NCBI RefSeq assembly: GCF_004121075.1
Contig: NZ_RHLN01000001.1
Span: 1-64,000 of the forward strand
Direction of reading: 5' to 3'
Source of the DNA: Lutibacter sp. HS1-25
GTDB lineage: Bacteria > Bacteroidota > Bacteroidia > Flavobacteriales > Flavobacteriaceae
Length of the DNA: 64,000 nt
The position numbers were made by a program, and so were the translations under genes. This document shows positions 1 to 64,000 of this stretch, in pieces. The notes under the pieces were generated by a model. The model was not told the origin of the DNA. It searched no databases and saw only the letters and a program-made list of their open reading frames with translations. The number at the start of each line of letters is the position of its first letter. Position 1 is the first letter of the stretch.

Positions 1-453
1 TTCTTCTAAACCACCACCTTCATTAACTTTCATTTCATCACTATATTCAGCAATAAAATAATGAATTTTTTCAGTAACAGCACCTGGTGTTGAATAAATT
101 TCAAATAGCTTTGTAGGGTTGTTAATTTTAAAACCTGTTTCTTCTTCAGCTTCTTTTTTAATACAAGTTAATGCATCATCAGCATCTAATAAACCAGCAC
201 AAACTTCAATCATCATACCGTCTAAATTCTCATTTAAATAAGTTGGCATTCTAAATTGTTTGGTTAAAATCACCGTTTTTTTTGCTAAATTATATAGTAA
301 AATTGCAGCGCCATCACCTCGGTCATAACATTCACGACTTTGGCTTTGCCATTTACCAGTTTTAAGCTGATATTCAAAATTTACTTTGTCAAGTTGGTAC
401 CAATTATCTGAAAGTTTTTCTACACTTGTTATTTTTACTTTTGAATTGCTCAT
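1..453 (-). CDS. nudK: NUDIX hydrolase, NudK-like (3' end cut by window)
   Basis: The visible N-terminal 151 residues match the NudK GDP-mannose pyrophosphatase type of Nudix enzymes. These hydrolyse nucleoside diphosphate sugars in the cytoplasm. The Nudix box is readable around residues 87-108 as GLLDADDA followed by IKKEAEEETGF, with the spacing seen in NudK rather than the generic box. The ATG at 453 directly abuts the TAA of the upstream acetyltransferase gene (stop at 454-456), so the two are probably co-transcribed. About 40-50 C-terminal residues lie beyond position 1. The exact substrate is inferred from the family. Confidence 0.85.
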   Translation of the reverse strand, partial: MSNSKVKITSVEKLSDNWYQLDKVNFEYQLKTGKWQSQSRECYDRGDGAAILLYNLAKKTVILTKQFRMPTYLNENLDGMMIEVCAGLLDADDALTCIKKEAEEETGFKINNPTKLFEIYSTPGAVTEKIHYFIAEYSDEMKVNEGGGLEE

Positions 454-900
454 TTATATTAATTTTAGCATTGCTATATGTGGTATTCCATCTTCTAAAT
501 ATTCTTCACCATTTTGAATAAATCCGTGAGATTCATAAAAAAGTTTTAAATGTTTTTGAGCTGAAATTTTAATTTCTGTTTCCTTAAAATAGGTTTCAAT
601 AGCTTCAATAGAATATTTTAAAATTACGTGTCCATAACCAAATTTACGATCATTAAAAGCTACTACAACTCTACCAATACTCGATTTTTCAAAATAATCA
701 CCAGGTTTAAAAATACGTGTATAGGCAACTAATTTTTCGTTTTTATAACCTAAAATATGAATTGCTTTTTGATCTTTATAATCTATATCTTGATAAACAC
801 AATCTTGCTCAACAACAAATACTTCACTGCGTAATTGCAATATTTCATACAATTGATTGGTTGTTAATTCAGTAAATAATTTGGTGGTAATTTGAAGCAT
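454..900 (-). CDS. GNAT family N-acetyltransferase, ElaA-like
   Basis: A 148-residue cytoplasmic protein of the ElaA branch of GNAT acetyltransferases. Visible hallmarks are LRSEVFVVEQDCVYQDID near residues 23-40, IGRVVV near 75-80, and the C-terminal run YESHGF followed by YLEDGIPHIAM. The family transfers acetyl from acetyl-CoA; the acceptor is unknown. It starts 3 bp after the stop of the CDF exporter gene and runs directly into nudK, so the three form a tight leftward group. Family assignment is firm and biological role is open. Confidence 0.85.
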   Translation of the reverse strand: MLQITTKLFTELTTNQLYEILQLRSEVFVVEQDCVYQDIDYKDQKAIHILGYKNEKLVAYTRIFKPGDYFEKSSIGRVVVAFNDRKFGYGHVILKYSIEAIETYFKETEIKISAQKHLKLFYESHGFIQNGEEYLEDGIPHIAMLKLI

Positions 901-903
901 ACG

Positions 904-1812
904 TTAATCTTGTTTTATCAATTCTTTTTCATCGTCGCGCTTAAATTCGGGCTGAAAATTACAGTGATTTATTTGAAATTTATCTAGTAAAACTTGTTCA
1001 ATTTTTTCGCAAATTACATCAAAATCAGATAGGTTAATATCTTTATAAAATTCGATATGTGCTTCTAAATGACAATCGTTTTCATTTAATTGCCAAATAT
1101 GAACGTGGTGAATGTTTTTAATTTCATCAACCTTTAAAACTTCATCTGCAACCTCATCAATTACAATATGATTTGGTGCAAAAAGCATTAAGATTTTGGT
1201 TGAAGTAACTAAAATTTCCCAACTCATATAAATTAAATAAAAAGATATAATAAGTGTTAACAAAGCATCTATCCAATAAATTTGATAGTATTTCATAATT
1301 ATACCTCCTAAAAAAACAGCCACTGAAGTTAACATATCTGTTAATAAATGCAAATAAGCAGTTTTCATATTTAAATTATGATTGGCATCATTTTTTAATA
1401 GTAAAACGCTAAAACCATTTGCTAAAATTCCTAAAAGTGCCAACCAAATAACAATACCAGCTTCAATATCATGAGGTGTATTAAATCTTTTAACAGCTTC
1501 AATTGCTAAAAAAATAGCAATAGCAATTAAAGATGCTGCATTGATAAATGCTGCAATAATTTCGGCACGTTTGTATCCAAAAGTATATTGTTTGGTTTGC
1601 TTTTTACTGTTTGATAATAAATTAGCACCATAACTAATTATCAATGAAATTACATCTGAAAAATTATGAACAGCATCTGAAATTAATGCTAAACTTCCTG
1701 AAAGTATACCTCCAATTAATTGAGCAACAGTTATTAATACATTTAAAACTATTGAAATTAACAAATTTTTACCCGAAATAGATAAATGATTGTGTGAATG
1801 ATTGTGACTCAT
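904..1812 (-). CDS. CDF family cation diffusion facilitator (zinc/metal exporter)
   Basis: A 302-residue inner-membrane cation/proton antiporter of the CzcD/ZitB type, predicted to export Zn2+ or similar divalent metals. The ATG at 1812 gives an N-terminus MSHNHSHNHLS with the His-rich stretch usual for the family; a TTG further upstream at 1833 is less likely. Six membrane segments are visible. The paired metal motifs HNFSD (after SDAV) and HLLTDMLTS lie in the second and fifth helices. The C-terminal cytoplasmic domain contains HHVHIWQL. It lies 67 bp downstream of rpiB. Confidence 0.9.
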   Translation of the reverse strand: MSHNHSHNHLSISGKNLLISIVLNVLITVAQLIGGILSGSLALISDAVHNFSDVISLIISYGANLLSNSKKQTKQYTFGYKRAEIIAAFINAASLIAIAIFLAIEAVKRFNTPHDIEAGIVIWLALLGILANGFSVLLLKNDANHNLNMKTAYLHLLTDMLTSVAVFLGGIIMKYYQIYWIDALLTLIISFYLIYMSWEILVTSTKILMLFAPNHIVIDEVADEVLKVDEIKNIHHVHIWQLNENDCHLEAHIEFYKDINLSDFDVICEKIEQVLLDKFQINHCNFQPEFKRDDEKELIKQD

Positions 1813-1879
1813 TTTTTTAATAAATAATGTCAATTACAAATTAATAATTCGTAATTAATAATTTAAAATTAACAATTAA

Positions 1880-2317
1880 TTAGCAGCAGCCTGTTGGAAT
1901 TTTATCTATTCTGTTTTGATGACGACCACCTTCAAACTGCGTATTTAAAAATATTTCAACAAAACCTAAAGCTTGTTGTAAAGACACAAAACGTGCAGGA
2001 ATGGTTAATACATTTGCATCATTATGCAATCTTATCAATTCAACAATTTCATTGTTCCAAACCAAACCAGCTCTAATACCTTGGTGTTTATTAGCAGTCA
2101 TTTGAGCTCCGTTACCACTTCCGCATAAAATAATTCCGTAAGTTGCTTCACCACTTTCTACCGCATTGGCAACTGGGTGTATAGCATCGGCATAATCCAT
2201 ACTAGCATTTGTATTGGTTCCAAAATTTAAAACTTTAATACCTTTGCTTTCTAATAATTTAATAATTTCGAATTTATATTCGGTTCCCGCGTGATCATTT
2301 CCAATGGCTATTGTCAT
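1880..2317 (-). CDS. rpiB: ribose 5-phosphate isomerase B
   Basis: A 145-residue RpiB/LacAB family enzyme that interconverts ribose 5-phosphate and ribulose 5-phosphate in the non-oxidative pentose phosphate pathway. The N-terminal IAIGNDHAG and the active-site segment GIILCGSGNG with its catalytic Cys are present, as is the C-terminal EGGRHQNRIDKI. The start is set at 2317 because MTIAIGNDHAG is the conserved N-terminus; a longer in-frame extension to 2350 would run into the AT-rich gap. It is divergent from rnr across about 740 bases, the longest non-coding stretch in the window. Confidence 0.93.
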   Translation of the reverse strand: MTIAIGNDHAGTEYKFEIIKLLESKGIKVLNFGTNTNASMDYADAIHPVANAVESGEATYGIILCGSGNGAQMTANKHQGIRAGLVWNNEIVELIRLHNDANVLTIPARFVSLQQALGFVEIFLNTQFEGGRHQNRIDKIPTGCC

Positions 2318-3059
2318 TTTTTTTGTTTTTGTTAATAAGTTGAAGCGCAAAATTACGAAATAGCAGTTATTAACAGAAAAAAAAGACGTTGTTAATATTA
2401 AATTTTAAAAAGCTGATTAACAATTACTTTACGTTTTATTAACATTGTCAATAAGTTTTTACTTAAAAAAGAAAACTTTTTTTTGATTATTAATAAGAAT
2501 AGTTTAATGCAAAAACTGACATGAAATAACCAAATTTATTTATGATTTTTTTAACAAAAGTTTTTAACAGTTTTTTAATAGGTTCTTAACATTTTCAATT
2601 AAAATGTTATTCAAAAAAACAGTTAATTTTTAATTTTTAATAATTGTTTATAACCTATTTACTATTATTGATTTTTAACCTTTTATAAATTAATAACATG
2701 TTAATATCTATTAATAACTGATATATCAAAATTAAAATTCAGTTAATTATTGTAGCTATTAACAAACAATAATAACAACCAATCTTTTTTTTAAATTTTA
2801 AAAATCTTTTTTTTAATTATTATAGTTGTTAATAACATTTAAATTTTTGTTTCATTTCAAATTTTATTAAAATAAAATACTTTTTATGGTTTCTTCTAAA
2901 TAAAGATTTGTAAAAACTAGATTGATATTTTACTTTGATATTTAGATTACTTTAATCAAAAAATTATAAATTATGGTATCATTTTAATTTATATAAGTTT
3001 TAATTAACATAGTGAAGTCTTATATTTTGTATTTTTGATGTAATTATAAAAAATAATGA
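2318..3059. other. AT-rich intergenic region with TTATTAACA cluster (candidate replication origin)
   Basis: No gene is visible here. The stretch is extremely AT-rich and contains four exact TTATTAACA nonamers: 2330-2338 (-), 2367-2375 (+), 2436-2444 (+) and 2827-2835 (-). At least seven one-mismatch copies are present, at 2390-2398 (-), 2414-2422, 2548-2556, 2561-2569, 2583-2591, 2699-2707 (-) and 2756-2764. The nonamer differs from the classical DnaA box TTATCCACA at two central bases. Genes diverge from this point, rpiB leftward and rnr rightward. The right edge must also hold the rnr promoter. The origin call is an inference; only the motif cluster is observed. Confidence 0.4.
3030..3037 (+). 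promoter_or_regulatory. -7 promoter element of rnr
   Basis: TATTTTTG fits the Bacteroidota -7 consensus TAnnTTTG and lies 22 bases before the rnr ATG. No clear TTG (-33) is seen at the usual distance, so this is tentative. Confidence 0.4.
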
Positions 3060-5342
3060 ATGCCGAAGAAAAAAACAATTTATAAAAAGAAAGGGAACGT
3101 TATAAAAGATTTAACCAGAAAATTGTTAAAACTATTAAATCAAGATCCTAAAAATAGTTTTAATTACAAACAAATTGCTGCCAAATTAGATATAACAGAT
3201 CCTAATGGTCGTAATCAAATTATCCAAAAATTAGAAGAATTAAAAGGGCAAAAAAAAGTTGAAGAAACTGAACGTGGAAAGTTTAAAATTTTGCCATTAG
3301 ATAAGTATTTTATTGGAACTTTAGATGCTACAACCAACGGAAATGCTTATTTTATTTGCGACGAATTAGAAAAAGATATTTACATTCCGGCACGTAATTT
3401 AAACAGAGCTTTAGATAAAGATACTGTACGAATTTATAAATACAGTCGTAAAAATAGCAGTAAAGAAGAAGGAGATGTAGTTGAAATTATTAAGCGTGCT
3501 AAAACCGAATTTGTTGGTGTTTTACAACTAAATAAAAACTTTGGTTTTTTAATTGCTGATGATGCTAAAATGTATGCCGATATTTTTATTGCAAAAAATA
3601 AATTAAACAATGCTGAAGATGGTGAAAAAGTATTGGTAAAAATGACCGATTGGCCTGCAAATTCTAAAAATCCTTTTGGTGAAGTTGTTACTGTTTTAGG
3701 AATGCCAGGTGATCACGAAACTGAAATGCACTCTATACTTTTAGAGTATGGTTTACCTTATGAATTTCCTAAAAATGTTGAAGCTGAAGCTGAAAAAATT
3801 TCTTTTGATATTACTAAAGAAGAAATTTCAAAGCGCCGAGATATGCGTAAAGATTTAACTTTTACCATAGATCCAAAAGATGCCAAAGATTTTGACGATG
3901 CTTTGTCTTTTGAAATTATGGAAAATGGTAATTATGAAATAGGAATTCATATTGCTGATGTTTCGCATTACGTTCAGGAAAAAACTATTATTGAAGAAGA
4001 AGCTTATAAAAGAGCAACTTCGGTTTATTTAGTTGATAGAGTAGTACCTATGTTGCCTGAAATTTTATCAAACGGCGTTTGTTCATTACGACCAAATGAA
4101 GAAAAATTAACTTTTTCTGCAGTATTTGAAATGAACAAAAAAGGAGAAGTTTTAAATGAATGGTTTGGTAGAACGGTAACTTATTCCGACAAACGTTTTG
4201 CTTATGAAGAAGCACAAGAATTGATTGAAAATAATATAGACACTCAGCGAAATAATAGTGATAATAATGCCGAAAAAGAAGTTTCGTCTACGCTTAACCA
4301 GCAATTAAACTGTAATGTTTCTTCTGAAATTTCTATAACTGGTGAAGCTTATACAGTTGCACCCGAAATTGTTTCGGCAATTTTAAAAATGGATACACTT
4401 GCAAAAAAACTGCGTAAAAAGCGTTTACAGCAAGGTGCAATAACTTTTGATAGGGTAGAGGTTAAATTTAATTTAAATGAAAATGCAGAGCCTGTAGGTG
4501 TGTTTTTTAAAGAATCTAAAGACGCTAATAAATTAATTGAAGAATTTATGTTATTGGCAAACCGAAAAGTTGCCGAATTTGTTGGTCGTAAAAAAGGTGT
4601 TGCAACTAAAAATACCTTTGTTTATCGTGTTCACGATGAGCCAGATTTAGACAAATTAATGTCTTTACAGGGTATTGTTAGTAAGTTTGGATATAAAAAC
4701 AAAATTGATACAAAAGATAAAAAAACAACATCTTCTTCATTAAATCAGTTATTGCAAGATGTTCACGGTAAAGGAGAGGCAAATATGATTGAAACACTTG
4801 CAATTCGCTCTATGAGTAAAGCAGTGTATACCACTCAAAATATAGGTCATTATGGTTTGGCATTTGATTATTACAGTCATTTTACATCACCAATTCGTCG
4901 TTATCCCGATGTAATGACACACCGTTTGTTGCAACATTATTTAGAAGGCGGAAAATCTCCAAAAGCCGAAGGTTACGAAGAAAAATGTAAGCACTCATCT
5001 GATATGGAACAATTGGCTTCAAAAGCCGAAAGAGATTCTGTTAAATATATGCAGGTGAAATATATGGAAGACCATAAAGATCAAGAGTTTGAAGGTGTAA
5101 TTTCAGGTGTTACAGAATGGGGAATTTATGTTGAAATTATTGAAAATAAATGCGAAGGAATGGTAAGAATTCGCGATATAAAAGATGATTATTACCTGTA
5201 TGATGAAAAGCAATATGCTTTGGTAGGTCAATCAACAAAAAATCTTTATCAATTAGGTGATCACGTTTTAATAAAAGTAAAAAAGACCGATTTAGAACGC
5301 AAGCATTTGGATTTTACTTTGCTCGAAAAAATTGGTAAATAA
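3060..5342 (+). CDS. rnr: ribonuclease R
   Basis: A 760-residue RNase II/R family 3'-5' exoribonuclease that degrades structured RNA in the cytoplasm. In order it shows a basic N-terminus with a winged-helix-like region (about 1-75), OB cold-shock domains (about 75-240), the RNB catalytic domain with acidic metal ligands in DPKDAKDFDDALS (about 273-285), HFTSPIRRYPD near residue 620, and a C-terminal S1 domain from about 680. An Asn/Ser/Gln-rich segment at about residues 388-425 looks like an insertion inside the RNB domain. It has its own promoter on the edge of the AT-rich gap. Confidence 0.95.
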   Translation: MPKKKTIYKKKGNVIKDLTRKLLKLLNQDPKNSFNYKQIAAKLDITDPNGRNQIIQKLEELKGQKKVEETERGKFKILPLDKYFIGTLDATTNGNAYFICDELEKDIYIPARNLNRALDKDTVRIYKYSRKNSSKEEGDVVEIIKRAKTEFVGVLQLNKNFGFLIADDAKMYADIFIAKNKLNNAEDGEKVLVKMTDWPANSKNPFGEVVTVLGMPGDHETEMHSILLEYGLPYEFPKNVEAEAEKISFDITKEEISKRRDMRKDLTFTIDPKDAKDFDDALSFEIMENGNYEIGIHIADVSHYVQEKTIIEEEAYKRATSVYLVDRVVPMLPEILSNGVCSLRPNEEKLTFSAVFEMNKKGEVLNEWFGRTVTYSDKRFAYEEAQELIENNIDTQRNNSDNNAEKEVSSTLNQQLNCNVSSEISITGEAYTVAPEIVSAILKMDTLAKKLRKKRLQQGAITFDRVEVKFNLNENAEPVGVFFKESKDANKLIEEFMLLANRKVAEFVGRKKGVATKNTFVYRVHDEPDLDKLMSLQGIVSKFGYKNKIDTKDKKTTSSSLNQLLQDVHGKGEANMIETLAIRSMSKAVYTTQNIGHYGLAFDYYSHFTSPIRRYPDVMTHRLLQHYLEGGKSPKAEGYEEKCKHSSDMEQLASKAERDSVKYMQVKYMEDHKDQEFEGVISGVTEWGIYVEIIENKCEGMVRIRDIKDDYYLYDEKQYALVGQSTKNLYQLGDHVLIKVKKTDLERKHLDFTLLEKIGK

Positions 5343-5403
5343 TTAACTCATAAAGTTATAATTATTGATTAATTTGTGAGTTATAATATCAAATTAAATA
5401 GTT

Positions 5404-5796
5404 ATGAGTTATTATTTTAGTAAAATTTTAGAAAGTAAAAATTTTGATGAAGCCATTGTACTTACAACAGCCGAATTAAAAAAAGAAGGTTTTGGTGTTC
5501 TTACCGAAATTAGTATTGATAAAACATTGAAAAATAAAATTAATGTTGATTTTAAAAAGTATACAATTTTAGGTGCTTGTAATCCTCAATTTGCATACGA
5601 AGCTTTAAAAAGCGAAGATAAAATAGGTGTTTTTCTTCCTTGTAATTTTATTGTTGAAGCCCATGAAAATGGCAATATAGAAGTTTCAGCAGTAGATCCA
5701 ATTGCAGCTATGAATTCAGTAAAAAATGAAAAACTTGCTCAGTTAGCCATTGAAATTCAGGAAAAAGTGAAAAGAGTAATAGAAAATTTGAAATAA
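5404..5796 (+). CDS. DUF302 domain protein
   Basis: A 130-residue soluble protein of the DUF302 family. The conserved core is visible as KKYTILGACNPQFAYEALK followed by GVFLPCNFIVEA and DPIAAM. Structures of the family are known but the biochemical function is not. No signal peptide or membrane segment is present. It lies 61 bp after rnr and 9 bp before the GIN-domain gene, so the latter pair is probably co-transcribed. Family assignment is confident. Confidence 0.88.
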   Translation: MSYYFSKILESKNFDEAIVLTTAELKKEGFGVLTEISIDKTLKNKINVDFKKYTILGACNPQFAYEALKSEDKIGVFLPCNFIVEAHENGNIEVSAVDPIAAMNSVKNEKLAQLAIEIQEKVKRVIENLK

Positions 5797-5805
5797 AATA
5801 TTAAA

Positions 5806-6477
5806 ATGAAAAAAATAACATTTGTATTATTATTTGCTTGTTCATTGGTATTTGGACAACAAAATATGACAACCAATTTAGGTGATTTTAACGATTTAAA
5901 AGTATTTAGTGGTTTAACAGTTAAATTGGTTAAATCTGATGAAAATAAAATTGTAATTACAGGTTCTAAAGCAGATCAAGTTTCGGTAAAAAATAAAAAC
6001 GGTTTGCTAAAATTAAGTCTAAAATTTACTGATGGTTTTAAAGCAGATGACATCAATATTAATTTATATTACAACAAAAATTTAGGTGTTTTAGATGCTA
6101 ATGAAGGTGCTTTTATTATTTCTGATGATAAAATTGAACAGTTAAGTATAGAATTAAAAGTACAAGAAGGTGCGCATATAGAATTACCGTTAAAAGTTAA
6201 ATATATAACAGCTAAAGCTATTTCAGGTGGAATTATTGAGGTTCATGGAACAGCTCAAAATCAAACCATAGATATCAATACTGGTGGTATTTACAAAGGT
6301 TTTAATTTAGTGAGTTTACAAACTACTGCAACTGCAACGGCTGGTGGTATTATTGAAGTAAAAGCTGAAGAATTGTTAAATGCCAGTGTAAATTTTGGAG
6401 GTAATATTTATTATAAAGGTACCCCTAAAGAATTGATAACAAAAAAGGTTGTTGGAGGTATAATTGAACAAAAATAA
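5806..6477 (+). CDS. secreted GIN-domain (DUF2807) protein
   Basis: A 223-residue protein with a cleavable signal peptide (MKKITFVLLFACSLVFGQ) and the repetitive beta-helix pattern of the head GIN domain (DUF2807), common in Bacteroidota. GDFNDLKVFSGLTVKL is the usual opening, and GGII turns recur (SGGIIEV, AGGIIEV, VGGIIEQ). It probably acts in the periplasm or at the outer membrane; no precise role is known. It follows the DUF302 gene by 9 bp. Confidence 0.85.
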   Translation: MKKITFVLLFACSLVFGQQNMTTNLGDFNDLKVFSGLTVKLVKSDENKIVITGSKADQVSVKNKNGLLKLSLKFTDGFKADDININLYYNKNLGVLDANEGAFIISDDKIEQLSIELKVQEGAHIELPLKVKYITAKAISGGIIEVHGTAQNQTIDINTGGIYKGFNLVSLQTTATATAGGIIEVKAEELLNASVNFGGNIYYKGTPKELITKKVVGGIIEQK

Positions 6478-6548
6478 CAATGTAAATACTTGTAAATGAG
6501 TATTAAAGTTTCATTTATAATATTTATTATTGGTTTTAATTTTATTAG

Positions 6549-6556
6549 TATATTTG
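6549..6556 (+). promoter_or_regulatory. -7 promoter element of tatA
   Basis: TATATTTG is a perfect TAnnTTTG box 20 bases before the tatA ATG. A TTG at 6530-6532 lies 16 bases upstream, slightly closer than usual. Confidence 0.5.
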
Positions 6557-6576
6557 TAACCTAAAATTTAAAAAAC

Positions 6577-6771
6577 ATGAATGCACTTACTATATTTTTA
6601 GGAATGGTTGGACCTTGGCAATGGATAATTATTGGTTTAGCCGTTTTATTATTGTTTGGAGGTAAAAAATTACCAGAGTTGATGAAAGGGTTAGGTAGCG
6701 GTATTAAGGAGTTTAAAAAAGCAACTCAAGATGATGACGATGCTGACAAAAAAATTGAAGATAAAAAGTAG
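6577..6771 (+). CDS. tatA: Sec-independent protein translocase TatA/E
   Basis: A 64-residue TatA family protein, the pore-forming component of the twin-arginine translocon in the inner membrane. One N-terminal membrane helix (about residues 8-26) is followed by the [14 protein letters not shown] amphipathic helix and an acidic/basic tail. The size is normal for the family. tatC is not in this window. A likely substrate is encoded nearby: the molybdenum hydroxylase large subunit at 8798. The gene ends before a strong terminator. Confidence 0.95.
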
Positions 6772-6791
6772 TTTTAAAAACTAAATAATAT

Positions 6792-6824
6792 AAAAAAAAC
6801 CTGAGAAATTTCTCAGGTTTTTTG
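6792..6824. terminator. bidirectional intrinsic terminator between tatA and ybjQ
   Basis: The perfect inverted repeat AACCTGAGAA / TTCTCAGGTT is flanked by an A-run on the left and a T-run on the right. It can serve tatA (+) and the convergent ybjQ-like gene (-). Confidence 0.9.
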
Positions 6825-6845
6825 TTTTTATAAAGTTGTTAATTT

Positions 6846-7163
6846 TTAGATTTTAACTGCTGTTCCAGAGGCGGTAACCATTAACATTCCTCCATTAGAA
6901 CCAACGGTTTCATAATCTAAATCTACCCCAATTACAGCATTTGCACCTATTCTTTGCGCTTGTTCCTGCATTTCTTTTAAAGCAGTATCTTTGGCTTCTC
7001 TTAATACACTTTCATAAGAGCCAGATCTTCCGCCTACAATATCTCTAATTCCTGCAAAAAAATCTTTAAAAATATTGGCACCTATAATGGTTTCGCCAGT
7101 AACAATGCCTAAGTATTGTTTTATAGTATGGGTCTCAATGGTATTTGTTGTTGTTACTAACAT
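6846..7163 (-). CDS. YbjQ/UPF0145 family protein
   Basis: A 105-residue protein of the YbjQ (UPF0145) family of putative heavy-metal-binding proteins. Typical features are [30 protein letters not shown], and [16 protein letters not shown]. The family forms pentamers in known structures; function is unknown. It begins one base after the stop codon of the SPFH gene, so it is the second gene of a two-gene leftward operon. Confidence 0.9.
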
Positions 7164-7164
7164 G

Positions 7165-8088
7165 TTACTTTTTAGGTTTTTTAGTTATATCATTATCTTC
7201 AGATTCAATCATTTTATTTGCAGCTACCAAGCTTGTAACCATATCGTTAAGCATCGTACTGGCTGCATTTGGATTGTTTGGCAATAAAATTAAATTCGAT
7301 TTTGTATCTGCTCCAATACTTTGTAAAGTATCGTAATGTTGGGTAATAATAATCAATGCTGATGCTTCCTGACTGTTGATACCAGCTCTGTTTAAAACAA
7401 CCACACTTTCTTCTAAACCACGTGCAATTTCTCTTCGTTGATCTGCAATACCTTTACCTTGTAAACGTTTACTTTCTGCTTCAGCTTTAGCTCTTTCAAC
7501 AATTAAAATGCGTTGTGCATCTCCTTCGTGTTGTGCAGCAATTTTTTCACGATCAGCAGCGTTGATACGGTTCATGGCAATTTTCACCTTTTCATCAGGA
7601 TCAATATCAGTTACCAACGCTTTAATAATATCGTAACCATATTCTAACATTGCTTGTTTTAAATCGCGTTGTATAGCCAATGCAATTTCTTCTTTTTTCT
7701 CAAAAACATCATCTAAAATCATTTTAGGAACTTCAGCTCTTACAACATCAAAAATAAAAGCTGTAATTTGTTCATGTGGGTTTTGTAATTTGTAAAAAGC
7801 ATCATAAACGTGTGCTGGTCTAACCAAAAATTGTACAGAAATTTTTAAATGCACAAAAACATCATCTTTTGTTTTGGTTTCAACAATAACATCAAGTTGT
7901 TGTACTCTTAAACTAATACGCCCGGCAACTTGGTCTATTAAAGGTATTTTAAGTTGTAAACCCGGATTTCTGGTACTTTCAAATTTACCAAAACGTTCAA
8001 TAATGGCAATAGTTTGTTGTTTTACGGTGAATAAACCAGATGCAACAAGCACTACAGCAATAAAAATAATAACATAAGTAACAATCAT
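7165..8088 (-). CDS. SPFH/stomatin-like membrane protease subunit (QmcA type)
   Basis: A 307-residue SPFH domain protein. An N-terminal membrane anchor (about residues 2-20) is followed by the SPFH/band 7 domain, with [27 protein letters not shown] and [22 protein letters not shown] coiled coil rich in Ala, Glu and Arg follows, then a short tail. Such proteins form ring-like scaffolds in the inner membrane and often control FtsH-type proteolysis. No NfeD gene lies beside it, which fits a stomatin/QmcA type rather than a YqfA/NfeD pair. It is the first gene of the operon with ybjQ. Confidence 0.9.
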
Positions 8089-8317
8089 TTTTTCAATTTT
8101 TTTAAGATTATTTAATCTTTTAAAGATACAAATTTTAGCGTTTATATCATAAAGCGTGTATAGTATTTGTATTAGAATAATGCTAAGTGTTACAATTTAT
8201 TTTTAATAATTAAATTAGAATAAATTTAAATAGCTTAAAAAATTGAATTTAAATAAAACCTTATTAGTTAATAGTCAAATTATTAATTAATTTTAATGAG
8301 AAATAAAATATGTAACT

Positions 8318-8794
8318 ATGAGCCAATCTATTAGTTTTAAGTTAAATGGCGAAGCTGTAACTGTTGAAGTTGAAGGCAGCGAATCTTTGTTAAACGTTAT
8401 TAGAGAAAATTTAGATAAAACAGGTACTAAATTTGGTTGTGGTTTGGGCGATTGTGGAGCTTGTACAGTGGTAATTAACAATGAAGCCATTCGTTCTTGT
8501 ATGTTAGCTGTTGAAACTGTTAAAGGGCAGGAAATATTGACTATTGAAGATCTAGAATCCAATGGTAATTTACATCCACTTCAGCAGGCATTTATTGAAA
8601 TTGATGCATTGCAATGTGGTTTTTGTACTCCTGGAATGATTATGAATGCCTATGGTTTATTGCTTAAAAATGCAACACCTACTCGTGATGAAATAATTGA
8701 AGAAATGGAAGAAAATTTATGTCGTTGTGGTTCGTATAATCGAATTATTGAAGCCATTCAGTTAGCAGGTAAAAAAATGAACTCAAAAATATAA
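8318..8794 (+). CDS. molybdenum hydroxylase small subunit, 2Fe-2S (IorA/CoxS-like)
   Basis: A 158-residue (2Fe-2S)2 ferredoxin subunit of a xanthine-oxidase-family enzyme. The plant-type cluster ligands are in GCGLGDCGACTV and a later Cys (RSCM). The second cluster ligands are in QCGFCTPGM and LCRCGSYNRI. It transfers electrons away from the molybdopterin site of the large subunit encoded 3 bp downstream. Homology is closest to the isoquinoline 1-oxidoreductase alpha type. No FAD subunit gene is adjacent, so the electron acceptor is unknown. Substrate cannot be read from sequence. Confidence 0.92.
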   Translation: MSQSISFKLNGEAVTVEVEGSESLLNVIRENLDKTGTKFGCGLGDCGACTVVINNEAIRSCMLAVETVKGQEILTIEDLESNGNLHPLQQAFIEIDALQCGFCTPGMIMNAYGLLLKNATPTRDEIIEEMEENLCRCGSYNRIIEAIQLAGKKMNSKI

Positions 8795-8797
8795 ATT

Positions 8798-10966
8798 ATG
8801 AAGCCAGATAAAATTGATGAAATATATTTTAGTGATGTTGATAATGAGCCTATTCAATTAGATAGACGTGATTTTTTAAAGAAATTAGGTGGCGGAATTA
8901 TTGTTGTTTTTTGCTTGGGAAAATTATCGTTATTAGATGGTTTTGCGCAAAATCAAAAAGAAGATCCTTCAAATTTTAATGCTTATTTAAGAATAAAAGA
9001 AGACGGACGCGTAAATTGTTATATCGGTAAAATTGAAATGGGACAAGGAATTTACACTTCTTTGGCTCAAGTTTTAGCCGATGAATTACAAGTTTCAATC
9101 AATGTTATTGATATGGTTATGGGCGATACAGATTTATGTCCGTATGATGCCGGAACTTGGGGTTCACGTACTACCCGTTTTTCTGATCCTGTTTTAAGAG
9201 CTGCTGCTGCTGAAGCTCGCGAAATTTTACTGCAATTGGCTTCAGAAAAATTAGCAGTAAATACCAATGAATTGGCTATTGAAAACGGTGTTATTTTTGT
9301 AACAAATAATACTTCAAAAAAAATAACATTTGCCCAAATTACAAAAGGACAAAGAATTGTTAAAACTTTAACTACCAAACCTGAAATTAAAAAATCAACA
9401 GATTTTAAAATTATAGGACAACCCATTATAAGTATGGATGCCAAGGCTAAAGTTACTGGTAAAGCACAATATTCTGGTGATATTAAATTACCTCAAATGG
9501 TGTATGCTAAAGTAATTAGACCAACAGTTTATGGCTCTAAAAAAATAGCTGTAGATACTGCTGGTTTGGCTAATTTTGAAGGGGTAACGTTAATTAACGA
9601 AGGCGATTTAGTGGCTGTAGTGCATTCAAATTTAGAGGTTGCTAATAGTGCTGCTAGAAAAGTAAAAGTAACTTGGGATGCGCCTAAAGCTACTTCAAAC
9701 ACAGATACCATATTTCAATATTTAGAAGACAATATCACCGATTTTAAAGTTTTTCAAGAAGCTGGTGATTTAGCTACTGGTAAACAAATTTCAAAAACCA
9801 TTATTGAAGGCAAATATTTAGATGGTTATAAAGCACATGCATCTATGGAAACACATGCTGCAACTTGTTATTTTGAAGATGATAAATTAATTATTTGGGC
9901 TTCTACCCAAACGCCTTTTGGTTTGCGTGATCAATTGGCAAATGAATTGAAAATGCCAACTGAAAAAGTGCATGTGAAACAAATTTTTTTAGGAGGTGGT
10001 TTTGGTGGAAAAATATACAATCAACAAGCTATTGAAGCTGCTATAATTGCAAAATCTTGTAAAAAACCTGTGCAATTGGTTTGGAGCAGGAGAGAAGAGT
10101 TTATGTACGATAGATTTAGACCGGCAACCGTTGTTAATATAACTTCTGGTGTAGATAATGAAGGTAAATTAACTTTGTGGGAATTTGATATTTATTGTGC
10201 AGGAACTAGAGGAACTTCGGTTTTTTATGGTGTTGAAAACAATAGAACCCGCGCATTTAACCAAAAAAATGTTAAAGGAGATAGCCATACAAGTGCATTA
10301 AATACAAGTATAAATCCATTAGGAACAGGTGCTTGGAGAGCTCCGGGTAACAATTCAACTACTTTTGCACGTGAATCTCATATCGATGTTATTGCTTATA
10401 AAATTGGTATGGATCCTTTAGAATTTAGATTGAAAAATTTAAATAATAAAGATATGACTGCAACTCTTAATTTGGCAGTTGAAGCATTTGAATGGAACAG
10501 AAAAAAGGAAGAAGGACACGGTTATGGTATTGCTTTAGGCGAAGATGCTGGGACTTGTGTTGCAGTAATTGCTGAAGTTTTTGTTGATAAATTAACTGGA
10601 GTTGTAACGCCAATAAAAGTTGTTTTAGCGCAAGATATGGGTCAGGTTGTTAATCCGCATGGTGCAACCGTTCAAGGTGAAGGTGGTGTTACAATGGGAC
10701 TTGGATATGCATTATATGAAGAAGTTGAATTTAATGGCGGAAAGGTTAATACGCGTAATTTTAAAAATTATCAAATTACAAAGTTTTCAAATACGCCAAA
10801 AATTACTTGTGTTTTTATAGATAAAATGGATGCAAAACCACAAGGTGGGGGTGAACCAGGAATTATTTGTGTGGGTGGCGCCATTGCAAATGCTGTTTTT
10901 GATGCTTGTGGTGCAAGAGTAAACAGAATGCCAATTACACCTAAACGAATTTTAGAAGCATTATAA
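8798..10966 (+). CDS. molybdopterin-dependent aldehyde/heterocycle hydroxylase large subunit (IorB-like), Tat-exported
   Basis: A 722-residue molybdopterin-binding large subunit of the xanthine oxidase family, closest in layout to isoquinoline 1-oxidoreductase beta. A twin-arginine leader is visible at residues 22-45 (DRRDFLKKLGGG then a hydrophobic run), so the complex is probably exported folded to the periplasm. Cofactor motifs include FLGGGFGGK (about 400) and GTGAWRAPGNN. The C-terminal GGGEPGI carries the likely catalytic Glu. It is paired with the 2Fe-2S subunit gene upstream. Molybdenum cofactor genes are not in this window. Confidence 0.9.
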   Translation: MKPDKIDEIYFSDVDNEPIQLDRRDFLKKLGGGIIVVFCLGKLSLLDGFAQNQKEDPSNFNAYLRIKEDGRVNCYIGKIEMGQGIYTSLAQVLADELQVSINVIDMVMGDTDLCPYDAGTWGSRTTRFSDPVLRAAAAEAREILLQLASEKLAVNTNELAIENGVIFVTNNTSKKITFAQITKGQRIVKTLTTKPEIKKSTDFKIIGQPIISMDAKAKVTGKAQYSGDIKLPQMVYAKVIRPTVYGSKKIAVDTAGLANFEGVTLINEGDLVAVVHSNLEVANSAARKVKVTWDAPKATSNTDTIFQYLEDNITDFKVFQEAGDLATGKQISKTIIEGKYLDGYKAHASMETHAATCYFEDDKLIIWASTQTPFGLRDQLANELKMPTEKVHVKQIFLGGGFGGKIYNQQAIEAAIIAKSCKKPVQLVWSRREEFMYDRFRPATVVNITSGVDNEGKLTLWEFDIYCAGTRGTSVFYGVENNRTRAFNQKNVKGDSHTSALNTSINPLGTGAWRAPGNNSTTFARESHIDVIAYKIGMDPLEFRLKNLNNKDMTATLNLAVEAFEWNRKKEEGHGYGIALGEDAGTCVAVIAEVFVDKLTGVVTPIKVVLAQDMGQVVNPHGATVQGEGGVTMGLGYALYEEVEFNGGKVNTRNFKNYQITKFSNTPKITCVFIDKMDAKPQGGGEPGIICVGGAIANAVFDACGARVNRMPITPKRILEAL

Positions 10967-11152
10967 AATTGAAATTTTAAATAATATAACAGTTATCTTA
11001 GTTTCATTTAACAAAATTGAATACATTACAATTTAAAAATTACCTATTGGGATAAAAAAACGTATTTAAAATAATTAAAAGAGCAGTTAATTAACAATTT
11101 GAGGAATTTTGTAAAATTTAACAGGTTGAATTCATTTATATTCAAAAGAAAT

Positions 11153-11160
11153 TAACTTTG
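11153..11160 (+). promoter_or_regulatory. -7 promoter element upstream of the 11209 gene
   Basis: TAACTTTG fits TAnnTTTG, 49 bases before the ATG. A TTG at 11126-11128 is 24 bases upstream of it, at the long end of the usual spacing. Confidence 0.35.
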
Positions 11161-11208
11161 CTTTCAAAATATTTAGAAATACGTACTATTCATTAAATAT
11201 ATTTTAGT

Positions 11209-11577
11209 ATGAAAAAATTTTTATATTACACGCTTGGAATTGTTACCGTTGCGTTATTAATTTATTTTTTAGCTGTTTATTATTTAACTTATAGCCAAGG
11301 ATATAGAGCAGGTGAATTGGTTAAATTTAGTCATAAAGGGTTGATTTTTAAAACTTGGGAAGGAGAAATTAGTCAAGGAGTTTCTGAAGGACAAATTTTT
11401 GTTTTTTCGGTTGAAGATCACGAAAAAGAATTAATTCAACAATTGGTAGATTACCAAGGTGCTTATGTTAGACTTAAGTATAAAGAACGTTTTAAAACGT
11501 TTCCATGGTTAGGAGATTCTAAATATTTTGTAACTGAAGTTGAAAAAACAGAAAGAAATAAATTATATGAACATTAA
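11209..11577 (+). CDS. membrane-anchored conserved hypothetical protein
   Basis: A 122-residue protein with one N-terminal membrane helix (about residues 4-26) and a small extracytoplasmic beta-rich domain containing YSQGYRAGELVKFSHKG and LIFKTWEGEIS. It belongs to a conserved Bacteroidota family that databases often mislabel as 6-phosphogluconate dehydrogenase. It has none of that enzyme's folds or length, and no enzymatic motif is seen. It overlaps the following thioesterase gene by 11 bp, so the two are likely coupled. Confidence 0.8.
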   Translation: MKKFLYYTLGIVTVALLIYFLAVYYLTYSQGYRAGELVKFSHKGLIFKTWEGEISQGVSEGQIFVFSVEDHEKELIQQLVDYQGAYVRLKYKERFKTFPWLGDSKYFVTEVEKTERNKLYEH

Positions 11578-12118
11578 ATTTAAAACTCCAAATGAGTCTG
11601 AAGTAATTTTAACAGAGTTAATGTTGCCTTCGCATTCAAATTTTAGCGGCAAAATTCACGGTGGATTTATTTTGTCTTTAATGGACAAAGCAGCCTTTTC
11701 ATCAGCCTCAAAATTTTCAGGAGAATATTGTGTAACAGCCTCAGTAAACAGGGTTGATTTTTTAAATCCTATTGAAGTAGGAGAGTTGGTAACATTAAGA
11801 GCAAAAGTTAATTATGTTGGCCATTCATCTATGGTAGTTGGTATTAGGGTTGAGTCTCAAAACATTAGAACAGGAGTTTCAAAACACTGTAATTCATCTT
11901 ATTTTTCAATGGTAGCCAGAGATGAAAACGGAAAAGGAATTCAAGTTCCAGGTTTGATCTTAAAAAGCAATAATGATGTAAGACGATTTTTGCGTTCTAT
12001 TAAACATATCAATATGCGAAATGAACGTAAAATTGAATTTAGCTCAGCTAATTTTAAGCCTGAAAACTACAAAGATGCTTTAATTGATTACAATGTGAAG
12101 TTGGAAATTGATCAATAA
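11567..12118 (+). CDS. acyl-CoA thioesterase (hotdog fold)
   Basis: A 184-residue hotdog-fold protein of the YciA/BACH acyl-CoA thioesterase group, which hydrolyses acyl-CoA to free fatty acid and CoA. The motif GKIHGGFILSLMDKAAFSSAS with its conserved HGG and Asp, followed by VDFLNPIEVGELV, marks the family. The ATG at 11567 is chosen because MNIKFKTPNESEV then LMLPSHSN is the usual N-terminus; a longer in-frame start at 11540 lies deeper inside the upstream gene. Chain-length preference is unknown. Confidence 0.87.
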   Translation: MNIKFKTPNESEVILTELMLPSHSNFSGKIHGGFILSLMDKAAFSSASKFSGEYCVTASVNRVDFLNPIEVGELVTLRAKVNYVGHSSMVVGIRVESQNIRTGVSKHCNSSYFSMVARDENGKGIQVPGLILKSNNDVRRFLRSIKHINMRNERKIEFSSANFKPENYKDALIDYNVKLEIDQ

Positions 12119-12124
12119 TATAAA

Positions 12125-12168
12125 AAATTGTGTGATTGTAATAAGTTACAATCACACAATTTAAAAAA
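12125..12168 (-). terminator. intrinsic terminator of gltX
   Basis: Perfect 16-base arms AAATTGTGTGATTGTA / TACAATCACACAATTT enclose a 6-base loop. Read on the minus strand the hairpin is followed by six T residues, just past the gltX stop. On the plus strand it sits after the thioesterase gene but has only a short T-run. Confidence 0.85.
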
Positions 12169-12171
12169 AAG

Positions 12172-13701
12172 CTATAAAGCGTTTATCGCATTTTTAATAC
12201 GATCTATTGTTGCTTGTTTTCCAATCATTTCAGCAATATCAAAAAGGTGAGGTCCTTTCATTTCGCCAACCAAACTCAATCTAAAAGGTTGCATTACTTT
12301 ACCAAAACCAATTTCTTTGGCTGTAATCCATTCTTTTACAATGGTTTCAATATTTATAGATGTAAAATCTTCAATTGATTCTAAAACAGCAACCAATTCT
12401 TGCATCAATTCAGCAGTATCTTCTTTCCAATTCTTTTTAGCTGCTTTTTCATCATAATTTGATGGATTTACAAAGAAAAAGTTTCCTAAATCCCAAAAAT
12501 CGTTTACAAAAGTGGCACGTTCTTTTATCAATGAAACCACTTTTTCTATATAATTCAAAGGTTTTTCAATTCCTTTTTCAGCTAAAATAGGTGTAAATAT
12601 TTCAGCCAATTCAGCATCAGATTTTAACATCATATATTGCTGATTGAACCACTTTGTTTTATCTGGACTAAATTTAGCACCGCTTTTGCTAACACGTTCT
12701 AAAGTAAAGGCATTTGACAATTCTTCTAAACTAAAAATTTCTTGTTCAGTACCTGGATTCCATCCTAACAATGCCAGCATGTTTATAAAAGCATCCGCAA
12801 AATAACCATCTTCTTTATAACCACGTGAAACATCACCTGTTTCATTGTTTATATATTCTAATGGAAATACTGGAAAACCTAATTTATCACCATCTCGTTT
12901 GCTTAATTTACCTTTTCCAACTGGTTTTAAAATCAATGGTAAATGTGCAAATTCTGGAGATTTCCAACCAAAAGCTTCGTATAAAGCAATATGAAGTGGA
13001 AGTGAAGGCAACCATTCTTCACCACGAATTACGTGTGTTATTTCCATCAAATGGTCATCAACAATATTTGCCAAATGGTAGGTTGGCATACCATCACTTT
13101 TAAACAAAACTTTATCGTCTAAAATGGCAGTTTTAAAATTAACTGTTCCACGTATAATGTCTTTGGCTTCAATAATGGCATCTTCATTGTTTATTTCAGG
13201 TTCGTGCATTTTAAAACGCACTACATAATTTTCGCCATTGGCAATACGTTGCGAAACTTCTTCAGCAGAAAGCGAAATGGAATTTGTTAATTTAGCTCTA
13301 TTGTGCCAATTGTAAATAAAAGTTTTACCTTTTGCTTCGTGATCTGTTCTGTGAAAATCTAATTGTTCAGCAGTATCAAAAGCGTAATAAGCTTTGCCTT
13401 TTGCAATTAAATCTTCAGCATATTGTTTGTAAATTTCTTTGCGTTCAGATTGACGGTAAGGTCCAAATTTTTCATTTTTACCTGGTCCTTCTTCAAAAGG
13501 AATATTACACCAGTTTAATGCGTCTATAATATATTTTTCAGCATTTTCAACATATCGAGTTTGGTCTGTATCTTCAATACGTAAAATAAATGTACCGTTA
13601 TATTTTTTTGCAAACAAGTAGTTAAAAAGTGCAGTTCTAACACCACCAATATGTAAAGGTCCTGTTGGACTAGGAGCAAAGCGTACTCTTACATTTTCCA
13701 T
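12172..13701 (-). CDS. gltX: glutamyl-tRNA synthetase
   Basis: A 509-residue class I aminoacyl-tRNA synthetase that charges tRNA-Glu. The HIGH-type motif is in APSPTGPLHIGG (residues about 8-19). The KMSKS-type motif is KLSKRDG near residue 268. An anticodon-binding helical domain follows. The start is set at 13701 because MENVRVRFAPSPTG is the family N-terminus; the longer open frame to 13779 includes non-conserved sequence and overlaps a terminator. The gene is isolated, facing a thioesterase gene across a shared hairpin. Confidence 0.96.
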   Translation of the reverse strand: MENVRVRFAPSPTGPLHIGGVRTALFNYLFAKKYNGTFILRIEDTDQTRYVENAEKYIIDALNWCNIPFEEGPGKNEKFGPYRQSERKEIYKQYAEDLIAKGKAYYAFDTAEQLDFHRTDHEAKGKTFIYNWHNRAKLTNSISLSAEEVSQRIANGENYVVRFKMHEPEINNEDAIIEAKDIIRGTVNFKTAILDDKVLFKSDGMPTYHLANIVDDHLMEITHVIRGEEWLPSLPLHIALYEAFGWKSPEFAHLPLILKPVGKGKLSKRDGDKLGFPVFPLEYINNETGDVSRGYKEDGYFADAFINMLALLGWNPGTEQEIFSLEELSNAFTLERVSKSGAKFSPDKTKWFNQQYMMLKSDAELAEIFTPILAEKGIEKPLNYIEKVVSLIKERATFVNDFWDLGNFFFVNPSNYDEKAAKKNWKEDTAELMQELVAVLESIEDFTSINIETIVKEWITAKEIGFGKVMQPFRLSLVGEMKGPHLFDIAEMIGKQATIDRIKNAINAL

Positions 13702-13769
13702 TTTCTGAAATATTTTTAGGGTGCAAAGATACTTTAACAAAAAGAATATGGAAGTTTTATCACAAAAAA

Positions 13770-13791
13770 AAGGTTGCACAAATGCAACCTT
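13770..13791 (-). terminator. intrinsic terminator downstream of the 54-residue membrane protein gene
   Basis: The arms AAGGTTGCA / TGCAACCTT with a 4-base loop are followed on the minus strand by eight T residues. It ends transcripts running leftward from the small gene at 13867-14031 before they reach gltX. Confidence 0.85.
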
Positions 13792-13866
13792 CTAAAATCT
13801 GCCCAATATCGATTTTAATACCCTTAAGCTATTAAAGGAATTTTTTTTTAGGGGACGAGCCTTGGT

Positions 13867-14031
13867 TTAATGATTTTTTACGTAATTCTTTTTTTCAAAT
13901 TCTCTAAATTCTTTTGAATTTGAAGTTACCTTACTTAACATATATAAATTTAATATAATTACAAATGCTATTAATATACTTGTTAATATTAATTTAATAT
14001 TTTTGAAGTTTTTTATACTTAAAATATCCAT
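13867..14031 (-). CDS. small single-pass membrane protein (54 residues), unrecognised
   Basis: A short open frame encodes MDILSIKNFKNIKLILTSIL and continues as a hydrophobic helix (about residues 13-33), then a charged tail ending KKNYVKNH. It has a TACATTTG -7 box 23 bases upstream of its ATG on the minus strand and a strong intrinsic terminator 75 bases past its stop, so it forms a complete transcription unit. It is divergent from a LuxR-type two-component cassette, with palindromes in between that could regulate both sides. I recognise no family. It could be a small accessory protein of that signalling system. Confidence 0.6.
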   Translation of the reverse strand: MDILSIKNFKNIKLILTSILIAFVIILNLYMLSKVTSNSKEFREFEKKNYVKNH

Positions 14032-14053
14032 AATATTTGATCTTTTGTGAGTA

Positions 14054-14086
14054 CAAATGTATTAGAGCTACTCAATATATTTGCAA
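14054..14086 (-). promoter_or_regulatory. promoter of the 54-residue membrane protein gene
   Basis: On the minus strand a TACATTTG -7 box (14054-14061) lies 22 bases from a TTG (14084-14086). This is within the usual Bacteroidota spacing and 23 bases before the ATG. Confidence 0.6.
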
Positions 14087-14095
14087 GGGAAAACA

Positions 14096-14123
14096 CCTAA
14101 AATGCTTAGGGGATATTTCCCCT
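14096..14123. promoter_or_regulatory. two nested palindromes, candidate response-regulator operator
   Basis: CCTAA-AATGC-TTAGG (14096-14110) overlaps AGGGGA-TATT-TCCCCT (14108-14123). They lie between the divergent small membrane protein gene and the two-component cassette, about 10 bases upstream of the small gene's TTG box. GC-rich perfect arms are rare in this DNA. Binding by the cassette's LuxR-type regulator is inferred from position. Confidence 0.5.
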
Positions 14124-14190
14124 TTATTTTTAGATCACATAGATTGTTATAATTGCATATCTTTAACACTTAATTTAAATTAAACATTTT

Positions 14191-14613
14191 ATGAAATTAA
14201 TTACTGCAGAAGAAGCAAAAGAATTGAACCAAAATTTTATCAAAACTCGTTCAAAAGACTTGGATAAAATTGTTGAAAGAGAAACCGGAAAACCTAAAGA
14301 AAAAGATGCTATTTCTTCATGGTTTTCATTAGACGAATTAAAAGAATACATAGCTTATGTAGAGGCAGAAGGTAAAGCAAAAAATATTGATATTGATGGT
14401 ATCCGTATTTATTTTGGTGCTTATGCTACTAATGATAAAAAGCAAGATAAAAAAGCATTGTCTACCGTATTTATGGTGCCAACACAACCTAGAGTTGGTT
14501 CTTTACAAAAAGATGGTATTGCAGTAGCAGCTCCAAGTGCAGATGTTGAAAGTATTGAAGGAATGAATAGAGGTTCTATGGGTTATCCACCTTCAGCAGC
14601 ATACCCACAATAA
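14191..14613 (+). CDS. conserved hypothetical protein of a two-component cassette
   Basis: A 140-residue soluble protein without signal peptide or membrane segment. The N-terminal half is charged and helical (TAEEAKELNQNFIKTRSKD), the middle reads ISSWFSLDELKEYIAYVEAEG, followed by IRIYFGAYATND, and the tail is rich in Gly, Pro and Ser. I recognise it only as a hypothetical protein typical of flavobacteria. It starts a tight four-gene cluster with a membrane protein, a histidine kinase and a LuxR-type regulator, so it is probably part of that signalling unit. Confidence 0.7.
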   Translation: MKLITAEEAKELNQNFIKTRSKDLDKIVERETGKPKEKDAISSWFSLDELKEYIAYVEAEGKAKNIDIDGIRIYFGAYATNDKKQDKKALSTVFMVPTQPRVGSLQKDGIAVAAPSADVESIEGMNRGSMGYPPSAAYPQ

Positions 14614-14615
14614 TT

Positions 14616-15254
14616 TTGAAATATTTTTTTTTAATATATCCATTAATTTATTTAACAATACTTGTTACAGGTATTGTTTATTACCCAAAAATTAGAAATA
14701 GTCTTAAATTAAAACTATTTCTAATTTTTATTGGGTATTCTTTGCTAACAGAAATCTTAGCATATATTTTAGGAGTTTTATATGGCATAAACACTTTTTT
14801 CTTATATAATATTTGGAGTTTAGCAAATTTCTTTTTTTATATGTTCTTTTTTTTATCGCTTTTAAAAATACCCAAAAAGCGTAACATAGTAAAGACTATT
14901 ATTTTTAGCTATTCTCTTTATACTTGTATTGAAATTGGTTTTTTTGCTAATTTTTTACAAATGCCTTTAGATCTAAATACCATTATTGGAAGTTTATTAT
15001 TGGTAATTATTATATTGATTTATTTTTCTGAATTATTACAAGATGATGCGATATTAAATTTAAATCAAACCATATTTTTTTGGATTGGTTTAGCTGTATT
15101 GTTATTTAATATTGGTTTTATTCCTGTTTTTGTAATTGCAGAATATATTTATTTTGGTGGCGTTTTTAGAATAATAACATTGATTTTAAATTTAATAATG
15201 ATGGCATGTTTTATAACTGGTTTTATAGTAAGTAAAAAAGAATTTAATTCGTAA
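14616..15254 (+). CDS. integral membrane protein upstream of the histidine kinase
   Basis: A 212-residue protein with about six to seven hydrophobic helices and very short loops. No ATG fits the N-terminus; the frame starts with TTG at 14616, two bases after the previous stop, giving MKYFFLIYPLIYL. The next gene begins 3 bp after its stop. No transporter motif was recognised. Position suggests it is the sensory or signal-transfer membrane partner of the short histidine kinase that follows. This is inference from gene order. Confidence 0.7.
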   Translation: MKYFFLIYPLIYLTILVTGIVYYPKIRNSLKLKLFLIFIGYSLLTEILAYILGVLYGINTFFLYNIWSLANFFFYMFFFLSLLKIPKKRNIVKTIIFSYSLYTCIEIGFFANFLQMPLDLNTIIGSLLLVIIILIYFSELLQDDAILNLNQTIFFWIGLAVLLFNIGFIPVFVIAEYIYFGGVFRIITLILNLIMMACFITGFIVSKKEFNS

Positions 15255-15257
15255 TTT

Positions 15258-16034
15258 ATGGAACAAACTGAAATACAGCTCCTGGTTTTTGTAACCACCA
15301 TTATTGTTTTAATATTGGCAATTACATTGATTGTTTTCTTTTTTTATTTTCAGCAAAAAAAAACGGCGTATTTATTAAAACAACGCGAAACACAATTGCT
15401 TTTTGAAGAAGAAATTACCAAATCTAAATTAGAAATTCAGGAACAGGCATTGCAAAATATAAGTTGGGAAATTCACGACAATGTTGGTCAATTGTTGTCA
15501 ACAGCTAAAATGCAATTAAATATGATGCAATTTACTTTGCCCGAAGACCAACAGGAAGGCATACAAGAAACCAGTAATATTATTGGTAGAAGTTTGGAAG
15601 ATTTACGCGGTTTGGCAAAATCATTAAATCCTGAAACTATTAAAAATAAAGGTTTAATTACTTCTTTAAAACAAGAAGTAGAACGCTACAATCGTTTAAA
15701 TTTTATCAACGCCAAATTAGAAATTTCTGAAGATTTTTTTGATTTAAGTAATGAAAAGGAAATTATTTTGTTCCGTATTTTACAAGAGTTTTGTAACAAT
15801 ACCTTAAAATATTCAAAAGCAAAAGAATTGATTGTTAATTTAAATTATGAAAATGATGTTTTAAATATCACGGCTTCAGATAACGGAATAGGCTTTGATA
15901 CCAACGATAAAACCAAGCAAAATGGCATTGGTTTAATTAATATAAAAAGTAGAGGAGAGTTGATAGGTGCAAAAATTGACTTGAAATCTGCACAAAATAA
16001 GGGAACTATGTTATATATTAGTTGCCCAAAATAA
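15258..16034 (+). CDS. sensor histidine kinase, HisKA_3/NarX type
   Basis: A 258-residue kinase with one N-terminal membrane helix (about 8-31), a short coiled coil, and a HisKA_3 dimerisation domain with the phospho-accepting His73 in ISWEIHDNVGQLLS. A HATPase_c domain follows, with N box FCNNTLKYSKA, G1 box ASDNGIGFD and G2 box GIGLINIKSR. It has no periplasmic sensor domain, so it probably relies on the adjacent membrane protein for input. It should phosphorylate the regulator encoded 4 bp downstream. Confidence 0.9.
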   Translation: MEQTEIQLLVFVTTIIVLILAITLIVFFFYFQQKKTAYLLKQRETQLLFEEEITKSKLEIQEQALQNISWEIHDNVGQLLSTAKMQLNMMQFTLPEDQQEGIQETSNIIGRSLEDLRGLAKSLNPETIKNKGLITSLKQEVERYNRLNFINAKLEISEDFFDLSNEKEIILFRILQEFCNNTLKYSKAKELIVNLNYENDVLNITASDNGIGFDTNDKTKQNGIGLINIKSRGELIGAKIDLKSAQNKGTMLYISCPK

Positions 16035-16038
16035 GACC

Positions 16039-16683
16039 ATGAATAAAATAGATATTATTATTGTAGATGATCATCAGTTGTTTTCAACAGCACTTCATAG
16101 CCTTATTGGTAAATTTGAAGATTTTAATGTTATTAAGGTGTTGAATGATGGTGCTGAAGTTGTTGATTATTTTAAAAATGGAAATCCTGTTCCTGAAATT
16201 ATTTTAATGGACATTCAAATGCCAATTATGAATGGTATTGAAGCGACTATTTGGTTGAAAAAAAATCAACCTAAAATTAAAGTTTTAGCACTTTCTATGG
16301 AATGTGATGAAGCAACTATTTTAGCCATGTTACGTGCAGGAGCTAAAGGATATTTGTTAAAAGATATTCATCCTATGGTTTTAAAACATGCCATTCACGA
16401 ACTTCATAATGTTGGATTTTATTATACTGAAAATGTTACAAATACTTTATTAAAATCTCATGCCGAAGATTTAAATACCAATACAATAGTTTTAAAAGAT
16501 CGTGAATTGGAATTTTTAAAATTAACTTGTACTGAAATGACTTACAAACAAATTGCTGAAAAAATGTTTTTAAGTCCTAAAACTGTTGAAAATTATCGCG
16601 AAGCTTTATTTGAAAAATTAGAAGCAAAAACACGTATTGGATTGGTTTTATACGCCATTAAAAACAAGATTGTGATATTGTAG
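16039..16683 (+). CDS. LuxR/NarL-family response regulator
   Basis: A 214-residue response regulator. The receiver domain has the acidic pair DD at 10-11, phospho-accepting Asp58 in IILMDIQMP, and the conserved Lys in GAKGYLLKD. The LuxR-type helix-turn-helix (about 150-205) shows CTEMTYKQIAEKMFLSPKTV. It is the output partner of the kinase just upstream. A direct role at the palindromes at 14096-14123 is proposed from position only. Confidence 0.92.
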   Translation: MNKIDIIIVDDHQLFSTALHSLIGKFEDFNVIKVLNDGAEVVDYFKNGNPVPEIILMDIQMPIMNGIEATIWLKKNQPKIKVLALSMECDEATILAMLRAGAKGYLLKDIHPMVLKHAIHELHNVGFYYTENVTNTLLKSHAEDLNTNTIVLKDRELEFLKLTCTEMTYKQIAEKMFLSPKTVENYREALFEKLEAKTRIGLVLYAIKNKIVIL

Positions 16684-16730
16684 TCAATTTTAGTTAATTT
16701 TATCAATTCTAAAAAGATAAAATATTAAGG

Positions 16731-19700
16731 TTGAATACTTTTAATCACATACAAACAAAACTTCAACAATTCATTAAAAAATATTATTTAAATGAATTGA
16801 TAAAAGGACTCTTATTGTTTTTTTGTTTGGGATTGTTGTATTTTATTTTCACGCTGCTTATCGAATATTTTTTATGGTTAAAGCCAACAGCACGCACTGT
16901 TTTGTTTGTATGTTTTGTGTTGGTTGAAATGGCTTTGTTTATATTTTATATTTTGATACCTATTTTTAAAATTTGGGGATTAAAGAAAGGAATTAATCAA
17001 CAAGAAGCTGCTGTAATTATTGGTAACTATTTTCCTGAAGTTAAAGATAAGTTGCTGAATATGTTACAGTTAAGGTATGTAAACGAAAATAATGAACTTA
17101 TTGAAGCTAGTATTGAACAGAAATCCAGCGAGTTACAATTTGTTTCGTTTAAAAATGCTATTCATTTTTCAAAAAATAAAAAATATATCAAATATGCGCT
17201 TATACCAATTGTAATATGTGGGTTATTTTACATTACAGGTAACAGTTCAAATTTTAAAAATAGTTTAAATAGGGTAGTGCATTACCAAACTCAATTTGAA
17301 GCACCAGCACCTTTTGCTTTTAAAATTTTAAATCCATCGTTAAATGTTATCGAAGGTGAATCTTTTACTTTAGAAATTGAAACTGTTGGTAATGTTGTTC
17401 CACAAGACGCTAAAATATATTTTAACAACGAAAGTTATTATCTTCAAAATAACGGCTTCGGAAAATTTTCTTACACATTTTCTTCCCTAAAAAACAGTAT
17501 TGATTTTTTTATTGAAAGTGGAGAAGTAGTTTCAAAAAATTATGTTTTAACCAGCATTGCTACACCTGTAATTCAAAATTTTAAAATGGTTTTAAATTTT
17601 CCAAAATATACTGGCAAACAAAATGCAGTTATATTTAATACCGGTAATGCTGTTGTTCCAAGTGGAACCAACATATCATGGCAAGTTGAAACCTATCAGG
17701 CAGATCAGGTAACTTTTAATGTTGTTCAAAACAATCCAATAGATTTTATCAAAAGCTCAAAAAATTATTACAACTATACTTCTCAAATTTTTGAAGGTTT
17801 TAATTATGCAATTAGTACTTCAAACGCACAATTAAAAAATCACGAACAATTAGATTTTACAATTCAGGTTATTTCCGACCAGTTTCCTAAAATTATTGTC
17901 AATTCAGATATAGATTCTATCACTAACGGTCCTGTTCAATTTTTTGGTCAAATAAGCGACGATTACGGGTTAAATAAGGTGCAACTAGTATATTATAATA
18001 AAAATTTACCAAACGCGCTTAAAACAGCTTTAATTTCAGTTCCCAAAAGTACTTTTGCCGAGTTTTACTATATTTTTCCGAATGGTTTAGAAATTGAAAA
18101 TGGAATTGATTATGAATTTTATTTTGAAGTTTTTGACAATGATGCCATCAATGGTTCAAAAAGAACAAAAAGTAAAACATTTAGTTATTACAATAAAACT
18201 GTTGAAGAGGTAAATACTGATTTGTTAAAAGATCAAAATAATGCCATAAATAGTATTTCAAAATCATTAGAAAATGCTAAAAAGGAAAATTCAGCTTTAG
18301 ATAAATTTAAAAAGGATTTACAAAAGAAATCCGACATCAATTGGAATGATACTAAAAAGTTAGAAGATTTTTTAAAACGTCAAAATCAATACCAGGAGTT
18401 GTTTCAAAAACAAACCAAACAATTAGAAGATAATTTAAAGGAACAAACAGTTAACGATGGTTTAAAAGAAAAAGAGAAAGATCTTGAAAAAAGAATTGAA
18501 GAAACTAAAAAACTAGTTGACCAACAAAAAAAGTTAGACGAGTTAAAAAAGTTAACTGAAAAATTAGCGCGTGAAGATTTAATGGATAAGCTCGATGAAA
18601 TTACCAAAGAAAACAAACGCAACACTCAAAGTTTAGATCGTATTTTAGAGTTAACCAAACGTTTTTATGTTGAACAAAAAATGGCTCAAATTAATGATGC
18701 ATTGGCCAAGTTAGCAAAAAAGCAACATGAACTTTCTAATCAAGTTCCTTCAGAAAATACTTCAGAAAAGCAAAATGAAATTAATGAAAAATTTAATGAA
18801 ATAAAAAATGATTTTAATGAACTAGATAAACAAAATCAAGATTTATTACGCCCAATGAAGTTGCCAAATAATAATTCTAAAAAAGAGGAAATTGATCAAG
18901 ATTTAAAAAATGCTTTTGATGAATTGTCTAAACAGGATAAGAACAATACACAAGATGCTAATAAATCAAATGCGCAAAAAAGTCAGAAATCGGCTGCAAA
19001 AAAAATGCAAAAAATGAGTCAGTCTTTGGAGCAAAGTATGGCTGCTATGGAGGGAGAATCTATCGATGAAAATATAGAAGAGTTGCGTAAAATTGTAGAA
19101 AATGTTTTAAAGTTTTCTTTTGAACAAGAAGCATTGATGTCTTCATTTTCGGGTTCAGATAGCAACCATCCTGAATATCCAAACAACTTAAAAAAGCAAT
19201 ATGTTTTAAAAGAATATTTTGAACATATAGACGATAGTATTTATATGATGTCTTTGCGCTTGGTTAAAATGGGTGCAGAAATTCAAAAAAATGTTTCTGA
19301 TGTTTATTATAATATTGACAATTCATTAGATAATTTTTCTGATCAAAATATTTCTCAAGGAATATCAAATCAGCGTTTTGTTATCACAGCTGCAAATAAT
19401 TTAGCGAATCAATTAAGTGATTTGTTAGAAAATTTGATGAATGCTTCTTCAAGTATGGGTAAAGGAAATGGCAATCAACAGCAATTTACATTGCCCGATA
19501 TTATTCAAAAGCAAGGTGAGCTAACTCAAAAAATGAAAGATGGTATGAAGAAAGGTGAAAAGCCTGGTGAAGAAAATGGTGAAGGTAAAGATGGTTCAAA
19601 ATCTGGAGAAAATGGTGAAGGTAACAATGAGCAAATGAACAGTGAATTGTATGAAATTTACAAACAACAAAATGCCCTTCGTCAAGCTTTAAATGAAATG

Positions 19701-20048
19701 ATTGGAGATGAAAATGGTGCAGGTAAAAATGGTAATGTTGATGCTATTAAAAAAATGGAAGTTCTAGAAAAGGAATTGTTAGAAAAAGGATTTTCTAATG
19801 ATGTTATACAAAGTATGCAACGTTTAAATTACGAATTATTAAAATTAGAAAAAGCAAAAATTGAACAAGGTCAAGATTCAAAACGTACTTCTAACACCAA
19901 TATCCAAACTTTTGAAAAGCATACAATAGACTCTTTAAAGTTACAAAATCGGTATTTTAATAATACTGAAATATTAAACAGACAATCCTTACCTTTGCGC
20001 TTGATTTATAAAATTAAAGTGCAAGAGTATTTTAAAAAAGAAGAGTAG
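16731..20048 (+). CDS. DUF4175 family membrane and coiled-coil protein
   Basis: A 1105-residue protein typical of Bacteroidota. Three hydrophobic helices in the first ~165 residues are followed by a beta-rich, probably periplasmic region (about 190-480), then a very long Lys/Glu/Asn-rich coiled coil (about 490-760) and a Gly/Asn-rich low-complexity linker near 940-990. The start is a TTG at 16731, preceded by AAGG. Function is unknown; a large structural or scaffolding role in the envelope is plausible. It lies one base before ybeY, and the two probably share a transcript. Confidence 0.82.
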   Translation: MNTFNHIQTKLQQFIKKYYLNELIKGLLLFFCLGLLYFIFTLLIEYFLWLKPTARTVLFVCFVLVEMALFIFYILIPIFKIWGLKKGINQQEAAVIIGNYFPEVKDKLLNMLQLRYVNENNELIEASIEQKSSELQFVSFKNAIHFSKNKKYIKYALIPIVICGLFYITGNSSNFKNSLNRVVHYQTQFEAPAPFAFKILNPSLNVIEGESFTLEIETVGNVVPQDAKIYFNNESYYLQNNGFGKFSYTFSSLKNSIDFFIESGEVVSKNYVLTSIATPVIQNFKMVLNFPKYTGKQNAVIFNTGNAVVPSGTNISWQVETYQADQVTFNVVQNNPIDFIKSSKNYYNYTSQIFEGFNYAISTSNAQLKNHEQLDFTIQVISDQFPKIIVNSDIDSITNGPVQFFGQISDDYGLNKVQLVYYNKNLPNALKTALISVPKSTFAEFYYIFPNGLEIENGIDYEFYFEVFDNDAINGSKRTKSKTFSYYNKTVEEVNTDLLKDQNNAINSISKSLENAKKENSALDKFKKDLQKKSDINWNDTKKLEDFLKRQNQYQELFQKQTKQLEDNLKEQTVNDGLKEKEKDLEKRIEETKKLVDQQKKLDELKKLTEKLAREDLMDKLDEITKENKRNTQSLDRILELTKRFYVEQKMAQINDALAKLAKKQHELSNQVPSENTSEKQNEINEKFNEIKNDFNELDKQNQDLLRPMKLPNNNSKKEEIDQDLKNAFDELSKQDKNNTQDANKSNAQKSQKSAAKKMQKMSQSLEQSMAAMEGESIDENIEELRKIVENVLKFSFEQEALMSSFSGSDSNHPEYPNNLKKQYVLKEYFEHIDDSIYMMSLRLVKMGAEIQKNVSDVYYNIDNSLDNFSDQNISQGISNQRFVITAANNLANQLSDLLENLMNASSSMGKGNGNQQQFTLPDIIQKQGELTQKMKDGMKKGEKPGEENGEGKDGSKSGENGEGNNEQMNSELYEIYKQQNALRQALNEMIGDENGAGKNGNVDAIKKMEVLEKELLEKGFSNDVIQSMQRLNYELLKLEKAKIEQGQDSKRTSNTNIQTFEKHTIDSLKLQNRYFNNTEILNRQSLPLRLIYKIKVQEYFKKEE

Positions 20049-20049
20049 T

Positions 20050-20463
20050 ATGATAGAATTTAATTATGAAACAGATTTTAAATTAGAAGATGAATCTAAA
20101 ATTAAGGATTGGATTTCTAATGTTATTGAATCTCGCGGTTTTACCGAAGGAGAATTAAATTACATTTTTTGTGATGATGCATATTTATTAAAACTAAATG
20201 TTGAGTTTTTAGAACACGACACTTTAACTGATATTATTAGTTTTGATTACACTTTAGGTAAGTTAATTAGTGGAGATATCTTCATTTCTGTTGAAAGAGT
20301 ACGTGAAAATGCCTTAGAATTCGCTCAAACATTTGAAAATGAATTAAATAGGGTCGTAATTCACGGTATTTTGCACTATTTGGGCTTTAAAGATAAATCT
20401 AAAGACGATAAATTGAATATGCGCAATGAAGAAGATGCTTGTTTGCAATTATTAAATGCTTAA
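20050..20463 (+). CDS. ybeY: endoribonuclease YbeY (rRNA maturation factor)
   Basis: A 137-residue UPF0054/YbeY endoribonuclease, which acts in 16S rRNA 3'-end maturation and ribosome quality control. The metal-binding motif reads HGILHYLGFKDK, with His105 and His109 in place. The position of the third His of the Enterobacterial HxxxHxxxxxH motif is Asp115 here. TLTDIISFDY is the second conserved block. The gene ends six bases before a parS-type palindrome and 33 bases before mnmG. Confidence 0.93.
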   Translation: MIEFNYETDFKLEDESKIKDWISNVIESRGFTEGELNYIFCDDAYLLKLNVEFLEHDTLTDIISFDYTLGKLISGDIFISVERVRENALEFAQTFENELNRVVIHGILHYLGFKDKSKDDKLNMRNEEDACLQLLNA

Positions 20464-20468
20464 TTAAC

Positions 20469-20482
20469 GTTCCACGTGGAAC
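20469..20482. other. parS-type palindrome 1 (GTTCCACGTGGAAC)
   Basis: A perfect 14-base palindrome with the CACGTG core of ParB centromere sites, in the ybeY-mnmG gap. An identical copy lies just after mnmG. Chromosomal parS sites in many bacteria are GTT(T/C)CACGTG(A/G)AAC, usually near the replication origin. Confidence 0.75.
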
Positions 20483-20496
20483 ACAATATATAAATT

Positions 20497-22368
20497 ATGT
20501 TTAGTACAGTTTACGATGTTATAGTTATTGGAGGTGGCCATGCAGGAAGTGAAGCTGCTGCAGCAGCTGCAAATATGGGTTCTAAAACATTGTTAATAAC
20601 AATGAGTTTGCAAAACATTGCTCAGATGAGTTGTAACCCTGCTATGGGTGGAATTGCTAAAGGGCAAATTGTTCGAGAGATTGATGCTTTGGGTGGTTAT
20701 AGTGGTATTGTAACTGATGAAACTGCTATTCAATTTAAAATGTTGAATAAATCAAAAGGACCTGCAATGTGGAGTCCAAGAGCTCAAAGTGACCGTATGC
20801 GTTTTGCTGAGTGTTGGAGAAATATGTTAGAGCAAACGCCTAATGTAGATTTTTTTCAAGACATGGTTAGGGGGTTGATTTTTGATGGTGATAAGATTGT
20901 TGGTGTTACAACTTCATTAGGAATTGAAATTAAATCTAAGACAGTTATTATTACCGCTGGAACTTTTTTAAATGGTTTAATTCATATAGGTGATAAAACT
21001 TTTGGTGGTGGTAGAGCAGGTGAAAGTGCTTCAATTGGTATTACCGAAGATTTGGTGAAAGTAGGTTTTGAAGCTGGAAGAATGAAAACAGGAACACCTC
21101 CAAGAGTTGATGGTAGGTCTTTAGATTATTCTAAAATGATTGAGCAACCTGGTGATGAGATTCCTGAAAAATTTTCATATTCAGCTACAACAAAACCTTT
21201 GGCTAAACAACGTTCTTGTTATATGAGTTATACTTCTTTGGAAGTTCATGAATTGTTAAAAACAGGCTTCGATCGTTCGCCAATGTTTAACGGTAGAATT
21301 AAAAGTATTGGGCCAAGATATTGTCCTTCTATTGAAGATAAAATCAATCGTTTTGCAACTAAAGAACGTCATCAATTGTTTGTTGAACCTGAAGGATGGA
21401 ATACTGTTGAAGTTTATGTAAATGGGTTTTCTACTTCGCTTCCTGAAGATGTTCAGGACAAAGCTTTGCGTAAAGTAGCCGGATTTGAAAATGTAAAATT
21501 CTTTAGATATGGTTATGCTATAGAATATGATTTTTTTCCACCTACACAATTAAACCATACTTTAGAAACTAAGCTAATTAAAGGTTTGTATTTTGCAGGT
21601 CAAATTAACGGTACTACTGGTTATGAAGAAGCAGCAGCGCAAGGATTAATGGCTGGTATAAATGCTGCTTTAAATGTTCAGGGTAGAGCTCCTTTTATTT
21701 TAAAAAGAGATGAAGCTTATATTGGTGTTTTGATTGATGATTTAATTACCAAAGGTACTGAAGAGCCTTACAGGATGTTTACATCTCGCGCAGAGTATCG
21801 TACTTTATTACGTCAAGACAATGCTGATTTACGTTTAACACCTATGGCTTTTGAATTGGGTATTGCATCAAAAGACCGTATGGATCGTGTGTTGGAAAAG
21901 CAAGAGAAAACCGATTTGTTTGTTAGTTTTTTGCAAGACACTAGTATTGCTCCAGAGGTTATAAATCCGATTTTAGAAGAAAATAATACGGCTTTAATTT
22001 CGCAATCTATGAAGTTGTTTAAGATAGCTGCTAGGCCGCAATTAAACTTTAACGATCTTCAAAAGATTCCGTCAATTCAAGAATTTATTTTAGAAAATAA
22101 AATAGACAATGAAATTATTGAGCAGACTGAAATTCATGTAAAATATGCTGGTTATATTGAAAAGGAAAGGAACCAAGCTGATAAGGTAAATAGATTGGAA
22201 AATGTTTCAATTCCTTCTAATTTTGATTATTCAAAAGTGAAGTCTTTATCAATTGAAGCACGACAAAAATTAGCTAAAATTAAACCAATTTCTATTTCTC
22301 AAGCGGGTAGAATAAGTGGTGTTTCACCAAGTGATATTTCTGTTTTGTTGGTTTATATGGGAAGGTGA
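20497..22368 (+). CDS. mnmG: tRNA uridine-5-carboxymethylaminomethyl modification enzyme MnmG
   Basis: A 623-residue FAD-dependent enzyme (GidA) that with MnmE modifies the wobble uridine of several tRNAs. The FAD-binding motif VIGGGHAGSEAA lies at residues 10-21. SCNPAMGGIAKG, GTPPRVDGRSL and GLYFAGQINGTTGYEEAAAQG are conserved blocks. The C-terminal helical MnmE-interacting region ends SPSDISVLLVYMGR. MnmE is not in this window. The gene is flanked on both sides by identical parS-type palindromes. Confidence 0.97.
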   Translation: MFSTVYDVIVIGGGHAGSEAAAAAANMGSKTLLITMSLQNIAQMSCNPAMGGIAKGQIVREIDALGGYSGIVTDETAIQFKMLNKSKGPAMWSPRAQSDRMRFAECWRNMLEQTPNVDFFQDMVRGLIFDGDKIVGVTTSLGIEIKSKTVIITAGTFLNGLIHIGDKTFGGGRAGESASIGITEDLVKVGFEAGRMKTGTPPRVDGRSLDYSKMIEQPGDEIPEKFSYSATTKPLAKQRSCYMSYTSLEVHELLKTGFDRSPMFNGRIKSIGPRYCPSIEDKINRFATKERHQLFVEPEGWNTVEVYVNGFSTSLPEDVQDKALRKVAGFENVKFFRYGYAIEYDFFPPTQLNHTLETKLIKGLYFAGQINGTTGYEEAAAQGLMAGINAALNVQGRAPFILKRDEAYIGVLIDDLITKGTEEPYRMFTSRAEYRTLLRQDNADLRLTPMAFELGIASKDRMDRVLEKQEKTDLFVSFLQDTSIAPEVINPILEENNTALISQSMKLFKIAARPQLNFNDLQKIPSIQEFILENKIDNEIIEQTEIHVKYAGYIEKERNQADKVNRLENVSIPSNFDYSKVKSLSIEARQKLAKIKPISISQAGRISGVSPSDISVLLVYMGR

Positions 22369-22376
22369 TTTTTAGC

Positions 22377-22390
22377 GTTCCACGTGGAAC
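22377..22390. other. parS-type palindrome 2 (GTTCCACGTGGAAC)
   Basis: Identical to the copy at 20469-20482 and extended by flanking C/G to a 16-base palindrome. It begins 9 bases after the mnmG stop. A second perfect inverted repeat, TATCTTTTT-T-AAAAAGATA, follows at 22392-22410. Confidence 0.75.
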
Positions 22391-22791
22391 GTATCTTTTT
22401 TAAAAAGATAAAAATGTAAAGTTTTGTATTTTTAAAGGTTGAAATGTGTGGAGATGTAGAAAAGGTATTTGCTTTTTTTACAAGAAAAATGATGATTAAA
22501 TACTTTGTTTTTTGTTATCCTAATTGCTAATTGAAGTAAAAATGATGGTTAAAAAAGAGAAGCATTGGTTTAGAAAAGTGAAATTTTACAAATCTAAATG
22601 TTAGATAAAAATGAAATAATTGTTGAAAGATTGAGAAATTTAAATTTTCAAAATTCGGAGTTAACACACTTAACAGTTTGAAATTTTTTAGTTGAACAGC
22701 TAAATAGTTATCTTATGTGGGTTTAGATAAGCTTAAAATTTAAAACCTAAAACTTCTAAAATTGTAATTAATTAAAAGCTATTTTTTTAAA
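22391..22791. other. non-coding gap, nothing recognised beyond one hairpin
   Basis: About 400 bases between mnmG and the methyltransferase gene. Apart from the TATCTTTTT/AAAAAGATA hairpin at 22392-22410, which may terminate mnmG transcripts, no promoter, RNA or convincing open frame was found. Confidence 0.5.
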
Positions 22792-23640
22792 ATGAATTCA
22801 AAAAATGAACTTTATTTAACCTGTGAAGACTACACAGTTTCAAATAAAAAATTTGATTTATTGTATAACCCAGCGTTGGAAATGTTGGAAACTTATCCGC
22901 AACCAAAAGGAGTGGAGTTAGCTTCTTATTACGAAAGTTCTGATTATATTTCGCATACCGATTCAAAAGAAACAATTGTAGATAAATTGTATCAATTTGT
23001 AAAAAGCATTGCTTTAAAAAATAAATTGAGTTTGTTGAATTCATTTAAAACTTCTGAAAAAAATATACTTGATATAGGATGTGGAACAGGTGATTTTTTA
23101 CAAACATGTAAAAATAATAGTTGGAATGTAGTAGGGGTAGAGCCAAATAAAAACGCTCGAAATTTAGCAGAAACAAAATTATCAACTAAAATTTATGAAG
23201 ATCTTGATCAATTATCAAATCAACAATTTGATTGTATTTCCATGTGGCATGTGTTAGAACATGTGCCAGATTTAGACTTGTATATTTCAAAATTGAAATC
23301 ATTATTAAAACAAAATGGCGTATTGATTGTAGCTGTTCCTAATTACAAAAGTTACGATGCGCAATATTATAAACAGTTTTGGGCAGCTTATGATGTTCCA
23401 AGGCATTTGTGGCATTTTTCAAAAAAATCAATTGAACTATTGTTTTCAAAAAATAAAATGAGTGTAGTAAAAATACTTCCAATGAAATTTGATTCGTTTT
23501 ATGTTTCGTTGCTAAGCGAAAAGTATAAAACAGGAAATACTAATTTTTTGAAAGCATTTTATGTAGGATTTGTTTCAAATTTGAAAGCAATGAATTCTAA
23601 GCAGTATTCTTCGTTAATTTACGTGCTTAAAAATGACTAA
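22792..23640 (+). CDS. class I SAM-dependent methyltransferase
   Basis: A 282-residue cytoplasmic methyltransferase. The SAM-binding motif I reads ILDIGCGTGDFL (about residues 89-100), motif II is NVVGVEPN, and DCISMWHVLEHVPDLD is the post-II region of the Methyltransf_23/UbiG-like group. The C-terminus FWAAYDVPRHLWHFS is common in proteins that methylate small molecules or glycans. The substrate cannot be read. It follows mnmG after a 420-base gap and probably has its own promoter. Confidence 0.87.
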   Translation: MNSKNELYLTCEDYTVSNKKFDLLYNPALEMLETYPQPKGVELASYYESSDYISHTDSKETIVDKLYQFVKSIALKNKLSLLNSFKTSEKNILDIGCGTGDFLQTCKNNSWNVVGVEPNKNARNLAETKLSTKIYEDLDQLSNQQFDCISMWHVLEHVPDLDLYISKLKSLLKQNGVLIVAVPNYKSYDAQYYKQFWAAYDVPRHLWHFSKKSIELLFSKNKMSVVKILPMKFDSFYVSLLSEKYKTGNTNFLKAFYVGFVSNLKAMNSKQYSSLIYVLKND

Positions 23641-23808
23641 AATACATTTTAAGCTTATTTAAGCGCACTTTCATACAAGTATAAGAAAACTGTAGTTGAT
23701 ACTCTGTTTTCGCCCTGAAAAGCGCTTATTTTAATTCATTTTTTATAGTAAAAAATGATTCTACTTCTAAAAATTATAAATAAAATCAATACTTGTAAAA
23801 ACTAGCTA

Positions 23809-23816
23809 TATGTTTG
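23809..23816 (+). promoter_or_regulatory. -7 promoter element of the OmpH-like gene
   Basis: TATGTTTG fits TAnnTTTG, 53 bases before the ATG. The only nearby TTG (23793-23795) is closer than normal, so the -33 part is uncertain. Confidence 0.35.
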
Positions 23817-23869
23817 TTTTTTGTTATTATATTCGCCCAAAATTTAAATAAATTATATAAATTAAAAAA

Positions 23870-24379
23870 ATGAAGAAATTATTAATAATTGTAGCTGCTA
23901 TTGCACTAACATCATGTTCTGAAAATAAAATTGCTTATATTGATGTTGAAACTGTTATGAAAGAGTATAATGCAGCCGTAGCTTTAGAAACTGCATTTAA
24001 AGCACAACAACAAGAAATGTCTACTGAATTACAAGGTTTACAAGCACCTTTTCAAACAAAAGTTCAAGAGTACTACCAAAATGCTGAAAAAATGTCTCCA
24101 GCAAAAAGAGCTGAAGCTGAACAAGGTTTGCAACAAGAGCAACAAATGATTCAGGCTAGACAACAACAATTAACGCAACAATTACAACAAGAAAACCAAA
24201 CAAAAAGCGAAGAATTGATTAAAACTGTTGATAGTTTAGTAGCAAATTACTCTAAATCTAAGGGTTTTAAATTGGTTTTAGGAACTCAAGGTAACGGAAC
24301 TGTAATGTATGGTGATGATGCTTTAAATATTACTACAGATGTAATTAAAGTTTTAAACGATAGTTACGCAGCTAAATAA
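23870..24379 (+). CDS. OmpH/Skp family periplasmic chaperone, lipoprotein
   Basis: A 169-residue protein with a lipoprotein signal ending ALTSC, so it is probably anchored to a membrane. An OmpH/Skp domain follows: IAYIDVETVMKEYNAA, a long Gln-rich coiled coil (about residues 55-115), and a C-terminal strand FKLVLGTQGNG. Skp-like chaperones hold unfolded outer membrane proteins in the periplasm. The lipid anchor distinguishes this version from the soluble Enterobacterial Skp. It is a single gene with its own terminator. Confidence 0.88.
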   Translation: MKKLLIIVAAIALTSCSENKIAYIDVETVMKEYNAAVALETAFKAQQQEMSTELQGLQAPFQTKVQEYYQNAEKMSPAKRAEAEQGLQQEQQMIQARQQQLTQQLQQENQTKSEELIKTVDSLVANYSKSKGFKLVLGTQGNGTVMYGDDALNITTDVIKVLNDSYAAK

Positions 24380-24399
24380 ATCGAATAAAATATAATATA

Positions 24400-24436
24400 A
24401 AAACCTCATTATCAATTTGTTAATGAGGTTTTTTTT
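24400..24436 (+). terminator. intrinsic terminator of the OmpH-like gene
   Basis: The arms AACCTCATTA / TAATGAGGTT enclose a 9-base loop and are followed by eight T residues. Confidence 0.9.
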
Positions 24437-24518
24437 GTTTAATAAGGAATATAAAATTTTTAAATTAAGACTTAAAAGTTGAGAAACTAAATTACCGATA
24501 GTTGATACCAACTAAAAT

Positions 24519-25043
24519 CTAGCTAGATTTAGCTCCAGAGAATTGATGATCTTTTATTTTAAACAAAATATTAAACGTTGTTAAACTACCGTAAATTCTA
24601 GTGATGTATTGTTGTAAATCTACTTTGTCTTGGTCGTCTAATTTACTCGAGTTTATTTTTTGTTCCATCACTCTTACACGGTCACGAACCATAACTATTT
24701 TATGAAAAAAAGTATCGATTGGAATTTCTTTACTAGCAAGATTGGTGTCTTGTGGTTCTAAAATTAATTTTCCACCTTTCCAACGATCTCCAATAGGTAC
24801 AATTTCTGAAATATCAGACCATTGTTTCAACATGTTTTTTAACATAGATTCTACTTCGTAAAAGCTAATGGTATCAACTTCATCTTCAACAGCTTCAATT
24901 ACTTCAAATTCGCTGTCTAATTCAATGGTTTCCAGTCCATTTTCAATAAAAGTGACCCAATAATGTTTTGTGGTTACATTGGTTACAACGCCCAATCCAA
25001 ATTCTACATGTTTTATACGTGATCCAATTCCTAATAAATTCAT
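24519..25043 (-). CDS. conserved hypothetical protein with N-terminal Tudor/KOW-like segment
   Basis: A protein of about 174 residues. The N-terminus GIGSRIKHVEFGLGVV resembles the small beta-barrel found at the end of UvrD/PcrA-type helicases, where it contacts other proteins. The rest is helical and charged, with DRWKGGKLILEPQD and a C-terminal helix FNILFKIKDHQF. No signal peptide. The family occurs in flavobacteria; function unknown. MNLLGIGSRI at 25043 is chosen, although an ATG two codons upstream (25049) is also possible. It lies downstream of the DoxX-like and holB genes and may share their transcript. Confidence 0.72.
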   Translation of the reverse strand: MNLLGIGSRIKHVEFGLGVVTNVTTKHYWVTFIENGLETIELDSEFEVIEAVEDEVDTISFYEVESMLKNMLKQWSDISEIVPIGDRWKGGKLILEPQDTNLASKEIPIDTFFHKIVMVRDRVRVMEQKINSSKLDDQDKVDLQQYITRIYGSLTTFNILFKIKDHQFSGAKSS

Positions 25044-25053
25044 AATCAAATTT

Positions 25054-25449
25054 TTATGTTAATAAATAAATGCCAATTACATTCAATATAAAATAGACGG
25101 TAATATTCATAGCGCCAGGATAATCTTTTGCCAATCGTTGTCCAAATAAAAACATAAGCAATGTAATTGCTGAAAGTTCTAAGCCTATTTTGGCTACTGT
25201 TGTTGTGTTTTCTGAAAATAAATGATACAATCCGATACTTAATAAAAGCAATACAAGGGTTTCAAAAATCACAATTTTTATCAATAAAAACGGAATAATA
25301 TTTTGAAGAATGGTATTTTTAAAATGACTTTTATAGTAAGTAACTGTACCTTTCCAGTCAGTAATTTTTTCAAAAACCGACATAAAATAGGTAATTATAA
25401 AAAAGGCTACAATTAAAATTTCTGCCGAGTTTTTGTTGAAAATAGACAT
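25054..25449 (-). CDS. DoxX family membrane protein
   Basis: A 131-residue protein with four hydrophobic helices. The pattern FEKITDWKGTVTYYKSHF after helix 1 and the C-terminal LAKDYPGAMNITVYFILNVIG fit the DoxX/DUF-like membrane proteins common in Bacteroidota. Members are poorly characterised; some associate with quinone or thiosulfate chemistry, which cannot be inferred here. It begins one base after the holB stop. Confidence 0.78.
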   Translation of the reverse strand: MSIFNKNSAEILIVAFFIITYFMSVFEKITDWKGTVTYYKSHFKNTILQNIIPFLLIKIVIFETLVLLLLSIGLYHLFSENTTTVAKIGLELSAITLLMFLFGQRLAKDYPGAMNITVYFILNVIGIYLLT

Positions 25450-25450
25450 A

Positions 25451-26593
25451 TTATGCTTGTTCTTTGCTGTGTAACAATCGGGTTAGTTTGATAGATAAAT
25501 CTAGTAAAATTATTTTAGCATTACCGTTGCGTTCAATGTGGTACAGGGCATCATTTAATTCTTTGTCTATATCTAAAATATTGCCGCTGTGTACAAATGG
25601 AGCAAATTTTTCGAGGTTAAATCCAGGTGATTTTGGCGTTAAAAAAACCAATTCATCAGCATTATAATTTAACAACAAGGCTTGTCTAAAAAACTGTAAA
25701 CAGTAGTTTAAAAAACGTTTTTGCGTTTCTCTTCCTGTTTTTGAAATGGTATCGCTCCAGGCAATCAATTCTTGAATTACGGCAGCATTTCCTTTTGCTT
25801 TAAAAGCGGCTCTTACCCAAACAATAAACCACTGTTCAAATTGTTCATCGGCATTGTCGTTGTGTATTAAATGCAAAGCTTTGTTGTAATTACCATCAGA
25901 TTGTTGTGCAATTTGTTGAGCAATTGGAAGATCAGTATCTTCTTTTTCAACCAAACCTTTTACAATATCGGCTTCAGATAAAACAGGGAATTGCAATATT
26001 TGACAGCGAGATTTTATGGTTGTAATAATTTCTTCTTCATTTTCGGTAACTAAAATAAATACCGTTTTTTCTGGCGGTTCTTCTAATAATTTTAAGAGTT
26101 TATTGGCCGATGAATTGTTCATTTTTTCAGCCATCCAAATAATCATTATTTTGTAACCACCTTCATAACTTTTAAGTTTTAAAGATTTTACAATTTCATC
26201 GGCTTCATCAACACCAATTAAACCTTGTTTATTTTCAATTCCAAGAGTTTGTAACCATTCAAATAAGTTTCCATAAGGATTGGTAGTTACAAATTCTCTC
26301 CATTCTTTTAAAAAATCGGTACTAACAGGCTTTGTTTTTATAGCATTAGTAGTAGCTACAGGAAAGGCAAAATGCAAATCGGGATGCATTAATTTTTGGC
26401 ATTTTAAGGCGCAATCTTCCTTGTTGTTACTGGTGCTGCACAAAATATATTGCGCATAGGCAATTGCCATAGGTAAAACACCCGAACCCTCGTTACCAAC
26501 AAAAAGTTGTGCGTGAGAAATCCTGCCGTTATCGGTAGATTTTATCAAGTGTTTTTTTAAATATTCTTGTCCTAAAATTTCAGAAAAATTCAT
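25451..26593 (-). CDS. holB: DNA polymerase III subunit delta'
   Basis: A 380-residue clamp-loader subunit of the AAA+ fold. ILGQEYLKKHLIKS and RISHAQLFVGNEGSG match the N-terminal pattern of delta'. The Walker A position (GNEGSGVLP) lacks the Lys needed for ATP binding, as expected for delta', which does not hydrolyse ATP. EADEIVKSLKLKSYEGGYKIMII and LLEEPPEKTVFILVTE are conserved, and the SRC motif is in TTIKSRCQIL. Zinc-site Cys residues are present near 52-63. It probably heads an operon with the DoxX-like gene. Confidence 0.9.
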   Translation of the reverse strand: MNFSEILGQEYLKKHLIKSTDNGRISHAQLFVGNEGSGVLPMAIAYAQYILCSTSNNKEDCALKCQKLMHPDLHFAFPVATTNAIKTKPVSTDFLKEWREFVTTNPYGNLFEWLQTLGIENKQGLIGVDEADEIVKSLKLKSYEGGYKIMIIWMAEKMNNSSANKLLKLLEEPPEKTVFILVTENEEEIITTIKSRCQILQFPVLSEADIVKGLVEKEDTDLPIAQQIAQQSDGNYNKALHLIHNDNADEQFEQWFIVWVRAAFKAKGNAAVIQELIAWSDTISKTGRETQKRFLNYCLQFFRQALLLNYNADELVFLTPKSPGFNLEKFAPFVHSGNILDIDKELNDALYHIERNGNAKIILLDLSIKLTRLLHSKEQA

Positions 26594-26669
26594 AAAAACA
26601 AAGATAGTAGAAAATTTCAGTAATTGTTTATTTGTTTAAAAGGGGAATGTTTTTGATTAAAACATCAAA

Positions 26670-27686
26670 TTATTTTTTCCAACCTAAAGTAGTTTGAAAC
26701 GTGTAATCATTATCTGGAGCACCTATAGCTGGCTGATTGTCAAAGTTATAAGTGATAGCTGATTTGATATATATTTTTGAAGTAATATCGTATTTTAAAC
26801 TTAAATTACAATCAAAACGTACCCTTCCTTTTTCTGTAATACTTGGTAAAAAAGTAGCCGATGATGATAAACTAAAATCGCCAAGGTTGTATTTATTAAA
26901 TTCGGCATTAAATGAAGACTCTAAACTGCTTTTATTATTTAATGCAACGGAGTATTTTTCAATGTTAAAAGCCAAACCAACACCTCCGCCTAAATAAAGA
27001 TTGTTATTTTTAATAAAAAAGTAACCAGCACCTGCGCTACCAGTAGTTCTTAAATCTAATTTTTGATCGCTATTTGACAAAAAATCAACATTTACCTGTA
27101 AAAACCAATCTTTTTGTAAAAAACGTTGTATAGATGAATTAGATTCAAAACGGCTAATATCATCGGTATTATCTTGTCGGCTATAAACCACATTGACTCC
27201 TGTTAAAAAGTTCCACTGAATTCCTTTGTAATTAACTTTGGCATTTCCGGTTACTTGAGAAAAATTATTGGCTTGTGTTAACGAAAAACCAGCTCCAAAT
27301 GAAATATCCATTCTTTGATAAAACGAATCTTTTATGGGATCTAGTGAGGTTAGTTTGTTTAAATCTGTTTTAATTTTTTCACCTTCAAAAATTACAATAA
27401 TTCGTTTTTTATTGATTGAATCTGTTTTAACTGAACTATTAAATCTTCTCCCATCAGTTAAAGTTAAAATAAATGTTTGATTGCTATAAATTTCTTTAAC
27501 TCTATTCCATTTAATTTTAAAATCGCTATCGCTGTATGAAGTACTAAATGAAAGGATGCTTTTGTCTAAACGTTTAACTTTTCCAATTAATGTTTCACCA
27601 TTGAAAAGTTTTATAGAATCTTTTTGAGAATAGCAATAAAAACCCATCAGAAAAAAAACGACGGAAAAAGTAATTTTTTTAAACAT
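26670..27686 (-). CDS. DUF481 outer membrane beta-barrel protein
   Basis: A 338-residue protein with a signal peptide ending YCYSQ. A small N-terminal domain (about 22-105) reads IKLFNGETLIGKVKRLDKS and TLTDGRRFNSSVK. A DUF481 beta-barrel follows, with alternating aromatic and polar strands and the closing TFQTTLGWKK. DUF481 proteins form small outer membrane barrels of unknown substrate. It sits alone between holB and trpS. Confidence 0.83.
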   Translation of the reverse strand: MFKKITFSVVFFLMGFYCYSQKDSIKLFNGETLIGKVKRLDKSILSFSTSYSDSDFKIKWNRVKEIYSNQTFILTLTDGRRFNSSVKTDSINKKRIIVIFEGEKIKTDLNKLTSLDPIKDSFYQRMDISFGAGFSLTQANNFSQVTGNAKVNYKGIQWNFLTGVNVVYSRQDNTDDISRFESNSSIQRFLQKDWFLQVNVDFLSNSDQKLDLRTTGSAGAGYFFIKNNNLYLGGGVGLAFNIEKYSVALNNKSSLESSFNAEFNKYNLGDFSLSSSATFLPSITEKGRVRFDCNLSLKYDITSKIYIKSAITYNFDNQPAIGAPDNDYTFQTTLGWKK

Positions 27687-27752
27687 ATTTTTAGCAATGT
27701 AAAAATTAACATTGCTAAAAATACATTTTTTCTTTTAAAGAGGAAATAGAAA

Positions 27753-28721
27753 TTAATAACCTATTTTTGCTCTAACTCTTTTAAGTACATCAGAAGCTAC
27801 AGCTTTTGCTTTTTCAGCACCTATAGCCAAGGCCTTATCAATTTCATCCAAATTATTTATAAAATAGTTGTAACGTTCTCTTTCAACCACATAGCGTTCT
27901 ATTAATAAGTCGTAAAAAGCTTGTTTTGCTGTTCCGTAACCATAATTTCCACCTTCATAATTTGCTCTCATTTCAGCAATTTGAGTTTCTGAAGCCAGTA
28001 ATTTATACAAAGCAAATAAGTTACAAGTATCCGGATTTTTAGGGTCTTCAAGCGGCGTAGAATCTGTTTGAATTTTCATTATTTGTTTGCGCAATTGCTT
28101 GTCTGGTAAAAACAAATTGATAATATTTCCGCTAGATTTACTCATTTTTCCACCATCAGTTCCAGGCACCCACATTGTACCATCTTGTATTTTTGCTTCT
28201 GGCGGAACCAATGTTTCTCCCATTTGATGGTTAAAACGATTGGCAACATCACGTGTTATTTCTAAATGTTGTAATTGATCTTTTCCAACAGGTACAATTT
28301 CAGCATCGTATAATAAAATATCGGCAGCCATTAACATTGGATAGCCAAATAAACCAGCATTTACATCTTCTAATCTATCGGCTTTGTCTTTAAAACTATG
28401 CGCTAAAGTCAGCCTTTGATAAGGAAAAAAACAACTTAAATACCAAGATAGTTCAGTAACTTGAGGAATATCACTTTGACGATAAAAAACGGTTTTATTA
28501 ACATCTAATCCAAATGCAAGCCAGGTTGCAGCAGTGCTATAAGTGTTTTGACGTAATTCTTCACCATTTTTTATTTGTGTTAGCGAATGCATATCTGCAA
28601 TAAATAAAAAAGATTCATTTTTAGGATTATTTGCCATTTCAATAGCAGGGATAATTGCACCTAATAAGTTTCCTAAGTGTGGTGTTCCAGTACTTTGAAC
28701 ACCTGTTAAAATTCTTGACAT
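27753..28721 (-). CDS. trpS: tryptophanyl-tRNA synthetase
   Basis: A 322-residue class I synthetase that charges tRNA-Trp. The HIGH-type motif is GTPHLGNLLGA (residues about 12-22) and the KMSKS motif is GGKMSKSSGN (about 190-200). GYPMLMAADILLYDAEIVPVGKDQ is the usual amino-acid pocket region. Length and start (MSRILTGVQSTG) match the bacterial enzyme. It stands alone on the minus strand. Confidence 0.97.
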   Translation of the reverse strand: MSRILTGVQSTGTPHLGNLLGAIIPAIEMANNPKNESFLFIADMHSLTQIKNGEELRQNTYSTAATWLAFGLDVNKTVFYRQSDIPQVTELSWYLSCFFPYQRLTLAHSFKDKADRLEDVNAGLFGYPMLMAADILLYDAEIVPVGKDQLQHLEITRDVANRFNHQMGETLVPPEAKIQDGTMWVPGTDGGKMSKSSGNIINLFLPDKQLRKQIMKIQTDSTPLEDPKNPDTCNLFALYKLLASETQIAEMRANYEGGNYGYGTAKQAFYDLLIERYVVERERYNYFINNLDEIDKALAIGAEKAKAVASDVLKRVRAKIGY

Positions 28722-28763
28722 TTATTTTTGTTTAATTCAGCAAAAGTAAGTATTTCAACCGCA

Positions 28764-28789
28764 TAAAAAAAGCAGCAAGAGCCGCTTTA
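28764..28789 (-). terminator. intrinsic terminator of the GlsB/YeaQ-like gene
   Basis: On the minus strand AAAGCGGC and GCTGCTTT pair (one G-U) around a 4-base loop and are followed by seven T residues, 20 bases past the stop at 28809. Confidence 0.75.
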
Positions 28790-28808
28790 TTGAAATTTAG
28801 CAACAATG

Positions 28809-29048
28809 CTATTTTTTCTTTGTAACACCTGCAATGGCTAAAATTACTACTGCTCCAATAACGCCTTCTAACAAAGCTCCAAAAGTGCCGTTTAAAATTA
28901 CAATGCCTAAAAGACCAAAAATCCAACTACCTACAAAACCACCAACAATACCAAGAATTATATTTTTAAAAATTCCATAACCGCCACCTTTCATAATACT
29001 TCCGGCAAGCCAACCAGCAACACCACCAATAATAATTGCGTAAATCAT
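28809..29048 (-). CDS. GlsB/YeaQ/YmgE family small membrane protein
   Basis: A 79-residue, three-helix, Gly-rich membrane protein of the transglycosylase-associated (GlsB/YeaQ/YmgE) family. Visible are IIGGVAGWLAGSIMKGGGYG, GIVGGFVGSWIFGLLG and a final AGVTKKK. Members are often stress-inducible; the molecular role is not established. It is divergent from the acyltransferase gene. Confidence 0.9.
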   Translation of the reverse strand: MIYAIIIGGVAGWLAGSIMKGGGYGIFKNIILGIVGGFVGSWIFGLLGIVILNGTFGALLEGVIGAVVILAIAGVTKKK

Positions 29049-29207
29049 AAAAAAAATTATTAAAATTAATAAGTGATGAAATTAAGAAAAATAAATAATT
29101 AAGTGCCTGTAAATTTTTACATTTGACAATGTTAAGTATTATAAATTTAATATTTATGGCTTGTAGCGAACAACATTTGTTACAAAAAGATGATAAAATG
29201 TAAACAA

Positions 29208-29951
29208 ATGAAAGTTTTTAAAACTGTTTTTTATATAGTTTGGCGTTGCTGGTTTTACGGTTGGGTATTATTTACAATGCTTCCAGTTTTACCCATATTA
29301 TTAATAGTTACTTCAACCGAAAAATTGTATCCTGTTTTTTTTAAAATTGCAAAAGCCTGGGCTAATACTGTACTTTTTGTAATGGGTTTTAAAATAAATT
29401 TAGAACAAGAGCAGTTGTTTGACCCAACAAAAAGTTATATGCTTTGTCCAAATCATACATCAATGATTGATATAATGGTAATGCTATCTGTAGCTAAATA
29501 TCCATTTGTTTTTGTAGGCAAGGCAGAGCTAACTAAAATTCCGATTTTTGGTTTTTTTTACAAACGAACCTGTATTATTGTTGATAGAAATAACAGTAAA
29601 AGTAGAACGGCAGTTTTTAATGAAGCCAGAGCAAGATTGAGCAATGGTTTAGATGTTTGTATTTTTCCTGAAGGATTGGTGCCTGATGATGAAACTGTTG
29701 TTTTAAGCGAATTTAAAAAAGGTGCTTTTAGGTTGGCAATAGAGCATCAAATACCCATTGTACCAATAAGTTTTTACGATTGTAAAAAACGTTTTTCTTA
29801 TACATTTTTTAGTGGTGGACCAGGAAAATTAAGAGTAAAAATTCATAAATTTATTTATACCGAAGGATTGACCTTAAAAGATTGCGATGCGTTAAAAGAT
29901 AAAACCTTCAATTTAATTTATAATGATTTGCTTTTGAAGCAAAAAAATTAA
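29208..29951 (+). CDS. 1-acyl-sn-glycerol-3-phosphate acyltransferase (PlsC family)
   Basis: A 247-residue membrane-bound lysophospholipid acyltransferase that acylates lysophosphatidic acid in phospholipid synthesis. The N-terminal hydrophobic helix spans about residues 10-35. The catalytic HX4D motif is NHTSMID, the second block KAELTKIPIFGFFYK, the third IFPEGLV and the fourth VPISFYD. The ATG at 29208 is preferred; six extra codons are possible from 29190. Substrate specificity within the LPLAT superfamily is inferred. Confidence 0.88.
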   Translation: MKVFKTVFYIVWRCWFYGWVLFTMLPVLPILLIVTSTEKLYPVFFKIAKAWANTVLFVMGFKINLEQEQLFDPTKSYMLCPNHTSMIDIMVMLSVAKYPFVFVGKAELTKIPIFGFFYKRTCIIVDRNNSKSRTAVFNEARARLSNGLDVCIFPEGLVPDDETVVLSEFKKGAFRLAIEHQIPIVPISFYDCKKRFSYTFFSGGPGKLRVKIHKFIYTEGLTLKDCDALKDKTFNLIYNDLLLKQKN

Positions 29952-29980
29952 ATAAATTTTAATTGTTTTAAACTTAAACA

Positions 29981-30640
29981 ATGATAAAAGGTAAAGTAAA
30001 ATATTACGATCCAAAAGAAGAAAAACTAAATGTTATTTCACACGGACTAGGACTTTTATTAAGTATTGTTGCATTTGTTTTACTTATTGTTTATTCAACT
30101 TTGTATGGTAGTTCTTGGCATGTTATTAGCTTTGGTATTTATGGTGCTAGTTTAATTTTATTATACTCCGCATCTACTTTGTATCACTATGTTCAAAATC
30201 CACAATTAAGGCAAAAATTAAATGTATTTGACCACGCAGCTATTTATGTTTTAATTGCAGGTACATACACTCCTTTTACACTGGTAGTTTTAAAAGGATG
30301 GATTGGCTGGGCCATTTTTGGTGTGTCGTGGGGCTTGGCTATTATTGGTATTGTTTTTAAATTATTTTATACAGGTAAATACGATAAATTATCTACAATT
30401 ACTTATGTATTAATGGGTTGGTTAATGCTTTTTGCAATTAAACCATTGGTAAATAATTTAGCTGTTGAAGGTTTGTTATGGTTATTGGCAGGTGGTATTT
30501 TGTACACAATTGGCGCTATTTTATACAGTATAAAAAGTATTAAATATAACCATGCTATTTTTCATATTTTTGTATTATTAGGAAGTTTTTCTCATTTTAT
30601 GGCAGTGTTTTTTTATGTTTTGCCAATTAAAAATAATTAA
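29981..30640 (+). CDS. hemolysin III / YqfA (PAQR-like) membrane protein
   Basis: A 219-residue protein with seven hydrophobic helices of the Hly-III family. Conserved motifs are NVISHGLGLLLS at the start of helix 1, SASTLYHY after helix 2, FDHAAIYVLIAGTYTPF, and FHIFVLLGSFSHF at the end, with the conserved His and Asp residues that bind zinc in PAQR relatives. Despite the name, haemolytic activity is not established for most members. It follows the acyltransferase by 29 bp and is probably co-transcribed. Confidence 0.9.
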   Translation: MIKGKVKYYDPKEEKLNVISHGLGLLLSIVAFVLLIVYSTLYGSSWHVISFGIYGASLILLYSASTLYHYVQNPQLRQKLNVFDHAAIYVLIAGTYTPFTLVVLKGWIGWAIFGVSWGLAIIGIVFKLFYTGKYDKLSTITYVLMGWLMLFAIKPLVNNLAVEGLLWLLAGGILYTIGAILYSIKSIKYNHAIFHIFVLLGSFSHFMAVFFYVLPIKNN

Positions 30641-30720
30641 GTATTTACCATATAAAATCTTTGTTTTAGAATGTTTTTTTAAATGAAATTCATCTAAAAC
30701 TTTAAATACAAAACTAAGTT

Positions 30721-30750
30721 TTTGAACATGATTTCAAAAGTTGTATATTG
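30721..30750 (+). promoter_or_regulatory. promoter of the LytTR regulator gene
   Basis: TTTG (30721-30724) and TATATTG (30744-30750) are separated by exactly 19 bases, the preferred Bacteroidota spacing, 32 bases before the ATG at 30783. No LytTR repeat is seen here, so autoregulation is not suggested. Confidence 0.5.
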
Positions 30751-30782
30751 CAACAAAATAATATAACATCTACCCATTAAAT

Positions 30783-31520
30783 ATGCTACGAATTTTATTA
30801 GTCGATGATGAAAATGACGCTTTAGAAGCGCTTGAATGGAAGTTGAATAAATATATTGAAAATGTGGAAGTTACAACATGTAACTCACCTTTAAAGGCAA
30901 TTTCTATTATTGATGAAACGAAACCTGATGTGGTATTTTTGGATATCCAAATGCCAGAGATGGATGGTTTTTCTATGATTGAAAAATTAAATAATAGAGA
31001 TTTCAACTTAATTTTCACAACAGCTCACGACGAATTTGCGCTAAAAGCAATCAAAGTATCTGCTATTGACTACCTTCTTAAGCCGGTTGATAAAGATGAA
31101 TTATTAGCTGCAATGGAAAAAGTTAAAAAACCTAAAAAAGGAGATTTTTTAGAAAGCAAATTGCAATTGTTGTTAAATAATTTAAACGACAATAATGATA
31201 AAATTAATATCTCTGCTGATGGTAAAGTATACATTTTAGAAAGAGATGATGTTGTGATGTTAAAATCTGATAAAAGTTATACCACTATTTATTTAAAATC
31301 TGAACAACAAATTTTAGTTTCTAAGACTTTAAAAGAGGTAGAAAAGAAATTTTTATTTTCCGAATTTTATAGAGTCCATAATTCGTATTTAATTAACTTA
31401 AACCATGTAAAAGAGTACTTAAAAGGTTTGGGGGGAGAATTAATTATGACCAACGGATTAACAGCCAGTATTAGTAGAAATAGAAAAATTGAACTGTTCA
31501 AAAAACTTTACTTAGACTAA
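30783..31520 (+). CDS. LytTR-family response regulator
   Basis: A 245-residue response regulator. The receiver domain (1-120) has DD at 8-9, phospho-accepting Asp54 in VVFLDIQMPEMDGF, and Lys in DYLLKPVDK. The LytTR DNA-binding domain (about 145-243) shows ILERDDVVMLKSDKSYTTIYLKS, EFYRVHNSYLINLNHVKEY and SRNRKIELFKKLYLD. LytTR domains bind direct repeats of about nine bases, near ACCGTTNAT, spaced by 12-13 bases. Exactly such arrays occur downstream at 32857-32907 and 33397-33447. It pairs with the kinase encoded 3 bp downstream. Confidence 0.95.
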   Translation: MLRILLVDDENDALEALEWKLNKYIENVEVTTCNSPLKAISIIDETKPDVVFLDIQMPEMDGFSMIEKLNNRDFNLIFTTAHDEFALKAIKVSAIDYLLKPVDKDELLAAMEKVKKPKKGDFLESKLQLLLNNLNDNNDKINISADGKVYILERDDVVMLKSDKSYTTIYLKSEQQILVSKTLKEVEKKFLFSEFYRVHNSYLINLNHVKEYLKGLGGELIMTNGLTASISRNRKIELFKKLYLD

Positions 31521-31523
31521 AGA

Positions 31524-32849
31524 ATGTTATTAGATATTCATTCTGAAATATATTCTTGGATAAGGGGAGGTGTCTTTGTACTTTTCCTATATCATTTAAT
31601 CATTTATTTTCAGAATAAAGATAAATTATACTTGTTCTATAGTTTGTATCTTTTAACAATGACAGTTTATTTATCACAACCATTGATAAATAAATTTATT
31701 CCAAATTACTCAGAATACATCAATTTTTCAATCCAATTTTTAGCATACGGATTGTATATTTCGTTTGCTAGATATTTACTTGATTCTAGAGCAAACTTGT
31801 TAGAGTGGGACAGGTATTTTGAGTTTGTGACCAAAGTGTTGTTCTTTCTTGCTCCAATTTTTGTTTTAATCCAAATTTTGTTGGGTTATCAGTTTCAGGT
31901 GAAAGCTTTTATGGTTATAGCTCCTTTAATTTCAATTTTTGGGCTTTTTTGTTTTTACATTATTATTACTAAAATTCATGATAGTTCAGCAAAATATTTT
32001 GTAATTGCTACATTGTTTTATTTGGTATTTGCAAATATTACTTTTTTAGAACTGTTTACTGGTGAGAGCGTTTTTCTTAATGTAGGAGTAGAATCGTTGT
32101 TTTTTATCTATCAAGGAGTTGCAATTCAATCTATAATTTTATCTATAATTATTGGTTCAATTATTAAAAAAATTGAACAAAAAAGTAAAAATGCAGAGAT
32201 ACGTTTGGCTGTTAAATTAAAAGAAATGGAAGAGTTAAAAATGACGGTTTTACAAAGTCAAATGAATCCACATTTTTTATTTAACTCTTTAAACTCAATA
32301 AATAATTTTGTTATTAAAAGTGATGTAGAAAAAGCTTCAGATTATATAACTAAATTTTCAAGATTAATACGTGTTATTTTAAACAGTTCAATGAGTCCAA
32401 CATCTACATTAGCTGAAGAATTAGGAATTTTATCATTGTATGTTAAATTAGAACAAATGAGGGTAAGTGGTGGTTTTGAATATATTGTAAATGTTGAGGA
32501 TAATTTAAATTTAGAACCTATAAAAGTACCACCGTTATTTTTGCAACCTTTTATTGAAAATGCAATTTGGCATGGAATAATGAAAAAAGAGGGCGAAAAA
32601 ACAATAGAACTAACTATTAAAAGAGAAGGAGATACCGTTTTTTGTATCATTGTTGATAATGGAATAGGTATTAATAAGGCGAAAGAATTAGATCATATGT
32701 CTCAAAAGCGTAAATTTTTTGGAGCCAAGGCAACTGAAAACAGAATACGTATTTTGTATAAAAATAAAGACGTTCATATTGAGACTAAAGACATCTCTTC
32801 TAGCACAACTTCAGGTACGCAGGTTTCAATTAGTTTTCCCTTTAATTAA
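31524..32849 (+). CDS. LytS/YehU-type sensor histidine kinase
   Basis: A 441-residue kinase with about seven membrane helices in the first ~215 residues (7TM-DISM-like, without a periplasmic domain), a short coiled coil, then the His_kinase domain with the phospho-accepting His in LQSQMNPHFLFNSLNSINN (about residues 247-255). A HATPase domain follows, with QPFIENAIWHGI and IVDNGIGI. This is the classical partner of LytTR regulators. The signal sensed is unknown. LytTR-type repeats start 8 bases after its stop codon. Confidence 0.93.
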   Translation: MLLDIHSEIYSWIRGGVFVLFLYHLIIYFQNKDKLYLFYSLYLLTMTVYLSQPLINKFIPNYSEYINFSIQFLAYGLYISFARYLLDSRANLLEWDRYFEFVTKVLFFLAPIFVLIQILLGYQFQVKAFMVIAPLISIFGLFCFYIIITKIHDSSAKYFVIATLFYLVFANITFLELFTGESVFLNVGVESLFFIYQGVAIQSIILSIIIGSIIKKIEQKSKNAEIRLAVKLKEMEELKMTVLQSQMNPHFLFNSLNSINNFVIKSDVEKASDYITKFSRLIRVILNSSMSPTSTLAEELGILSLYVKLEQMRVSGGFEYIVNVEDNLNLEPIKVPPLFLQPFIENAIWHGIMKKEGEKTIELTIKREGDTVFCIIVDNGIGINKAKELDHMSQKRKFFGAKATENRIRILYKNKDVHIETKDISSSTTSGTQVSISFPFN

Positions 32850-32856
32850 GGCTATT

Positions 32857-32947
32857 ACCGTTTATTTGTATAAAAATACCGTTTGTAAATTTTCTACTAT
32901 TGTTTGTACACTTTAACTAAAATTAAGATTTTTCTTAAGTACTTTTG
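32857..32947 (+). promoter_or_regulatory. triple LytTR-type operator and promoter of the 77-residue protein gene
   Basis: Three 9-base repeats start at 32857 (ACCGTTTAT), 32878 (ACCGTTTGT) and 32899 (ATTGTTTGT), each exactly 21 bases apart. A perfect -7 box TACTTTTG lies at 32940-32947, 41 bases after the start of the third repeat. There is no -33 TTG, which fits an activator-dependent promoter. The repeats match the published LytTR consensus. Confidence 0.8.
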
Positions 32948-32972
32948 TCAAAATAGTACATATTTAAGATAA

Positions 32973-33206
32973 ATGTCAATATTAAAATTCACCATACCGT
33001 CAGATTCTAAGATATTAAATGATATTGAAAATAGTCATATTGATGTTAAATTTATTGGATCTGCTAGCGTTGTTCAAAACATAGGAGAAACTATTTTTAC
33101 TAGAACTATACAATTTAGTAAAGAGAATGTTGTAAAAAAAGCCATTTATAAAAAGAAAGGTGCTTCTTGGGGTTTTGATTCATTGGTAGAAGTTGTAAAG
33201 TTATAA
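32973..33206 (+). CDS. small conserved hypothetical protein, predicted LytTR target
   Basis: A 77-residue soluble protein starting MSILKFTIPSDSKILNDIEN. It has an N-terminal beta/helix segment and ends in KKKGASWGFDSLVEVVKL. No signal peptide, membrane helix or known domain was recognised. It lies directly downstream of the LytTR two-component pair and has its own promoter 26 bases upstream with three LytTR-type repeats, so it is probably the main protein output of the system. Function unknown. Confidence 0.7.
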   Translation: MSILKFTIPSDSKILNDIENSHIDVKFIGSASVVQNIGETIFTRTIQFSKENVVKKAIYKKKGASWGFDSLVEVVKL

Positions 33207-33396
33207 TCCTACTCATAGCTTTTTTTAATTACACGTACTATAATTTTAAGATATATCAAGGTAGTTGTTTTTCTTCAGTTGAAATAAAATACTGATAACA
33301 AGTATTTTATGTCTGTTTTTTGTAAAAATTTATTTAAAATGTTGGTTTTTCAACTTCAATTAGGTGCTAAATATCATTTTATTGTGATTTAAGACA

Positions 33397-33487
33397 ACCA
33401 TTTGTTAATAATCGACTACCGTTTATATATTTTTTGCGAGCATTTGTGAAATTTGTTAAAATGATATCATTATCCGTTGTATATTTG
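33397..33487 (+). promoter_or_regulatory. second triple LytTR-type operator and promoter (small RNA)
   Basis: Repeats start at 33397 (ACCATTTGT), 33418 (ACCGTTTAT) and 33439 (AGCATTTGT), again exactly 21 bases apart. The perfect -7 box TATATTTG lies at 33480-33487, again 41 bases after the start of the third repeat. The layout is identical to the promoter at 32857-32947. Confidence 0.75.
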
Positions 33488-33493
33488 TCTTGT

Positions 33494-33609
33494 ATTATTG
33501 TCAAGAGGGGTTTTGACACAATGCATTAAAACATTAAATAAGTCTTTGGGGTTGATTTATTTATTCCTTGAACATTGTAATTCGAATGCAATGTTCAAGG
33601 TTTTTTTTT
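33494..33609 (+). ncRNA. predicted small regulatory RNA (~115 nt) under LytTR control
   Basis: The predicted start is about 7 bases after the -7 box. Three hairpins follow. Hairpin 1 (33499-33518) is TGTCAA/TTGACA with loop GAGGGGTT. Hairpin 2 (33536-33562) is AAATAAGTC/GATTTATTT with loop TTTGGGGTT. The last is an intrinsic terminator. No open frame of note lies inside. Both loops expose GGGGUU. The first contains GGGGTTTTGA, complementary to TCAAAACCCC at 44363-44372 and, with one bulge, to the leader of the giant gene at 44575. It could alternatively be an attenuated leader of porZ, but porZ has its own -7 box. Confidence 0.6.
33566..33609 (+). terminator. strong intrinsic terminator of the predicted small RNA
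   Basis: Perfect 12-base arms CCTTGAACATTG / CAATGTTCAAGG are followed by nine T residues. No protein gene ends just upstream, which points to a non-coding transcript. Confidence 0.9.
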
Positions 33610-33661
33610 GCTTTAAATTCAACCTAAAATCAATACCTTTACCGCTTACATTAAATATTGA

Positions 33662-33669
33662 TACATTTG
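33662..33669 (+). promoter_or_regulatory. -7 promoter element of porZ
   Basis: TACATTTG is a perfect TAnnTTTG box only 10 bases before the ATG at 33679, which implies a very short or absent 5' leader. No good -33 TTG is present. Confidence 0.5.
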
Positions 33670-33678
33670 AAATAATTT

Positions 33679-36009
33679 ATGAAAAAAATTAGTCAAATAA
33701 TAATCCTGCTTTTCTTTCAATTTAGTATTGCCCAATTTGATTATTCTGATAGTTGGGAAGATTTTTATTCCTACAATAATGTAAAGGATTTTGTTAAAGT
33801 AGAAAATGAAATCTATGCAATTGTTGACAATGCCGTATTTAAATACAATATAAATTCTGGTGAAATTAATAAAATTTCATCGGTAAACGGACTTACAGGC
33901 GAAACAACAACCAGTATATATTACAGCAAGGCTTTTGAAAAAATGGTGGTTGGTTATGAAACTGGATTGATTGAAATTATTGATAAAAAGGGAAATATTA
34001 CTGTTGCTAAGGATATTGTTAATTTTAATTATTCGGGTAGCAAACAAATTAATGATATTTCAGAGTTTGAAAATAACTTATATATAGCAACTTCATTTGC
34101 TGTTGTAGTTTATAATATTGAAAAATTACAATTTGGCGATACTTATTTTATTGGAAACCAATCAACTGAAATAAAAGTAAACGATATTCAAATTGTTAAT
34201 GATATTATTTATGCGGCTACTGAAAACGGTATTTTTACTGCAAATGTGCGCAATCCGTATTTAATTGATTACAACAGTTGGACTCAAAATTTTACTGGAG
34301 ATTTTGTTGCTATAGAATTGTTTAATAATGAAATTTATACCGCCAAATCTCGTAATTTATATACATTTAGTTCAAATAACTTAATAGCTAAAAAAACATA
34401 TTCTCAAAATATTTTAAGTTTAAAAGCATCTTCAAATTATTTGTCAATTGCAACTCAAAGAATTGTAAATGTTATTGATCAAAATTTATTAGACATTGTA
34501 AATTATACAACAAATTCTAATAATGATTTTTATTACAATTTAAATACGGCTTATTTTGAGGCAAACACCTTGTTTTTAGGAACAAAAGAATTTGGAATTT
34601 TAAAAAGTATTTTACCAAATGTTGATATTTTTGAAGAAATTCACCCCGATGGCCCAACTTCTAATGCCGTATTTTCTATAGCAGCAAAAGATGGGCATTT
34701 ATGGGCTGTTTATGGAGGTTATGACGGCGCATATACGCCATTAAATGGTAAGTACCCATACAGTCATTTTAATGGTGAAAATTGGGTAAATAAACCTTAT
34801 AAAGATTTTAATGTCAAAAATCTGGTAAATATAACTTTTGATGATTTAAATGTAAACAAAGTTTATATAAGTTCTTGGGGAGCAAGTGGTCCAACCGACA
34901 TTTCAAATACTGGAGGTATGTTAATTGTTGAAGATGATGAAGTGTCAGAATTTTGGAATTTCACCAATAGCCCTCTCGAAAAAGTATTTTTACCAACAGC
35001 TCCTAATTATTTATCAACCAGAATCAATGGTTCAGCTTTTGATAGATCGGGTAATTTATGGATTGCCAATGCTTGGGTTGATAATAGAATTAAGAAATAC
35101 GCTGAAAGTGGAAGTTGGAAAAGTGTAGATATGAGTTCTGTTATTACAAATACAGCCCTTGGTTTAAACGAATTGATAGTTGATAGAACCAATACTGTAT
35201 ATATAGGTTCAAGGCGAAATGGTGTTTTGGCTTATAATGAAAACGGTGAAAAAAAGGCTTCACTTACTACCGAAGAAAATAAAGGTTCTTTACCCGATTT
35301 AAATGTAAGAACCATTCAGGTTGATAGTCGTAATAGACTTTGGATTGGTACCTTAAAGGGTTTGGTGGTACTTTATAATGCATCTAATTTATTCAATCAA
35401 AACGTTGTTAATGCAGAGCCTGTAATTATTTTAGATGATGGTGTTCCTAAAAAACTTTTAGGTGAATCTGTTGTAAACAGTATAGCTATTGATGGAGCAG
35501 ACAATAAATGGTTTGGTACTTTATCGGGTGGTGCACTTCAAACCAATCCTAATGGTGCAACTACTTTAAATAATTTCAATAAATTCAACTCCCCTTTGCC
35601 TTCAAACAACATTTTAAAAATTGCAATTGATAGCAATTCAGGTATTGTTTATTTTGCAACAGATAAAGGTATAGTTGCATATAATAGCAATGTTTCTGTA
35701 TATGGAGAAAGTTTAACTGAAGTATATGCATATCCCAATCCTTCAACCAAAACAAACGAATTTATAACTATTGATGGTAGAAATGGAACTCATTTACCTA
35801 AAGGAACCAATGTAAAAATTGTGGATACTGCCGGAAATTTGGTTTATGAAACCAATGTGCAGGAAGGTGATGAGTTATTTGGTGGTAAGGTTGTTTGGAA
35901 CAAAACAAATTTAGCTGGTAAAAAAGTAGCTTCTGGAGTTTATATTGTTTTGTTAACTGCTAATGACAAAACAGAAACGCAAGTGGCTAAAATTGCCATA
36001 ATTAATTAA
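33679..36009 (+). CDS. porZ: PorZ, T9SS surface beta-propeller protein
   Basis: A 776-residue secreted protein with a signal peptide ending FSIAQ. Two WD/kelch-like beta-propeller domains cover most of the length, with two-component-regulator-propeller repeats such as SSVNGLTGETTTSIYY, LWIGTLKGLVVLYN and NKWFGTLSGGALQ. A C-terminal sorting domain starts at VYAYPNPSTKTNEF and ends GVYIVLL then VAKIAIIN. PorZ belongs to the T9SS attachment complex, where it helps anchor cargo at the cell surface. It is followed after 2 bp by recO. The giant T9SS cargo genes lie downstream. Confidence 0.9.
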   Translation: MKKISQIIILLFFQFSIAQFDYSDSWEDFYSYNNVKDFVKVENEIYAIVDNAVFKYNINSGEINKISSVNGLTGETTTSIYYSKAFEKMVVGYETGLIEIIDKKGNITVAKDIVNFNYSGSKQINDISEFENNLYIATSFAVVVYNIEKLQFGDTYFIGNQSTEIKVNDIQIVNDIIYAATENGIFTANVRNPYLIDYNSWTQNFTGDFVAIELFNNEIYTAKSRNLYTFSSNNLIAKKTYSQNILSLKASSNYLSIATQRIVNVIDQNLLDIVNYTTNSNNDFYYNLNTAYFEANTLFLGTKEFGILKSILPNVDIFEEIHPDGPTSNAVFSIAAKDGHLWAVYGGYDGAYTPLNGKYPYSHFNGENWVNKPYKDFNVKNLVNITFDDLNVNKVYISSWGASGPTDISNTGGMLIVEDDEVSEFWNFTNSPLEKVFLPTAPNYLSTRINGSAFDRSGNLWIANAWVDNRIKKYAESGSWKSVDMSSVITNTALGLNELIVDRTNTVYIGSRRNGVLAYNENGEKKASLTTEENKGSLPDLNVRTIQVDSRNRLWIGTLKGLVVLYNASNLFNQNVVNAEPVIILDDGVPKKLLGESVVNSIAIDGADNKWFGTLSGGALQTNPNGATTLNNFNKFNSPLPSNNILKIAIDSNSGIVYFATDKGIVAYNSNVSVYGESLTEVYAYPNPSTKTNEFITIDGRNGTHLPKGTNVKIVDTAGNLVYETNVQEGDELFGGKVVWNKTNLAGKKVASGVYIVLLTANDKTETQVAKIAIIN

Positions 36010-36011
36010 AA

Positions 36012-36728
36012 ATGATTGAGAGTACAAAAGCAATTGTTTTAAGTAGTATAAAATATGGAGATACTAGTTTAATAACAACTTGTTATACTGAAAATTACGG
36101 AATTAAATCGTACCTTTTAAGAGGTGTACTAAAGTCCAAAAAAAGCAATATTAAGGCGGCTTATTTTCAGCCTTTAATGCAACTTCAACTAACAGCAAAT
36201 CACAATAATAAAGGAACTTTAAATAGTTTAAAAGAAGTGTCTGTATCTCATTTTTACAATGCGATATATACCGATATTAAAAAGCAAACTATTGCTTTGT
36301 TTTTGGCTGAGATGGTATACAATTCTATAAAAGAAGAAGAGCAAAATAGTGATTTATTTAAATACCTTGAAACCTCTTTTTTATGGCTCGATACACATAC
36401 AAATTGTTCAAATTTTCACTTATTATTTCTGTTAAATTTAACCAAGTATTTGGGCTTTTATCCTGAATTAAATGTGGTTAAAGCTCCTTATTTTGATTTG
36501 TTAGAAGGAAGCTTTTCAATAAACAACAAACCAAACGCTGTTTCAGGCGAAAACTTAAGTCAATTTAAAAAGCTTTTAGGCATAAATTTTGATGTATTAG
36601 ACCAGGTTGATTTTAATGCCGCAAATAGGCAGGCAGTTTTAACCATTCTTGTTCAATATTACGAATTGCATTTGGGTAGTTTTAAAAAACCAAAATCATT
36701 AAATGTTTTAAAGGCTGTATTTAGTTAA
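36012..36728 (+). CDS. recO: DNA repair protein RecO
   Basis: A 238-residue RecO, a partner of RecR that helps load RecA at gaps and anneals strands. The N-terminal OB fold reads STKAIVLSSIKYGDTSLITTCYT and RGVLKSKKS. The helical C-terminal domain has FHLLFLLNLTKYLGFYPEL. The zinc-binding Cys cluster of some RecO proteins is absent. It starts 2 bp after porZ and ends 2 bp before the TonB receptor gene, so the three are likely one transcript. Confidence 0.92.
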   Translation: MIESTKAIVLSSIKYGDTSLITTCYTENYGIKSYLLRGVLKSKKSNIKAAYFQPLMQLQLTANHNNKGTLNSLKEVSVSHFYNAIYTDIKKQTIALFLAEMVYNSIKEEEQNSDLFKYLETSFLWLDTHTNCSNFHLLFLLNLTKYLGFYPELNVVKAPYFDLLEGSFSINNKPNAVSGENLSQFKKLLGINFDVLDQVDFNAANRQAVLTILVQYYELHLGSFKKPKSLNVLKAVFS

Positions 36729-36730
36729 TT

Positions 36731-39184
36731 ATGAGAATTTTATTTTTATTTCTTCTTTTTATTGTAACGTTATCAGTTAAAGCACAAAAGGTTAGGTTGT
36801 TAGAACGTGGATCAGGATTTCCTATTGAAAATGTTACAATTTACAATGAAACTAAAGGGATTATAGTTTATACCGATAAAAAAGGGATTGCTAATTTATC
36901 GCTGTTTAATGATTCAGATATTATTTCATTCAATCACATTGGTTTTTACGAATATGAAATTTTAAAGCGAGAACTATCAGTTATTGAATATGTGGTGTAT
37001 TTAAATAAAAAAGCCGAATTTTTAGAAGAAATAGTATTATCAGCTTCAAAAGGAAATGAAGTTAGGAGTAGAATTGCCGAGCAAGTTGATGTAGTTTCAG
37101 AAGCTGAAATTTTACGATTAGCACCACAAACATCGGCCGATTTGTTGGCGTTTTTACCGGGAGTTAGAGTTCAAAAATCACAATTTGGAGGCGGAAGCCC
37201 TGTTTTAAGAGGTATGGAAGCCAACCGTGTTTTATTGGTTGTTGATGGTGTTAGAATGAACAACGGTATTTATAGAACGGGTCATTTACAAAATTCAATT
37301 TCTGTTTCGCCAAATATTTTAGAAAGAACCGAAGTGCTTTTTGGACCATCATCAGTTGTTTATGGATCTGATGCCTTAGGAGGTGTAATTCATTATTATA
37401 CAAAATCACCAAAAGTTAGTGAAAAAACCATAATTAACAGTGCTATTTTTTCTCGTTATAGTACTGCAAATAATGAAATTACTACTGAAGGTAATTTAGA
37501 ACTTAGATTTAAAAAGTGGGCATCATTTACCGATGTTACTTATAGTAATTTTGGAGATTTGAGAATGGGAGACAACAGAACGCACGGTTTTGATACCTGG
37601 GGAAAAGTTTATGAATATTCTAACAACACAAGCACTTATTACAATCCAAATCCAGTTCAAAATTCAAATCCAAATATTCAAAAAAACACTAATTTTAGTC
37701 AAACAGATGTATTGCAAAAGTTTGTTGTTCCACTTTCTGATAACACAGAATTTGATTTCAATTTTCAATATTCAGTATCTTCAAACAACCCAAGATTTGA
37801 CAATTTAACCGAATATTCTGGAGGCGAATTAAAATTTGCAGAGTGGTATTATGGACCTCAAAAACGCTTGCTAATTTCGCCACAGTTAAAAATAAATCCT
37901 GATAAAAAATTGTTAGAAAGCGGTACTATTGTTTTGGCATATCAAAATATAAAAGAGTCTAGAGTGCAACGTAAATTTACTAGTTTAGATGGATATTACA
38001 GAGATGAAACTGTAAATGTTTTAAGTTTAAATGGTGACTTTTTTGTGCCTTTAACTAAAGATGAAACACGTGTATTTTCGTATGGAGGAGAGCTTACATA
38101 TAACAAAGTAGATTCGGATGCAATAGGAAAAACACTAGAGGTTTACAACAATTCGGTGATAGGTATTGCAAACGAGTTTACCATACAATCTCGTTATCCA
38201 GAAGGTGGTAGTACCTATTCTAGCGCAGCGGCATATATTAATTACAGACAAAATATAAGTAAACGATCTACACTAAATACAGGTGTTCGTTTAACGGGTA
38301 CGCATTTAACGGCTAAATGGATAGATGATACATTTATAATCTTGCCAGATATGGATATTAGTTTAAATAATGCAGCGGTTACAGCAACTGTAGGCTATAT
38401 TTTTAGACCATCTGTAAATTGGCAAATGAATGGTGTTGTATCTTCAGGATTTAGATCTCCAAATATTGATGATATTGGAAAAATTAGAGAAAAAGGCGGA
38501 GAAGTTACCGTTCCAAATATGTATTTAAAACCAGAGTATGCTTATAATTTTGAAACTACAATTTTAAAATACTTCAATAATAAAACATTTCAAACCGGAT
38601 TAAATATTTATTACACGTTACTTCATAATTATATTACGCGTGATTATTTTGATTTAAATGGCTCTTCAACAATTATTTATGATGGAGAGGAAGTGTTAAC
38701 AATGGCAAATGTTAACAAAAAAAATGCATATATTTTTGGAGGTACTTTTAGCGTAAACGGTAATTTTAATGCCAATTGTTACGCCAATGGCTCAATTACA
38801 TATACACAAGGAAAGGCTTATGATACCAAAGACCCTTTATCATCTATTCCTCCGTTGTTTGGTTCTTTGGGTACAGGTTATCAAAATGAACGATTTAATG
38901 TAGGTGTAAAATGGATTTTTAATGGTAAAAAAAGTATTGATAAATACAATTTGGTGGAAGGAATAGATAATATTGAACAAACGCCTTACAATGCTTCTTT
39001 AGACACTTATTATGGTAGTCCTAGTTGGTATATTTTTAACATCAACGCTAATTATAAGCTCAATAAAAATTTTAGTTTTTTTGTAAATTTCGACAATATT
39101 TTTGATACTCATTACAAAGAATTTGCTTCAGCTATAAGCGCCCCTGGCCGTAATTTTTCTGCTTCCTTATTGATAAACATATAG
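36731..39184 (+). CDS. TonB-dependent outer membrane receptor (heme/siderophore type)
   Basis: An 817-residue TonB-dependent receptor with signal peptide (ending SVKAQ), a short N-terminal carboxypeptidase-regulatory-like domain (about 20-95), a plug domain with SADLLAFLPGVRVQKSQFGG, SPVLRGMEANRVLLVVDGVR and the FGPSSVVYGSDALGGVIHYY segment, and a 22-strand barrel ending FSASLLINI. The plug resembles the HmuR/BtuB class, so uptake of heme, siderophores or cobalamin is possible. The substrate cannot be decided. Translation is probably coupled to recO. Confidence 0.88.
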   Translation: MRILFLFLLFIVTLSVKAQKVRLLERGSGFPIENVTIYNETKGIIVYTDKKGIANLSLFNDSDIISFNHIGFYEYEILKRELSVIEYVVYLNKKAEFLEEIVLSASKGNEVRSRIAEQVDVVSEAEILRLAPQTSADLLAFLPGVRVQKSQFGGGSPVLRGMEANRVLLVVDGVRMNNGIYRTGHLQNSISVSPNILERTEVLFGPSSVVYGSDALGGVIHYYTKSPKVSEKTIINSAIFSRYSTANNEITTEGNLELRFKKWASFTDVTYSNFGDLRMGDNRTHGFDTWGKVYEYSNNTSTYYNPNPVQNSNPNIQKNTNFSQTDVLQKFVVPLSDNTEFDFNFQYSVSSNNPRFDNLTEYSGGELKFAEWYYGPQKRLLISPQLKINPDKKLLESGTIVLAYQNIKESRVQRKFTSLDGYYRDETVNVLSLNGDFFVPLTKDETRVFSYGGELTYNKVDSDAIGKTLEVYNNSVIGIANEFTIQSRYPEGGSTYSSAAAYINYRQNISKRSTLNTGVRLTGTHLTAKWIDDTFIILPDMDISLNNAAVTATVGYIFRPSVNWQMNGVVSSGFRSPNIDDIGKIREKGGEVTVPNMYLKPEYAYNFETTILKYFNNKTFQTGLNIYYTLLHNYITRDYFDLNGSSTIIYDGEEVLTMANVNKKNAYIFGGTFSVNGNFNANCYANGSITYTQGKAYDTKDPLSSIPPLFGSLGTGYQNERFNVGVKWIFNGKKSIDKYNLVEGIDNIEQTPYNASLDTYYGSPSWYIFNINANYKLNKNFSFFVNFDNIFDTHYKEFASAISAPGRNFSASLLINI

Positions 39185-39214
39185 TTTAAAAAGGTAAATA
39201 ATAGTCTTTAATTT

Positions 39215-39223
39215 ACCGTTTGT
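39215..39223 (+). promoter_or_regulatory. single LytTR-type repeat upstream of the first giant T9SS gene
   Basis: ACCGTTTGT is identical to the repeat at 32878-32886 and lies 72 bases before the ATG at 39295. A weak copy (GCATTTTAT) is 21 bases downstream. A -7-like TATATTTA is at 39267-39274. Confidence 0.4.
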
Positions 39224-39294
39224 ATTAAAAATAATGCATTTTATTAACTTTATACGTTTTTTTTTGTATATTTAAAAAACTAATTGTATAAAGT

Positions 39295-42200
39295 ATGGGG
39301 GCAAATTACAATAAATATGGTTTGAAAATTTTCTTTCTTTTGTTTTTTCTTATAGGTTTTATAGGGAATTCTCAAACGATGCAGGTTAATATTTTTGGAG
39401 GAGCTGTTGTAAACAATGGAGATGTTATTAGTATAACAGCTGGGGAACGTTTGGAATTTCAAATAACAAACGTAGCTTCAAATTGTTCTAATTTAAATAT
39501 TAAAAATATGTATTATACGAACTATCCAACGTATGATGCATATTATTATGGCTACACAAAAATAAAGCCAACAGATTGTAAAGGAAACAATGATTATTTA
39601 AATCTTATAATTTATAATAATGGTACAACTTGTAGTTCAAGTAGTTCAACTATTACTATAGAAACAAATAAAGGAGATTTTGAGTTTACATTACAAGTCA
39701 CAGGGGCACCTGCTATTTCTGTTTCAGGAGGCTCTCCTTTAGCTTCAATTACCAATGGATCAGTTATAACATCAGATGATAATGGTACTTATTTTGGTGT
39801 TATTGAAAGCGGCAATACCATTACACACAATTTTGTAATCACAAACACAGGTAGTTGTGTTCTTACAATACCAACTTCGGCTATAACTAGTAGTATTGGT
39901 AATTTTACCATAGGTACACCTTTAAACCTTCCCTCATATTCTCCATTAACTTATCCTTTTGATATTAATCCTGGAGGATCAGTTGTAGTGCCAATCACAT
40001 TTTCTGTTGGTGCATCTACAGGTACAGTAACTGGTACAATTACAATTCTAAATAATGACACCACTTTTACTTTTGATGTAAAGGCAGAAGTTTTTAATTA
40101 TACTGGTCCAGGTCCAGGTGGTATTTCGGCCGATTTTAGGTTGTGGTTAAGGTCAAATAGAGGTGTTGTTAAAGATGGAAGTTCAAAGGTTTCTCTATGG
40201 ACAGATAGAGGTACCAATGGTAAAAATGCTACTTCTGTTGTAGGAAATGAACCAACATATTATGATGATGCAGCACATAACCTAAATTTTAATCCTGTAA
40301 TAAAATTCGAAAATAATGGAAGTACTATTAATCAATATTTAGAAAACGATATTAACGGATTTTATACGCAGGATATTTTTGTAGTTATTAAGCCAACAAC
40401 CGATGTGGCAACTTCTTCAGCAATGACAATTTTGTCGGGTACAGTTTCTAATTATACCAATGTAGATGGTTCTTTTTCAGGAAATGCAAATTATAATAAT
40501 GATGGAGATGCATTTACAAACGATGCAGATCCAGACTCAACTCCAACAGATGATATTACGGGTCTTGGTTTTGGAAATTTTGACACTAGCAATACCAGAT
40601 TAACAGGTGAACGACTTTGGTATAATCAAGGTTCTATTTCTTCAAATCCATATTATACTATAGAAGGTTCAAATACAGAAACATATGCTAGTGCAGGTAT
40701 TGTAAATGTTCATAATAATGCAGCAATAACCGCACAAAATATGGTTTACAATGGGGTTGATCAAACTAGTATACCAACTGGTAACATTACTTTTGGTAAT
40801 TTAGGTTATGATAATTCTGGAACTTGGTTTGGAACTCCTTATAATATAGGTAAAAACATACACGATACCAATGGTAACTTAAATGGTTATGTTGCTGAAA
40901 TTATGACCTATGCTACCCGAGTTCCTGATATAGATAGACCAAAAATAGAATCGTATTTGGCAATTAAATACGGAATTACCTTGGGTGTAAATGGCACAAG
41001 TAAAGACTATTATAATTCAGCAGGTACTAAAATTTGGGATATTACTGCCAATTCCGGATTTAACTATAATATTGCAGGTATTGGTAGAGATGATAATTCT
41101 GATTTAGATCAAAAACAATCTAAAAGTCAAAATGATCCAAATGATGTAACTATATATTTAGGAAATATTTTTGCTACCAACAATGCCAATTCACATGATT
41201 TTGGTTACAATTTAAATTATTTAATTTGGGGTTGTAACAATGGTAATTTTAGCGCAGACCCAGTAACAACATCTATTACATTAGGAACTGGTTACGCTTC
41301 AACCATCACAAAAATAAATAGAGAATGGAAAATTGTACCTACAACAGGTGTGGGTGAAGATGTAGGTGATGTATATGTAAGTATTCTAGAAACTGCGTTA
41401 ACAACATCATTTTCAAAATTAGCATCAGAAGAATACGCCCTAGTAGTTGCCGATGATCCTAGTTTTGCAGCAGATAAAATAATTGATATTATACCGTTAA
41501 AATATAATGCGGTTTCAGGTAATTTATATACTTGGTATGATTTTGATCAAACCTTGTATTTTACTTTTGCAAAAGCTCCTCAAGTAGCTTCAAAAGGTGC
41601 TCTAAATTTAGGCACTACAGATTTTTTAGTAGGAGAATCAGGGTTAGATTTAGACATCTATAATTTTACAGTTTCTGCTTGGATTAGAACAGTAAATTCT
41701 AGCTCCAATCCACGAACTATTATGGCAAAAGGAGATAAAATACAAATGCGATTAAATACTTCAAATCAAATTGAAATTATTGTAGATGACACAGTTAATC
41801 CTGTATTTACTTCAACGGTAACTATTTCAGATACAAAATGGCATTATATATCATTTGCTTATAGCGGTGGAACAGTATTTTTATATGTAGATGGAGTTTT
41901 GGATAAATCTGTTCAAAATATACCTGCTCCAACCCCAAATTTTGGTCATTTTTCAGTAGGTGCATTGTATGATGATGATGTGTTTACAAACACATTTAAT
42001 GGAGAAATTGATGAAATCACAGTATTTGATTACGCACTCACACAAGCTCAAGTACGATATTTAATGAATCAAGAAATTGTTAAAACTTCTGGAGGAAAGG
42101 TTAGTGGTGTGGTGATACCTGAAGCTACTGCAAGCAATGAATTAAGTGATAAAGATTGGAGTAAATTAAAAGCCTACTACGATTTTAATTCATTTTATGG

Positions 42201-44274
42201 TTCTACAGTACAAGGCTTAACAGATAGTCGAAATTTCTTAAGAATTAATTATTTAAATAAAGGAAAATCGGTTGTAACACCTCAAACTGCTCCTTTACCT
42301 TATGTTTCTAATAATGATGGCGAATGGGATACTGCTGAAACTTGGTTAAATTATAGCACTCAAATGCCGCCAAATAGTGTGGCTTTAGACGGTACTACTT
42401 CTATAAACTGGAACATTGTTGAGGTTTCACACAATATTTCCTCTGGTGATAGAGATATTTCAGTTTTAGGGTTAGTTCAAACTGCTGGAATAATAACAAT
42501 TGCAGACCCATTACCAGCCTTACAAGATGAAAGTAATGATGGTCAAGGTTTATTTATAACACATTATTTAGAGTTAGATGGAGTAATTGATTTGGTTGGT
42601 GAATCTCAATTGATACAAGAAGTTGGAAGTGTTTTAGATGAAGATAGCGGGGGGTATATAGAGCGTGACCAACAAGGAACAGCAAGTAGTTTTAATTTTA
42701 ATTATTGGTCATCTTCAGTAAATACAATAACTCCTTCCGGAGTTGGTCAAAGAGGAACTGGTATAGAAAGTACAAACACTGGAGATTCAGTTTTAGAATT
42801 TTTAATGGATGGATCAGATTCTACAACACCTAAGTCTATTAGTTATAATTCGTCTTATACATATGCTGATGCTAATTACTCTGGAAATAAAAGAATTAGT
42901 ACTTACTGGTTATACAAATTTAACGGATTAGATACAGATTATACAGCATGGACTTCAATAAATGAAAATACCACAATATTACCAGGTGAAGGCTATACAA
43001 TGAAAGGAACTTCAGGCAGTGAGGCAATTACAACCAATCAAAATTATGTATTCAAAGGAAAGCCTAATAATGGAGAAATTAAGTTACCTATTTTAGCTGA
43101 TGAAGTAAGGTTGGTAGGAAACCCTTATCCTTCTGCATTAGATGCAAATGAGTTTATATTAGACAATATAAGTGTGGCAGATGGAGGAACTAATACAACA
43201 GGAAATATTTTTAATGGAGCGCTTTATTTTTGGGATCACTTTGGACAATCAGGTAGTCATAATTCAAGAGATTACGAAGGCGGATATGCAACTTATACTT
43301 TAATGGGTGGCGCAAAAGCTTATGCAAATGATTCTAGAATCAATGCTACTGGTGAGCGAGGTACAAAAAGACCAGAAAGATATATTCCTTTAAATCAAGG
43401 TTTTTTTGTAATTGCAGCTAATGATACCCTTACAAATTCGTTAAAAACCCCAATTGTCATTAGTGGTGGTGATATTGTATTTAAAAACAGTCAGCGTGTT
43501 TTTGAAAAAGAAAGAACTACAATAACAAATGAAGGTTCTGTATTTTTTAAAACCAATAAAAAAACAGCAACAGCTAAAAATCTAGACAACGATACACGTT
43601 CTAAAATTAGGTTGAAGTTTAATTCGCCTAAAGGTTTTCACAGGCAGTTATTATTAGGTGAAGATGAAAAAGCAACCAATAATTTTGATTTAGGTTATGA
43701 TGCTCTAATAGCCGATTTAGGAAAAGAAGATATGTATTGGATTGTAAATGAAACAAAATATGTTATTCAGGCTGTAAATAATTTTAGCGAAATGGAAGAA
43801 TTTTCGTTGGGATTAAAAATAGCAAAAACAGGTTTGGTAAGTATAGAAATTGATGATTTAGAGAACATAGATAGCAATACTGATATTTTTATAAAAGATG
43901 CTTTTTTAGGAACAACCAATAAAATTAACAATCAGCCATTCGAAATTAATTTAGATGCAGGTACTTATGAAAATCGTTTTTCTTTAACATTCGCACCAAA
44001 AAACACGTTAGCCGTTTCTAAAGAAACTTTAGAACAAGAAATGCAAATATTTATGAATAATGCTAATTCTGAACTTCGAATAAATAACACAAAACAAACT
44101 GAAATATTAAGTGTTAAATTATTCAACAGTCTGGGTCAATTACAAAATTATTGGAAAAATAATCTCAAAGATGTTACCATTACGCTACCAGTTAATAACA
44201 AAGTACCTGGAATGTATTTGGTTCAAATAAAAACAAATATAGGTTTAATAAATAAAAAAATTATTGTTGAATAA
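39295..44274 (+). CDS. giant T9SS-secreted multidomain surface protein 1 (LamG)
   Basis: A 1659-residue secreted protein. A signal peptide (about 1-26) precedes a choice-of-anchor D/HYDIN-like beta domain (about 136-266), a region starting DFRLWLRSNRGVVKDGSSKV and reaching YLAIKYGITLG (about 280-565), and a LamG/concanavalin-like domain (about 770-930). The ~560-residue C-terminal half contains VLDEDSGGYIERDQQGT, ending in a type A sorting domain with LFNSLGQLQ and MYLVQIKTNIG. The C-terminal half is paralogous to the next gene. It is probably an adhesin or sheath protein exported by the T9SS. Ligand unknown. Confidence 0.85.
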   Translation: MGANYNKYGLKIFFLLFFLIGFIGNSQTMQVNIFGGAVVNNGDVISITAGERLEFQITNVASNCSNLNIKNMYYTNYPTYDAYYYGYTKIKPTDCKGNNDYLNLIIYNNGTTCSSSSSTITIETNKGDFEFTLQVTGAPAISVSGGSPLASITNGSVITSDDNGTYFGVIESGNTITHNFVITNTGSCVLTIPTSAITSSIGNFTIGTPLNLPSYSPLTYPFDINPGGSVVVPITFSVGASTGTVTGTITILNNDTTFTFDVKAEVFNYTGPGPGGISADFRLWLRSNRGVVKDGSSKVSLWTDRGTNGKNATSVVGNEPTYYDDAAHNLNFNPVIKFENNGSTINQYLENDINGFYTQDIFVVIKPTTDVATSSAMTILSGTVSNYTNVDGSFSGNANYNNDGDAFTNDADPDSTPTDDITGLGFGNFDTSNTRLTGERLWYNQGSISSNPYYTIEGSNTETYASAGIVNVHNNAAITAQNMVYNGVDQTSIPTGNITFGNLGYDNSGTWFGTPYNIGKNIHDTNGNLNGYVAEIMTYATRVPDIDRPKIESYLAIKYGITLGVNGTSKDYYNSAGTKIWDITANSGFNYNIAGIGRDDNSDLDQKQSKSQNDPNDVTIYLGNIFATNNANSHDFGYNLNYLIWGCNNGNFSADPVTTSITLGTGYASTITKINREWKIVPTTGVGEDVGDVYVSILETALTTSFSKLASEEYALVVADDPSFAADKIIDIIPLKYNAVSGNLYTWYDFDQTLYFTFAKAPQVASKGALNLGTTDFLVGESGLDLDIYNFTVSAWIRTVNSSSNPRTIMAKGDKIQMRLNTSNQIEIIVDDTVNPVFTSTVTISDTKWHYISFAYSGGTVFLYVDGVLDKSVQNIPAPTPNFGHFSVGALYDDDVFTNTFNGEIDEITVFDYALTQAQVRYLMNQEIVKTSGGKVSGVVIPEATASNELSDKDWSKLKAYYDFNSFYGSTVQGLTDSRNFLRINYLNKGKSVVTPQTAPLPYVSNNDGEWDTAETWLNYSTQMPPNSVALDGTTSINWNIVEVSHNISSGDRDISVLGLVQTAGIITIADPLPALQDESNDGQGLFITHYLELDGVIDLVGESQLIQEVGSVLDEDSGGYIERDQQGTASSFNFNYWSSSVNTITPSGVGQRGTGIESTNTGDSVLEFLMDGSDSTTPKSISYNSSYTYADANYSGNKRISTYWLYKFNGLDTDYTAWTSINENTTILPGEGYTMKGTSGSEAITTNQNYVFKGKPNNGEIKLPILADEVRLVGNPYPSALDANEFILDNISVADGGTNTTGNIFNGALYFWDHFGQSGSHNSRDYEGGYATYTLMGGAKAYANDSRINATGERGTKRPERYIPLNQGFFVIAANDTLTNSLKTPIVISGGDIVFKNSQRVFEKERTTITNEGSVFFKTNKKTATAKNLDNDTRSKIRLKFNSPKGFHRQLLLGEDEKATNNFDLGYDALIADLGKEDMYWIVNETKYVIQAVNNFSEMEEFSLGLKIAKTGLVSIEIDDLENIDSNTDIFIKDAFLGTTNKINNQPFEINLDAGTYENRFSLTFAPKNTLAVSKETLEQEMQIFMNNANSELRINNTKQTEILSVKLFNSLGQLQNYWKNNLKDVTITLPVNNKVPGMYLVQIKTNIGLINKKIIVE

Positions 44275-44574
44275 TACATGTTATTTGCTGATATTTAGCT
44301 ACTTATTGTTTTTTATTTATATAAAATAATTTTCATGTTTATTTTTTTTGTAAATTAGTATTTCAAAACCCCATTAATTATGAAAATAACCACAATTCTT
44401 ATTTTAACACTTTTTTGAGCATTTATTAAAATAAATCTTTTGTATTTTAAACAATGTTTAAAGCTATCTAACTATTTTGTAATCATTTAATTACAATATA
44501 TAGTACCTACTTAAAAAACGTATACATTTATAAGTTTAATTGAGTTTTTAAATAACATCTCAAACCCCTATGTT
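44275..44574. other. 300-base gap holding a truncated signal-peptide remnant and CAAA(A)CCCC leaders
   Basis: At 44380-44418 a 12-codon frame (MKITTILILTLF, then TGA) looks like a decapitated signal peptide, preceded by TCAAAACCCC at 44363-44372. The real gene at 44575 has a similar leader, TCAAACCCCT at 44560-44569. Both leaders are complementary to the first loop of the predicted small RNA at 33494-33609. No full gene lies in between. Confidence 0.45.
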
Positions 44575-47500
44575 ATGATAAAATCAATAAAATTGGCAAT
44601 TTTAAGTTGCTTTTTTATACTCCCAGTTTGCGCTCAAACTACAATTGATTCATTTGATTTTGAATTTGGACTTGATAGTTGGACACAAAGTGCTGGAGAT
44701 GATTTTGACTTAACTAGACTATCTGGTGGCACACCTTCAGCTGGTACAGGACCTAATATAGCTTCTTCAGGTAATTATTATATGTTTGCTGAAATGTCTA
44801 GCCCTAGATTAAACGGAGATGTTGCAATTTTTACTAGCCCTGTGATTGATTTAGCGGGATATATGCAACCAACATTTTCTTTTGATTATCATATGTATAG
44901 TAGCAACAGTATTAGTGATGTTGGAACTTTAGCTCTTGAAATAAATGAAAATAATACAGGTTGGCAATCAACTTCTTTTTCGTTAACAGGAAGTCAAAAT
45001 GTAGATCAAAATACTTGGTTGTCAGGGCTTGTAGATTTATTAGCTTATCAAGGGAGTTTAGTGCAATTTAGGTTTGTAATTACTAGGGCAAATTCTTGGC
45101 AGGGTGATATAGCTTTTGATAATATAGCAATTGAAGGTACTGCTTTGGTTGCTGGTGTTGAAATTTATCTATCAGGTAACGGCATTTCAATTCCTTCAGG
45201 AAAAACTGCTTTTTCTGTAACAGACGGAACCGATTTTGGAAGTGTTAATTTGGCATCTAGTTCAATAGCGCAAACTTTTACTATAGAAAATTGGGGTTTA
45301 GATAATTTGGTGTTAAATAATTCGCCTTATGTTGTTATTACTGGAGCCGATGCGGCAAATTTTTCAGTAGATCTATCTTCAACAACATCGCCTATTTCTT
45401 CTGCAAATTCAACTACGTTTCAAGTTACATTTTCACCACTTTCTTTAGGTTCAAAAACTGCAACAATTCAAATTTCAAATAATGATTCTGATGAAAGTTT
45501 ATACACTTTCAATATTGCAGGTTTTGGCGTTCAAAACTTTTTTGATAGTGATGGCGATGGTATTTTTGATAATGTTGATATTGATGATGATAATGATGGT
45601 ATTTTAGATGCTATAGAAGAAAATACTTGTAAAAATTCTTCCATATCAATACCTGCAAATTATAAATTTTTAAATGAAACCTTTGGTACTTTAACTCCAG
45701 GTACTAGAACAACAATTAATACTTCATACAATGCAACTACCACATACTGTTATGAGCCTGGAACTGGCAGCGGTTCTTCTTGTGGCTCTACTTGGATTCT
45801 TGATGATGGTGAATATGTGGTTGTTTCAAAAATTGCAGGTACCATAGCTAGTGATCCAGAGAATATTCATGGCGATTTAGCTTGGACCAATGTGTTAGAT
45901 CATACTCCTAATGATGGAGATACCGGAGGAATGGCCGTTTTTAACGCAGCTTGGGCTCCAGGTGTTTTTTATGAAACTACAATAACCGGTATTTTACCAA
46001 ATGTTCCTATTACGTATAGTTTTTGGGTTTTAAATATTATGGCACAAAGTACTTATTCAGGCTCTATTTTACCCAATGTAACAGTACAATTTTTAGATTT
46101 ATTAGGAAACGAAATTACAAGTATTGATACGGGCGAATTTGGTAGATGTGCTGCTGGTACTGGAGACAACACTTGTGCTGAAAATGAATGGCAAAATTTT
46201 ACTCGAAATGACATTGTTTTAGGCAATGTAGATAAATTTATTGTTCGATTTATAAACAACGCTCCTGGTGGAGCTGGTAACGATTTAGCCCTTGATGATA
46301 TTGTAATTTCTCAAACACTTTGTGATACGGATAGCGATGGAGTAGCAGATATTTTTGATTTAGATAGTGATAATGATGGTATTCCTGATGTTGTTGAAGC
46401 AGGTTTAGGAAGTTTAAGTGCAGGTACGGCTAAAATTCCTTTCCCTTCTGGTTGGGTTGATGCCAATGCAAATGGAATGCATGATGCTGCTGAAGGAAAT
46501 ATTCCGCTAGATTCTGATGGAGATGGAACTCCTAATTATTTAGACTTAGATAGTGATAATGATAGTATTTTTGATGTAGACGAATCGGGTGCTGGAAATA
46601 TAGCAAATGCAACTTTTCAAAATGGTGATGGCGATATTTCAGGAAATGGTGTGGGGCAAGGTCCCGATACAGATTATGTTAGAGAAACCGATTATGAATC
46701 TGATGGAACCTTAGAATATTTTACCGATGGGATTTTAGATATTTACGATTATTTTAACGGAAATACTTTTGAGACTGCATACGGAAACGAAAACCAAGGT
46801 TTGGGAAATACGTATTATGTGTTAGATTCTGATGCTGATGGTATTCCAGATTATATGGATGTAACTTCTGATGGGGTAACTTTTGATATCTCACATACGT
46901 TATACGCAAACTTAGATGCCAATAATGATGGTGTTATTGATGATACAAATGATAGCGAAGGTGATGGAATTGTAGATTTATTTGATACTTCCGATGCTAC
47001 TTTTGGTTCTCCAAGAGATTTAGATAGAAAATTGCATTTGTATTTTGATGGACGTAATGACTATGCTGAAGATATTGCAGTTATCAATGCTTGGGGTGAA
47101 GTAAGTATGATGTGTTGGGTAAAAATAGATCCTTCTTCAACAGGAATTCAACATATATTAGGACAAAATGAGTTTTTTATTCAATTAAATGCAGATAAAA
47201 CCATTTCAGCACATGCAAGTGGAAGTAATTTAAACTATAGTACACCATTAACTCTAAATCAATGGGTGCATATTGCAACTACATATAGCAATTCAAACAA
47301 TGAGTTTAAATTATTTATTAATGGTCAAGAAATTGCTGTTGATACTGGTATTTCAGGATCCTTATCTGCAGATACTTCATTGTTTACTTTGGGGAAAATT
47401 CCAGGTGGAAATAGTAATTTTTACCACGGATATTTAGATGAAGTAAGAGTTTTTAACAAGGCACTTTCTACCAACGAACTTCAAAAAATAGTGTATCAGG

Positions 47501-49635
47501 AAATTGAAAATAATAGTGGAATTGTAAGGGGAAGCATCATTCCTATGGATGTTACAAATTATATTGATGAAGCCACTGTAAATCCTTTAGATTGGACCTA
47601 TTTGCAACGCTATTTTAAAATGGATGTTTATAAAGATGATATTATTGATGATTTAAGTACAGCGACTGTTGATATTGGTACTGGAGCTAAAATTTACAAT
47701 ATGAAAATTATTGATGTTCAAAATGCACCTTTGCCTTTTGTAACTAACCAATCAGGAACGCTTCCTACAGCAGTAAACCATTCAATTAATGGTGTAAACG
47801 GTAACGATGTTATTACATACGATTGGTCTATTGTGAAAATTTTACATGACGATGTTTATTTCAACAACAATCAAAAACATTTGGGCTTGTTTGTAAATCA
47901 ATTAGACGCAAGTTTAAACCCAATAGAATTTAGTATTCAAAATAATTCAGAATTAAATGTAAGTTGGTATTTAAAATTAGATGGTTTTATTGATTTAGAA
48001 GGCAAATCACAATTGGTTCAGGGTGCAGAAAGTGTTTTAGATGAAGATAGTGCTGGTTATATTGAGCAAGATCAACAAGGTACCCAAAGTAGTTATAATT
48101 ATAATTACTGGACATCATCAGTATCTCCAATTGCTGCAGGAGCAGGAACCAACAATGCAAGCAATGCTATTGCTGAAGTTTTGTTAGATGGAACTATAGA
48201 GAGTAATCCTGTTTCAATAAATTTTAAACCAGCATATACCGCGGCAGATGGAGCGGTTACATCACCAATAACTTTAAGTTCTTATTGGTTGTATACTTTT
48301 AACGGTACAAATAGCGATTATGACTCATGGGTTTCAATAAATGAAAATTCTTTATTAAAAGCAGGTGAGGGCTATACAATGAAAGGAACTTCAGGAGTTG
48401 CATCCATTACAGATTGTCAAAACTATGTTTTTAAAGGAAAACCTCACAATGGGGATATTACATTGAACATAGCTATAAATAATGATAGGTTAGTTGGAAA
48501 TCCATACCCTTCAGCATTGGATGCAAATGCATTTATTTTAGACAATATAAATGATTGTGGAGGTAATGCAGCCACTAATATTTTTAATGGAGCTTTGTAT
48601 TTTTGGGATCATTTTAGTGGAAAGACACATATTTTGAAGGAATATGTAGGTGGTTATGCAACTTATACAATAATGGGTGGCGCAAAAGCCTATGCAAATG
48701 ATGAGCGTATTAACAACAATGGCTCATCTGGTGTTAAGGTTCCTGAAAGATATATTCCGGCAAATCAAGGATTTTTTGTAGTTGCAGCTATAGATACAGT
48801 GTCTAATTCTATTAATACGTCTGTAACAGGTGGAACAATAACTTTTAAAAATAGTCAAAGAAAATGTATTATTGAAGATTCTGGAAATTCGGTATTCTTA
48901 AAATCAACACATAAAAAAGAAGCTATAAAGGAAGCAATTATTGAAGAAGATACACGTCCAAAAATAAGATTGTTATTTAAATCTCCTACAGGTTATGAAC
49001 GACAATTATTGGTTGGTGCTGATCAAAATGCTAGTAATGATTTTGATTTGGGTTATGATGGTTTGTTAATTGAAGATTACACTGCAGATATGTTTTGGAC
49101 TTTTAGTGGTGCAAAATTTGTAATTCAGGCTATTAAAGAATTTGATACAAATCAACAATTAAAATTGGGCTTGGTAGTTGAAGCAAATGGATTAACAACC
49201 ATAAGTATAGATTCTTTGGAAAATTTTGATACCAATACAAAATGTTATATTTATGATAATTTAACCAATAAAACCTATGATTTAACAGGTAATACCGCTC
49301 AAATTTATTTAGAAGCAGGAACATATTTAGATCGTTTTGACCTTAGATTTAAAGCTCAAAATACTTTAGCTATTGACAATGCCGAAATTTTAGCCAATAA
49401 AATTCAGGTATTTGTAAATAACAATTCAAACGAACTTCAAATTAATAACAATTTAAATACAGATATACAATCAATAAATTTATACAATAGTTTAGGTCAA
49501 AAAATGCATACTTGGAATAAAAACCTTCAAAATACCCAACTTGTATTTAATTTAAATATCAAAACAACAGGAGTTTATATGGCTCAGGTAAATACTACAG
49601 AAGGAAGTTTTACTAAAAAAGTAATTATTGAATAG
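44575..49635 (+). CDS. giant T9SS-secreted multidomain surface protein 2 (TSP3 repeats, LamG)
   Basis: A 1686-residue secreted protein. A signal peptide (1-21) precedes a jelly-roll/MAM-like domain (about 25-190) and a choice-of-anchor D domain (about 210-318). Thrombospondin type 3 calcium repeats follow, such as DSDGDGIFDNVDIDDDNDG near 323 and more near 583-720. Then come a LamG domain (about 815-985), a C-terminal half paralogous to the preceding gene (VLDEDSAGYIEQDQQGT) and a type A sorting domain ending VYMAQVNTTEGSF. Asp-rich repeats imply calcium-dependent rigidity. It is probably a T9SS-exported adhesin. Confidence 0.87.
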   Translation: MIKSIKLAILSCFFILPVCAQTTIDSFDFEFGLDSWTQSAGDDFDLTRLSGGTPSAGTGPNIASSGNYYMFAEMSSPRLNGDVAIFTSPVIDLAGYMQPTFSFDYHMYSSNSISDVGTLALEINENNTGWQSTSFSLTGSQNVDQNTWLSGLVDLLAYQGSLVQFRFVITRANSWQGDIAFDNIAIEGTALVAGVEIYLSGNGISIPSGKTAFSVTDGTDFGSVNLASSSIAQTFTIENWGLDNLVLNNSPYVVITGADAANFSVDLSSTTSPISSANSTTFQVTFSPLSLGSKTATIQISNNDSDESLYTFNIAGFGVQNFFDSDGDGIFDNVDIDDDNDGILDAIEENTCKNSSISIPANYKFLNETFGTLTPGTRTTINTSYNATTTYCYEPGTGSGSSCGSTWILDDGEYVVVSKIAGTIASDPENIHGDLAWTNVLDHTPNDGDTGGMAVFNAAWAPGVFYETTITGILPNVPITYSFWVLNIMAQSTYSGSILPNVTVQFLDLLGNEITSIDTGEFGRCAAGTGDNTCAENEWQNFTRNDIVLGNVDKFIVRFINNAPGGAGNDLALDDIVISQTLCDTDSDGVADIFDLDSDNDGIPDVVEAGLGSLSAGTAKIPFPSGWVDANANGMHDAAEGNIPLDSDGDGTPNYLDLDSDNDSIFDVDESGAGNIANATFQNGDGDISGNGVGQGPDTDYVRETDYESDGTLEYFTDGILDIYDYFNGNTFETAYGNENQGLGNTYYVLDSDADGIPDYMDVTSDGVTFDISHTLYANLDANNDGVIDDTNDSEGDGIVDLFDTSDATFGSPRDLDRKLHLYFDGRNDYAEDIAVINAWGEVSMMCWVKIDPSSTGIQHILGQNEFFIQLNADKTISAHASGSNLNYSTPLTLNQWVHIATTYSNSNNEFKLFINGQEIAVDTGISGSLSADTSLFTLGKIPGGNSNFYHGYLDEVRVFNKALSTNELQKIVYQEIENNSGIVRGSIIPMDVTNYIDEATVNPLDWTYLQRYFKMDVYKDDIIDDLSTATVDIGTGAKIYNMKIIDVQNAPLPFVTNQSGTLPTAVNHSINGVNGNDVITYDWSIVKILHDDVYFNNNQKHLGLFVNQLDASLNPIEFSIQNNSELNVSWYLKLDGFIDLEGKSQLVQGAESVLDEDSAGYIEQDQQGTQSSYNYNYWTSSVSPIAAGAGTNNASNAIAEVLLDGTIESNPVSINFKPAYTAADGAVTSPITLSSYWLYTFNGTNSDYDSWVSINENSLLKAGEGYTMKGTSGVASITDCQNYVFKGKPHNGDITLNIAINNDRLVGNPYPSALDANAFILDNINDCGGNAATNIFNGALYFWDHFSGKTHILKEYVGGYATYTIMGGAKAYANDERINNNGSSGVKVPERYIPANQGFFVVAAIDTVSNSINTSVTGGTITFKNSQRKCIIEDSGNSVFLKSTHKKEAIKEAIIEEDTRPKIRLLFKSPTGYERQLLVGADQNASNDFDLGYDGLLIEDYTADMFWTFSGAKFVIQAIKEFDTNQQLKLGLVVEANGLTTISIDSLENFDTNTKCYIYDNLTNKTYDLTGNTAQIYLEAGTYLDRFDLRFKAQNTLAIDNAEILANKIQVFVNNNSNELQINNNLNTDIQSINLYNSLGQKMHTWNKNLQNTQLVFNLNIKTTGVYMAQVNTTEGSFTKKVIIE

Positions 49636-49690
49636 CTAAAAGGTTTAGCAATAAGTCAATATTTGTAATAGTGTTTAAATTTTGTGGAAT

Positions 49691-49731
49691 AAAAAAGTCT
49701 GTACTTAAATTAATTAGTACAGACTTTTTTT
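49691..49731. terminator. bidirectional terminator between giant protein 2 and the PiT gene
   Basis: The arms AAAAAAGTCTGTACT / AGTACAGACTTTTTT enclose a 10-base loop, with T-runs on both strands, serving the two convergent genes. Confidence 0.9.
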
Positions 49732-49756
49732 ATTTAGAAATTTATCAAACTTTATA

Positions 49757-51883
49757 CTAATGAATGTTTAGCTCTAATAAATTTTTAGTTGATTTTAACA
49801 TGTCTTCAATTTCTAATAAGATGTTAAAATACAAAGTAGCATTTTTAGGGCTAGATTCTGTAGTTCTAGTGCGTTCTACTTGCTTTTTAGCACATAGTGC
49901 AACCTCTCTTAATAATTGACTTATTTCCTCGTTTAATTCAGGAATATTTTTAAAAGCACTGTTGTTAAAAAGTGTACTTACTTTTTTACAAATTGCATCA
50001 ACTTTTAGTTGAATATCTTTCAATTCTTTTGATTGATTTTTCTTTAAACTTTGATGGTTGTTATTTACGTGCTTATGTGTAATTTTTGCAATAAAACCAA
50101 CTGACTGAGTAATGTCTTGCAATTCACCAATAACATTGATATAAAATGTACTTGCATCTATTGAAGATTCTTGTAAATTTTTAATAAAATAGAAAGTATT
50201 GTTTTGTAAATCTTCAATTTCACTTTCTAGTTTTAATACCGATTTTTTAGCTTTTTTAAGTACAGAAACATTTTCAGTAATTAAACCATCAATAGCGTTT
50301 TCATTAATCCTGTTAACGCGTTTAAAAACTTTAGCTATGTTTTTTGCACTTTCTACAACAACACCATCAGTTGAAACACTTTCAGTATGAGTTAAACTAT
50401 CTTCTTCTGGTACAAGTTTTGATTTTTTAATGTATGATAAAGAGTTTCTAATTATTAACAATACTGCAACAATTAAAAGTACAACTATCATAGTAATACC
50501 ACCAATATGAATTAAATAAGCAACCAAACCAGCAGCTAAAAACGCTACAATAGCAGTAAAAAACCAACCTCCAATTACATTTAAAACACCAGCAACTCTA
50601 TAAACTGCACTTTCGCTTCCCCAAGCTCTATCAGCCAATGAAGAACCCATTGCAACCATAAAAGTAACATAAGTTGTTGAAAGTGGTAATTTATAAGAAG
50701 TAGCAATTGAAATTAATACACTGGCAACCATTAAATTTACAGCAGCTCTTACATAATCAAAAGCAGGTAAATCTTTTGCTTTTTTAGAGTCTAAATGAAG
50801 TACAGGTTTTTCAAACTGTTTGTCTATTTTATCTAAAATTGGTTGAGGTGTTTTTAATAAAAAATATTTTGAAACTGCTTTTGAACTTCTAACCAATGAT
50901 CTTGATAAAAAATTAGGTTCAAAACGTTCTTGAGACGATCCTTCTCTCGATAAATTTAATTCGGTTTGGGTAACGTATCTGGCTTTTTTTGAAAACCACA
51001 AAGTTAGTACCATTACAATTCCTGAGATAAACAATAAAATTGTTGGTGTTGGTACTTTTTTAGCTAAGAAACTCATTTCAAAAGCATCAGGAGCAATTCC
51101 AGAAACAACCCAAGCTTCGTATGATTGGTATGCAGCAATAGGCACACCAATAAAGTTTACCAAATCGTTTCCTGCAAATGCCAAAGCCAAACCAAAAGTA
51201 CCTGCAATAATAATAATTTTATAAATATTAAACTTAAATATTGAAACTAACAAGTAGGAAACTAAAGACCATACAACCAAGTTTACCAGTACAATTAAAG
51301 AAACAAATTTTTCTAAAAATTCTTTAATTGTTAAGCCATTGGTTATGTCGTAATGCTCTCCTGCAAAGCTAGTACCTCCAATACCTTTCATTAAAATAAA
51401 ATAGATAATACCAGTTAAAGCAATACCTCCAAATAAAGATCCTACCCAATTTGGTTTTTCTTCAAATTTAAAGGAAAGTAACAATCTAGTTATGTATTGT
51501 ATCAATGCACCTATAGAAAATGCAATAACTACAGACAACAAAATACCGACAATAATTTCGGTGGCTTTTGAAGTATTTATATAATTTACAACATCAGAAA
51601 ATTGACCGTCGGCAGCACTAATTTTAATCAGTGCAACTGCAACTGCGGCACCTAACAATTCAAAAACAATAGAAACTGTTGTTGAAGTTGGCATTCCAAT
51701 GGTATTAAAAAAATCGAGTAACAAAATATCGGTAATCATAACCGCCATAAAAATGACCATAATGTCGCTAAACATTAGCATTTCGGGGTTAAAAATTCCT
51801 TTACGTGCAACTTCCATCATTCCACTTGAAAAAACAGCACCAAAGGCTACACCAATACTGGCAACAATTAAAATGGTTTTCAT
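49757..51883 (-). CDS. PiT-family inorganic phosphate transporter, main open frame (N-terminus split off)
   Basis: A 708-residue frame covering all but the first ~41 residues of a PiT phosphate transporter of the long Bacteroidota type. Membrane helices fill about 1-480, including FFNTIGMPTSTTVSIVFELLG and the second signature GNDLVNFIGVPI. A C-terminal PhoU-like helical domain runs from about 510 to 708. The normal first helix and first signature are encoded just upstream in the same frame but separated by a TAA at 51884-51886. The ATG used here follows that stop directly. The product may be non-functional, made by reinitiation, or reflect a sequence error. Confidence 0.85.
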   Translation of the reverse strand: MKTILIVASIGVAFGAVFSSGMMEVARKGIFNPEMLMFSDIMVIFMAVMITDILLLDFFNTIGMPTSTTVSIVFELLGAAVAVALIKISAADGQFSDVVNYINTSKATEIIVGILLSVVIAFSIGALIQYITRLLLSFKFEEKPNWVGSLFGGIALTGIIYFILMKGIGGTSFAGEHYDITNGLTIKEFLEKFVSLIVLVNLVVWSLVSYLLVSIFKFNIYKIIIIAGTFGLALAFAGNDLVNFIGVPIAAYQSYEAWVVSGIAPDAFEMSFLAKKVPTPTILLFISGIVMVLTLWFSKKARYVTQTELNLSREGSSQERFEPNFLSRSLVRSSKAVSKYFLLKTPQPILDKIDKQFEKPVLHLDSKKAKDLPAFDYVRAAVNLMVASVLISIATSYKLPLSTTYVTFMVAMGSSLADRAWGSESAVYRVAGVLNVIGGWFFTAIVAFLAAGLVAYLIHIGGITMIVVLLIVAVLLIIRNSLSYIKKSKLVPEEDSLTHTESVSTDGVVVESAKNIAKVFKRVNRINENAIDGLITENVSVLKKAKKSVLKLESEIEDLQNNTFYFIKNLQESSIDASTFYINVIGELQDITQSVGFIAKITHKHVNNNHQSLKKNQSKELKDIQLKVDAICKKVSTLFNNSAFKNIPELNEEISQLLREVALCAKKQVERTRTTESSPKNATLYFNILLEIEDMLKSTKNLLELNIH

Positions 51884-52009
51884 TTAAATTGCTTTAGAAC
51901 CGATGGCTGAATTTAAAAAGTTAACAGCATCGTTACTAACACCAACAACTAAATCTGCAATTGCCAAAATCCCTAAGGCAACAATCATAAATAAGTATAT
52001 ATTTTCCAT
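51884..52009 (-). pseudogene. severed N-terminal fragment of the PiT transporter
   Basis: Forty-one codons encode MENIYLFMIVALGILAIADL and continue through the first PiT signature GVSNDAVNFLNSAIGSKAI, then TAA. The stop is in the same frame as the downstream ATG of the main open frame, with no base between them. A single C-to-A change of a TCA serine codon would explain it. The fragment holds the first helix and half of the duplicated phosphate-binding signature. Confidence 0.75.
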
Positions 52010-52123
52010 ATAAATAGGATGTATTATTTTGTGGGTAAAAGTAAGTTAAATTTAATAATTTTTAGTTTTTTGAAAAGTAAAAAAAATGAGCGCCAAAAGC
52101 ACCCATTTATAATTACATAAATT

Positions 52124-52789
52124 TTATTTTTTCTTCTTATGTTTTAATACCTCAGCTTCTAAGTAAAAAATAATTTCTTCAGCAATATTTTTTATCAAAT
52201 CGCCAACACGTTCATATTTTTTAATTATTGCAAAAAGCAGTAAAGTTTGGTTAATAACACCATTGTCTTTTTTTATTTCTTCTTCAATAATGGCATATGA
52301 ATTTGCATTTATTTTATCTAAAACTTTGTCTTTTTTAAATACTTTTCGTGCAAATGAGGCATCTTTAGATTCAAAAGCAGTTGTAATATCATCAAACATT
52401 GAAGTAATTGTTTCGTAAATTTTATCGAATTTCAATACTTCAAATAAATTTGGTTGAATTTTTTTATCTTGGTCAACTATAATTCTAGATATACCATAAG
52501 CGTGATCTCCTATGCGTTCTAAATCAAAATTTATTTTTAGAACTGCCATTACAAAACGCAAATCAACAGCAACAGGATTGTATAAAGCTAAAAACTTTTC
52601 ACAATCGTTTTGCAATTTTAAATCTAGTGCATTTACCCTGTTTTCAGTATTTATTACTTCTTCAGCTAAGTCTGTATCGTGTGTTAAAAAAGCTTCAGTT
52701 GCTTTTTCTATTTGTGAAATGCATAATGACAACATTTCTAGCCCAGTTTGATTTAGTTGGGCACGTTCTTGTTCAGCATTTATAACCAT
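52124..52789 (-). CDS. phoU: phosphate transport system regulator PhoU
   Basis: A 221-residue PhoU with two three-helix bundles carrying the metal-binding motifs. These are visible as DTDLAEEVINTENRVNALDLKL and the second repeat with FKKDKVLDKINANSY. The gene follows pstB by 12 bp at the end of the pst operon. PhoU links Pst transport to the PhoR/PhoB response and prevents excess phosphate uptake. phoR and phoB are not in this window. Confidence 0.95.
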   Translation of the reverse strand: MVINAEQERAQLNQTGLEMLSLCISQIEKATEAFLTHDTDLAEEVINTENRVNALDLKLQNDCEKFLALYNPVAVDLRFVMAVLKINFDLERIGDHAYGISRIIVDQDKKIQPNLFEVLKFDKIYETITSMFDDITTAFESKDASFARKVFKKDKVLDKINANSYAIIEEEIKKDNGVINQTLLLFAIIKKYERVGDLIKNIAEEIIFYLEAEVLKHKKKK

Positions 52790-52801
52790 AAAAATATGTT
52801 T

Positions 52802-53641
52802 TTATCCAAAACGACCCGTAATGTAATTTTCGGTTTGTTTTTTGGATGGTTTTGTAAAAATAGTTTTTGTTTTATCGTATTCAATCAATTCACCTAAGTA
52901 GAAAAAAGCGGTGTAATCACTAATTCTACTTGCTTGTTGCATATTGTGTGTAACAATAATAATGGTGTATTTTTCTTTTAATTCGAAAATTAAATCTTCA
53001 ATTTTTGCTGTTGAAATTGGATCCAAGGCCGATGTTGGCTCATCCATTAAAATAATTGATGGTTCTACAGCCAAAGTACGTGCAATACACAAACGTTGTT
53101 GTTGACCACCAGACAATGCCAAAGCCGATTTTTTTAAATTGTCTTTTACTTCGTCCCAAAGATCGGCTTGTTTTAAAGCTTTTTCAACACGTGCATTGAT
53201 AAATTTTTTGTCTTTTATACCTTGAATTTTTAAGCCATAAGCAACGTTTTCAAAAATTGATTTTGGAAAAGGATTTGGTTTTTGAAAAACCATTCCAATT
53301 TCTTTTCTCAACTCTTCAACCAATACTTTTTTTCCGTAAATATTGTTGCCTTGTAACTTAATTTTACCTTCCATTTTAAATCCATCAACATAATCATTCA
53401 TTCTATTAAATAAACGAAGAAATGTAGATTTTCCACAACCTGAAGGGCCAATAAAAGCAGTAACTGTATTTGGTTTAATTTTCATGGTTATCCCTTTGAT
53501 AGCCATAAAATCTTCGTACCAAACTTTTATATCCTTAGCATCAATACGTGCTGCGTGATTTTCATCTTCAGCAATTGCCGAAGAAATATTTATATTTTTT
53601 TCTATTGCTTTTTCCATGGTTACTTTAATTTCTTTTGCCAT
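52802..53641 (-). CDS. pstB: phosphate ABC transporter ATP-binding protein PstB
   Basis: A 279-residue ATPase of the Pst phosphate importer. Walker A is GPSGCGKST (residues 65-73), the signature LSGGQQQR (about 172-179), Walker B ILMDEP, and the H-loop [22 protein letters not shown] precedes the fold. An N-terminal extension of about 30 residues is present compared with the E. coli protein; a second Met at codon 9 would start just after the pstA stop. It overlaps pstA by 22 bp. Confidence 0.96.
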
Positions 53642-54474
53642 TTATTTCTAAAATAAACTGCAATTCCATTCATTACAAATGTAATTAATAATAAGATTAT
53701 AATTGCTGCTGCTGCATTTTCAACAAAACCGTGTTGAGGTCTAGAAATCCAGTTAAAAATTTGAATTGGTAAAACTGAAAATTCATCCATTGGACTTGCT
53801 GGAGCAAAAGGTACATAAGCCAATGCGCCTACAACAATTAACGGTGCAGTTTCACCAACGGCTCTTGAAAGTGCTAAAATTACACCTGTTAAAATACCAC
53901 CACCTGATGCTGGTAATATTTGGTTCCAAATAGTTTGCCATTTTGAAGCTCCTAAAGCATAAGAGGCATCTCTTAACGATTGAGGAATTGCTTTTACAGA
54001 TTCACGTGTTGCAACAATTATAATTGGAAGAATTAATAACGATAGGGTTAACGCACCTGCTAAAACACTGGCTCCTAAACCCATAATGCGTACAAAAACT
54101 TCCAAACCTAATAAACCGTAAATAATGGATGGTACACCAGCCAAGTTAGAAATGTTAATTTCTAACAATGCCGAAAGTCTATTTTTTTTGCTGTATTCTT
54201 CTAAGTAAACACCAGCAGCAACACCAACAGGAAAAGCAATAATTGTAGTTAACAATAATATCCAAATACTGCCCATTAATGCGGTGTAAATACCAGATTT
54301 TTCAGCCTTTCTTGAAGGCAAATCGGTAATAAAATCCCAGTCAATACGCTGAATACCATCTATTAAAATGTCGCCAATAAAAACAACCAATAAAATAAGT
54401 GCAAAAAGCGTACAAGCTATTCCCCAAAATTTGAATAGCTGATCTTTCAATCTATTTTTTTGAATACTATTCAT
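53620..54474 (-). CDS. pstA: phosphate ABC transporter permease PstA
   Basis: A 284-residue inner-membrane permease with six helices. The cytoplasmic EAA-type loop reads [24 protein letters not shown] and the following [17 protein letters not shown] is conserved in PstA. It forms the channel with PstC. It overlaps pstC by 8 bp and pstB by 22 bp, which suggests coupled translation. Confidence 0.95.
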
Positions 54475-55345
54475 ATTTTTGTCTGTATTTTTTTCGAATG
54501 TAAAAACTCAAAGTGTTTAGTAAAAAGGTAAAAACAAACAAGGTAATACCAGCTGCAAAAATGGTTCTATATTCAATAGATCCATGTTGAACGTCACCTA
54601 AACTAACCTGTACAATGTATGCTGTAATTGTTTCTACAGGCACTGTTGGGTCAAAAGTTAAACGTGGTTGTTGACCAGCTGCAATGGCTACAATCATAGT
54701 TTCTCCAATAGCTCTTGAAATGGCTAAAATAATGGAAACTATAATTCCTGATGAAGCTGCCGGAACCACAACTTTAAATGCTGTTTGCAATTTAGTTGCA
54801 CCCATTCCGTATGAAGCTTCTCTCATTGCTTTTGGTACAGCGTGCAAAGCATCTTCGCTTAATGAAGATATAAAAGGAATAATCATTATTCCCATAACAA
54901 TACCTGCCGAAAGTGAGTTAAAACCTGATAAGTCTGGTATAATTTGTTGTAAAAATGGTGTTACTACAATTAAGGCAAAAAATCCGTAAACAACAGTAGG
55001 TATAGACGCCAATAATTCCAATAAAGGTTTTATTGTTTTTCTAAAACTTTTTGGAGCATATTCACTTAAATAAATACTGATAGATAAACCTACAGGAAGT
55101 GCGACTGAAATTGCAATAAATGAAGTTAATAATGTTCCTGAAAGTAGTGGTAATATACCGTAATGTTTATCGGTAAACAAAGGTGTCCATTGAGAATCGG
55201 TTAAAAAGTCTACGATAGAAACTTCACTAAAAAACTGAAAAGCTTCAACCGCTAAAACTGAAATGATTCCAAAAGTAACAGCAATTGTTATTAAGGCACT
55301 AGATAAAAGTGACTTTTCAATTACAAATTCTTTTATTTTACGCAT
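54467..55345 (-). CDS. pstC: phosphate ABC transporter permease PstC
   Basis: A 292-residue inner-membrane permease with six helices. The EAA loop is DALHAVPKAMREASYGMGATKLQT, followed by LAISRAIGETMIVAIAAG. LASIPTVVYGFFAL is the conserved helix-3 region. It is the first gene after pstS, separated from it by 75 bases that contain a large hairpin, so its expression is probably lower than that of pstS. Confidence 0.95.
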   Translation of the reverse strand: MRKIKEFVIEKSLLSSALITIAVTFGIISVLAVEAFQFFSEVSIVDFLTDSQWTPLFTDKHYGILPLLSGTLLTSFIAISVALPVGLSISIYLSEYAPKSFRKTIKPLLELLASIPTVVYGFFALIVVTPFLQQIIPDLSGFNSLSAGIVMGIMIIPFISSLSEDALHAVPKAMREASYGMGATKLQTAFKVVVPAASSGIIVSIILAISRAIGETMIVAIAAGQQPRLTFDPTVPVETITAYIVQVSLGDVQHGSIEYRTIFAAGITLFVFTFLLNTLSFYIRKKYRQKYE

Positions 55346-55361
55346 CGAAAATTTTTTAAAA

Positions 55362-55400
55362 AGGGAAATCAGTTGTCATTTTTGACAACTGATTTTCCCT
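55362..55400 (-). terminator. pstS-pstC intergenic hairpin (partial terminator or RNA stabiliser)
   Basis: The 17-base arm AGGGAAATCAGTTGTCA pairs with its complement across a 4-base loop with one bulged base. On the minus strand it is followed by five T residues. It lies just past the pstS stop and before pstC, so it may protect pstS mRNA and reduce read-through into pstCAB-phoU. Confidence 0.75.
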
Positions 55401-55420
55401 AACTCTTTCCTTTTTCACTA

Positions 55421-56374
55421 TTATTTATTGCTTTCAACAAAAGCTTTGAAGTTTTCTTTTTGTTTTGTGTAAAGTTCTGCAGGTAATGGAATATAACCAA
55501 CATCTTCAGACAATTCACCTGCGTTGTCTATGTAAAAGTTTACAAATTCTATAACTTCAGGAAGTTTTACAGAAGTACTGTTTACGTAAACAAATAAAGG
55601 TCTTGATAATGGGCTGTAAGTACCGTTGCTTACTGTTTCTAAAGTTGGTTTTACAACTTCAGTACCGTTATTTACACCTATTAAAGTTAATTTGTCTTTG
55701 TTTTCAGCATAGTAAGCCAATCCAAAAAATCCTAAAGCGTATTTATCTCCTGCGATACCTTGTACCAAAACGTGATCATCTTCACTTGCGGTAAAATCAC
55801 CACGGCTTGAACCACTTTTACCAACAATTGCTTCCGTAAAATAATCGTATGTTCCAGATGCAACTCCAGGACCAAATAAGTGAATTTCTTCGTTTGGCCA
55901 TTCTGGTCTAATTTGGTTCCATTTCATAATTACCCCTTGTGCTGCAGGTTCCCAAATCATTTTTAATTCTTCAACAGTAAAGCTGTCTACCCAAGTATTT
56001 TCAGGGTTTACCAATACAGCTAAACCATCATAAGCTACTTCTAATTCTAAATAAGTAATGTTATTTTCAGCACAAGCTGCTTTTTCTTTGTCTTTTATTG
56101 GGCGAGAAGCGTTTGATAAATTTGTTTCACCTCTTGAGAATTTTTGAAATCCACCACCAGTTCCAGATACTCCAATAGTAACTTTTACGCCAGATTGTAC
56201 TGTTCTAAATTCTTCGGCAACTGCTTCTGTAATTGGGTATACCGTACTTGATCCATCAACACTAATTGTACCTTCTAGTTGTACAGTATCGTTGGTAGTT
56301 TCTTTTTGTTCTTTTTTATTTCCACAAGCTGTTACAGCAAGTGCAATTGATAGGATAAATGCTAATTTTTTCAT
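55421..56374 (-). CDS. pstS: phosphate-binding lipoprotein PstS
   Basis: A 317-residue periplasmic phosphate-binding protein. The lipoprotein signal MKKLAFILSIALAVTACGN gives an N-terminal lipid-anchored Cys. ISVDGSSTVYPI, GVSGTGGGFQKFSRGE and SGTYDYFTEAIVGKSGSSRGD are the usual phosphate-pocket segments. The start is placed at 56374, where the lipobox-bearing signal begins; the longer open frame is not conserved-looking. Its promoter carries Pho-box repeats in phase at 56420-56480. Confidence 0.95.
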   Translation of the reverse strand: MKKLAFILSIALAVTACGNKKEQKETTNDTVQLEGTISVDGSSTVYPITEAVAEEFRTVQSGVKVTIGVSGTGGGFQKFSRGETNLSNASRPIKDKEKAACAENNITYLELEVAYDGLAVLVNPENTWVDSFTVEELKMIWEPAAQGVIMKWNQIRPEWPNEEIHLFGPGVASGTYDYFTEAIVGKSGSSRGDFTASEDDHVLVQGIAGDKYALGFFGLAYYAENKDKLTLIGVNNGTEVVKPTLETVSNGTYSPLSRPLFVYVNSTSVKLPEVIEFVNFYIDNAGELSEDVGYIPLPAELYTKQKENFKAFVESNK

Positions 56375-56402
56375 TATTGTTTTAGTCTTTAAATTTGTAT
56401 TG

Positions 56403-56480
56403 CAAATAAATGACTTTGCTGTTAAGTGTATGTTATGTGAAAATAAAATAAACATAAACACTTTGTTAAGTCATTGTTAA
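56403..56480 (-). promoter_or_regulatory. Pho-box array and promoter of pstS
   Basis: Plus-strand TGTTAA-type repeats start at 56420, 56431, 56464 and 56475. All are in register with an 11-base period (33 bases between the two pairs). On the minus strand these read TTAACA. The -7 TTTG (56403-56406) lies 13 bases from the nearest repeat and 29 bases before the ATG. Confidence 0.8.
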
Positions 56481-56492
56481 TTGGATTGCTTT

Positions 56493-57518
56493 TTAGAAAG
56501 CAAACTCTAAGTTAAGGTAAAAAAATGAAAGATTTTTTTTATCAATTTCTGTATAGTCGTGATTTCTGTAGTTTAGTGAAGTATTTATACCTTTTCTAAC
56601 TTTGTACTCTACACCTGCAATTATGGTATTACCATCTTCTAAATTATTCCAAGAAGTTTGTTCAGAGTTTAAAGTATTAGAGTGGACAATATCAAAACGA
56701 GCAAATACATCCCATTTTTTGTTTATATCGTAGGCACCATAAAATGAAAGTCCAGTTTCGTCGTAACCTTTAGCTAGTGTATTGTATGTAATTGCATTTT
56801 GCATTAAATTGTATTCTGCACCAATTCTAAATACATTCTCCATTTTATAACCTGCAAAAAATGCCAAGTTGGTCATTGTTGTTTTTGTATCTGGAATTTT
56901 TGAATCAATTCCTTTCATAACATCAACATATCCCTTTAAAGTTAAACTTTTAATAGGATTGTAAACCACGTTTAAAGCATATCTATTATTTCCTGTTTGA
57001 TCTTGTAGGTTGGTATAACCTTCACCATTAACAATAGTAACATCAAATCTAAATTTTTCACTAACTTTAAATGCCCCCATAACACCTAGGTCGGCACTTG
57101 CTCCAAATTTGTATTCATCGTCTAAAGATTTGTACAAATATCTATATTGCCAAAAATCTTCTTGTACTTTAAATTGTTGTAATCCAAAAATACCAGCAGT
57201 TAGCGTTATCCAATCGTTGGCTTTGTAGTCTAATTGCGCATTTTTTACAAATAAAGTATATTGGCTACCAGCAGAATTTTTACCAGCATCTAATAATACT
57301 TTGGCTGAAAATTTGTCATCAAATTTGTATTTATAACCAAAATAAACACGTGTTAGCTCAAATGCCCCAACTTGATCTTCGTTTGAGTTTGTATTTACGT
57401 GATAATTGAAATAAATTTTACCAGTAACGGCACCTTTTGGGTTTTCGGAATTTTCTTGCGAAAAAGTAATAGCAGACACCATTACAAAAAATACGAATAT
57501 TAATTTGTTTAATTTCAT
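56493..57518 (-). CDS. outer membrane porin, predicted Pho regulon member
   Basis: A 341-residue outer membrane beta-barrel with a signal peptide ending AITFSQ. Strands such as AVTGKIYFNYHVNTN, LTRVYFGYKYKFDDKFSAKV and the closing FFYLNLEFAF fit the OprO/OprP-like or DUF-porin group of Bacteroidota. Position next to pstS and a Pho-box array at its promoter indicate a role in phosphate passage across the outer membrane under starvation. Substrate specificity is inferred. Confidence 0.83.
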   Translation of the reverse strand: MKLNKLIFVFFVMVSAITFSQENSENPKGAVTGKIYFNYHVNTNSNEDQVGAFELTRVYFGYKYKFDDKFSAKVLLDAGKNSAGSQYTLFVKNAQLDYKANDWITLTAGIFGLQQFKVQEDFWQYRYLYKSLDDEYKFGASADLGVMGAFKVSEKFRFDVTIVNGEGYTNLQDQTGNNRYALNVVYNPIKSLTLKGYVDVMKGIDSKIPDTKTTMTNLAFFAGYKMENVFRIGAEYNLMQNAITYNTLAKGYDETGLSFYGAYDINKKWDVFARFDIVHSNTLNSEQTSWNNLEDGNTIIAGVEYKVRKGINTSLNYRNHDYTEIDKKNLSFFYLNLEFAF

Positions 57519-57547
57519 TATGAATAATATTAAGTTTTTAGTCGCAG

Positions 57548-57592
57548 CAAATAACCCACGCTAATGTTAAGTTAATGTTAAGAAGGTGTTAT
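57548..57592 (-). promoter_or_regulatory. Pho-box array and promoter of the first porin gene
   Basis: TGTTAA, TGTTAA and TGTTAT start at 57565, 57576 and 57587 on the plus strand, an exact 11-base period. The -7 TTTG (57548-57551 on the minus strand) is 13 bases away. The leader then shares GACTAAAAACT with the second porin gene. Confidence 0.85.
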
Positions 57593-57674
57593 TATAAAAA
57601 CAATATTTTAAATAATAAATACCATTTATAACTTGTTTAAACTTGAATATTGTTGAAGTTTGTTTTTAGATAAA

Positions 57675-57853
57675 AAAAGGGGCTGTTTAAAAAGCATCAA
57701 AACGCGTTATTCTGAATTTATTTACTCACATCCTTTAGGAATTTGTAAATCTACAATTTCAGAATCTCATCACATTGGAAATCAGCCATTGTGAGAGCCT
57801 AAATCAAGTTCAGGTTGACGAAAAGTTTACTTTTTAGACAGCCCTTTTAAGGG
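57675..57853. repeat. MITE/REP-like palindromic element with ~16-bp terminal inverted repeats
   Basis: GGGGCTGTTTAAAAAG (57679-57694) is matched by the inverted CTTTTTAGACAGCCC (57830-57844). Inside are shorter inverted repeats (TTCTGAA / TTCAGAA) and the run CAAGTTCAGGTTGACGAAAA, but no open frame. It looks like a non-autonomous mobile or structured repeat. The terminal CCCTTTTAAGGG palindrome may help end transcription of the receptor gene at 57865. Confidence 0.6.
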
Positions 57854-57864
57854 TTGAAAATTAT

Positions 57865-60429
57865 TTATTTGAAGTGTTTTTCGGCTTCAAAATCTTTCGC
57901 TTTTTTCGCTTTTTTACCAGTCATATTAAGAGCGTAGGTAACTCCTAATTCTACAATTGGACCGTTGCGAACATAAGTTGTTTCTTGGTAAAAAATTTGA
58001 TCGTTATTGCTATTAAATGCGTTGGTGTCTAAACCTTCAATATTTGAACCAAATATGTCTAAACCTCTTAATGAAAAGCTCCAGTCTTTTAATTTTTTTG
58101 GTTTGTAACTAAATGCAGCATTTGCTATTTGATAGAAATCGTTTTGACCTTGTGAGGTAATGGTTGCCGATTTTAAGTTGTAATCCATATTAAACTTTAC
58201 TTCTTCTGTTAGGTTTAAATTAAGGTTGGCTTTTAATGACCAGTTTGTGCTGTTATTGTCAATATCATAACCAAAAACTTCCCCTTTTATGGTGTAATAA
58301 TATAAAGATCCGCCTAAAAATAAATCTACATATTTACCTAAATAAACATCGGCATTTATTTCACCACCAAGTGATGTTGAGTTACCAGCATTTGTATAAC
58401 TTCTAATTAATACATTTTCTTGTAAAATATCATATAAATCTGGATTTTCAATAGCTGTTGTAGTTGTATTTACTCTAAAAACAGCATTGTTAACACCACG
58501 GTAAAAACCAGTAATGTCTAAAGTTGTTTTTTTAACTTTAGTATTGTAAGTTAATTCTACATTGTTGGTGTATTCTGATTCTAATTCAGGATCTCCAAGT
58601 ACATAAACTTCGTAGTGACGACGGTATAAAAATGGTGATAAGGTAGTTGCTGACGGACGGTTAATGCGTCGGCTTGCAGCCAATATCAAACTATTTTCAT
58701 TAGAAACAGGATAACTTAAATGTACAGATGGAAAGAAATCTAGTTTTGTATGGTCAAAATCTGATGTCCCAGAGTTGTTAAATAAGTTCAAATAATCGGT
58801 ATTTGTTACGTGCATTTTTTGATCTTCTAACTCTATTCTTAAACCAACTATATAGTCTAATTTTCCAGTTTTACCTGTAAAATCGGCATAACCAGCATAA
58901 ACACCTCTACGCATATCAATAGCGTTATTTAAGTCTTTTGTAACTAAATCATTATCAAAAGTAAAGTCTCCAGCAATAGCTACATTATTGCTTCTAACAC
59001 CTATTTTTAATGCATTAAAATCGTTGTATTTGATAGCATAATCTGCAGAAAAAATAAATCCGTGAAGCGGTGTATCATCAGCCATAGAATATTGTTGTTC
59101 AACAATTGAACCAGCAGTATCAGTAGTAGGATTGTAATCGTAATTTTGATTTGTAAGTTCTCTGCTTAATTGAGAATTTTCATAAGAACCTGCAATTTTT
59201 AAATTTTTATTTTCAGTAAAATCTATTGAATAATCGGCATTAAATGTGTTGTATTGTCCGTATCTATTGTCTGTATTAGGGTTGTAAATCCAATCTTCAG
59301 AAGCCAAGTCTTTATTAGAGCCATCAGCATCTGCATAATAGTTGTTGTAAATATAGTAAGCAGCTCTTCCTTCAGTTCTGTTTCCGTAAGAATACGTAAG
59401 CGAAAGTTTTTCTTTTTCACTTAAATTAAAATCTACTCCTGCATTTGCAGTGTAATATTCGTACCATTCAGGGCGTTCACCAGTGGCATCCATATGAAAA
59501 TATTCGCCTTCAGGAGCTTTTACCAAAACACGTGCTTCACCATATCTTTTTCCGTTTATATTTCTTTTATTGTAATTAAAACCACCATAAAACGAAATAT
59601 TTTTAGTGTTGTACATTAAATTTAAACCACCACCATATCGGTCGTTGTTCATTTTATAATCGCTGTATTTATCGTTAAGATTAGACCAAGGAGAACCTCC
59701 AATTAAACCATTTGCGCTTAATGATAAACCTTCAACACCATTTGTTTTAGTGGTAATATTTATAATTCCACCTTTTCCTTGAGAATCAAAACTTGCAGTT
59801 GGCACGGTAATAACATCTACTTTGTTTACATTGTTTCCAGCAATTTGAGACAACAAAACAGCTGCGTCTATTTGTGTTGGTTTTCCGTTTAAATAGACCT
59901 GAAAATTGGAAGTTCCTCTTACTGAAACTTCACCACTAGGATCTACAGAAACCGAAGGTAATTTATTTAAAACATCAGCAGCAGTTCCTCCTTTAGCAGT
60001 TTCAAAATCGCTAGGATTGTAAGTTTTTCTGTCAATTTTTGTAGATTGAATTTTGTTTGTTGCTGTTATAGCTATTTCATTTAAAGCTTCTGTTGAAGTA
60101 TTTAAATAAACATTATTTACAGTTATTTTTGAATGTTGTTTATTTACAACAATGTTATTTATGGTTTTTGGATTGTACCCCATAAATGAAACTTCAATAG
60201 TATAAGTTCCATATGGAATTGCGGTAGCCTTGAATTTTCCATTTTCATTTGAAACAATACCATCAATTGTTTTTGAAGATAAAGCATCAGTGATAACAAT
60301 TGTTGCGTAAGGAATTCCTTCTTTAGATTCGTTATCTAATACTTGGCCATTTATACTTCCTTGTTGTGCAAAAAGTGTGTTTGTTGCAATAAAAATAAAT
60401 AATGTAAATATTTTGAACTTAGCTGTCAT
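57865..60429 (-). CDS. TonB-dependent receptor-like outer membrane beta-barrel protein
   Basis: An 854-residue protein with a signal peptide ending LFAQQ. A carboxypeptidase-regulatory-like domain covers about 25-115 (GSINGQVLDNESKEGIPYAT). A plug domain follows with GGTAADVLNKLPSVSVDPSG, VRGTSNFQVYLNGKP and GKGGIINITTKTNG, and then a large barrel. It belongs to the Bacteroidota outer membrane beta-barrel family. It sits between two predicted Pho-regulated porin genes, though no Pho-box array was found at its start; instead an inverted repeat lies at 60460-60477. Ligand unknown. Confidence 0.87.
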   Translation of the reverse strand: MTAKFKIFTLFIFIATNTLFAQQGSINGQVLDNESKEGIPYATIVITDALSSKTIDGIVSNENGKFKATAIPYGTYTIEVSFMGYNPKTINNIVVNKQHSKITVNNVYLNTSTEALNEIAITATNKIQSTKIDRKTYNPSDFETAKGGTAADVLNKLPSVSVDPSGEVSVRGTSNFQVYLNGKPTQIDAAVLLSQIAGNNVNKVDVITVPTASFDSQGKGGIINITTKTNGVEGLSLSANGLIGGSPWSNLNDKYSDYKMNNDRYGGGLNLMYNTKNISFYGGFNYNKRNINGKRYGEARVLVKAPEGEYFHMDATGERPEWYEYYTANAGVDFNLSEKEKLSLTYSYGNRTEGRAAYYIYNNYYADADGSNKDLASEDWIYNPNTDNRYGQYNTFNADYSIDFTENKNLKIAGSYENSQLSRELTNQNYDYNPTTDTAGSIVEQQYSMADDTPLHGFIFSADYAIKYNDFNALKIGVRSNNVAIAGDFTFDNDLVTKDLNNAIDMRRGVYAGYADFTGKTGKLDYIVGLRIELEDQKMHVTNTDYLNLFNNSGTSDFDHTKLDFFPSVHLSYPVSNENSLILAASRRINRPSATTLSPFLYRRHYEVYVLGDPELESEYTNNVELTYNTKVKKTTLDITGFYRGVNNAVFRVNTTTTAIENPDLYDILQENVLIRSYTNAGNSTSLGGEINADVYLGKYVDLFLGGSLYYYTIKGEVFGYDIDNNSTNWSLKANLNLNLTEEVKFNMDYNLKSATITSQGQNDFYQIANAAFSYKPKKLKDWSFSLRGLDIFGSNIEGLDTNAFNSNNDQIFYQETTYVRNGPIVELGVTYALNMTGKKAKKAKDFEAEKHFK

Positions 60430-60459
60430 TTTTTATGAATTTTTTAAAACAATTTGCGA

Positions 60460-60477
60460 ATGTAATATAAATTACAT
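60460..60477. promoter_or_regulatory. perfect inverted repeat upstream of the receptor gene
   Basis: ATGTAAT-ATAA-ATTACAT, 31 bases upstream of the ATG at 60429. It may be an operator for an unidentified regulator. In such AT-rich DNA chance cannot be excluded. Confidence 0.3.
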
Positions 60478-60528
60478 AATTGTAAATTGCATTTTTTTAA
60501 AAATATAAATAAATGCTGTTTTGAGCAT

Positions 60529-60562
60529 AAAAAAAGGGAAACACAGCGTGTTTCCCTTTTTT
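60529..60562 (-). terminator. intrinsic terminator of the second porin gene
   Basis: The arms AAAAAAGGGAAACAC / GTGTTTCCCTTTTTT with a 3-base loop lie 19 bases past the stop of the porin gene at 60581. Confidence 0.92.
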
Positions 60563-60580
60563 GTTTTCTTTTTGTAGTTT

Positions 60581-61771
60581 TTAGAAATGGATATCAAATT
60601 GCAATCTCCACATAATTATATCATTTGCAGGATTGATATCTAATACACTTACGTCTGTTTGAACTTTTAATTTATGTCCAACAATAAATTTTGAAACACC
60701 TAAAGTATATTGATTTTCAGGAACTTTACCAGTTATAGCTTGGTCTAATTTTACATTAGAGTATCTACCTGTAACTTCCCAGTTGTTTTTAAATAAATAA
60801 CCACTTTGAAGGTTGTAACCGTGACCAACCTGAACAATATCACCTGTTTCGCTTCCATCAGAATTTGTTGCAATTGGGTTTTTAGCATCTCTGTTTGCAT
60901 ATTCACCCATAAAACTAAATCCTTTGTACTTAAACATAGCATCTACAAATACATCATTAATATTTGTTTCGTATAAACCATAATCGGTTGTCATATAAGA
61001 TCCTTGGTTTCCTCTAACTCTTACAGCGTTGTTGTTTAAGTTATAGGTTGCAGCAATAGATAATTTAGGTTTAGGTTCTCTTTTTAAATCTGAACCAGAA
61101 TAATCTCCTTTACTGCTAAAATTACCAAATGGCAACAATTCAACACGACCTGTATATTGAAAACCACCTTCGTTTCCTGTAACTACATTACGACCTTCTC
61201 CTTGTGAAATTGAAAGAATTTCTCTAATTACAAATTGATCAGCAATGGTAAAATGATGTCTTAATTGAACACCCATATCCCTGTCAATGTTAAATCTTGC
61301 ATTTAATATAGAACGGTCTACCAATTGTAAATCTGCTGAAGAAATTACACGTTCTCTGTTTCCAGGAAGTTTTGTTTGACCGAACCAAAACTCTAGATTT
61401 TTAGCAAAATTATATTTCATAACGGCATCCATAATAATTCTAGGTGTATTTCCTGTGTATACAGAAGTTCCAGAAATATCTCTATTGGCTAACCCTAATT
61501 CAAGTTTGTATTTAAGTTTTGGAGAAAAAGCAAAACCATCAAATTTTAAACGTGCTCTACGTACTAAAAGATTGGTTTGGTTAGACTCACCTTCTTCCCA
61601 AATTGAAGTTCCTAAAAATTGTACTCTGGCGCCTATATTCATAGACCAGGTACTGTCTTTTCCTACTAAATTAAAGATTCCTTTTCCAAATTTTGGAGCG
61701 TTTGTTTCTTGAGCACTTACAATAACCATTGTAAATGTAAATAATACAAGTAGTGTATTTTTTAATTTCAT
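60581..61771 (-). CDS. phosphate-selective porin OprO/OprP family
   Basis: A 396-residue outer membrane porin with a signal peptide ending VIVSAQ. The sequence WSMNIGARVQFLGTSIWE, VRRARLKFDGFAFSPKLKYKLELG and NLEFWFGQTKLPGNRERV is typical of the OprO/OprP (Pfam Porin_O_P) family, whose members pass phosphate or polyphosphate. The C-terminus MWRLQFDIHF ends in an aromatic residue as for outer membrane barrels. A three-repeat Pho-box array precedes it. It is a single-gene unit with its own terminator. Confidence 0.92.
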   Translation of the reverse strand: MKLKNTLLVLFTFTMVIVSAQETNAPKFGKGIFNLVGKDSTWSMNIGARVQFLGTSIWEEGESNQTNLLVRRARLKFDGFAFSPKLKYKLELGLANRDISGTSVYTGNTPRIIMDAVMKYNFAKNLEFWFGQTKLPGNRERVISSADLQLVDRSILNARFNIDRDMGVQLRHHFTIADQFVIREILSISQGEGRNVVTGNEGGFQYTGRVELLPFGNFSSKGDYSGSDLKREPKPKLSIAATYNLNNNAVRVRGNQGSYMTTDYGLYETNINDVFVDAMFKYKGFSFMGEYANRDAKNPIATNSDGSETGDIVQVGHGYNLQSGYLFKNNWEVTGRYSNVKLDQAITGKVPENQYTLGVSKFIVGHKLKVQTDVSVLDINPANDIIMWRLQFDIHF

Positions 61772-61800
61772 TATAAAATATATTTAGTTTTTAGTCAGTG

Positions 61801-61845
61801 CAAAGAACTTGTTACAATGTTAACTAAATGTTAAGACTGTGTTAT
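61801..61845 (-). promoter_or_regulatory. Pho-box array and promoter of the OprO/P-like porin gene
   Basis: TGTTAA, TGTTAA and TGTTAT start at 61818, 61829 and 61840 (11-base period). The -7 TTTG lies at 61801-61804, 13 bases from the first repeat and 30 bases before the ATG, exactly as in the first porin promoter. Confidence 0.87.
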
Positions 61846-61867
61846 TATAAAGGTAATATTTAAAATT

Positions 61868-61899
61868 AAAAAAAGCTACCCTTTAGAACAAAGGATAGC
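61868..61899 (-). terminator. orphan minus-strand intrinsic terminator
   Basis: On the minus strand GCTATCCTTT pairs with AAAGGGTAGC (one wobble) around a 5-base loop, followed by seven T residues. No minus-strand gene ends just to its right, so it may end a small transcript from about 61900-62150. Confidence 0.65.
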
Positions 61900-62145
61900 C
61901 TTACATTTCAAATTTAAAAGTTGACTAAAACTAAATATTATTGAAATGAAATGTTTTGTGGAGTAAATTAATTCAATGTTCAAATATCATACGTAAAATT
62001 GATTTTAAAGTAATCAAAATATTATGTAATTATTAAGAATTGTTGCTTGAAAAAAGATTGTTTTATAATATCCAAATTTTTGGGTCTATTATAATACAAT
62101 TGTAATATGTTGATAAACAGTAATATAAGTGTATTTTTAAAAAAC

Positions 62146-62201
62146 TTAATGTAAACTTAACGTTAACAAAACGTAAAATGAATGTAAATTAGGTAATTTT
62201 A
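62146..62201 (+). promoter_or_regulatory. Pho-box array and promoter of the MORN-repeat protein gene
   Basis: TTAATG, TTAACG, AAAACG and TGAATG start at 62146, 62157, 62168 and 62179, an 11-base period with the last two degenerate. TAATTTTA at 62194-62201 serves as -7 box, its TTTA 13 bases after the last repeat, the same spacing as in the other three Pho promoters. Confidence 0.65.
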
Positions 62202-62243
62202 AACTATCAAAATAAAAGGAATGTTCATTTAAAAATCTTAGAT

Positions 62244-62591
62244 ATGAAAAAATTAATTTTAGCAGTTGTTTTAATGTTTAGTATAACTGCATTTGCACAA
62301 GAACAAAAAGTAGCGTACAAAAAATTGGATAACAATTTAACGCAGGTAACGTATTATTTTGCTGATAATAGTGATATAATACAAAGAGAAGGTTTTTTTA
62401 ATGCTGATGGAAAACTGCAAGGAACCTGGATTAGTTATGATGTTGATGGTAATAAAATAGCCATTGCAAATTATAACAATGGTGTAAAAGAAGGTGTTTG
62501 GATGTATTTTAAAGAAGATAAAGTAAATGTAGTTACATACAATAATAACAAAATTACCAATGTTGAAGAAAAAGCATTGGTTGTAAATTAA
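62244..62591 (+). CDS. secreted MORN-repeat protein, predicted Pho regulon member
   Basis: A 115-residue protein with a signal peptide ending ITAFAQ. It contains repeated Y/F-G-W units of the MORN/YwqK type (GFFNADGKLQGTWISYDVDG and NNGVKEGVWMYFKEDK). Such short secreted MORN proteins are common in flavobacteria and are sometimes mis-annotated as enzymes. The gene stands alone between two terminators. Its promoter carries Pho-box-like repeats with the same geometry as pstS, so phosphate starvation control is likely. Molecular role unknown. Confidence 0.8.
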   Translation: MKKLILAVVLMFSITAFAQEQKVAYKKLDNNLTQVTYYFADNSDIIQREGFFNADGKLQGTWISYDVDGNKIAIANYNNGVKEGVWMYFKEDKVNVVTYNNNKITNVEEKALVVN

Positions 62592-62608
62592 ACCCTAAAT
62601 TCTTTAAT

Positions 62609-62646
62609 AAAAAAAGGGATGCTAACAACGTTAGCATCCCTTTTTT
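62609..62646. terminator. bidirectional terminator
   Basis: The arms AAAAAAGGGATGCTAAC / GTTAGCATCCCTTTTTT with a 3-base loop serve the MORN gene (+) and the lipoprotein gene (-). Confidence 0.93.
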
Positions 62647-62662
62647 GGTTTTGTAAATAATG

Positions 62663-63862
62663 TTAGTTAACTGTCCAACCAGCTCCCCAAGTTGCATAAT
62701 CAGTTCCTGTTCCATTACCAATACCTGAAACCAAATCAGCTTCAGTAAAAGTAGCAGCAGTTTGATTTACTACTTTTGTAGTTACATTGTTAAAAGTAAT
62801 GTCGTTTAAGTGTAATGTTTTGTCAACAGCCCAAGTACCAGTTGGATTGTCTCCACCATCACCTTTTAATTCAGTTCCTTTTCCAAAATCATTTAATACA
62901 ATATTTGTAAAAATTCCTTTTGTACCTGCTCTTAATCTAATAGCTTCACTAGTAGCAATATCTGCTGCAAAACCATAAACTGTTGCATTTGTAATAGTTG
63001 GTGCCGACCAAAATTTAGGACTAGCATTGTTACCTATATCAGTATTGTAACCATCAGCTTCAAAAGCTTTATCGTGATCTACACCTTGTTTAATGTATGC
63101 GTTTGTTACGTTACCACTAAAACCTTCTGTCCAGTCAATTGAATCATCTTGTGCATTGATTACAGAAACGTAATTTACATTTACAGTTCCACCAAAAAAC
63201 TCTAAACCATCATCTAAACCTTCAAACATTTGAATGTATTCAACAGTTGTTCCATTTCCTACTCCATAAAAAGAGAAACCGTTGTTTTCAGATTGTCCAT
63301 CAGCTTTTCCTCCTGAATATTGTACACGAACATAACGAATAGTTCCTGAGTTATCTGCAGCATTGGTACCACCGTAAGGTAAACCTCCAATTTCTGAAGT
63401 TGAAGTTCCTGAAGAAACCGAGTTGATTGGTGCTTTACCTAATAAAATCAATCCACCCCAGTCTCCAGCTTTTGGAGCAGTTGAGTTTGATGTCATAACA
63501 ATAGGTGCGCTTGCAGTTCCGTTAGCTTCAATTTTTGCACCTTGAGCAATGGCAATATAAATATCAGAACCTGAAGCCAATGCATTAATAGTTGTACCTG
63601 CTTCAATAGACAATGTTGTACCACTTGCCATTACCAATGCGCCATTTAAAATGTAATTGTTTTTGGCTAATAAATCTAAATTTGAAGTGTAAGTACCAGA
63701 AATATAAATAGTTTCTGCACCTGGATCTGTTGATCCGCCACCGTTAACGATGTTTGTTACAGAATTATCTGTATTGTTAATAATAATATCAGCAGTATCA
63801 TCTTCACCGCAAGATATAAATAGCGTTGAAGCTATTGCTAAAGTTAAAAATGTATTCTTCAT
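62663..63862 (-). CDS. beta-helix surface lipoprotein
   Basis: A 399-residue lipoprotein. The signal MKNTFLTLAIASTLFISCG ends in a lipobox Cys followed by an acidic stretch EDD, as in surface-exposed Bacteroidota lipoproteins. The rest is a repetitive right-handed beta-helix with TTLSIEAGTTINA, GDWGGLILLG, IRYVRVQYSGG and LEFFGGTVNVNYV. It is often annotated as a multidrug transporter, which the sequence does not support. The start at 63862 is chosen for the lipoprotein signal. It follows a TonB receptor gene by 38 bases and is probably its accessory surface protein. Confidence 0.82.
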   Translation of the reverse strand: MKNTFLTLAIASTLFISCGEDDTADIIINNTDNSVTNIVNGGGSTDPGAETIYISGTYTSNLDLLAKNNYILNGALVMASGTTLSIEAGTTINALASGSDIYIAIAQGAKIEANGTASAPIVMTSNSTAPKAGDWGGLILLGKAPINSVSSGTSTSEIGGLPYGGTNAADNSGTIRYVRVQYSGGKADGQSENNGFSFYGVGNGTTVEYIQMFEGLDDGLEFFGGTVNVNYVSVINAQDDSIDWTEGFSGNVTNAYIKQGVDHDKAFEADGYNTDIGNNASPKFWSAPTITNATVYGFAADIATSEAIRLRAGTKGIFTNIVLNDFGKGTELKGDGGDNPTGTWAVDKTLHLNDITFNNVTTKVVNQTAATFTEADLVSGIGNGTGTDYATWGAGWTVN

Positions 63863-63900
63863 TGTTTTTAAATTATTTAAATTAATTGAGTTCATAATTG

Positions 63901-64000
63901 TTAAAAGTTATATTTTAATTGTAATCCTAAGTTCATTCCTTGTTTGTAGTTTTCTAAAACTACTTCTTGGTTATTTGTAATTTCTCTTATTATTTTGACA
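63901..64000 (-). CDS. C-terminus of an outer membrane (TonB-dependent receptor-like) protein, cut by window
   Basis: Only the last 32 codons are visible, reading REITNNQEVVLENYKQGMNL and ending LQLKYNF before TAA. The final amphipathic strand ending in Phe is typical of outer membrane beta-barrels, and EYKQG-like segments with a closing barrel strand are common in flavobacterial TonB-dependent receptors. It lies immediately upstream of the beta-helix lipoprotein gene on the same strand. The family call rests on a short stretch. Confidence 0.6.
   Translation of the reverse strand, partial: VKIIREITNNQEVVLENYKQGMNLGLQLKYNF

Follow-up and report, generated by a model that had tools for sequence, protein, structure and literature searches.

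What recurrent element stands before the phosphate genes of Lutibacter sp. HS1-25, and which regulator could read it? In the window analysed here, a stretch of 64,000 nucleotides, TTAACA-like hexamers recur at an 11-base period upstream of pstS and of two porin genes. We consider, at a probability of roughly 85%, that these arrays are the Pho box of Bacteroidota: PhoB would bind them head-to-tail, and they would stand in for the -33 element upstream of a -7 box that is itself degenerate. Pho regulons of Bacteroidota have been studied in soil, sea and gut, and both expression data for Flavobacterium johnsoniae and a phoB mutant of Bacteroides fragilis exist; a definition of the Bacteroidota Pho box was not found in open-licence PMC full text. 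Once the 11-bp TTAACA box and its constant distance to the -7 element are defined, the regulon could be predicted by matrix in Bacteroidota genomes, and the geometry hints at the way in which an activator operates at the phylum's unusual -33/-7 promoters.

Arrays and -7 boxes of the phosphate island

At pstS and the two porins, two hexamers 5 bp apart are followed at exactly 13 bp by TTTG (56436-56403, 57581-57548 and 61834-61801, all on the minus strand; Table 1), and the element at this distance is TTTGC in all three. At each porin a further hexamer lies in phase, making three, and pstS has six in-phase 11-bp units, of which four are TTAACA-like and the middle two weak. The earlier note had described such arrays, with the 13-base distance to TTTG or TTTA, in four promoters; both statements hold for pstS and the two porins. 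The promoter of the gene it called MORN also has an 11-bp array, but on the opposite strand, and no TTAACA-like hexamer stands 13 bp before any of the three TTT[GA] there. The exact pattern TTAACA-N5-TTAACA-N13-TTTG has two matches in the 4.18-Mb genome, which are the two porins. A leader sequence common to these porins had also been proposed, and we indeed found GACTAAAAACT in both leaders; exact TTTGY-N3-GACTAAAAACT occurs nowhere else in the genome, and GACAAAAACTAA is the form of this motif in relatives. Among the genes downstream of pstS, phoU and the Pit-family permease were named by family search, and pstC, pstA and pstB from sequence and gene order. The TonB-dependent receptor gene that ends in the window has its promoter at contig positions 66828-66750, where six 11-bp units stand in phase and TTTGC follows at +13.

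Table 1. Positions of the phosphate genes, arrays and -7 boxes in the window
Feature	Position	Strand	Basis or remark
pstC-pstA-pstB-phoU and Pit-family permease (PF01384)	49757..55345	-	downstream of pstS
pstS, phosphate-binding protein	55421..56374	-	TIGR02136; ATG start at 56374
pstS -7 box TTTG	56403..56406	-	13 bp past proximal repeat
pstS operator (putative)	56420..56480	-	TTAACA 56480 and 56469, weak 56458 and 56447, ATAACA 56436, TTAACA 56425
Beta-barrel porin	56493..57518	-	PF13505
Porin leader motif GACTAAAAACT	57533..57543	-	genome pattern search
Porin -7 box TTTG	57548..57551	-	pattern
Porin operator (putative)	57565..57592	-	ATAACA 57592, TTAACA 57581, TTAACA 57570
Phosphate-selective porin O/P family	60581..61771	-	PF07396
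OprO/P leader motif GACTAAAAACT	61786..61796	-	genome pattern search
OprO/P -7 box TTTG	61801..61804	-	pattern
OprO/P operator (putative)	61818..61845	-	ATAACA 61845, TTAACA 61834, TTAACA 61823
Inverted 11-bp array before MORN, four units	62150..62193	-	plus strand: TGTAAA/CGTTAA/CGTAAA/TGTAAA
MORN consensus -7 box TAATTTTA	62194..62201	+	TAnnTTT[GA] pattern
115-aa protein, probably secreted ("MORN" in the earlier note)	62244..62591	+	
TonB-dependent receptor gene, 3' end	63901..64000	-	promoter past the window

A matrix built from 30 sites of relatives, collected with WTAACH, was run on 83 kb of the contig, and five sites exceeded each of 20 first-order Markov shuffles (scores 41.2, 31.5, 28.3, 28.2 and 17.9; null maximum 16.0). 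These sites precede the porin, OprO/P, pstS, a CarboxypepD_reg protein and the TonB-dependent receptor, all in the phosphate island, the last two lying just beyond the window. Triple arrays scoring at least 10 numbered 19 at period 11 and 3-8 at other periods from 7 to 17. Taken as stand-alone triple arrays, only those of the two porins and the CarboxypepD_reg gene (24.7, 21.2 and 19.4) are clearly above the null maximum of 16.9 in 15 shuffles; pstS (14.8 and 14.7), the receptor (13.3 and 12.0) and MORN (12.6) stay below it, and for these three the evidence is conservation. An array at 2417 (score 17.1), in an AT-rich intergenic stretch between rpiB and rnr, was set aside.

Conservation and gene association

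Upstream of pstS, a TAAC-type pair with a spacing of exactly 11 bp is present in 32/42 Flavobacteriales loci (200 dinucleotide shuffles: mean 2.1, maximum 6) and in 7/14 loci of other Bacteroidota (shuffle mean 0.5, maximum 3), groups being taken from record titles. The result for other Bacteroidota depends on the word chosen, since a looser hexamer spectrum gave one pair at 11 in these 14 loci. In a separate phylum sample the pair was found in 12 of 13 further Bacteroidota genomes, or 9/10 genera, outside the family (500 shuffles: mean 0.23, maximum 2). The commonest spacing of pairs before pstS is 11, and spacings of 22 and 33 accompany it. TTTG follows at exactly +13 after 14 of 22 WTAACH pairs before pstS (0.22 expected); before other genes it follows at 13 bp after 17/54 pairs (0.59 expected) and at 24, that is 13 + 11, after 15/54. 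Pairs at 11 bp also stand before 5/23 non-Bacteroidota pstS genes (shuffle mean 0.3), hence the half-site is not specific to the phylum. In these scans, two loci titled Bacteroidetes only (L041 and L068) were counted as other Bacteroidota for the pstS pairs and as Flavobacteriales in the gene comparison below, and two titled uncultured bacterium (L085 and L095) as non-Bacteroidota.

TTAACA is common in this genome of 30 percent GC, and the loose pattern matches in many genomes, which would speak for chance; however, the shuffle, wrong-period and wrong-strand controls speak against it and shuffles never reach the observed pstS counts, leaving chance with a negligible probability. Among 149 Flavobacteriaceae genomes, the strict pattern TTAACA-N5-TTAACA-N13-TTTG had 3 matches in 2 genomes and was too strict for use, and a loose full site was hardly enriched, with 46 matches versus 33 for the reversed pattern. 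A 12-bp-period pattern gave 25 matches versus 75 reversed, which indicates that the reversed control is itself unsteady. The 46 loose matches comprise 14 at phosphate genes and 11 at a GbsR/MarR-like regulator, both named by eye; we set the latter aside as belonging to another conserved, palindrome-containing motif.

For the gene comparison we used unweighted TTAACA triple arrays with at least 15 of 18 matches. These stand before 13/14 loci of the 56493-type porin, 8/18 of OprO/P, 4/16 of receptors of the 63.9-kb type and 7/35 of pstS; among 220 other genes 9 have one, and by eye 5 of the 9 resemble OprO/P-type porins. The Fisher p of 3e-13 is overstated because orthologues are related by descent. 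Triple arrays are mostly absent before pit (3/26) and pstC (1/39). The positive control phoX (PF05787) was negative, with triple arrays before 1/22 genes; the matrix on 28 phoX loci gave one match above 14 (18.9 in L128, on the opposite strand and past the match) and none before a phoX gene. PF05787 was found in 27 of 100 genomes at 30 loci, of which a fragment below cut-off (L142) and the second piece of the L122 gene (L145) were left out; the triple-array count covers 22 of the 28, since two had no start and four had the gene running off the locus. The arrays are found as 11-bp direct repeats, before pst and other phosphate-uptake genes except most pit and phoX, and their distance to the core promoter is fixed. 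The earlier note had named a lack of enrichment before phosphate genes as one outcome that would refute its reading, and this part of its test, which could be run here, did not refute it for triple arrays or for pstS pairs.

Conservation by descent is unavoidable within the genus, and the window porins have both array and leader GACTAAAAACT in common. The repeats might then be promoter DNA inherited with each gene, through orthologous promoters or a duplicated porin promoter, with no common regulator. We regard this as very improbable, as the same spacing stands before unrelated families (pstS, two porin families, Pit, CarboxypepD_reg and phoB) and recurs before pstS in 9/10 genera outside the family with differing spacer sequences.

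The candidate regulator and known Pho boxes

The genome encodes three OmpR-family regulators. One of them forms a pair with a PhoR-like kinase and best matches PhoB models, and the other two best match RprY; PhoB and PhoR best matches score below NCBIfam (equivalog) cut-offs. By best matches, the PhoB/PhoR two-component system expected of a Pho regulon is thus present. Gene association, the 11-bp pstS pairs across the phylum and the conserved array before the gene of this best PhoB match (see below) favour the Pho box that the earlier note had proposed.

Binding to repeats spaced by about 11 bp is common among OmpR-family proteins, and the arrays could be bound by another member, either one of the two RprY-like regulators or an ArcA-like redox regulator that happens to serve outer-membrane genes. 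The PhoP motif of Riemerella anatipestifer, a flavobacterial relative, was likened by its authors to the E. coli ArcA motif and tied to virulence and aerotolerance genes, according to the accessible part of that report (PMC9603813). However, in Riemerella the DAP-seq motif that matches belongs to the PhoR-paired regulator, and the conserved phoB array and the pstS pairs across the phylum also argue against another member, which we consider improbable. With PhoB as the preferred reading, its Riemerella counterpart has the DAP-seq core TTTAACA, bound its own promoter in EMSA, and its phoPR genes were raised in phosphate starvation; no word starting with 'pst' or 'box' occurs in the main text, and the accessible part shows neither an 11-bp array nor a -7 geometry (PMC9603813). 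In B. fragilis, PhoB is described as binding the pst promoter and needed for pst expression, in a paper whose accessible part names the Pho box once, with no consensus (PMC3547664). We count against our reading that pstS was up 8-fold in a Riemerella phoPR mutant, as given in part of that study (PMC5399024). In F. johnsoniae under phosphate depletion, the accessible part of one paper (PMC8115612) reports induction of the TonB receptor Fjoh_0545 and none of the OprP gene Fjoh_0542, the latter also weighing against our reading, in an indirect and mixed comparison with the window genes for which we claim no orthology; 'Pho box' and 'motif' are absent from its main text, and 'Pho box' from its sequel. 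Putative Pho boxes have been marked in plcP clusters of marine bacteria, in a study whose strains include a flavobacterium, and no motif was found in the accessible part of that paper (PMC4796936).

The window sites are TTAACA or ATAACA, with a Bacteroidota-type TTTG -7 box 13 bp on, whereas the E. coli PhoB box has a CTGTCAT core and a sigma-70 -10 box. The Bacillus subtilis PhoP box, with the hexamer TT(A/T/C)ACA at a period of about 11 bp, is alike in hexamer and period and unlike in serving Gram-positive promoters. According to the accessible parts of the cited papers, the E. coli box likewise has at least two 11-bp direct repeat units, head-to-tail and about 10 bp upstream of the -10 box (PMC4415409, PMC1906773), and the cyanobacterial SphR box has 8-bp repeats with 3-bp linkers, an 11-bp period, in at least three copies with consensus CTTAACCT (PMC1906773), but belongs to another phylum and regulator.

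From the repeats with their period, spacing and conservation, the gene association, the -7 degeneracy and the phoB array, all read in the DNA, we infer that PhoB binds the arrays, in which direction it regulates and that phosphate is the signal. When phosphate is scarce, phosphorylated PhoB would bind head-to-tail to the TTAACA direct repeats (consensus WTAACH), spaced by 11 bp or one helical turn, and the proximal repeat, 13 bp before TTTG, would occupy the position of the -33 element. Because the -7 boxes lack the TA of TAnnTTTG and the -33 position is taken by the repeats, initiation by the housekeeping sigma factor would be expected to depend on PhoB at pstS, the two porins, the CarboxypepD_reg protein and the TonB-dependent receptor. 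A -33 TTG occurs in 0/34 forward-array sites, a count largely built into the search pattern and of little weight, and the need for it is hard to judge at the window sites, since there the -33 position is made up of the repeats.

Inverted arrays and the -7 consensus

The phoB promoter has an inverted array, found by pattern in 23/24 genus members with 200 bp upstream. Its start lies 46 to 57 nt from a -7 box of consensus sequence, and few upstream blocks in the alignment are as well conserved; in the single miss (L192) the alignment shows a degenerate array. Unweighted inverted triple arrays reach at least 15 in 5/32 loci and at least 14 in 28/32, compared with 10/32 at wrong periods for at least 14; this is no clean separation, and the phoB case rests on the alignment. 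The count covers 32 of 35 loci, two having no start and one no upstream DNA. The alignment covers 23 loci. Those left out are L214 and L217, which belong to other families, L211, whose start is probably misplaced, L212, which lacks upstream DNA, and L213, L215 and L216, for which no start was found. The inverted array would point to autoregulation of phoB.

The MORN array, read on the strand opposite to the gene, is TTTACA/TTTACG/TTAACG/TTTACA. Period 11 has the best score in all 14 MORN promoters (the window and 13 relatives), and TAnnTTT[GA] lies within the last 75 nt of each. The encoded protein had no Pfam match at E 0.001.

Taken together, forward arrays stand over non-consensus -7 boxes (TAnnTTTG in 1/34) and inverted arrays over consensus ones (phoB 23/24, MORN 14/14), a link of array orientation to -7 consensus that goes beyond the finding of the earlier note. 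Orientation may even, though this is less likely than not, act as a sign code of Bacteroidota PhoB, in which forward arrays 13 bp before a degenerate -7 box switch transcription on and inverted arrays over a consensus -7 box tune or repress a basal promoter; the MORN protein would then be regulated opposite to its divergent porin.

Geometry of arrays in the phosphate island

The window opens a 337-kb contig in a genome of 4.18 Mb. Its minus strand carries pstS-pstC-pstA-pstB-phoU together with a Pit permease, a beta-barrel porin, a TonB-dependent receptor and an OprO/P porin, and a small gene, called MORN in an earlier note, is divergent from the OprO/P porin. Past the window, there are a second TonB-dependent receptor and a CarboxypepD_reg protein, the latter 127 or 138 aa long depending on the start. 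The earlier note gave one array geometry to the promoters of pstS, both porins and MORN; this held for the three others, which all read hexamer, 5 bp, hexamer, 13 bp, TTTGC, and failed for MORN, where the array is inverted relative to the gene. The same geometry recurs just beyond the window, with TTTGC at the TonB-dependent receptor and TTTGT at the CarboxypepD_reg gene. A CarboxypepD_reg domain standing alone is not known to act in phosphate uptake. Genome-wide, the exact TTAACA form occurs twice, at the two porins, and the loose site has 4 matches, all 4 inside the phosphate island, with 0 for the reversed pattern.

After 11-bp pairs of WTAACH, TTTG follows at exactly +13 in 14/22 cases before pstS and in 17/54 before other genes; for 15 of these 54 pairs, TTTG lies at +24, one repeat further on. 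Selecting forward sites on TTTG at +13 gave 34 distinct ones, and 1 of these has the consensus −7 box TAnnTTTG. None of the 34 has a TTG 17–23 bp upstream of −7, a position occupied by the repeats by construction, and its absence thus says only that the array replaces the −33 element. In addition, a leader word that begins 3 bases past TTTGC recurs in the promoters of several kinds of phosphate gene, from two porin families to a Pit permease, and may be a start-site or translation signal; joined to TTTGY, it has exact matches at the two porins and nowhere else in this genome.

Coordinates and loci of features (C1 and C22, contigs of this genome, G000; L-numbers, loci from relatives' genomes unless otherwise stated)
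Feature	Position or locus	Strand	Remarks
Leader word GAC(T)AAAAACT(AA)	57533-57543	minus	also L038, L043, L057, L060, L061, L087 (Pit permease), others
Leader word GAC(T)AAAAACT(AA)	61786-61796	minus
CarboxypepD_reg small protein	G000:C1:67279-66863 (L031:4279-3863)		~130 aa, signal-like start, lone CarboxypepD_reg domain; Pho-type promoter
Look-alikes of this protein with Pho-type promoter	L173, L181, L187		three other genera
Inverted two-repeat site upstream of second Pit-type permease (named by eye)	G000:C22:49374-49407 (L025)		elsewhere in genome
AT-rich 700-bp stretch	2341-3060		between rpiB and rnr
GbsR/MarR-like regulator (by eye), ~165 aa	L153, L156, L157, L161, L162, L166, L169, L172, L179, L180, L185

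Enrichment before phosphate genes

The proposal that such arrays mark phosphate genes was supported by triple arrays, which occur in 32/83 phosphate-class upstream regions versus 9/220 others (p = 3e-13, a value that takes no account of kinship among orthologues). By class, they precede porin in 13/14, OprO/P in 8/18, pstS in 7/35 and receptor genes in 4/16 cases. Further classes gave 2/10 for relatives of the 62.7-kb gene, 3/26 for pit (inverted 3/26), 1/39 for pstC, 1/13 forward and 5/13 inverted for MORN, 0/3 for CarboxypepD_reg, 0/5 for phoU and 0/1 for pstB. As controls before other genes, inverted triple arrays numbered 13/220 and wrong periods (9, 10, 12, 13) 2/220. Moreover, with a matrix built from 30 distinct sites in relatives' loci, five sites in 83 kb outscored every one of 20 Markov shuffles, all five within the phosphate island; since the matrix includes orthologous promoters, this is phylogenetic footprinting and not independent discovery. 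Plain TTAACA and TAAC word tests are independent of the matrix.

Among the best 80 of 162 confirmed named pstS loci (56 Bacteroidota by record title), the closest named relatives are Lutibacter (Flavobacteriaceae), with at most 89 percent identity. An 11-bp TAAC-type pair precedes pstS in 32/42 Flavobacteriales loci (shuffle mean 2.1), 7/14 of other Bacteroidota (0.5) and 5 of the 23 readable among 24 non-Bacteroidota loci (0.3). In a separate phylum sample of 118 genomes, 15 had a pstS match at E 1e-30, and removal of our own genome and of one weak match with an internal stop left 13. The pair stands at exactly 11 bp in 12/13; the remaining spacings between 6 and 24 each reach at most 2/13, apart from 22 (3/13); the reverse strand gave 1/13 and coding sequence none. 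Because four of the 13 belong to one genus, this corresponds to 9/10 genera, the miss being locus L223.

PhoB candidate and inverted arrays

The genome has three OmpR-family regulators (PF00486). For the one adjoining a PhoR-like kinase, the two best NCBIfam matches are PhoB models, at 215 and 204 bits with cut-offs of 270 and 296, and RprY is the best match for the other two. Solved chains of E. coli PhoB match the DNA-binding domain of the regulator beside the kinase (1gxp, E 2e-14), with other regulators scoring higher, and all 25 genus genomes searched, own included, contain one match to this regulator at E 1e-60. Upstream of phoB lies a conserved array, ATAACA-N5-NTAACA-N5-NTTACA-N5-NTTAAT, inverted relative to the gene. 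Its first two units were found by pattern in 23/24 genus members with 200 bp upstream, and it is among the most conserved blocks in an alignment of 23 upstream sequences. By position subtraction, the array start lies 55–57 nt from the −7 box in 20/24, and 46 nt in our own genome. Some other families have inverted arrays before phoB by eye, with scores not cleanly separable from wrong periods.

For MORN (the window and 13 relatives with 36–69 percent protein identity), the coding-strand word TGTTAA scored best at period 11 among periods 8–14 in 14/14 promoters, and TAnnTTT[GA] lies within the last 75 nt in 14/14. The GTTA-to-TA distance, chosen among listed positions, measures 32 nt in 10 promoters, equals 43 (32 + 11) in one, and fits 35 or 46 in L052, L054 and L109.

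TTAAC-like words are known from Bacillus. The cyanobacterial Pho box likewise has words like TTAAC, as here (PMC1906773), and the 11-bp rule of Pho boxes is already described for several phyla (PMC4415409). As far as searches of open-licence PMC show, three things are new: the definition of the box in Bacteroidota, the fixed geometry that links it to a −7 box with TTTG, and a class of inverted arrays, seen at phoB and MORN. To these conserved repeats, which precede phosphate genes at a regular period and spacing and are followed by a degenerate −7 box, PhoB would bind in tandem and recruit RNA polymerase, in line with established PhoB biology (PMC4415409, PMC1906773). The strongest outside support is the DAP-seq core TTTAACA reported for Riemerella PhoP (PMC9603813), which we infer from its PhoR partner to be the orthologue of this PhoB; Bacteroides fragilis PhoB is reported to bind the pst promoter and to be required for pst expression (PMC3547664).

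Regulon size and minor observations

Among relatives' phoX loci (PF05787), a matrix scan of 28 found no box before the gene, and triple arrays occur in 1/22. In 149 Flavobacteriaceae genomes, the loose site had 46 matches versus 33 reversed, and a 12-bp-period pattern 25 versus 75; with the 12-bp-period pattern rarer than its own reverse, reversed counts make an unsteady control, and the loose pattern by itself carries little weight. By eye, 14 of the 46 matches are at phosphate genes (3 at pstS, 6 at OprO/P-type porins, 1 at a porin of the 56493 type, 4 at CarboxypepD_reg genes). A Riemerella phoPR mutant is reported with a rise in pstS (PMC5399024), and one OprP of Flavobacterium johnsoniae as not induced by phosphate depletion (PMC8115612). 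On these results, the regulon looks small in this lineage, with Pst and outer-membrane uptake at its centre.

The AT-rich stretch between rpiB and rnr has 8 TTAACA words and a GC skew turning from negative to positive, and is a possible replication origin; TTATCCACA, looked for in this connection, has no occurrence in the window. The promoter of the GbsR/MarR-like regulator, which is unrelated to Pho, is strongly conserved and in most loci ends in GTTCGGTTTGTTCCGAAC, whose palindromic form suggests autoregulation.
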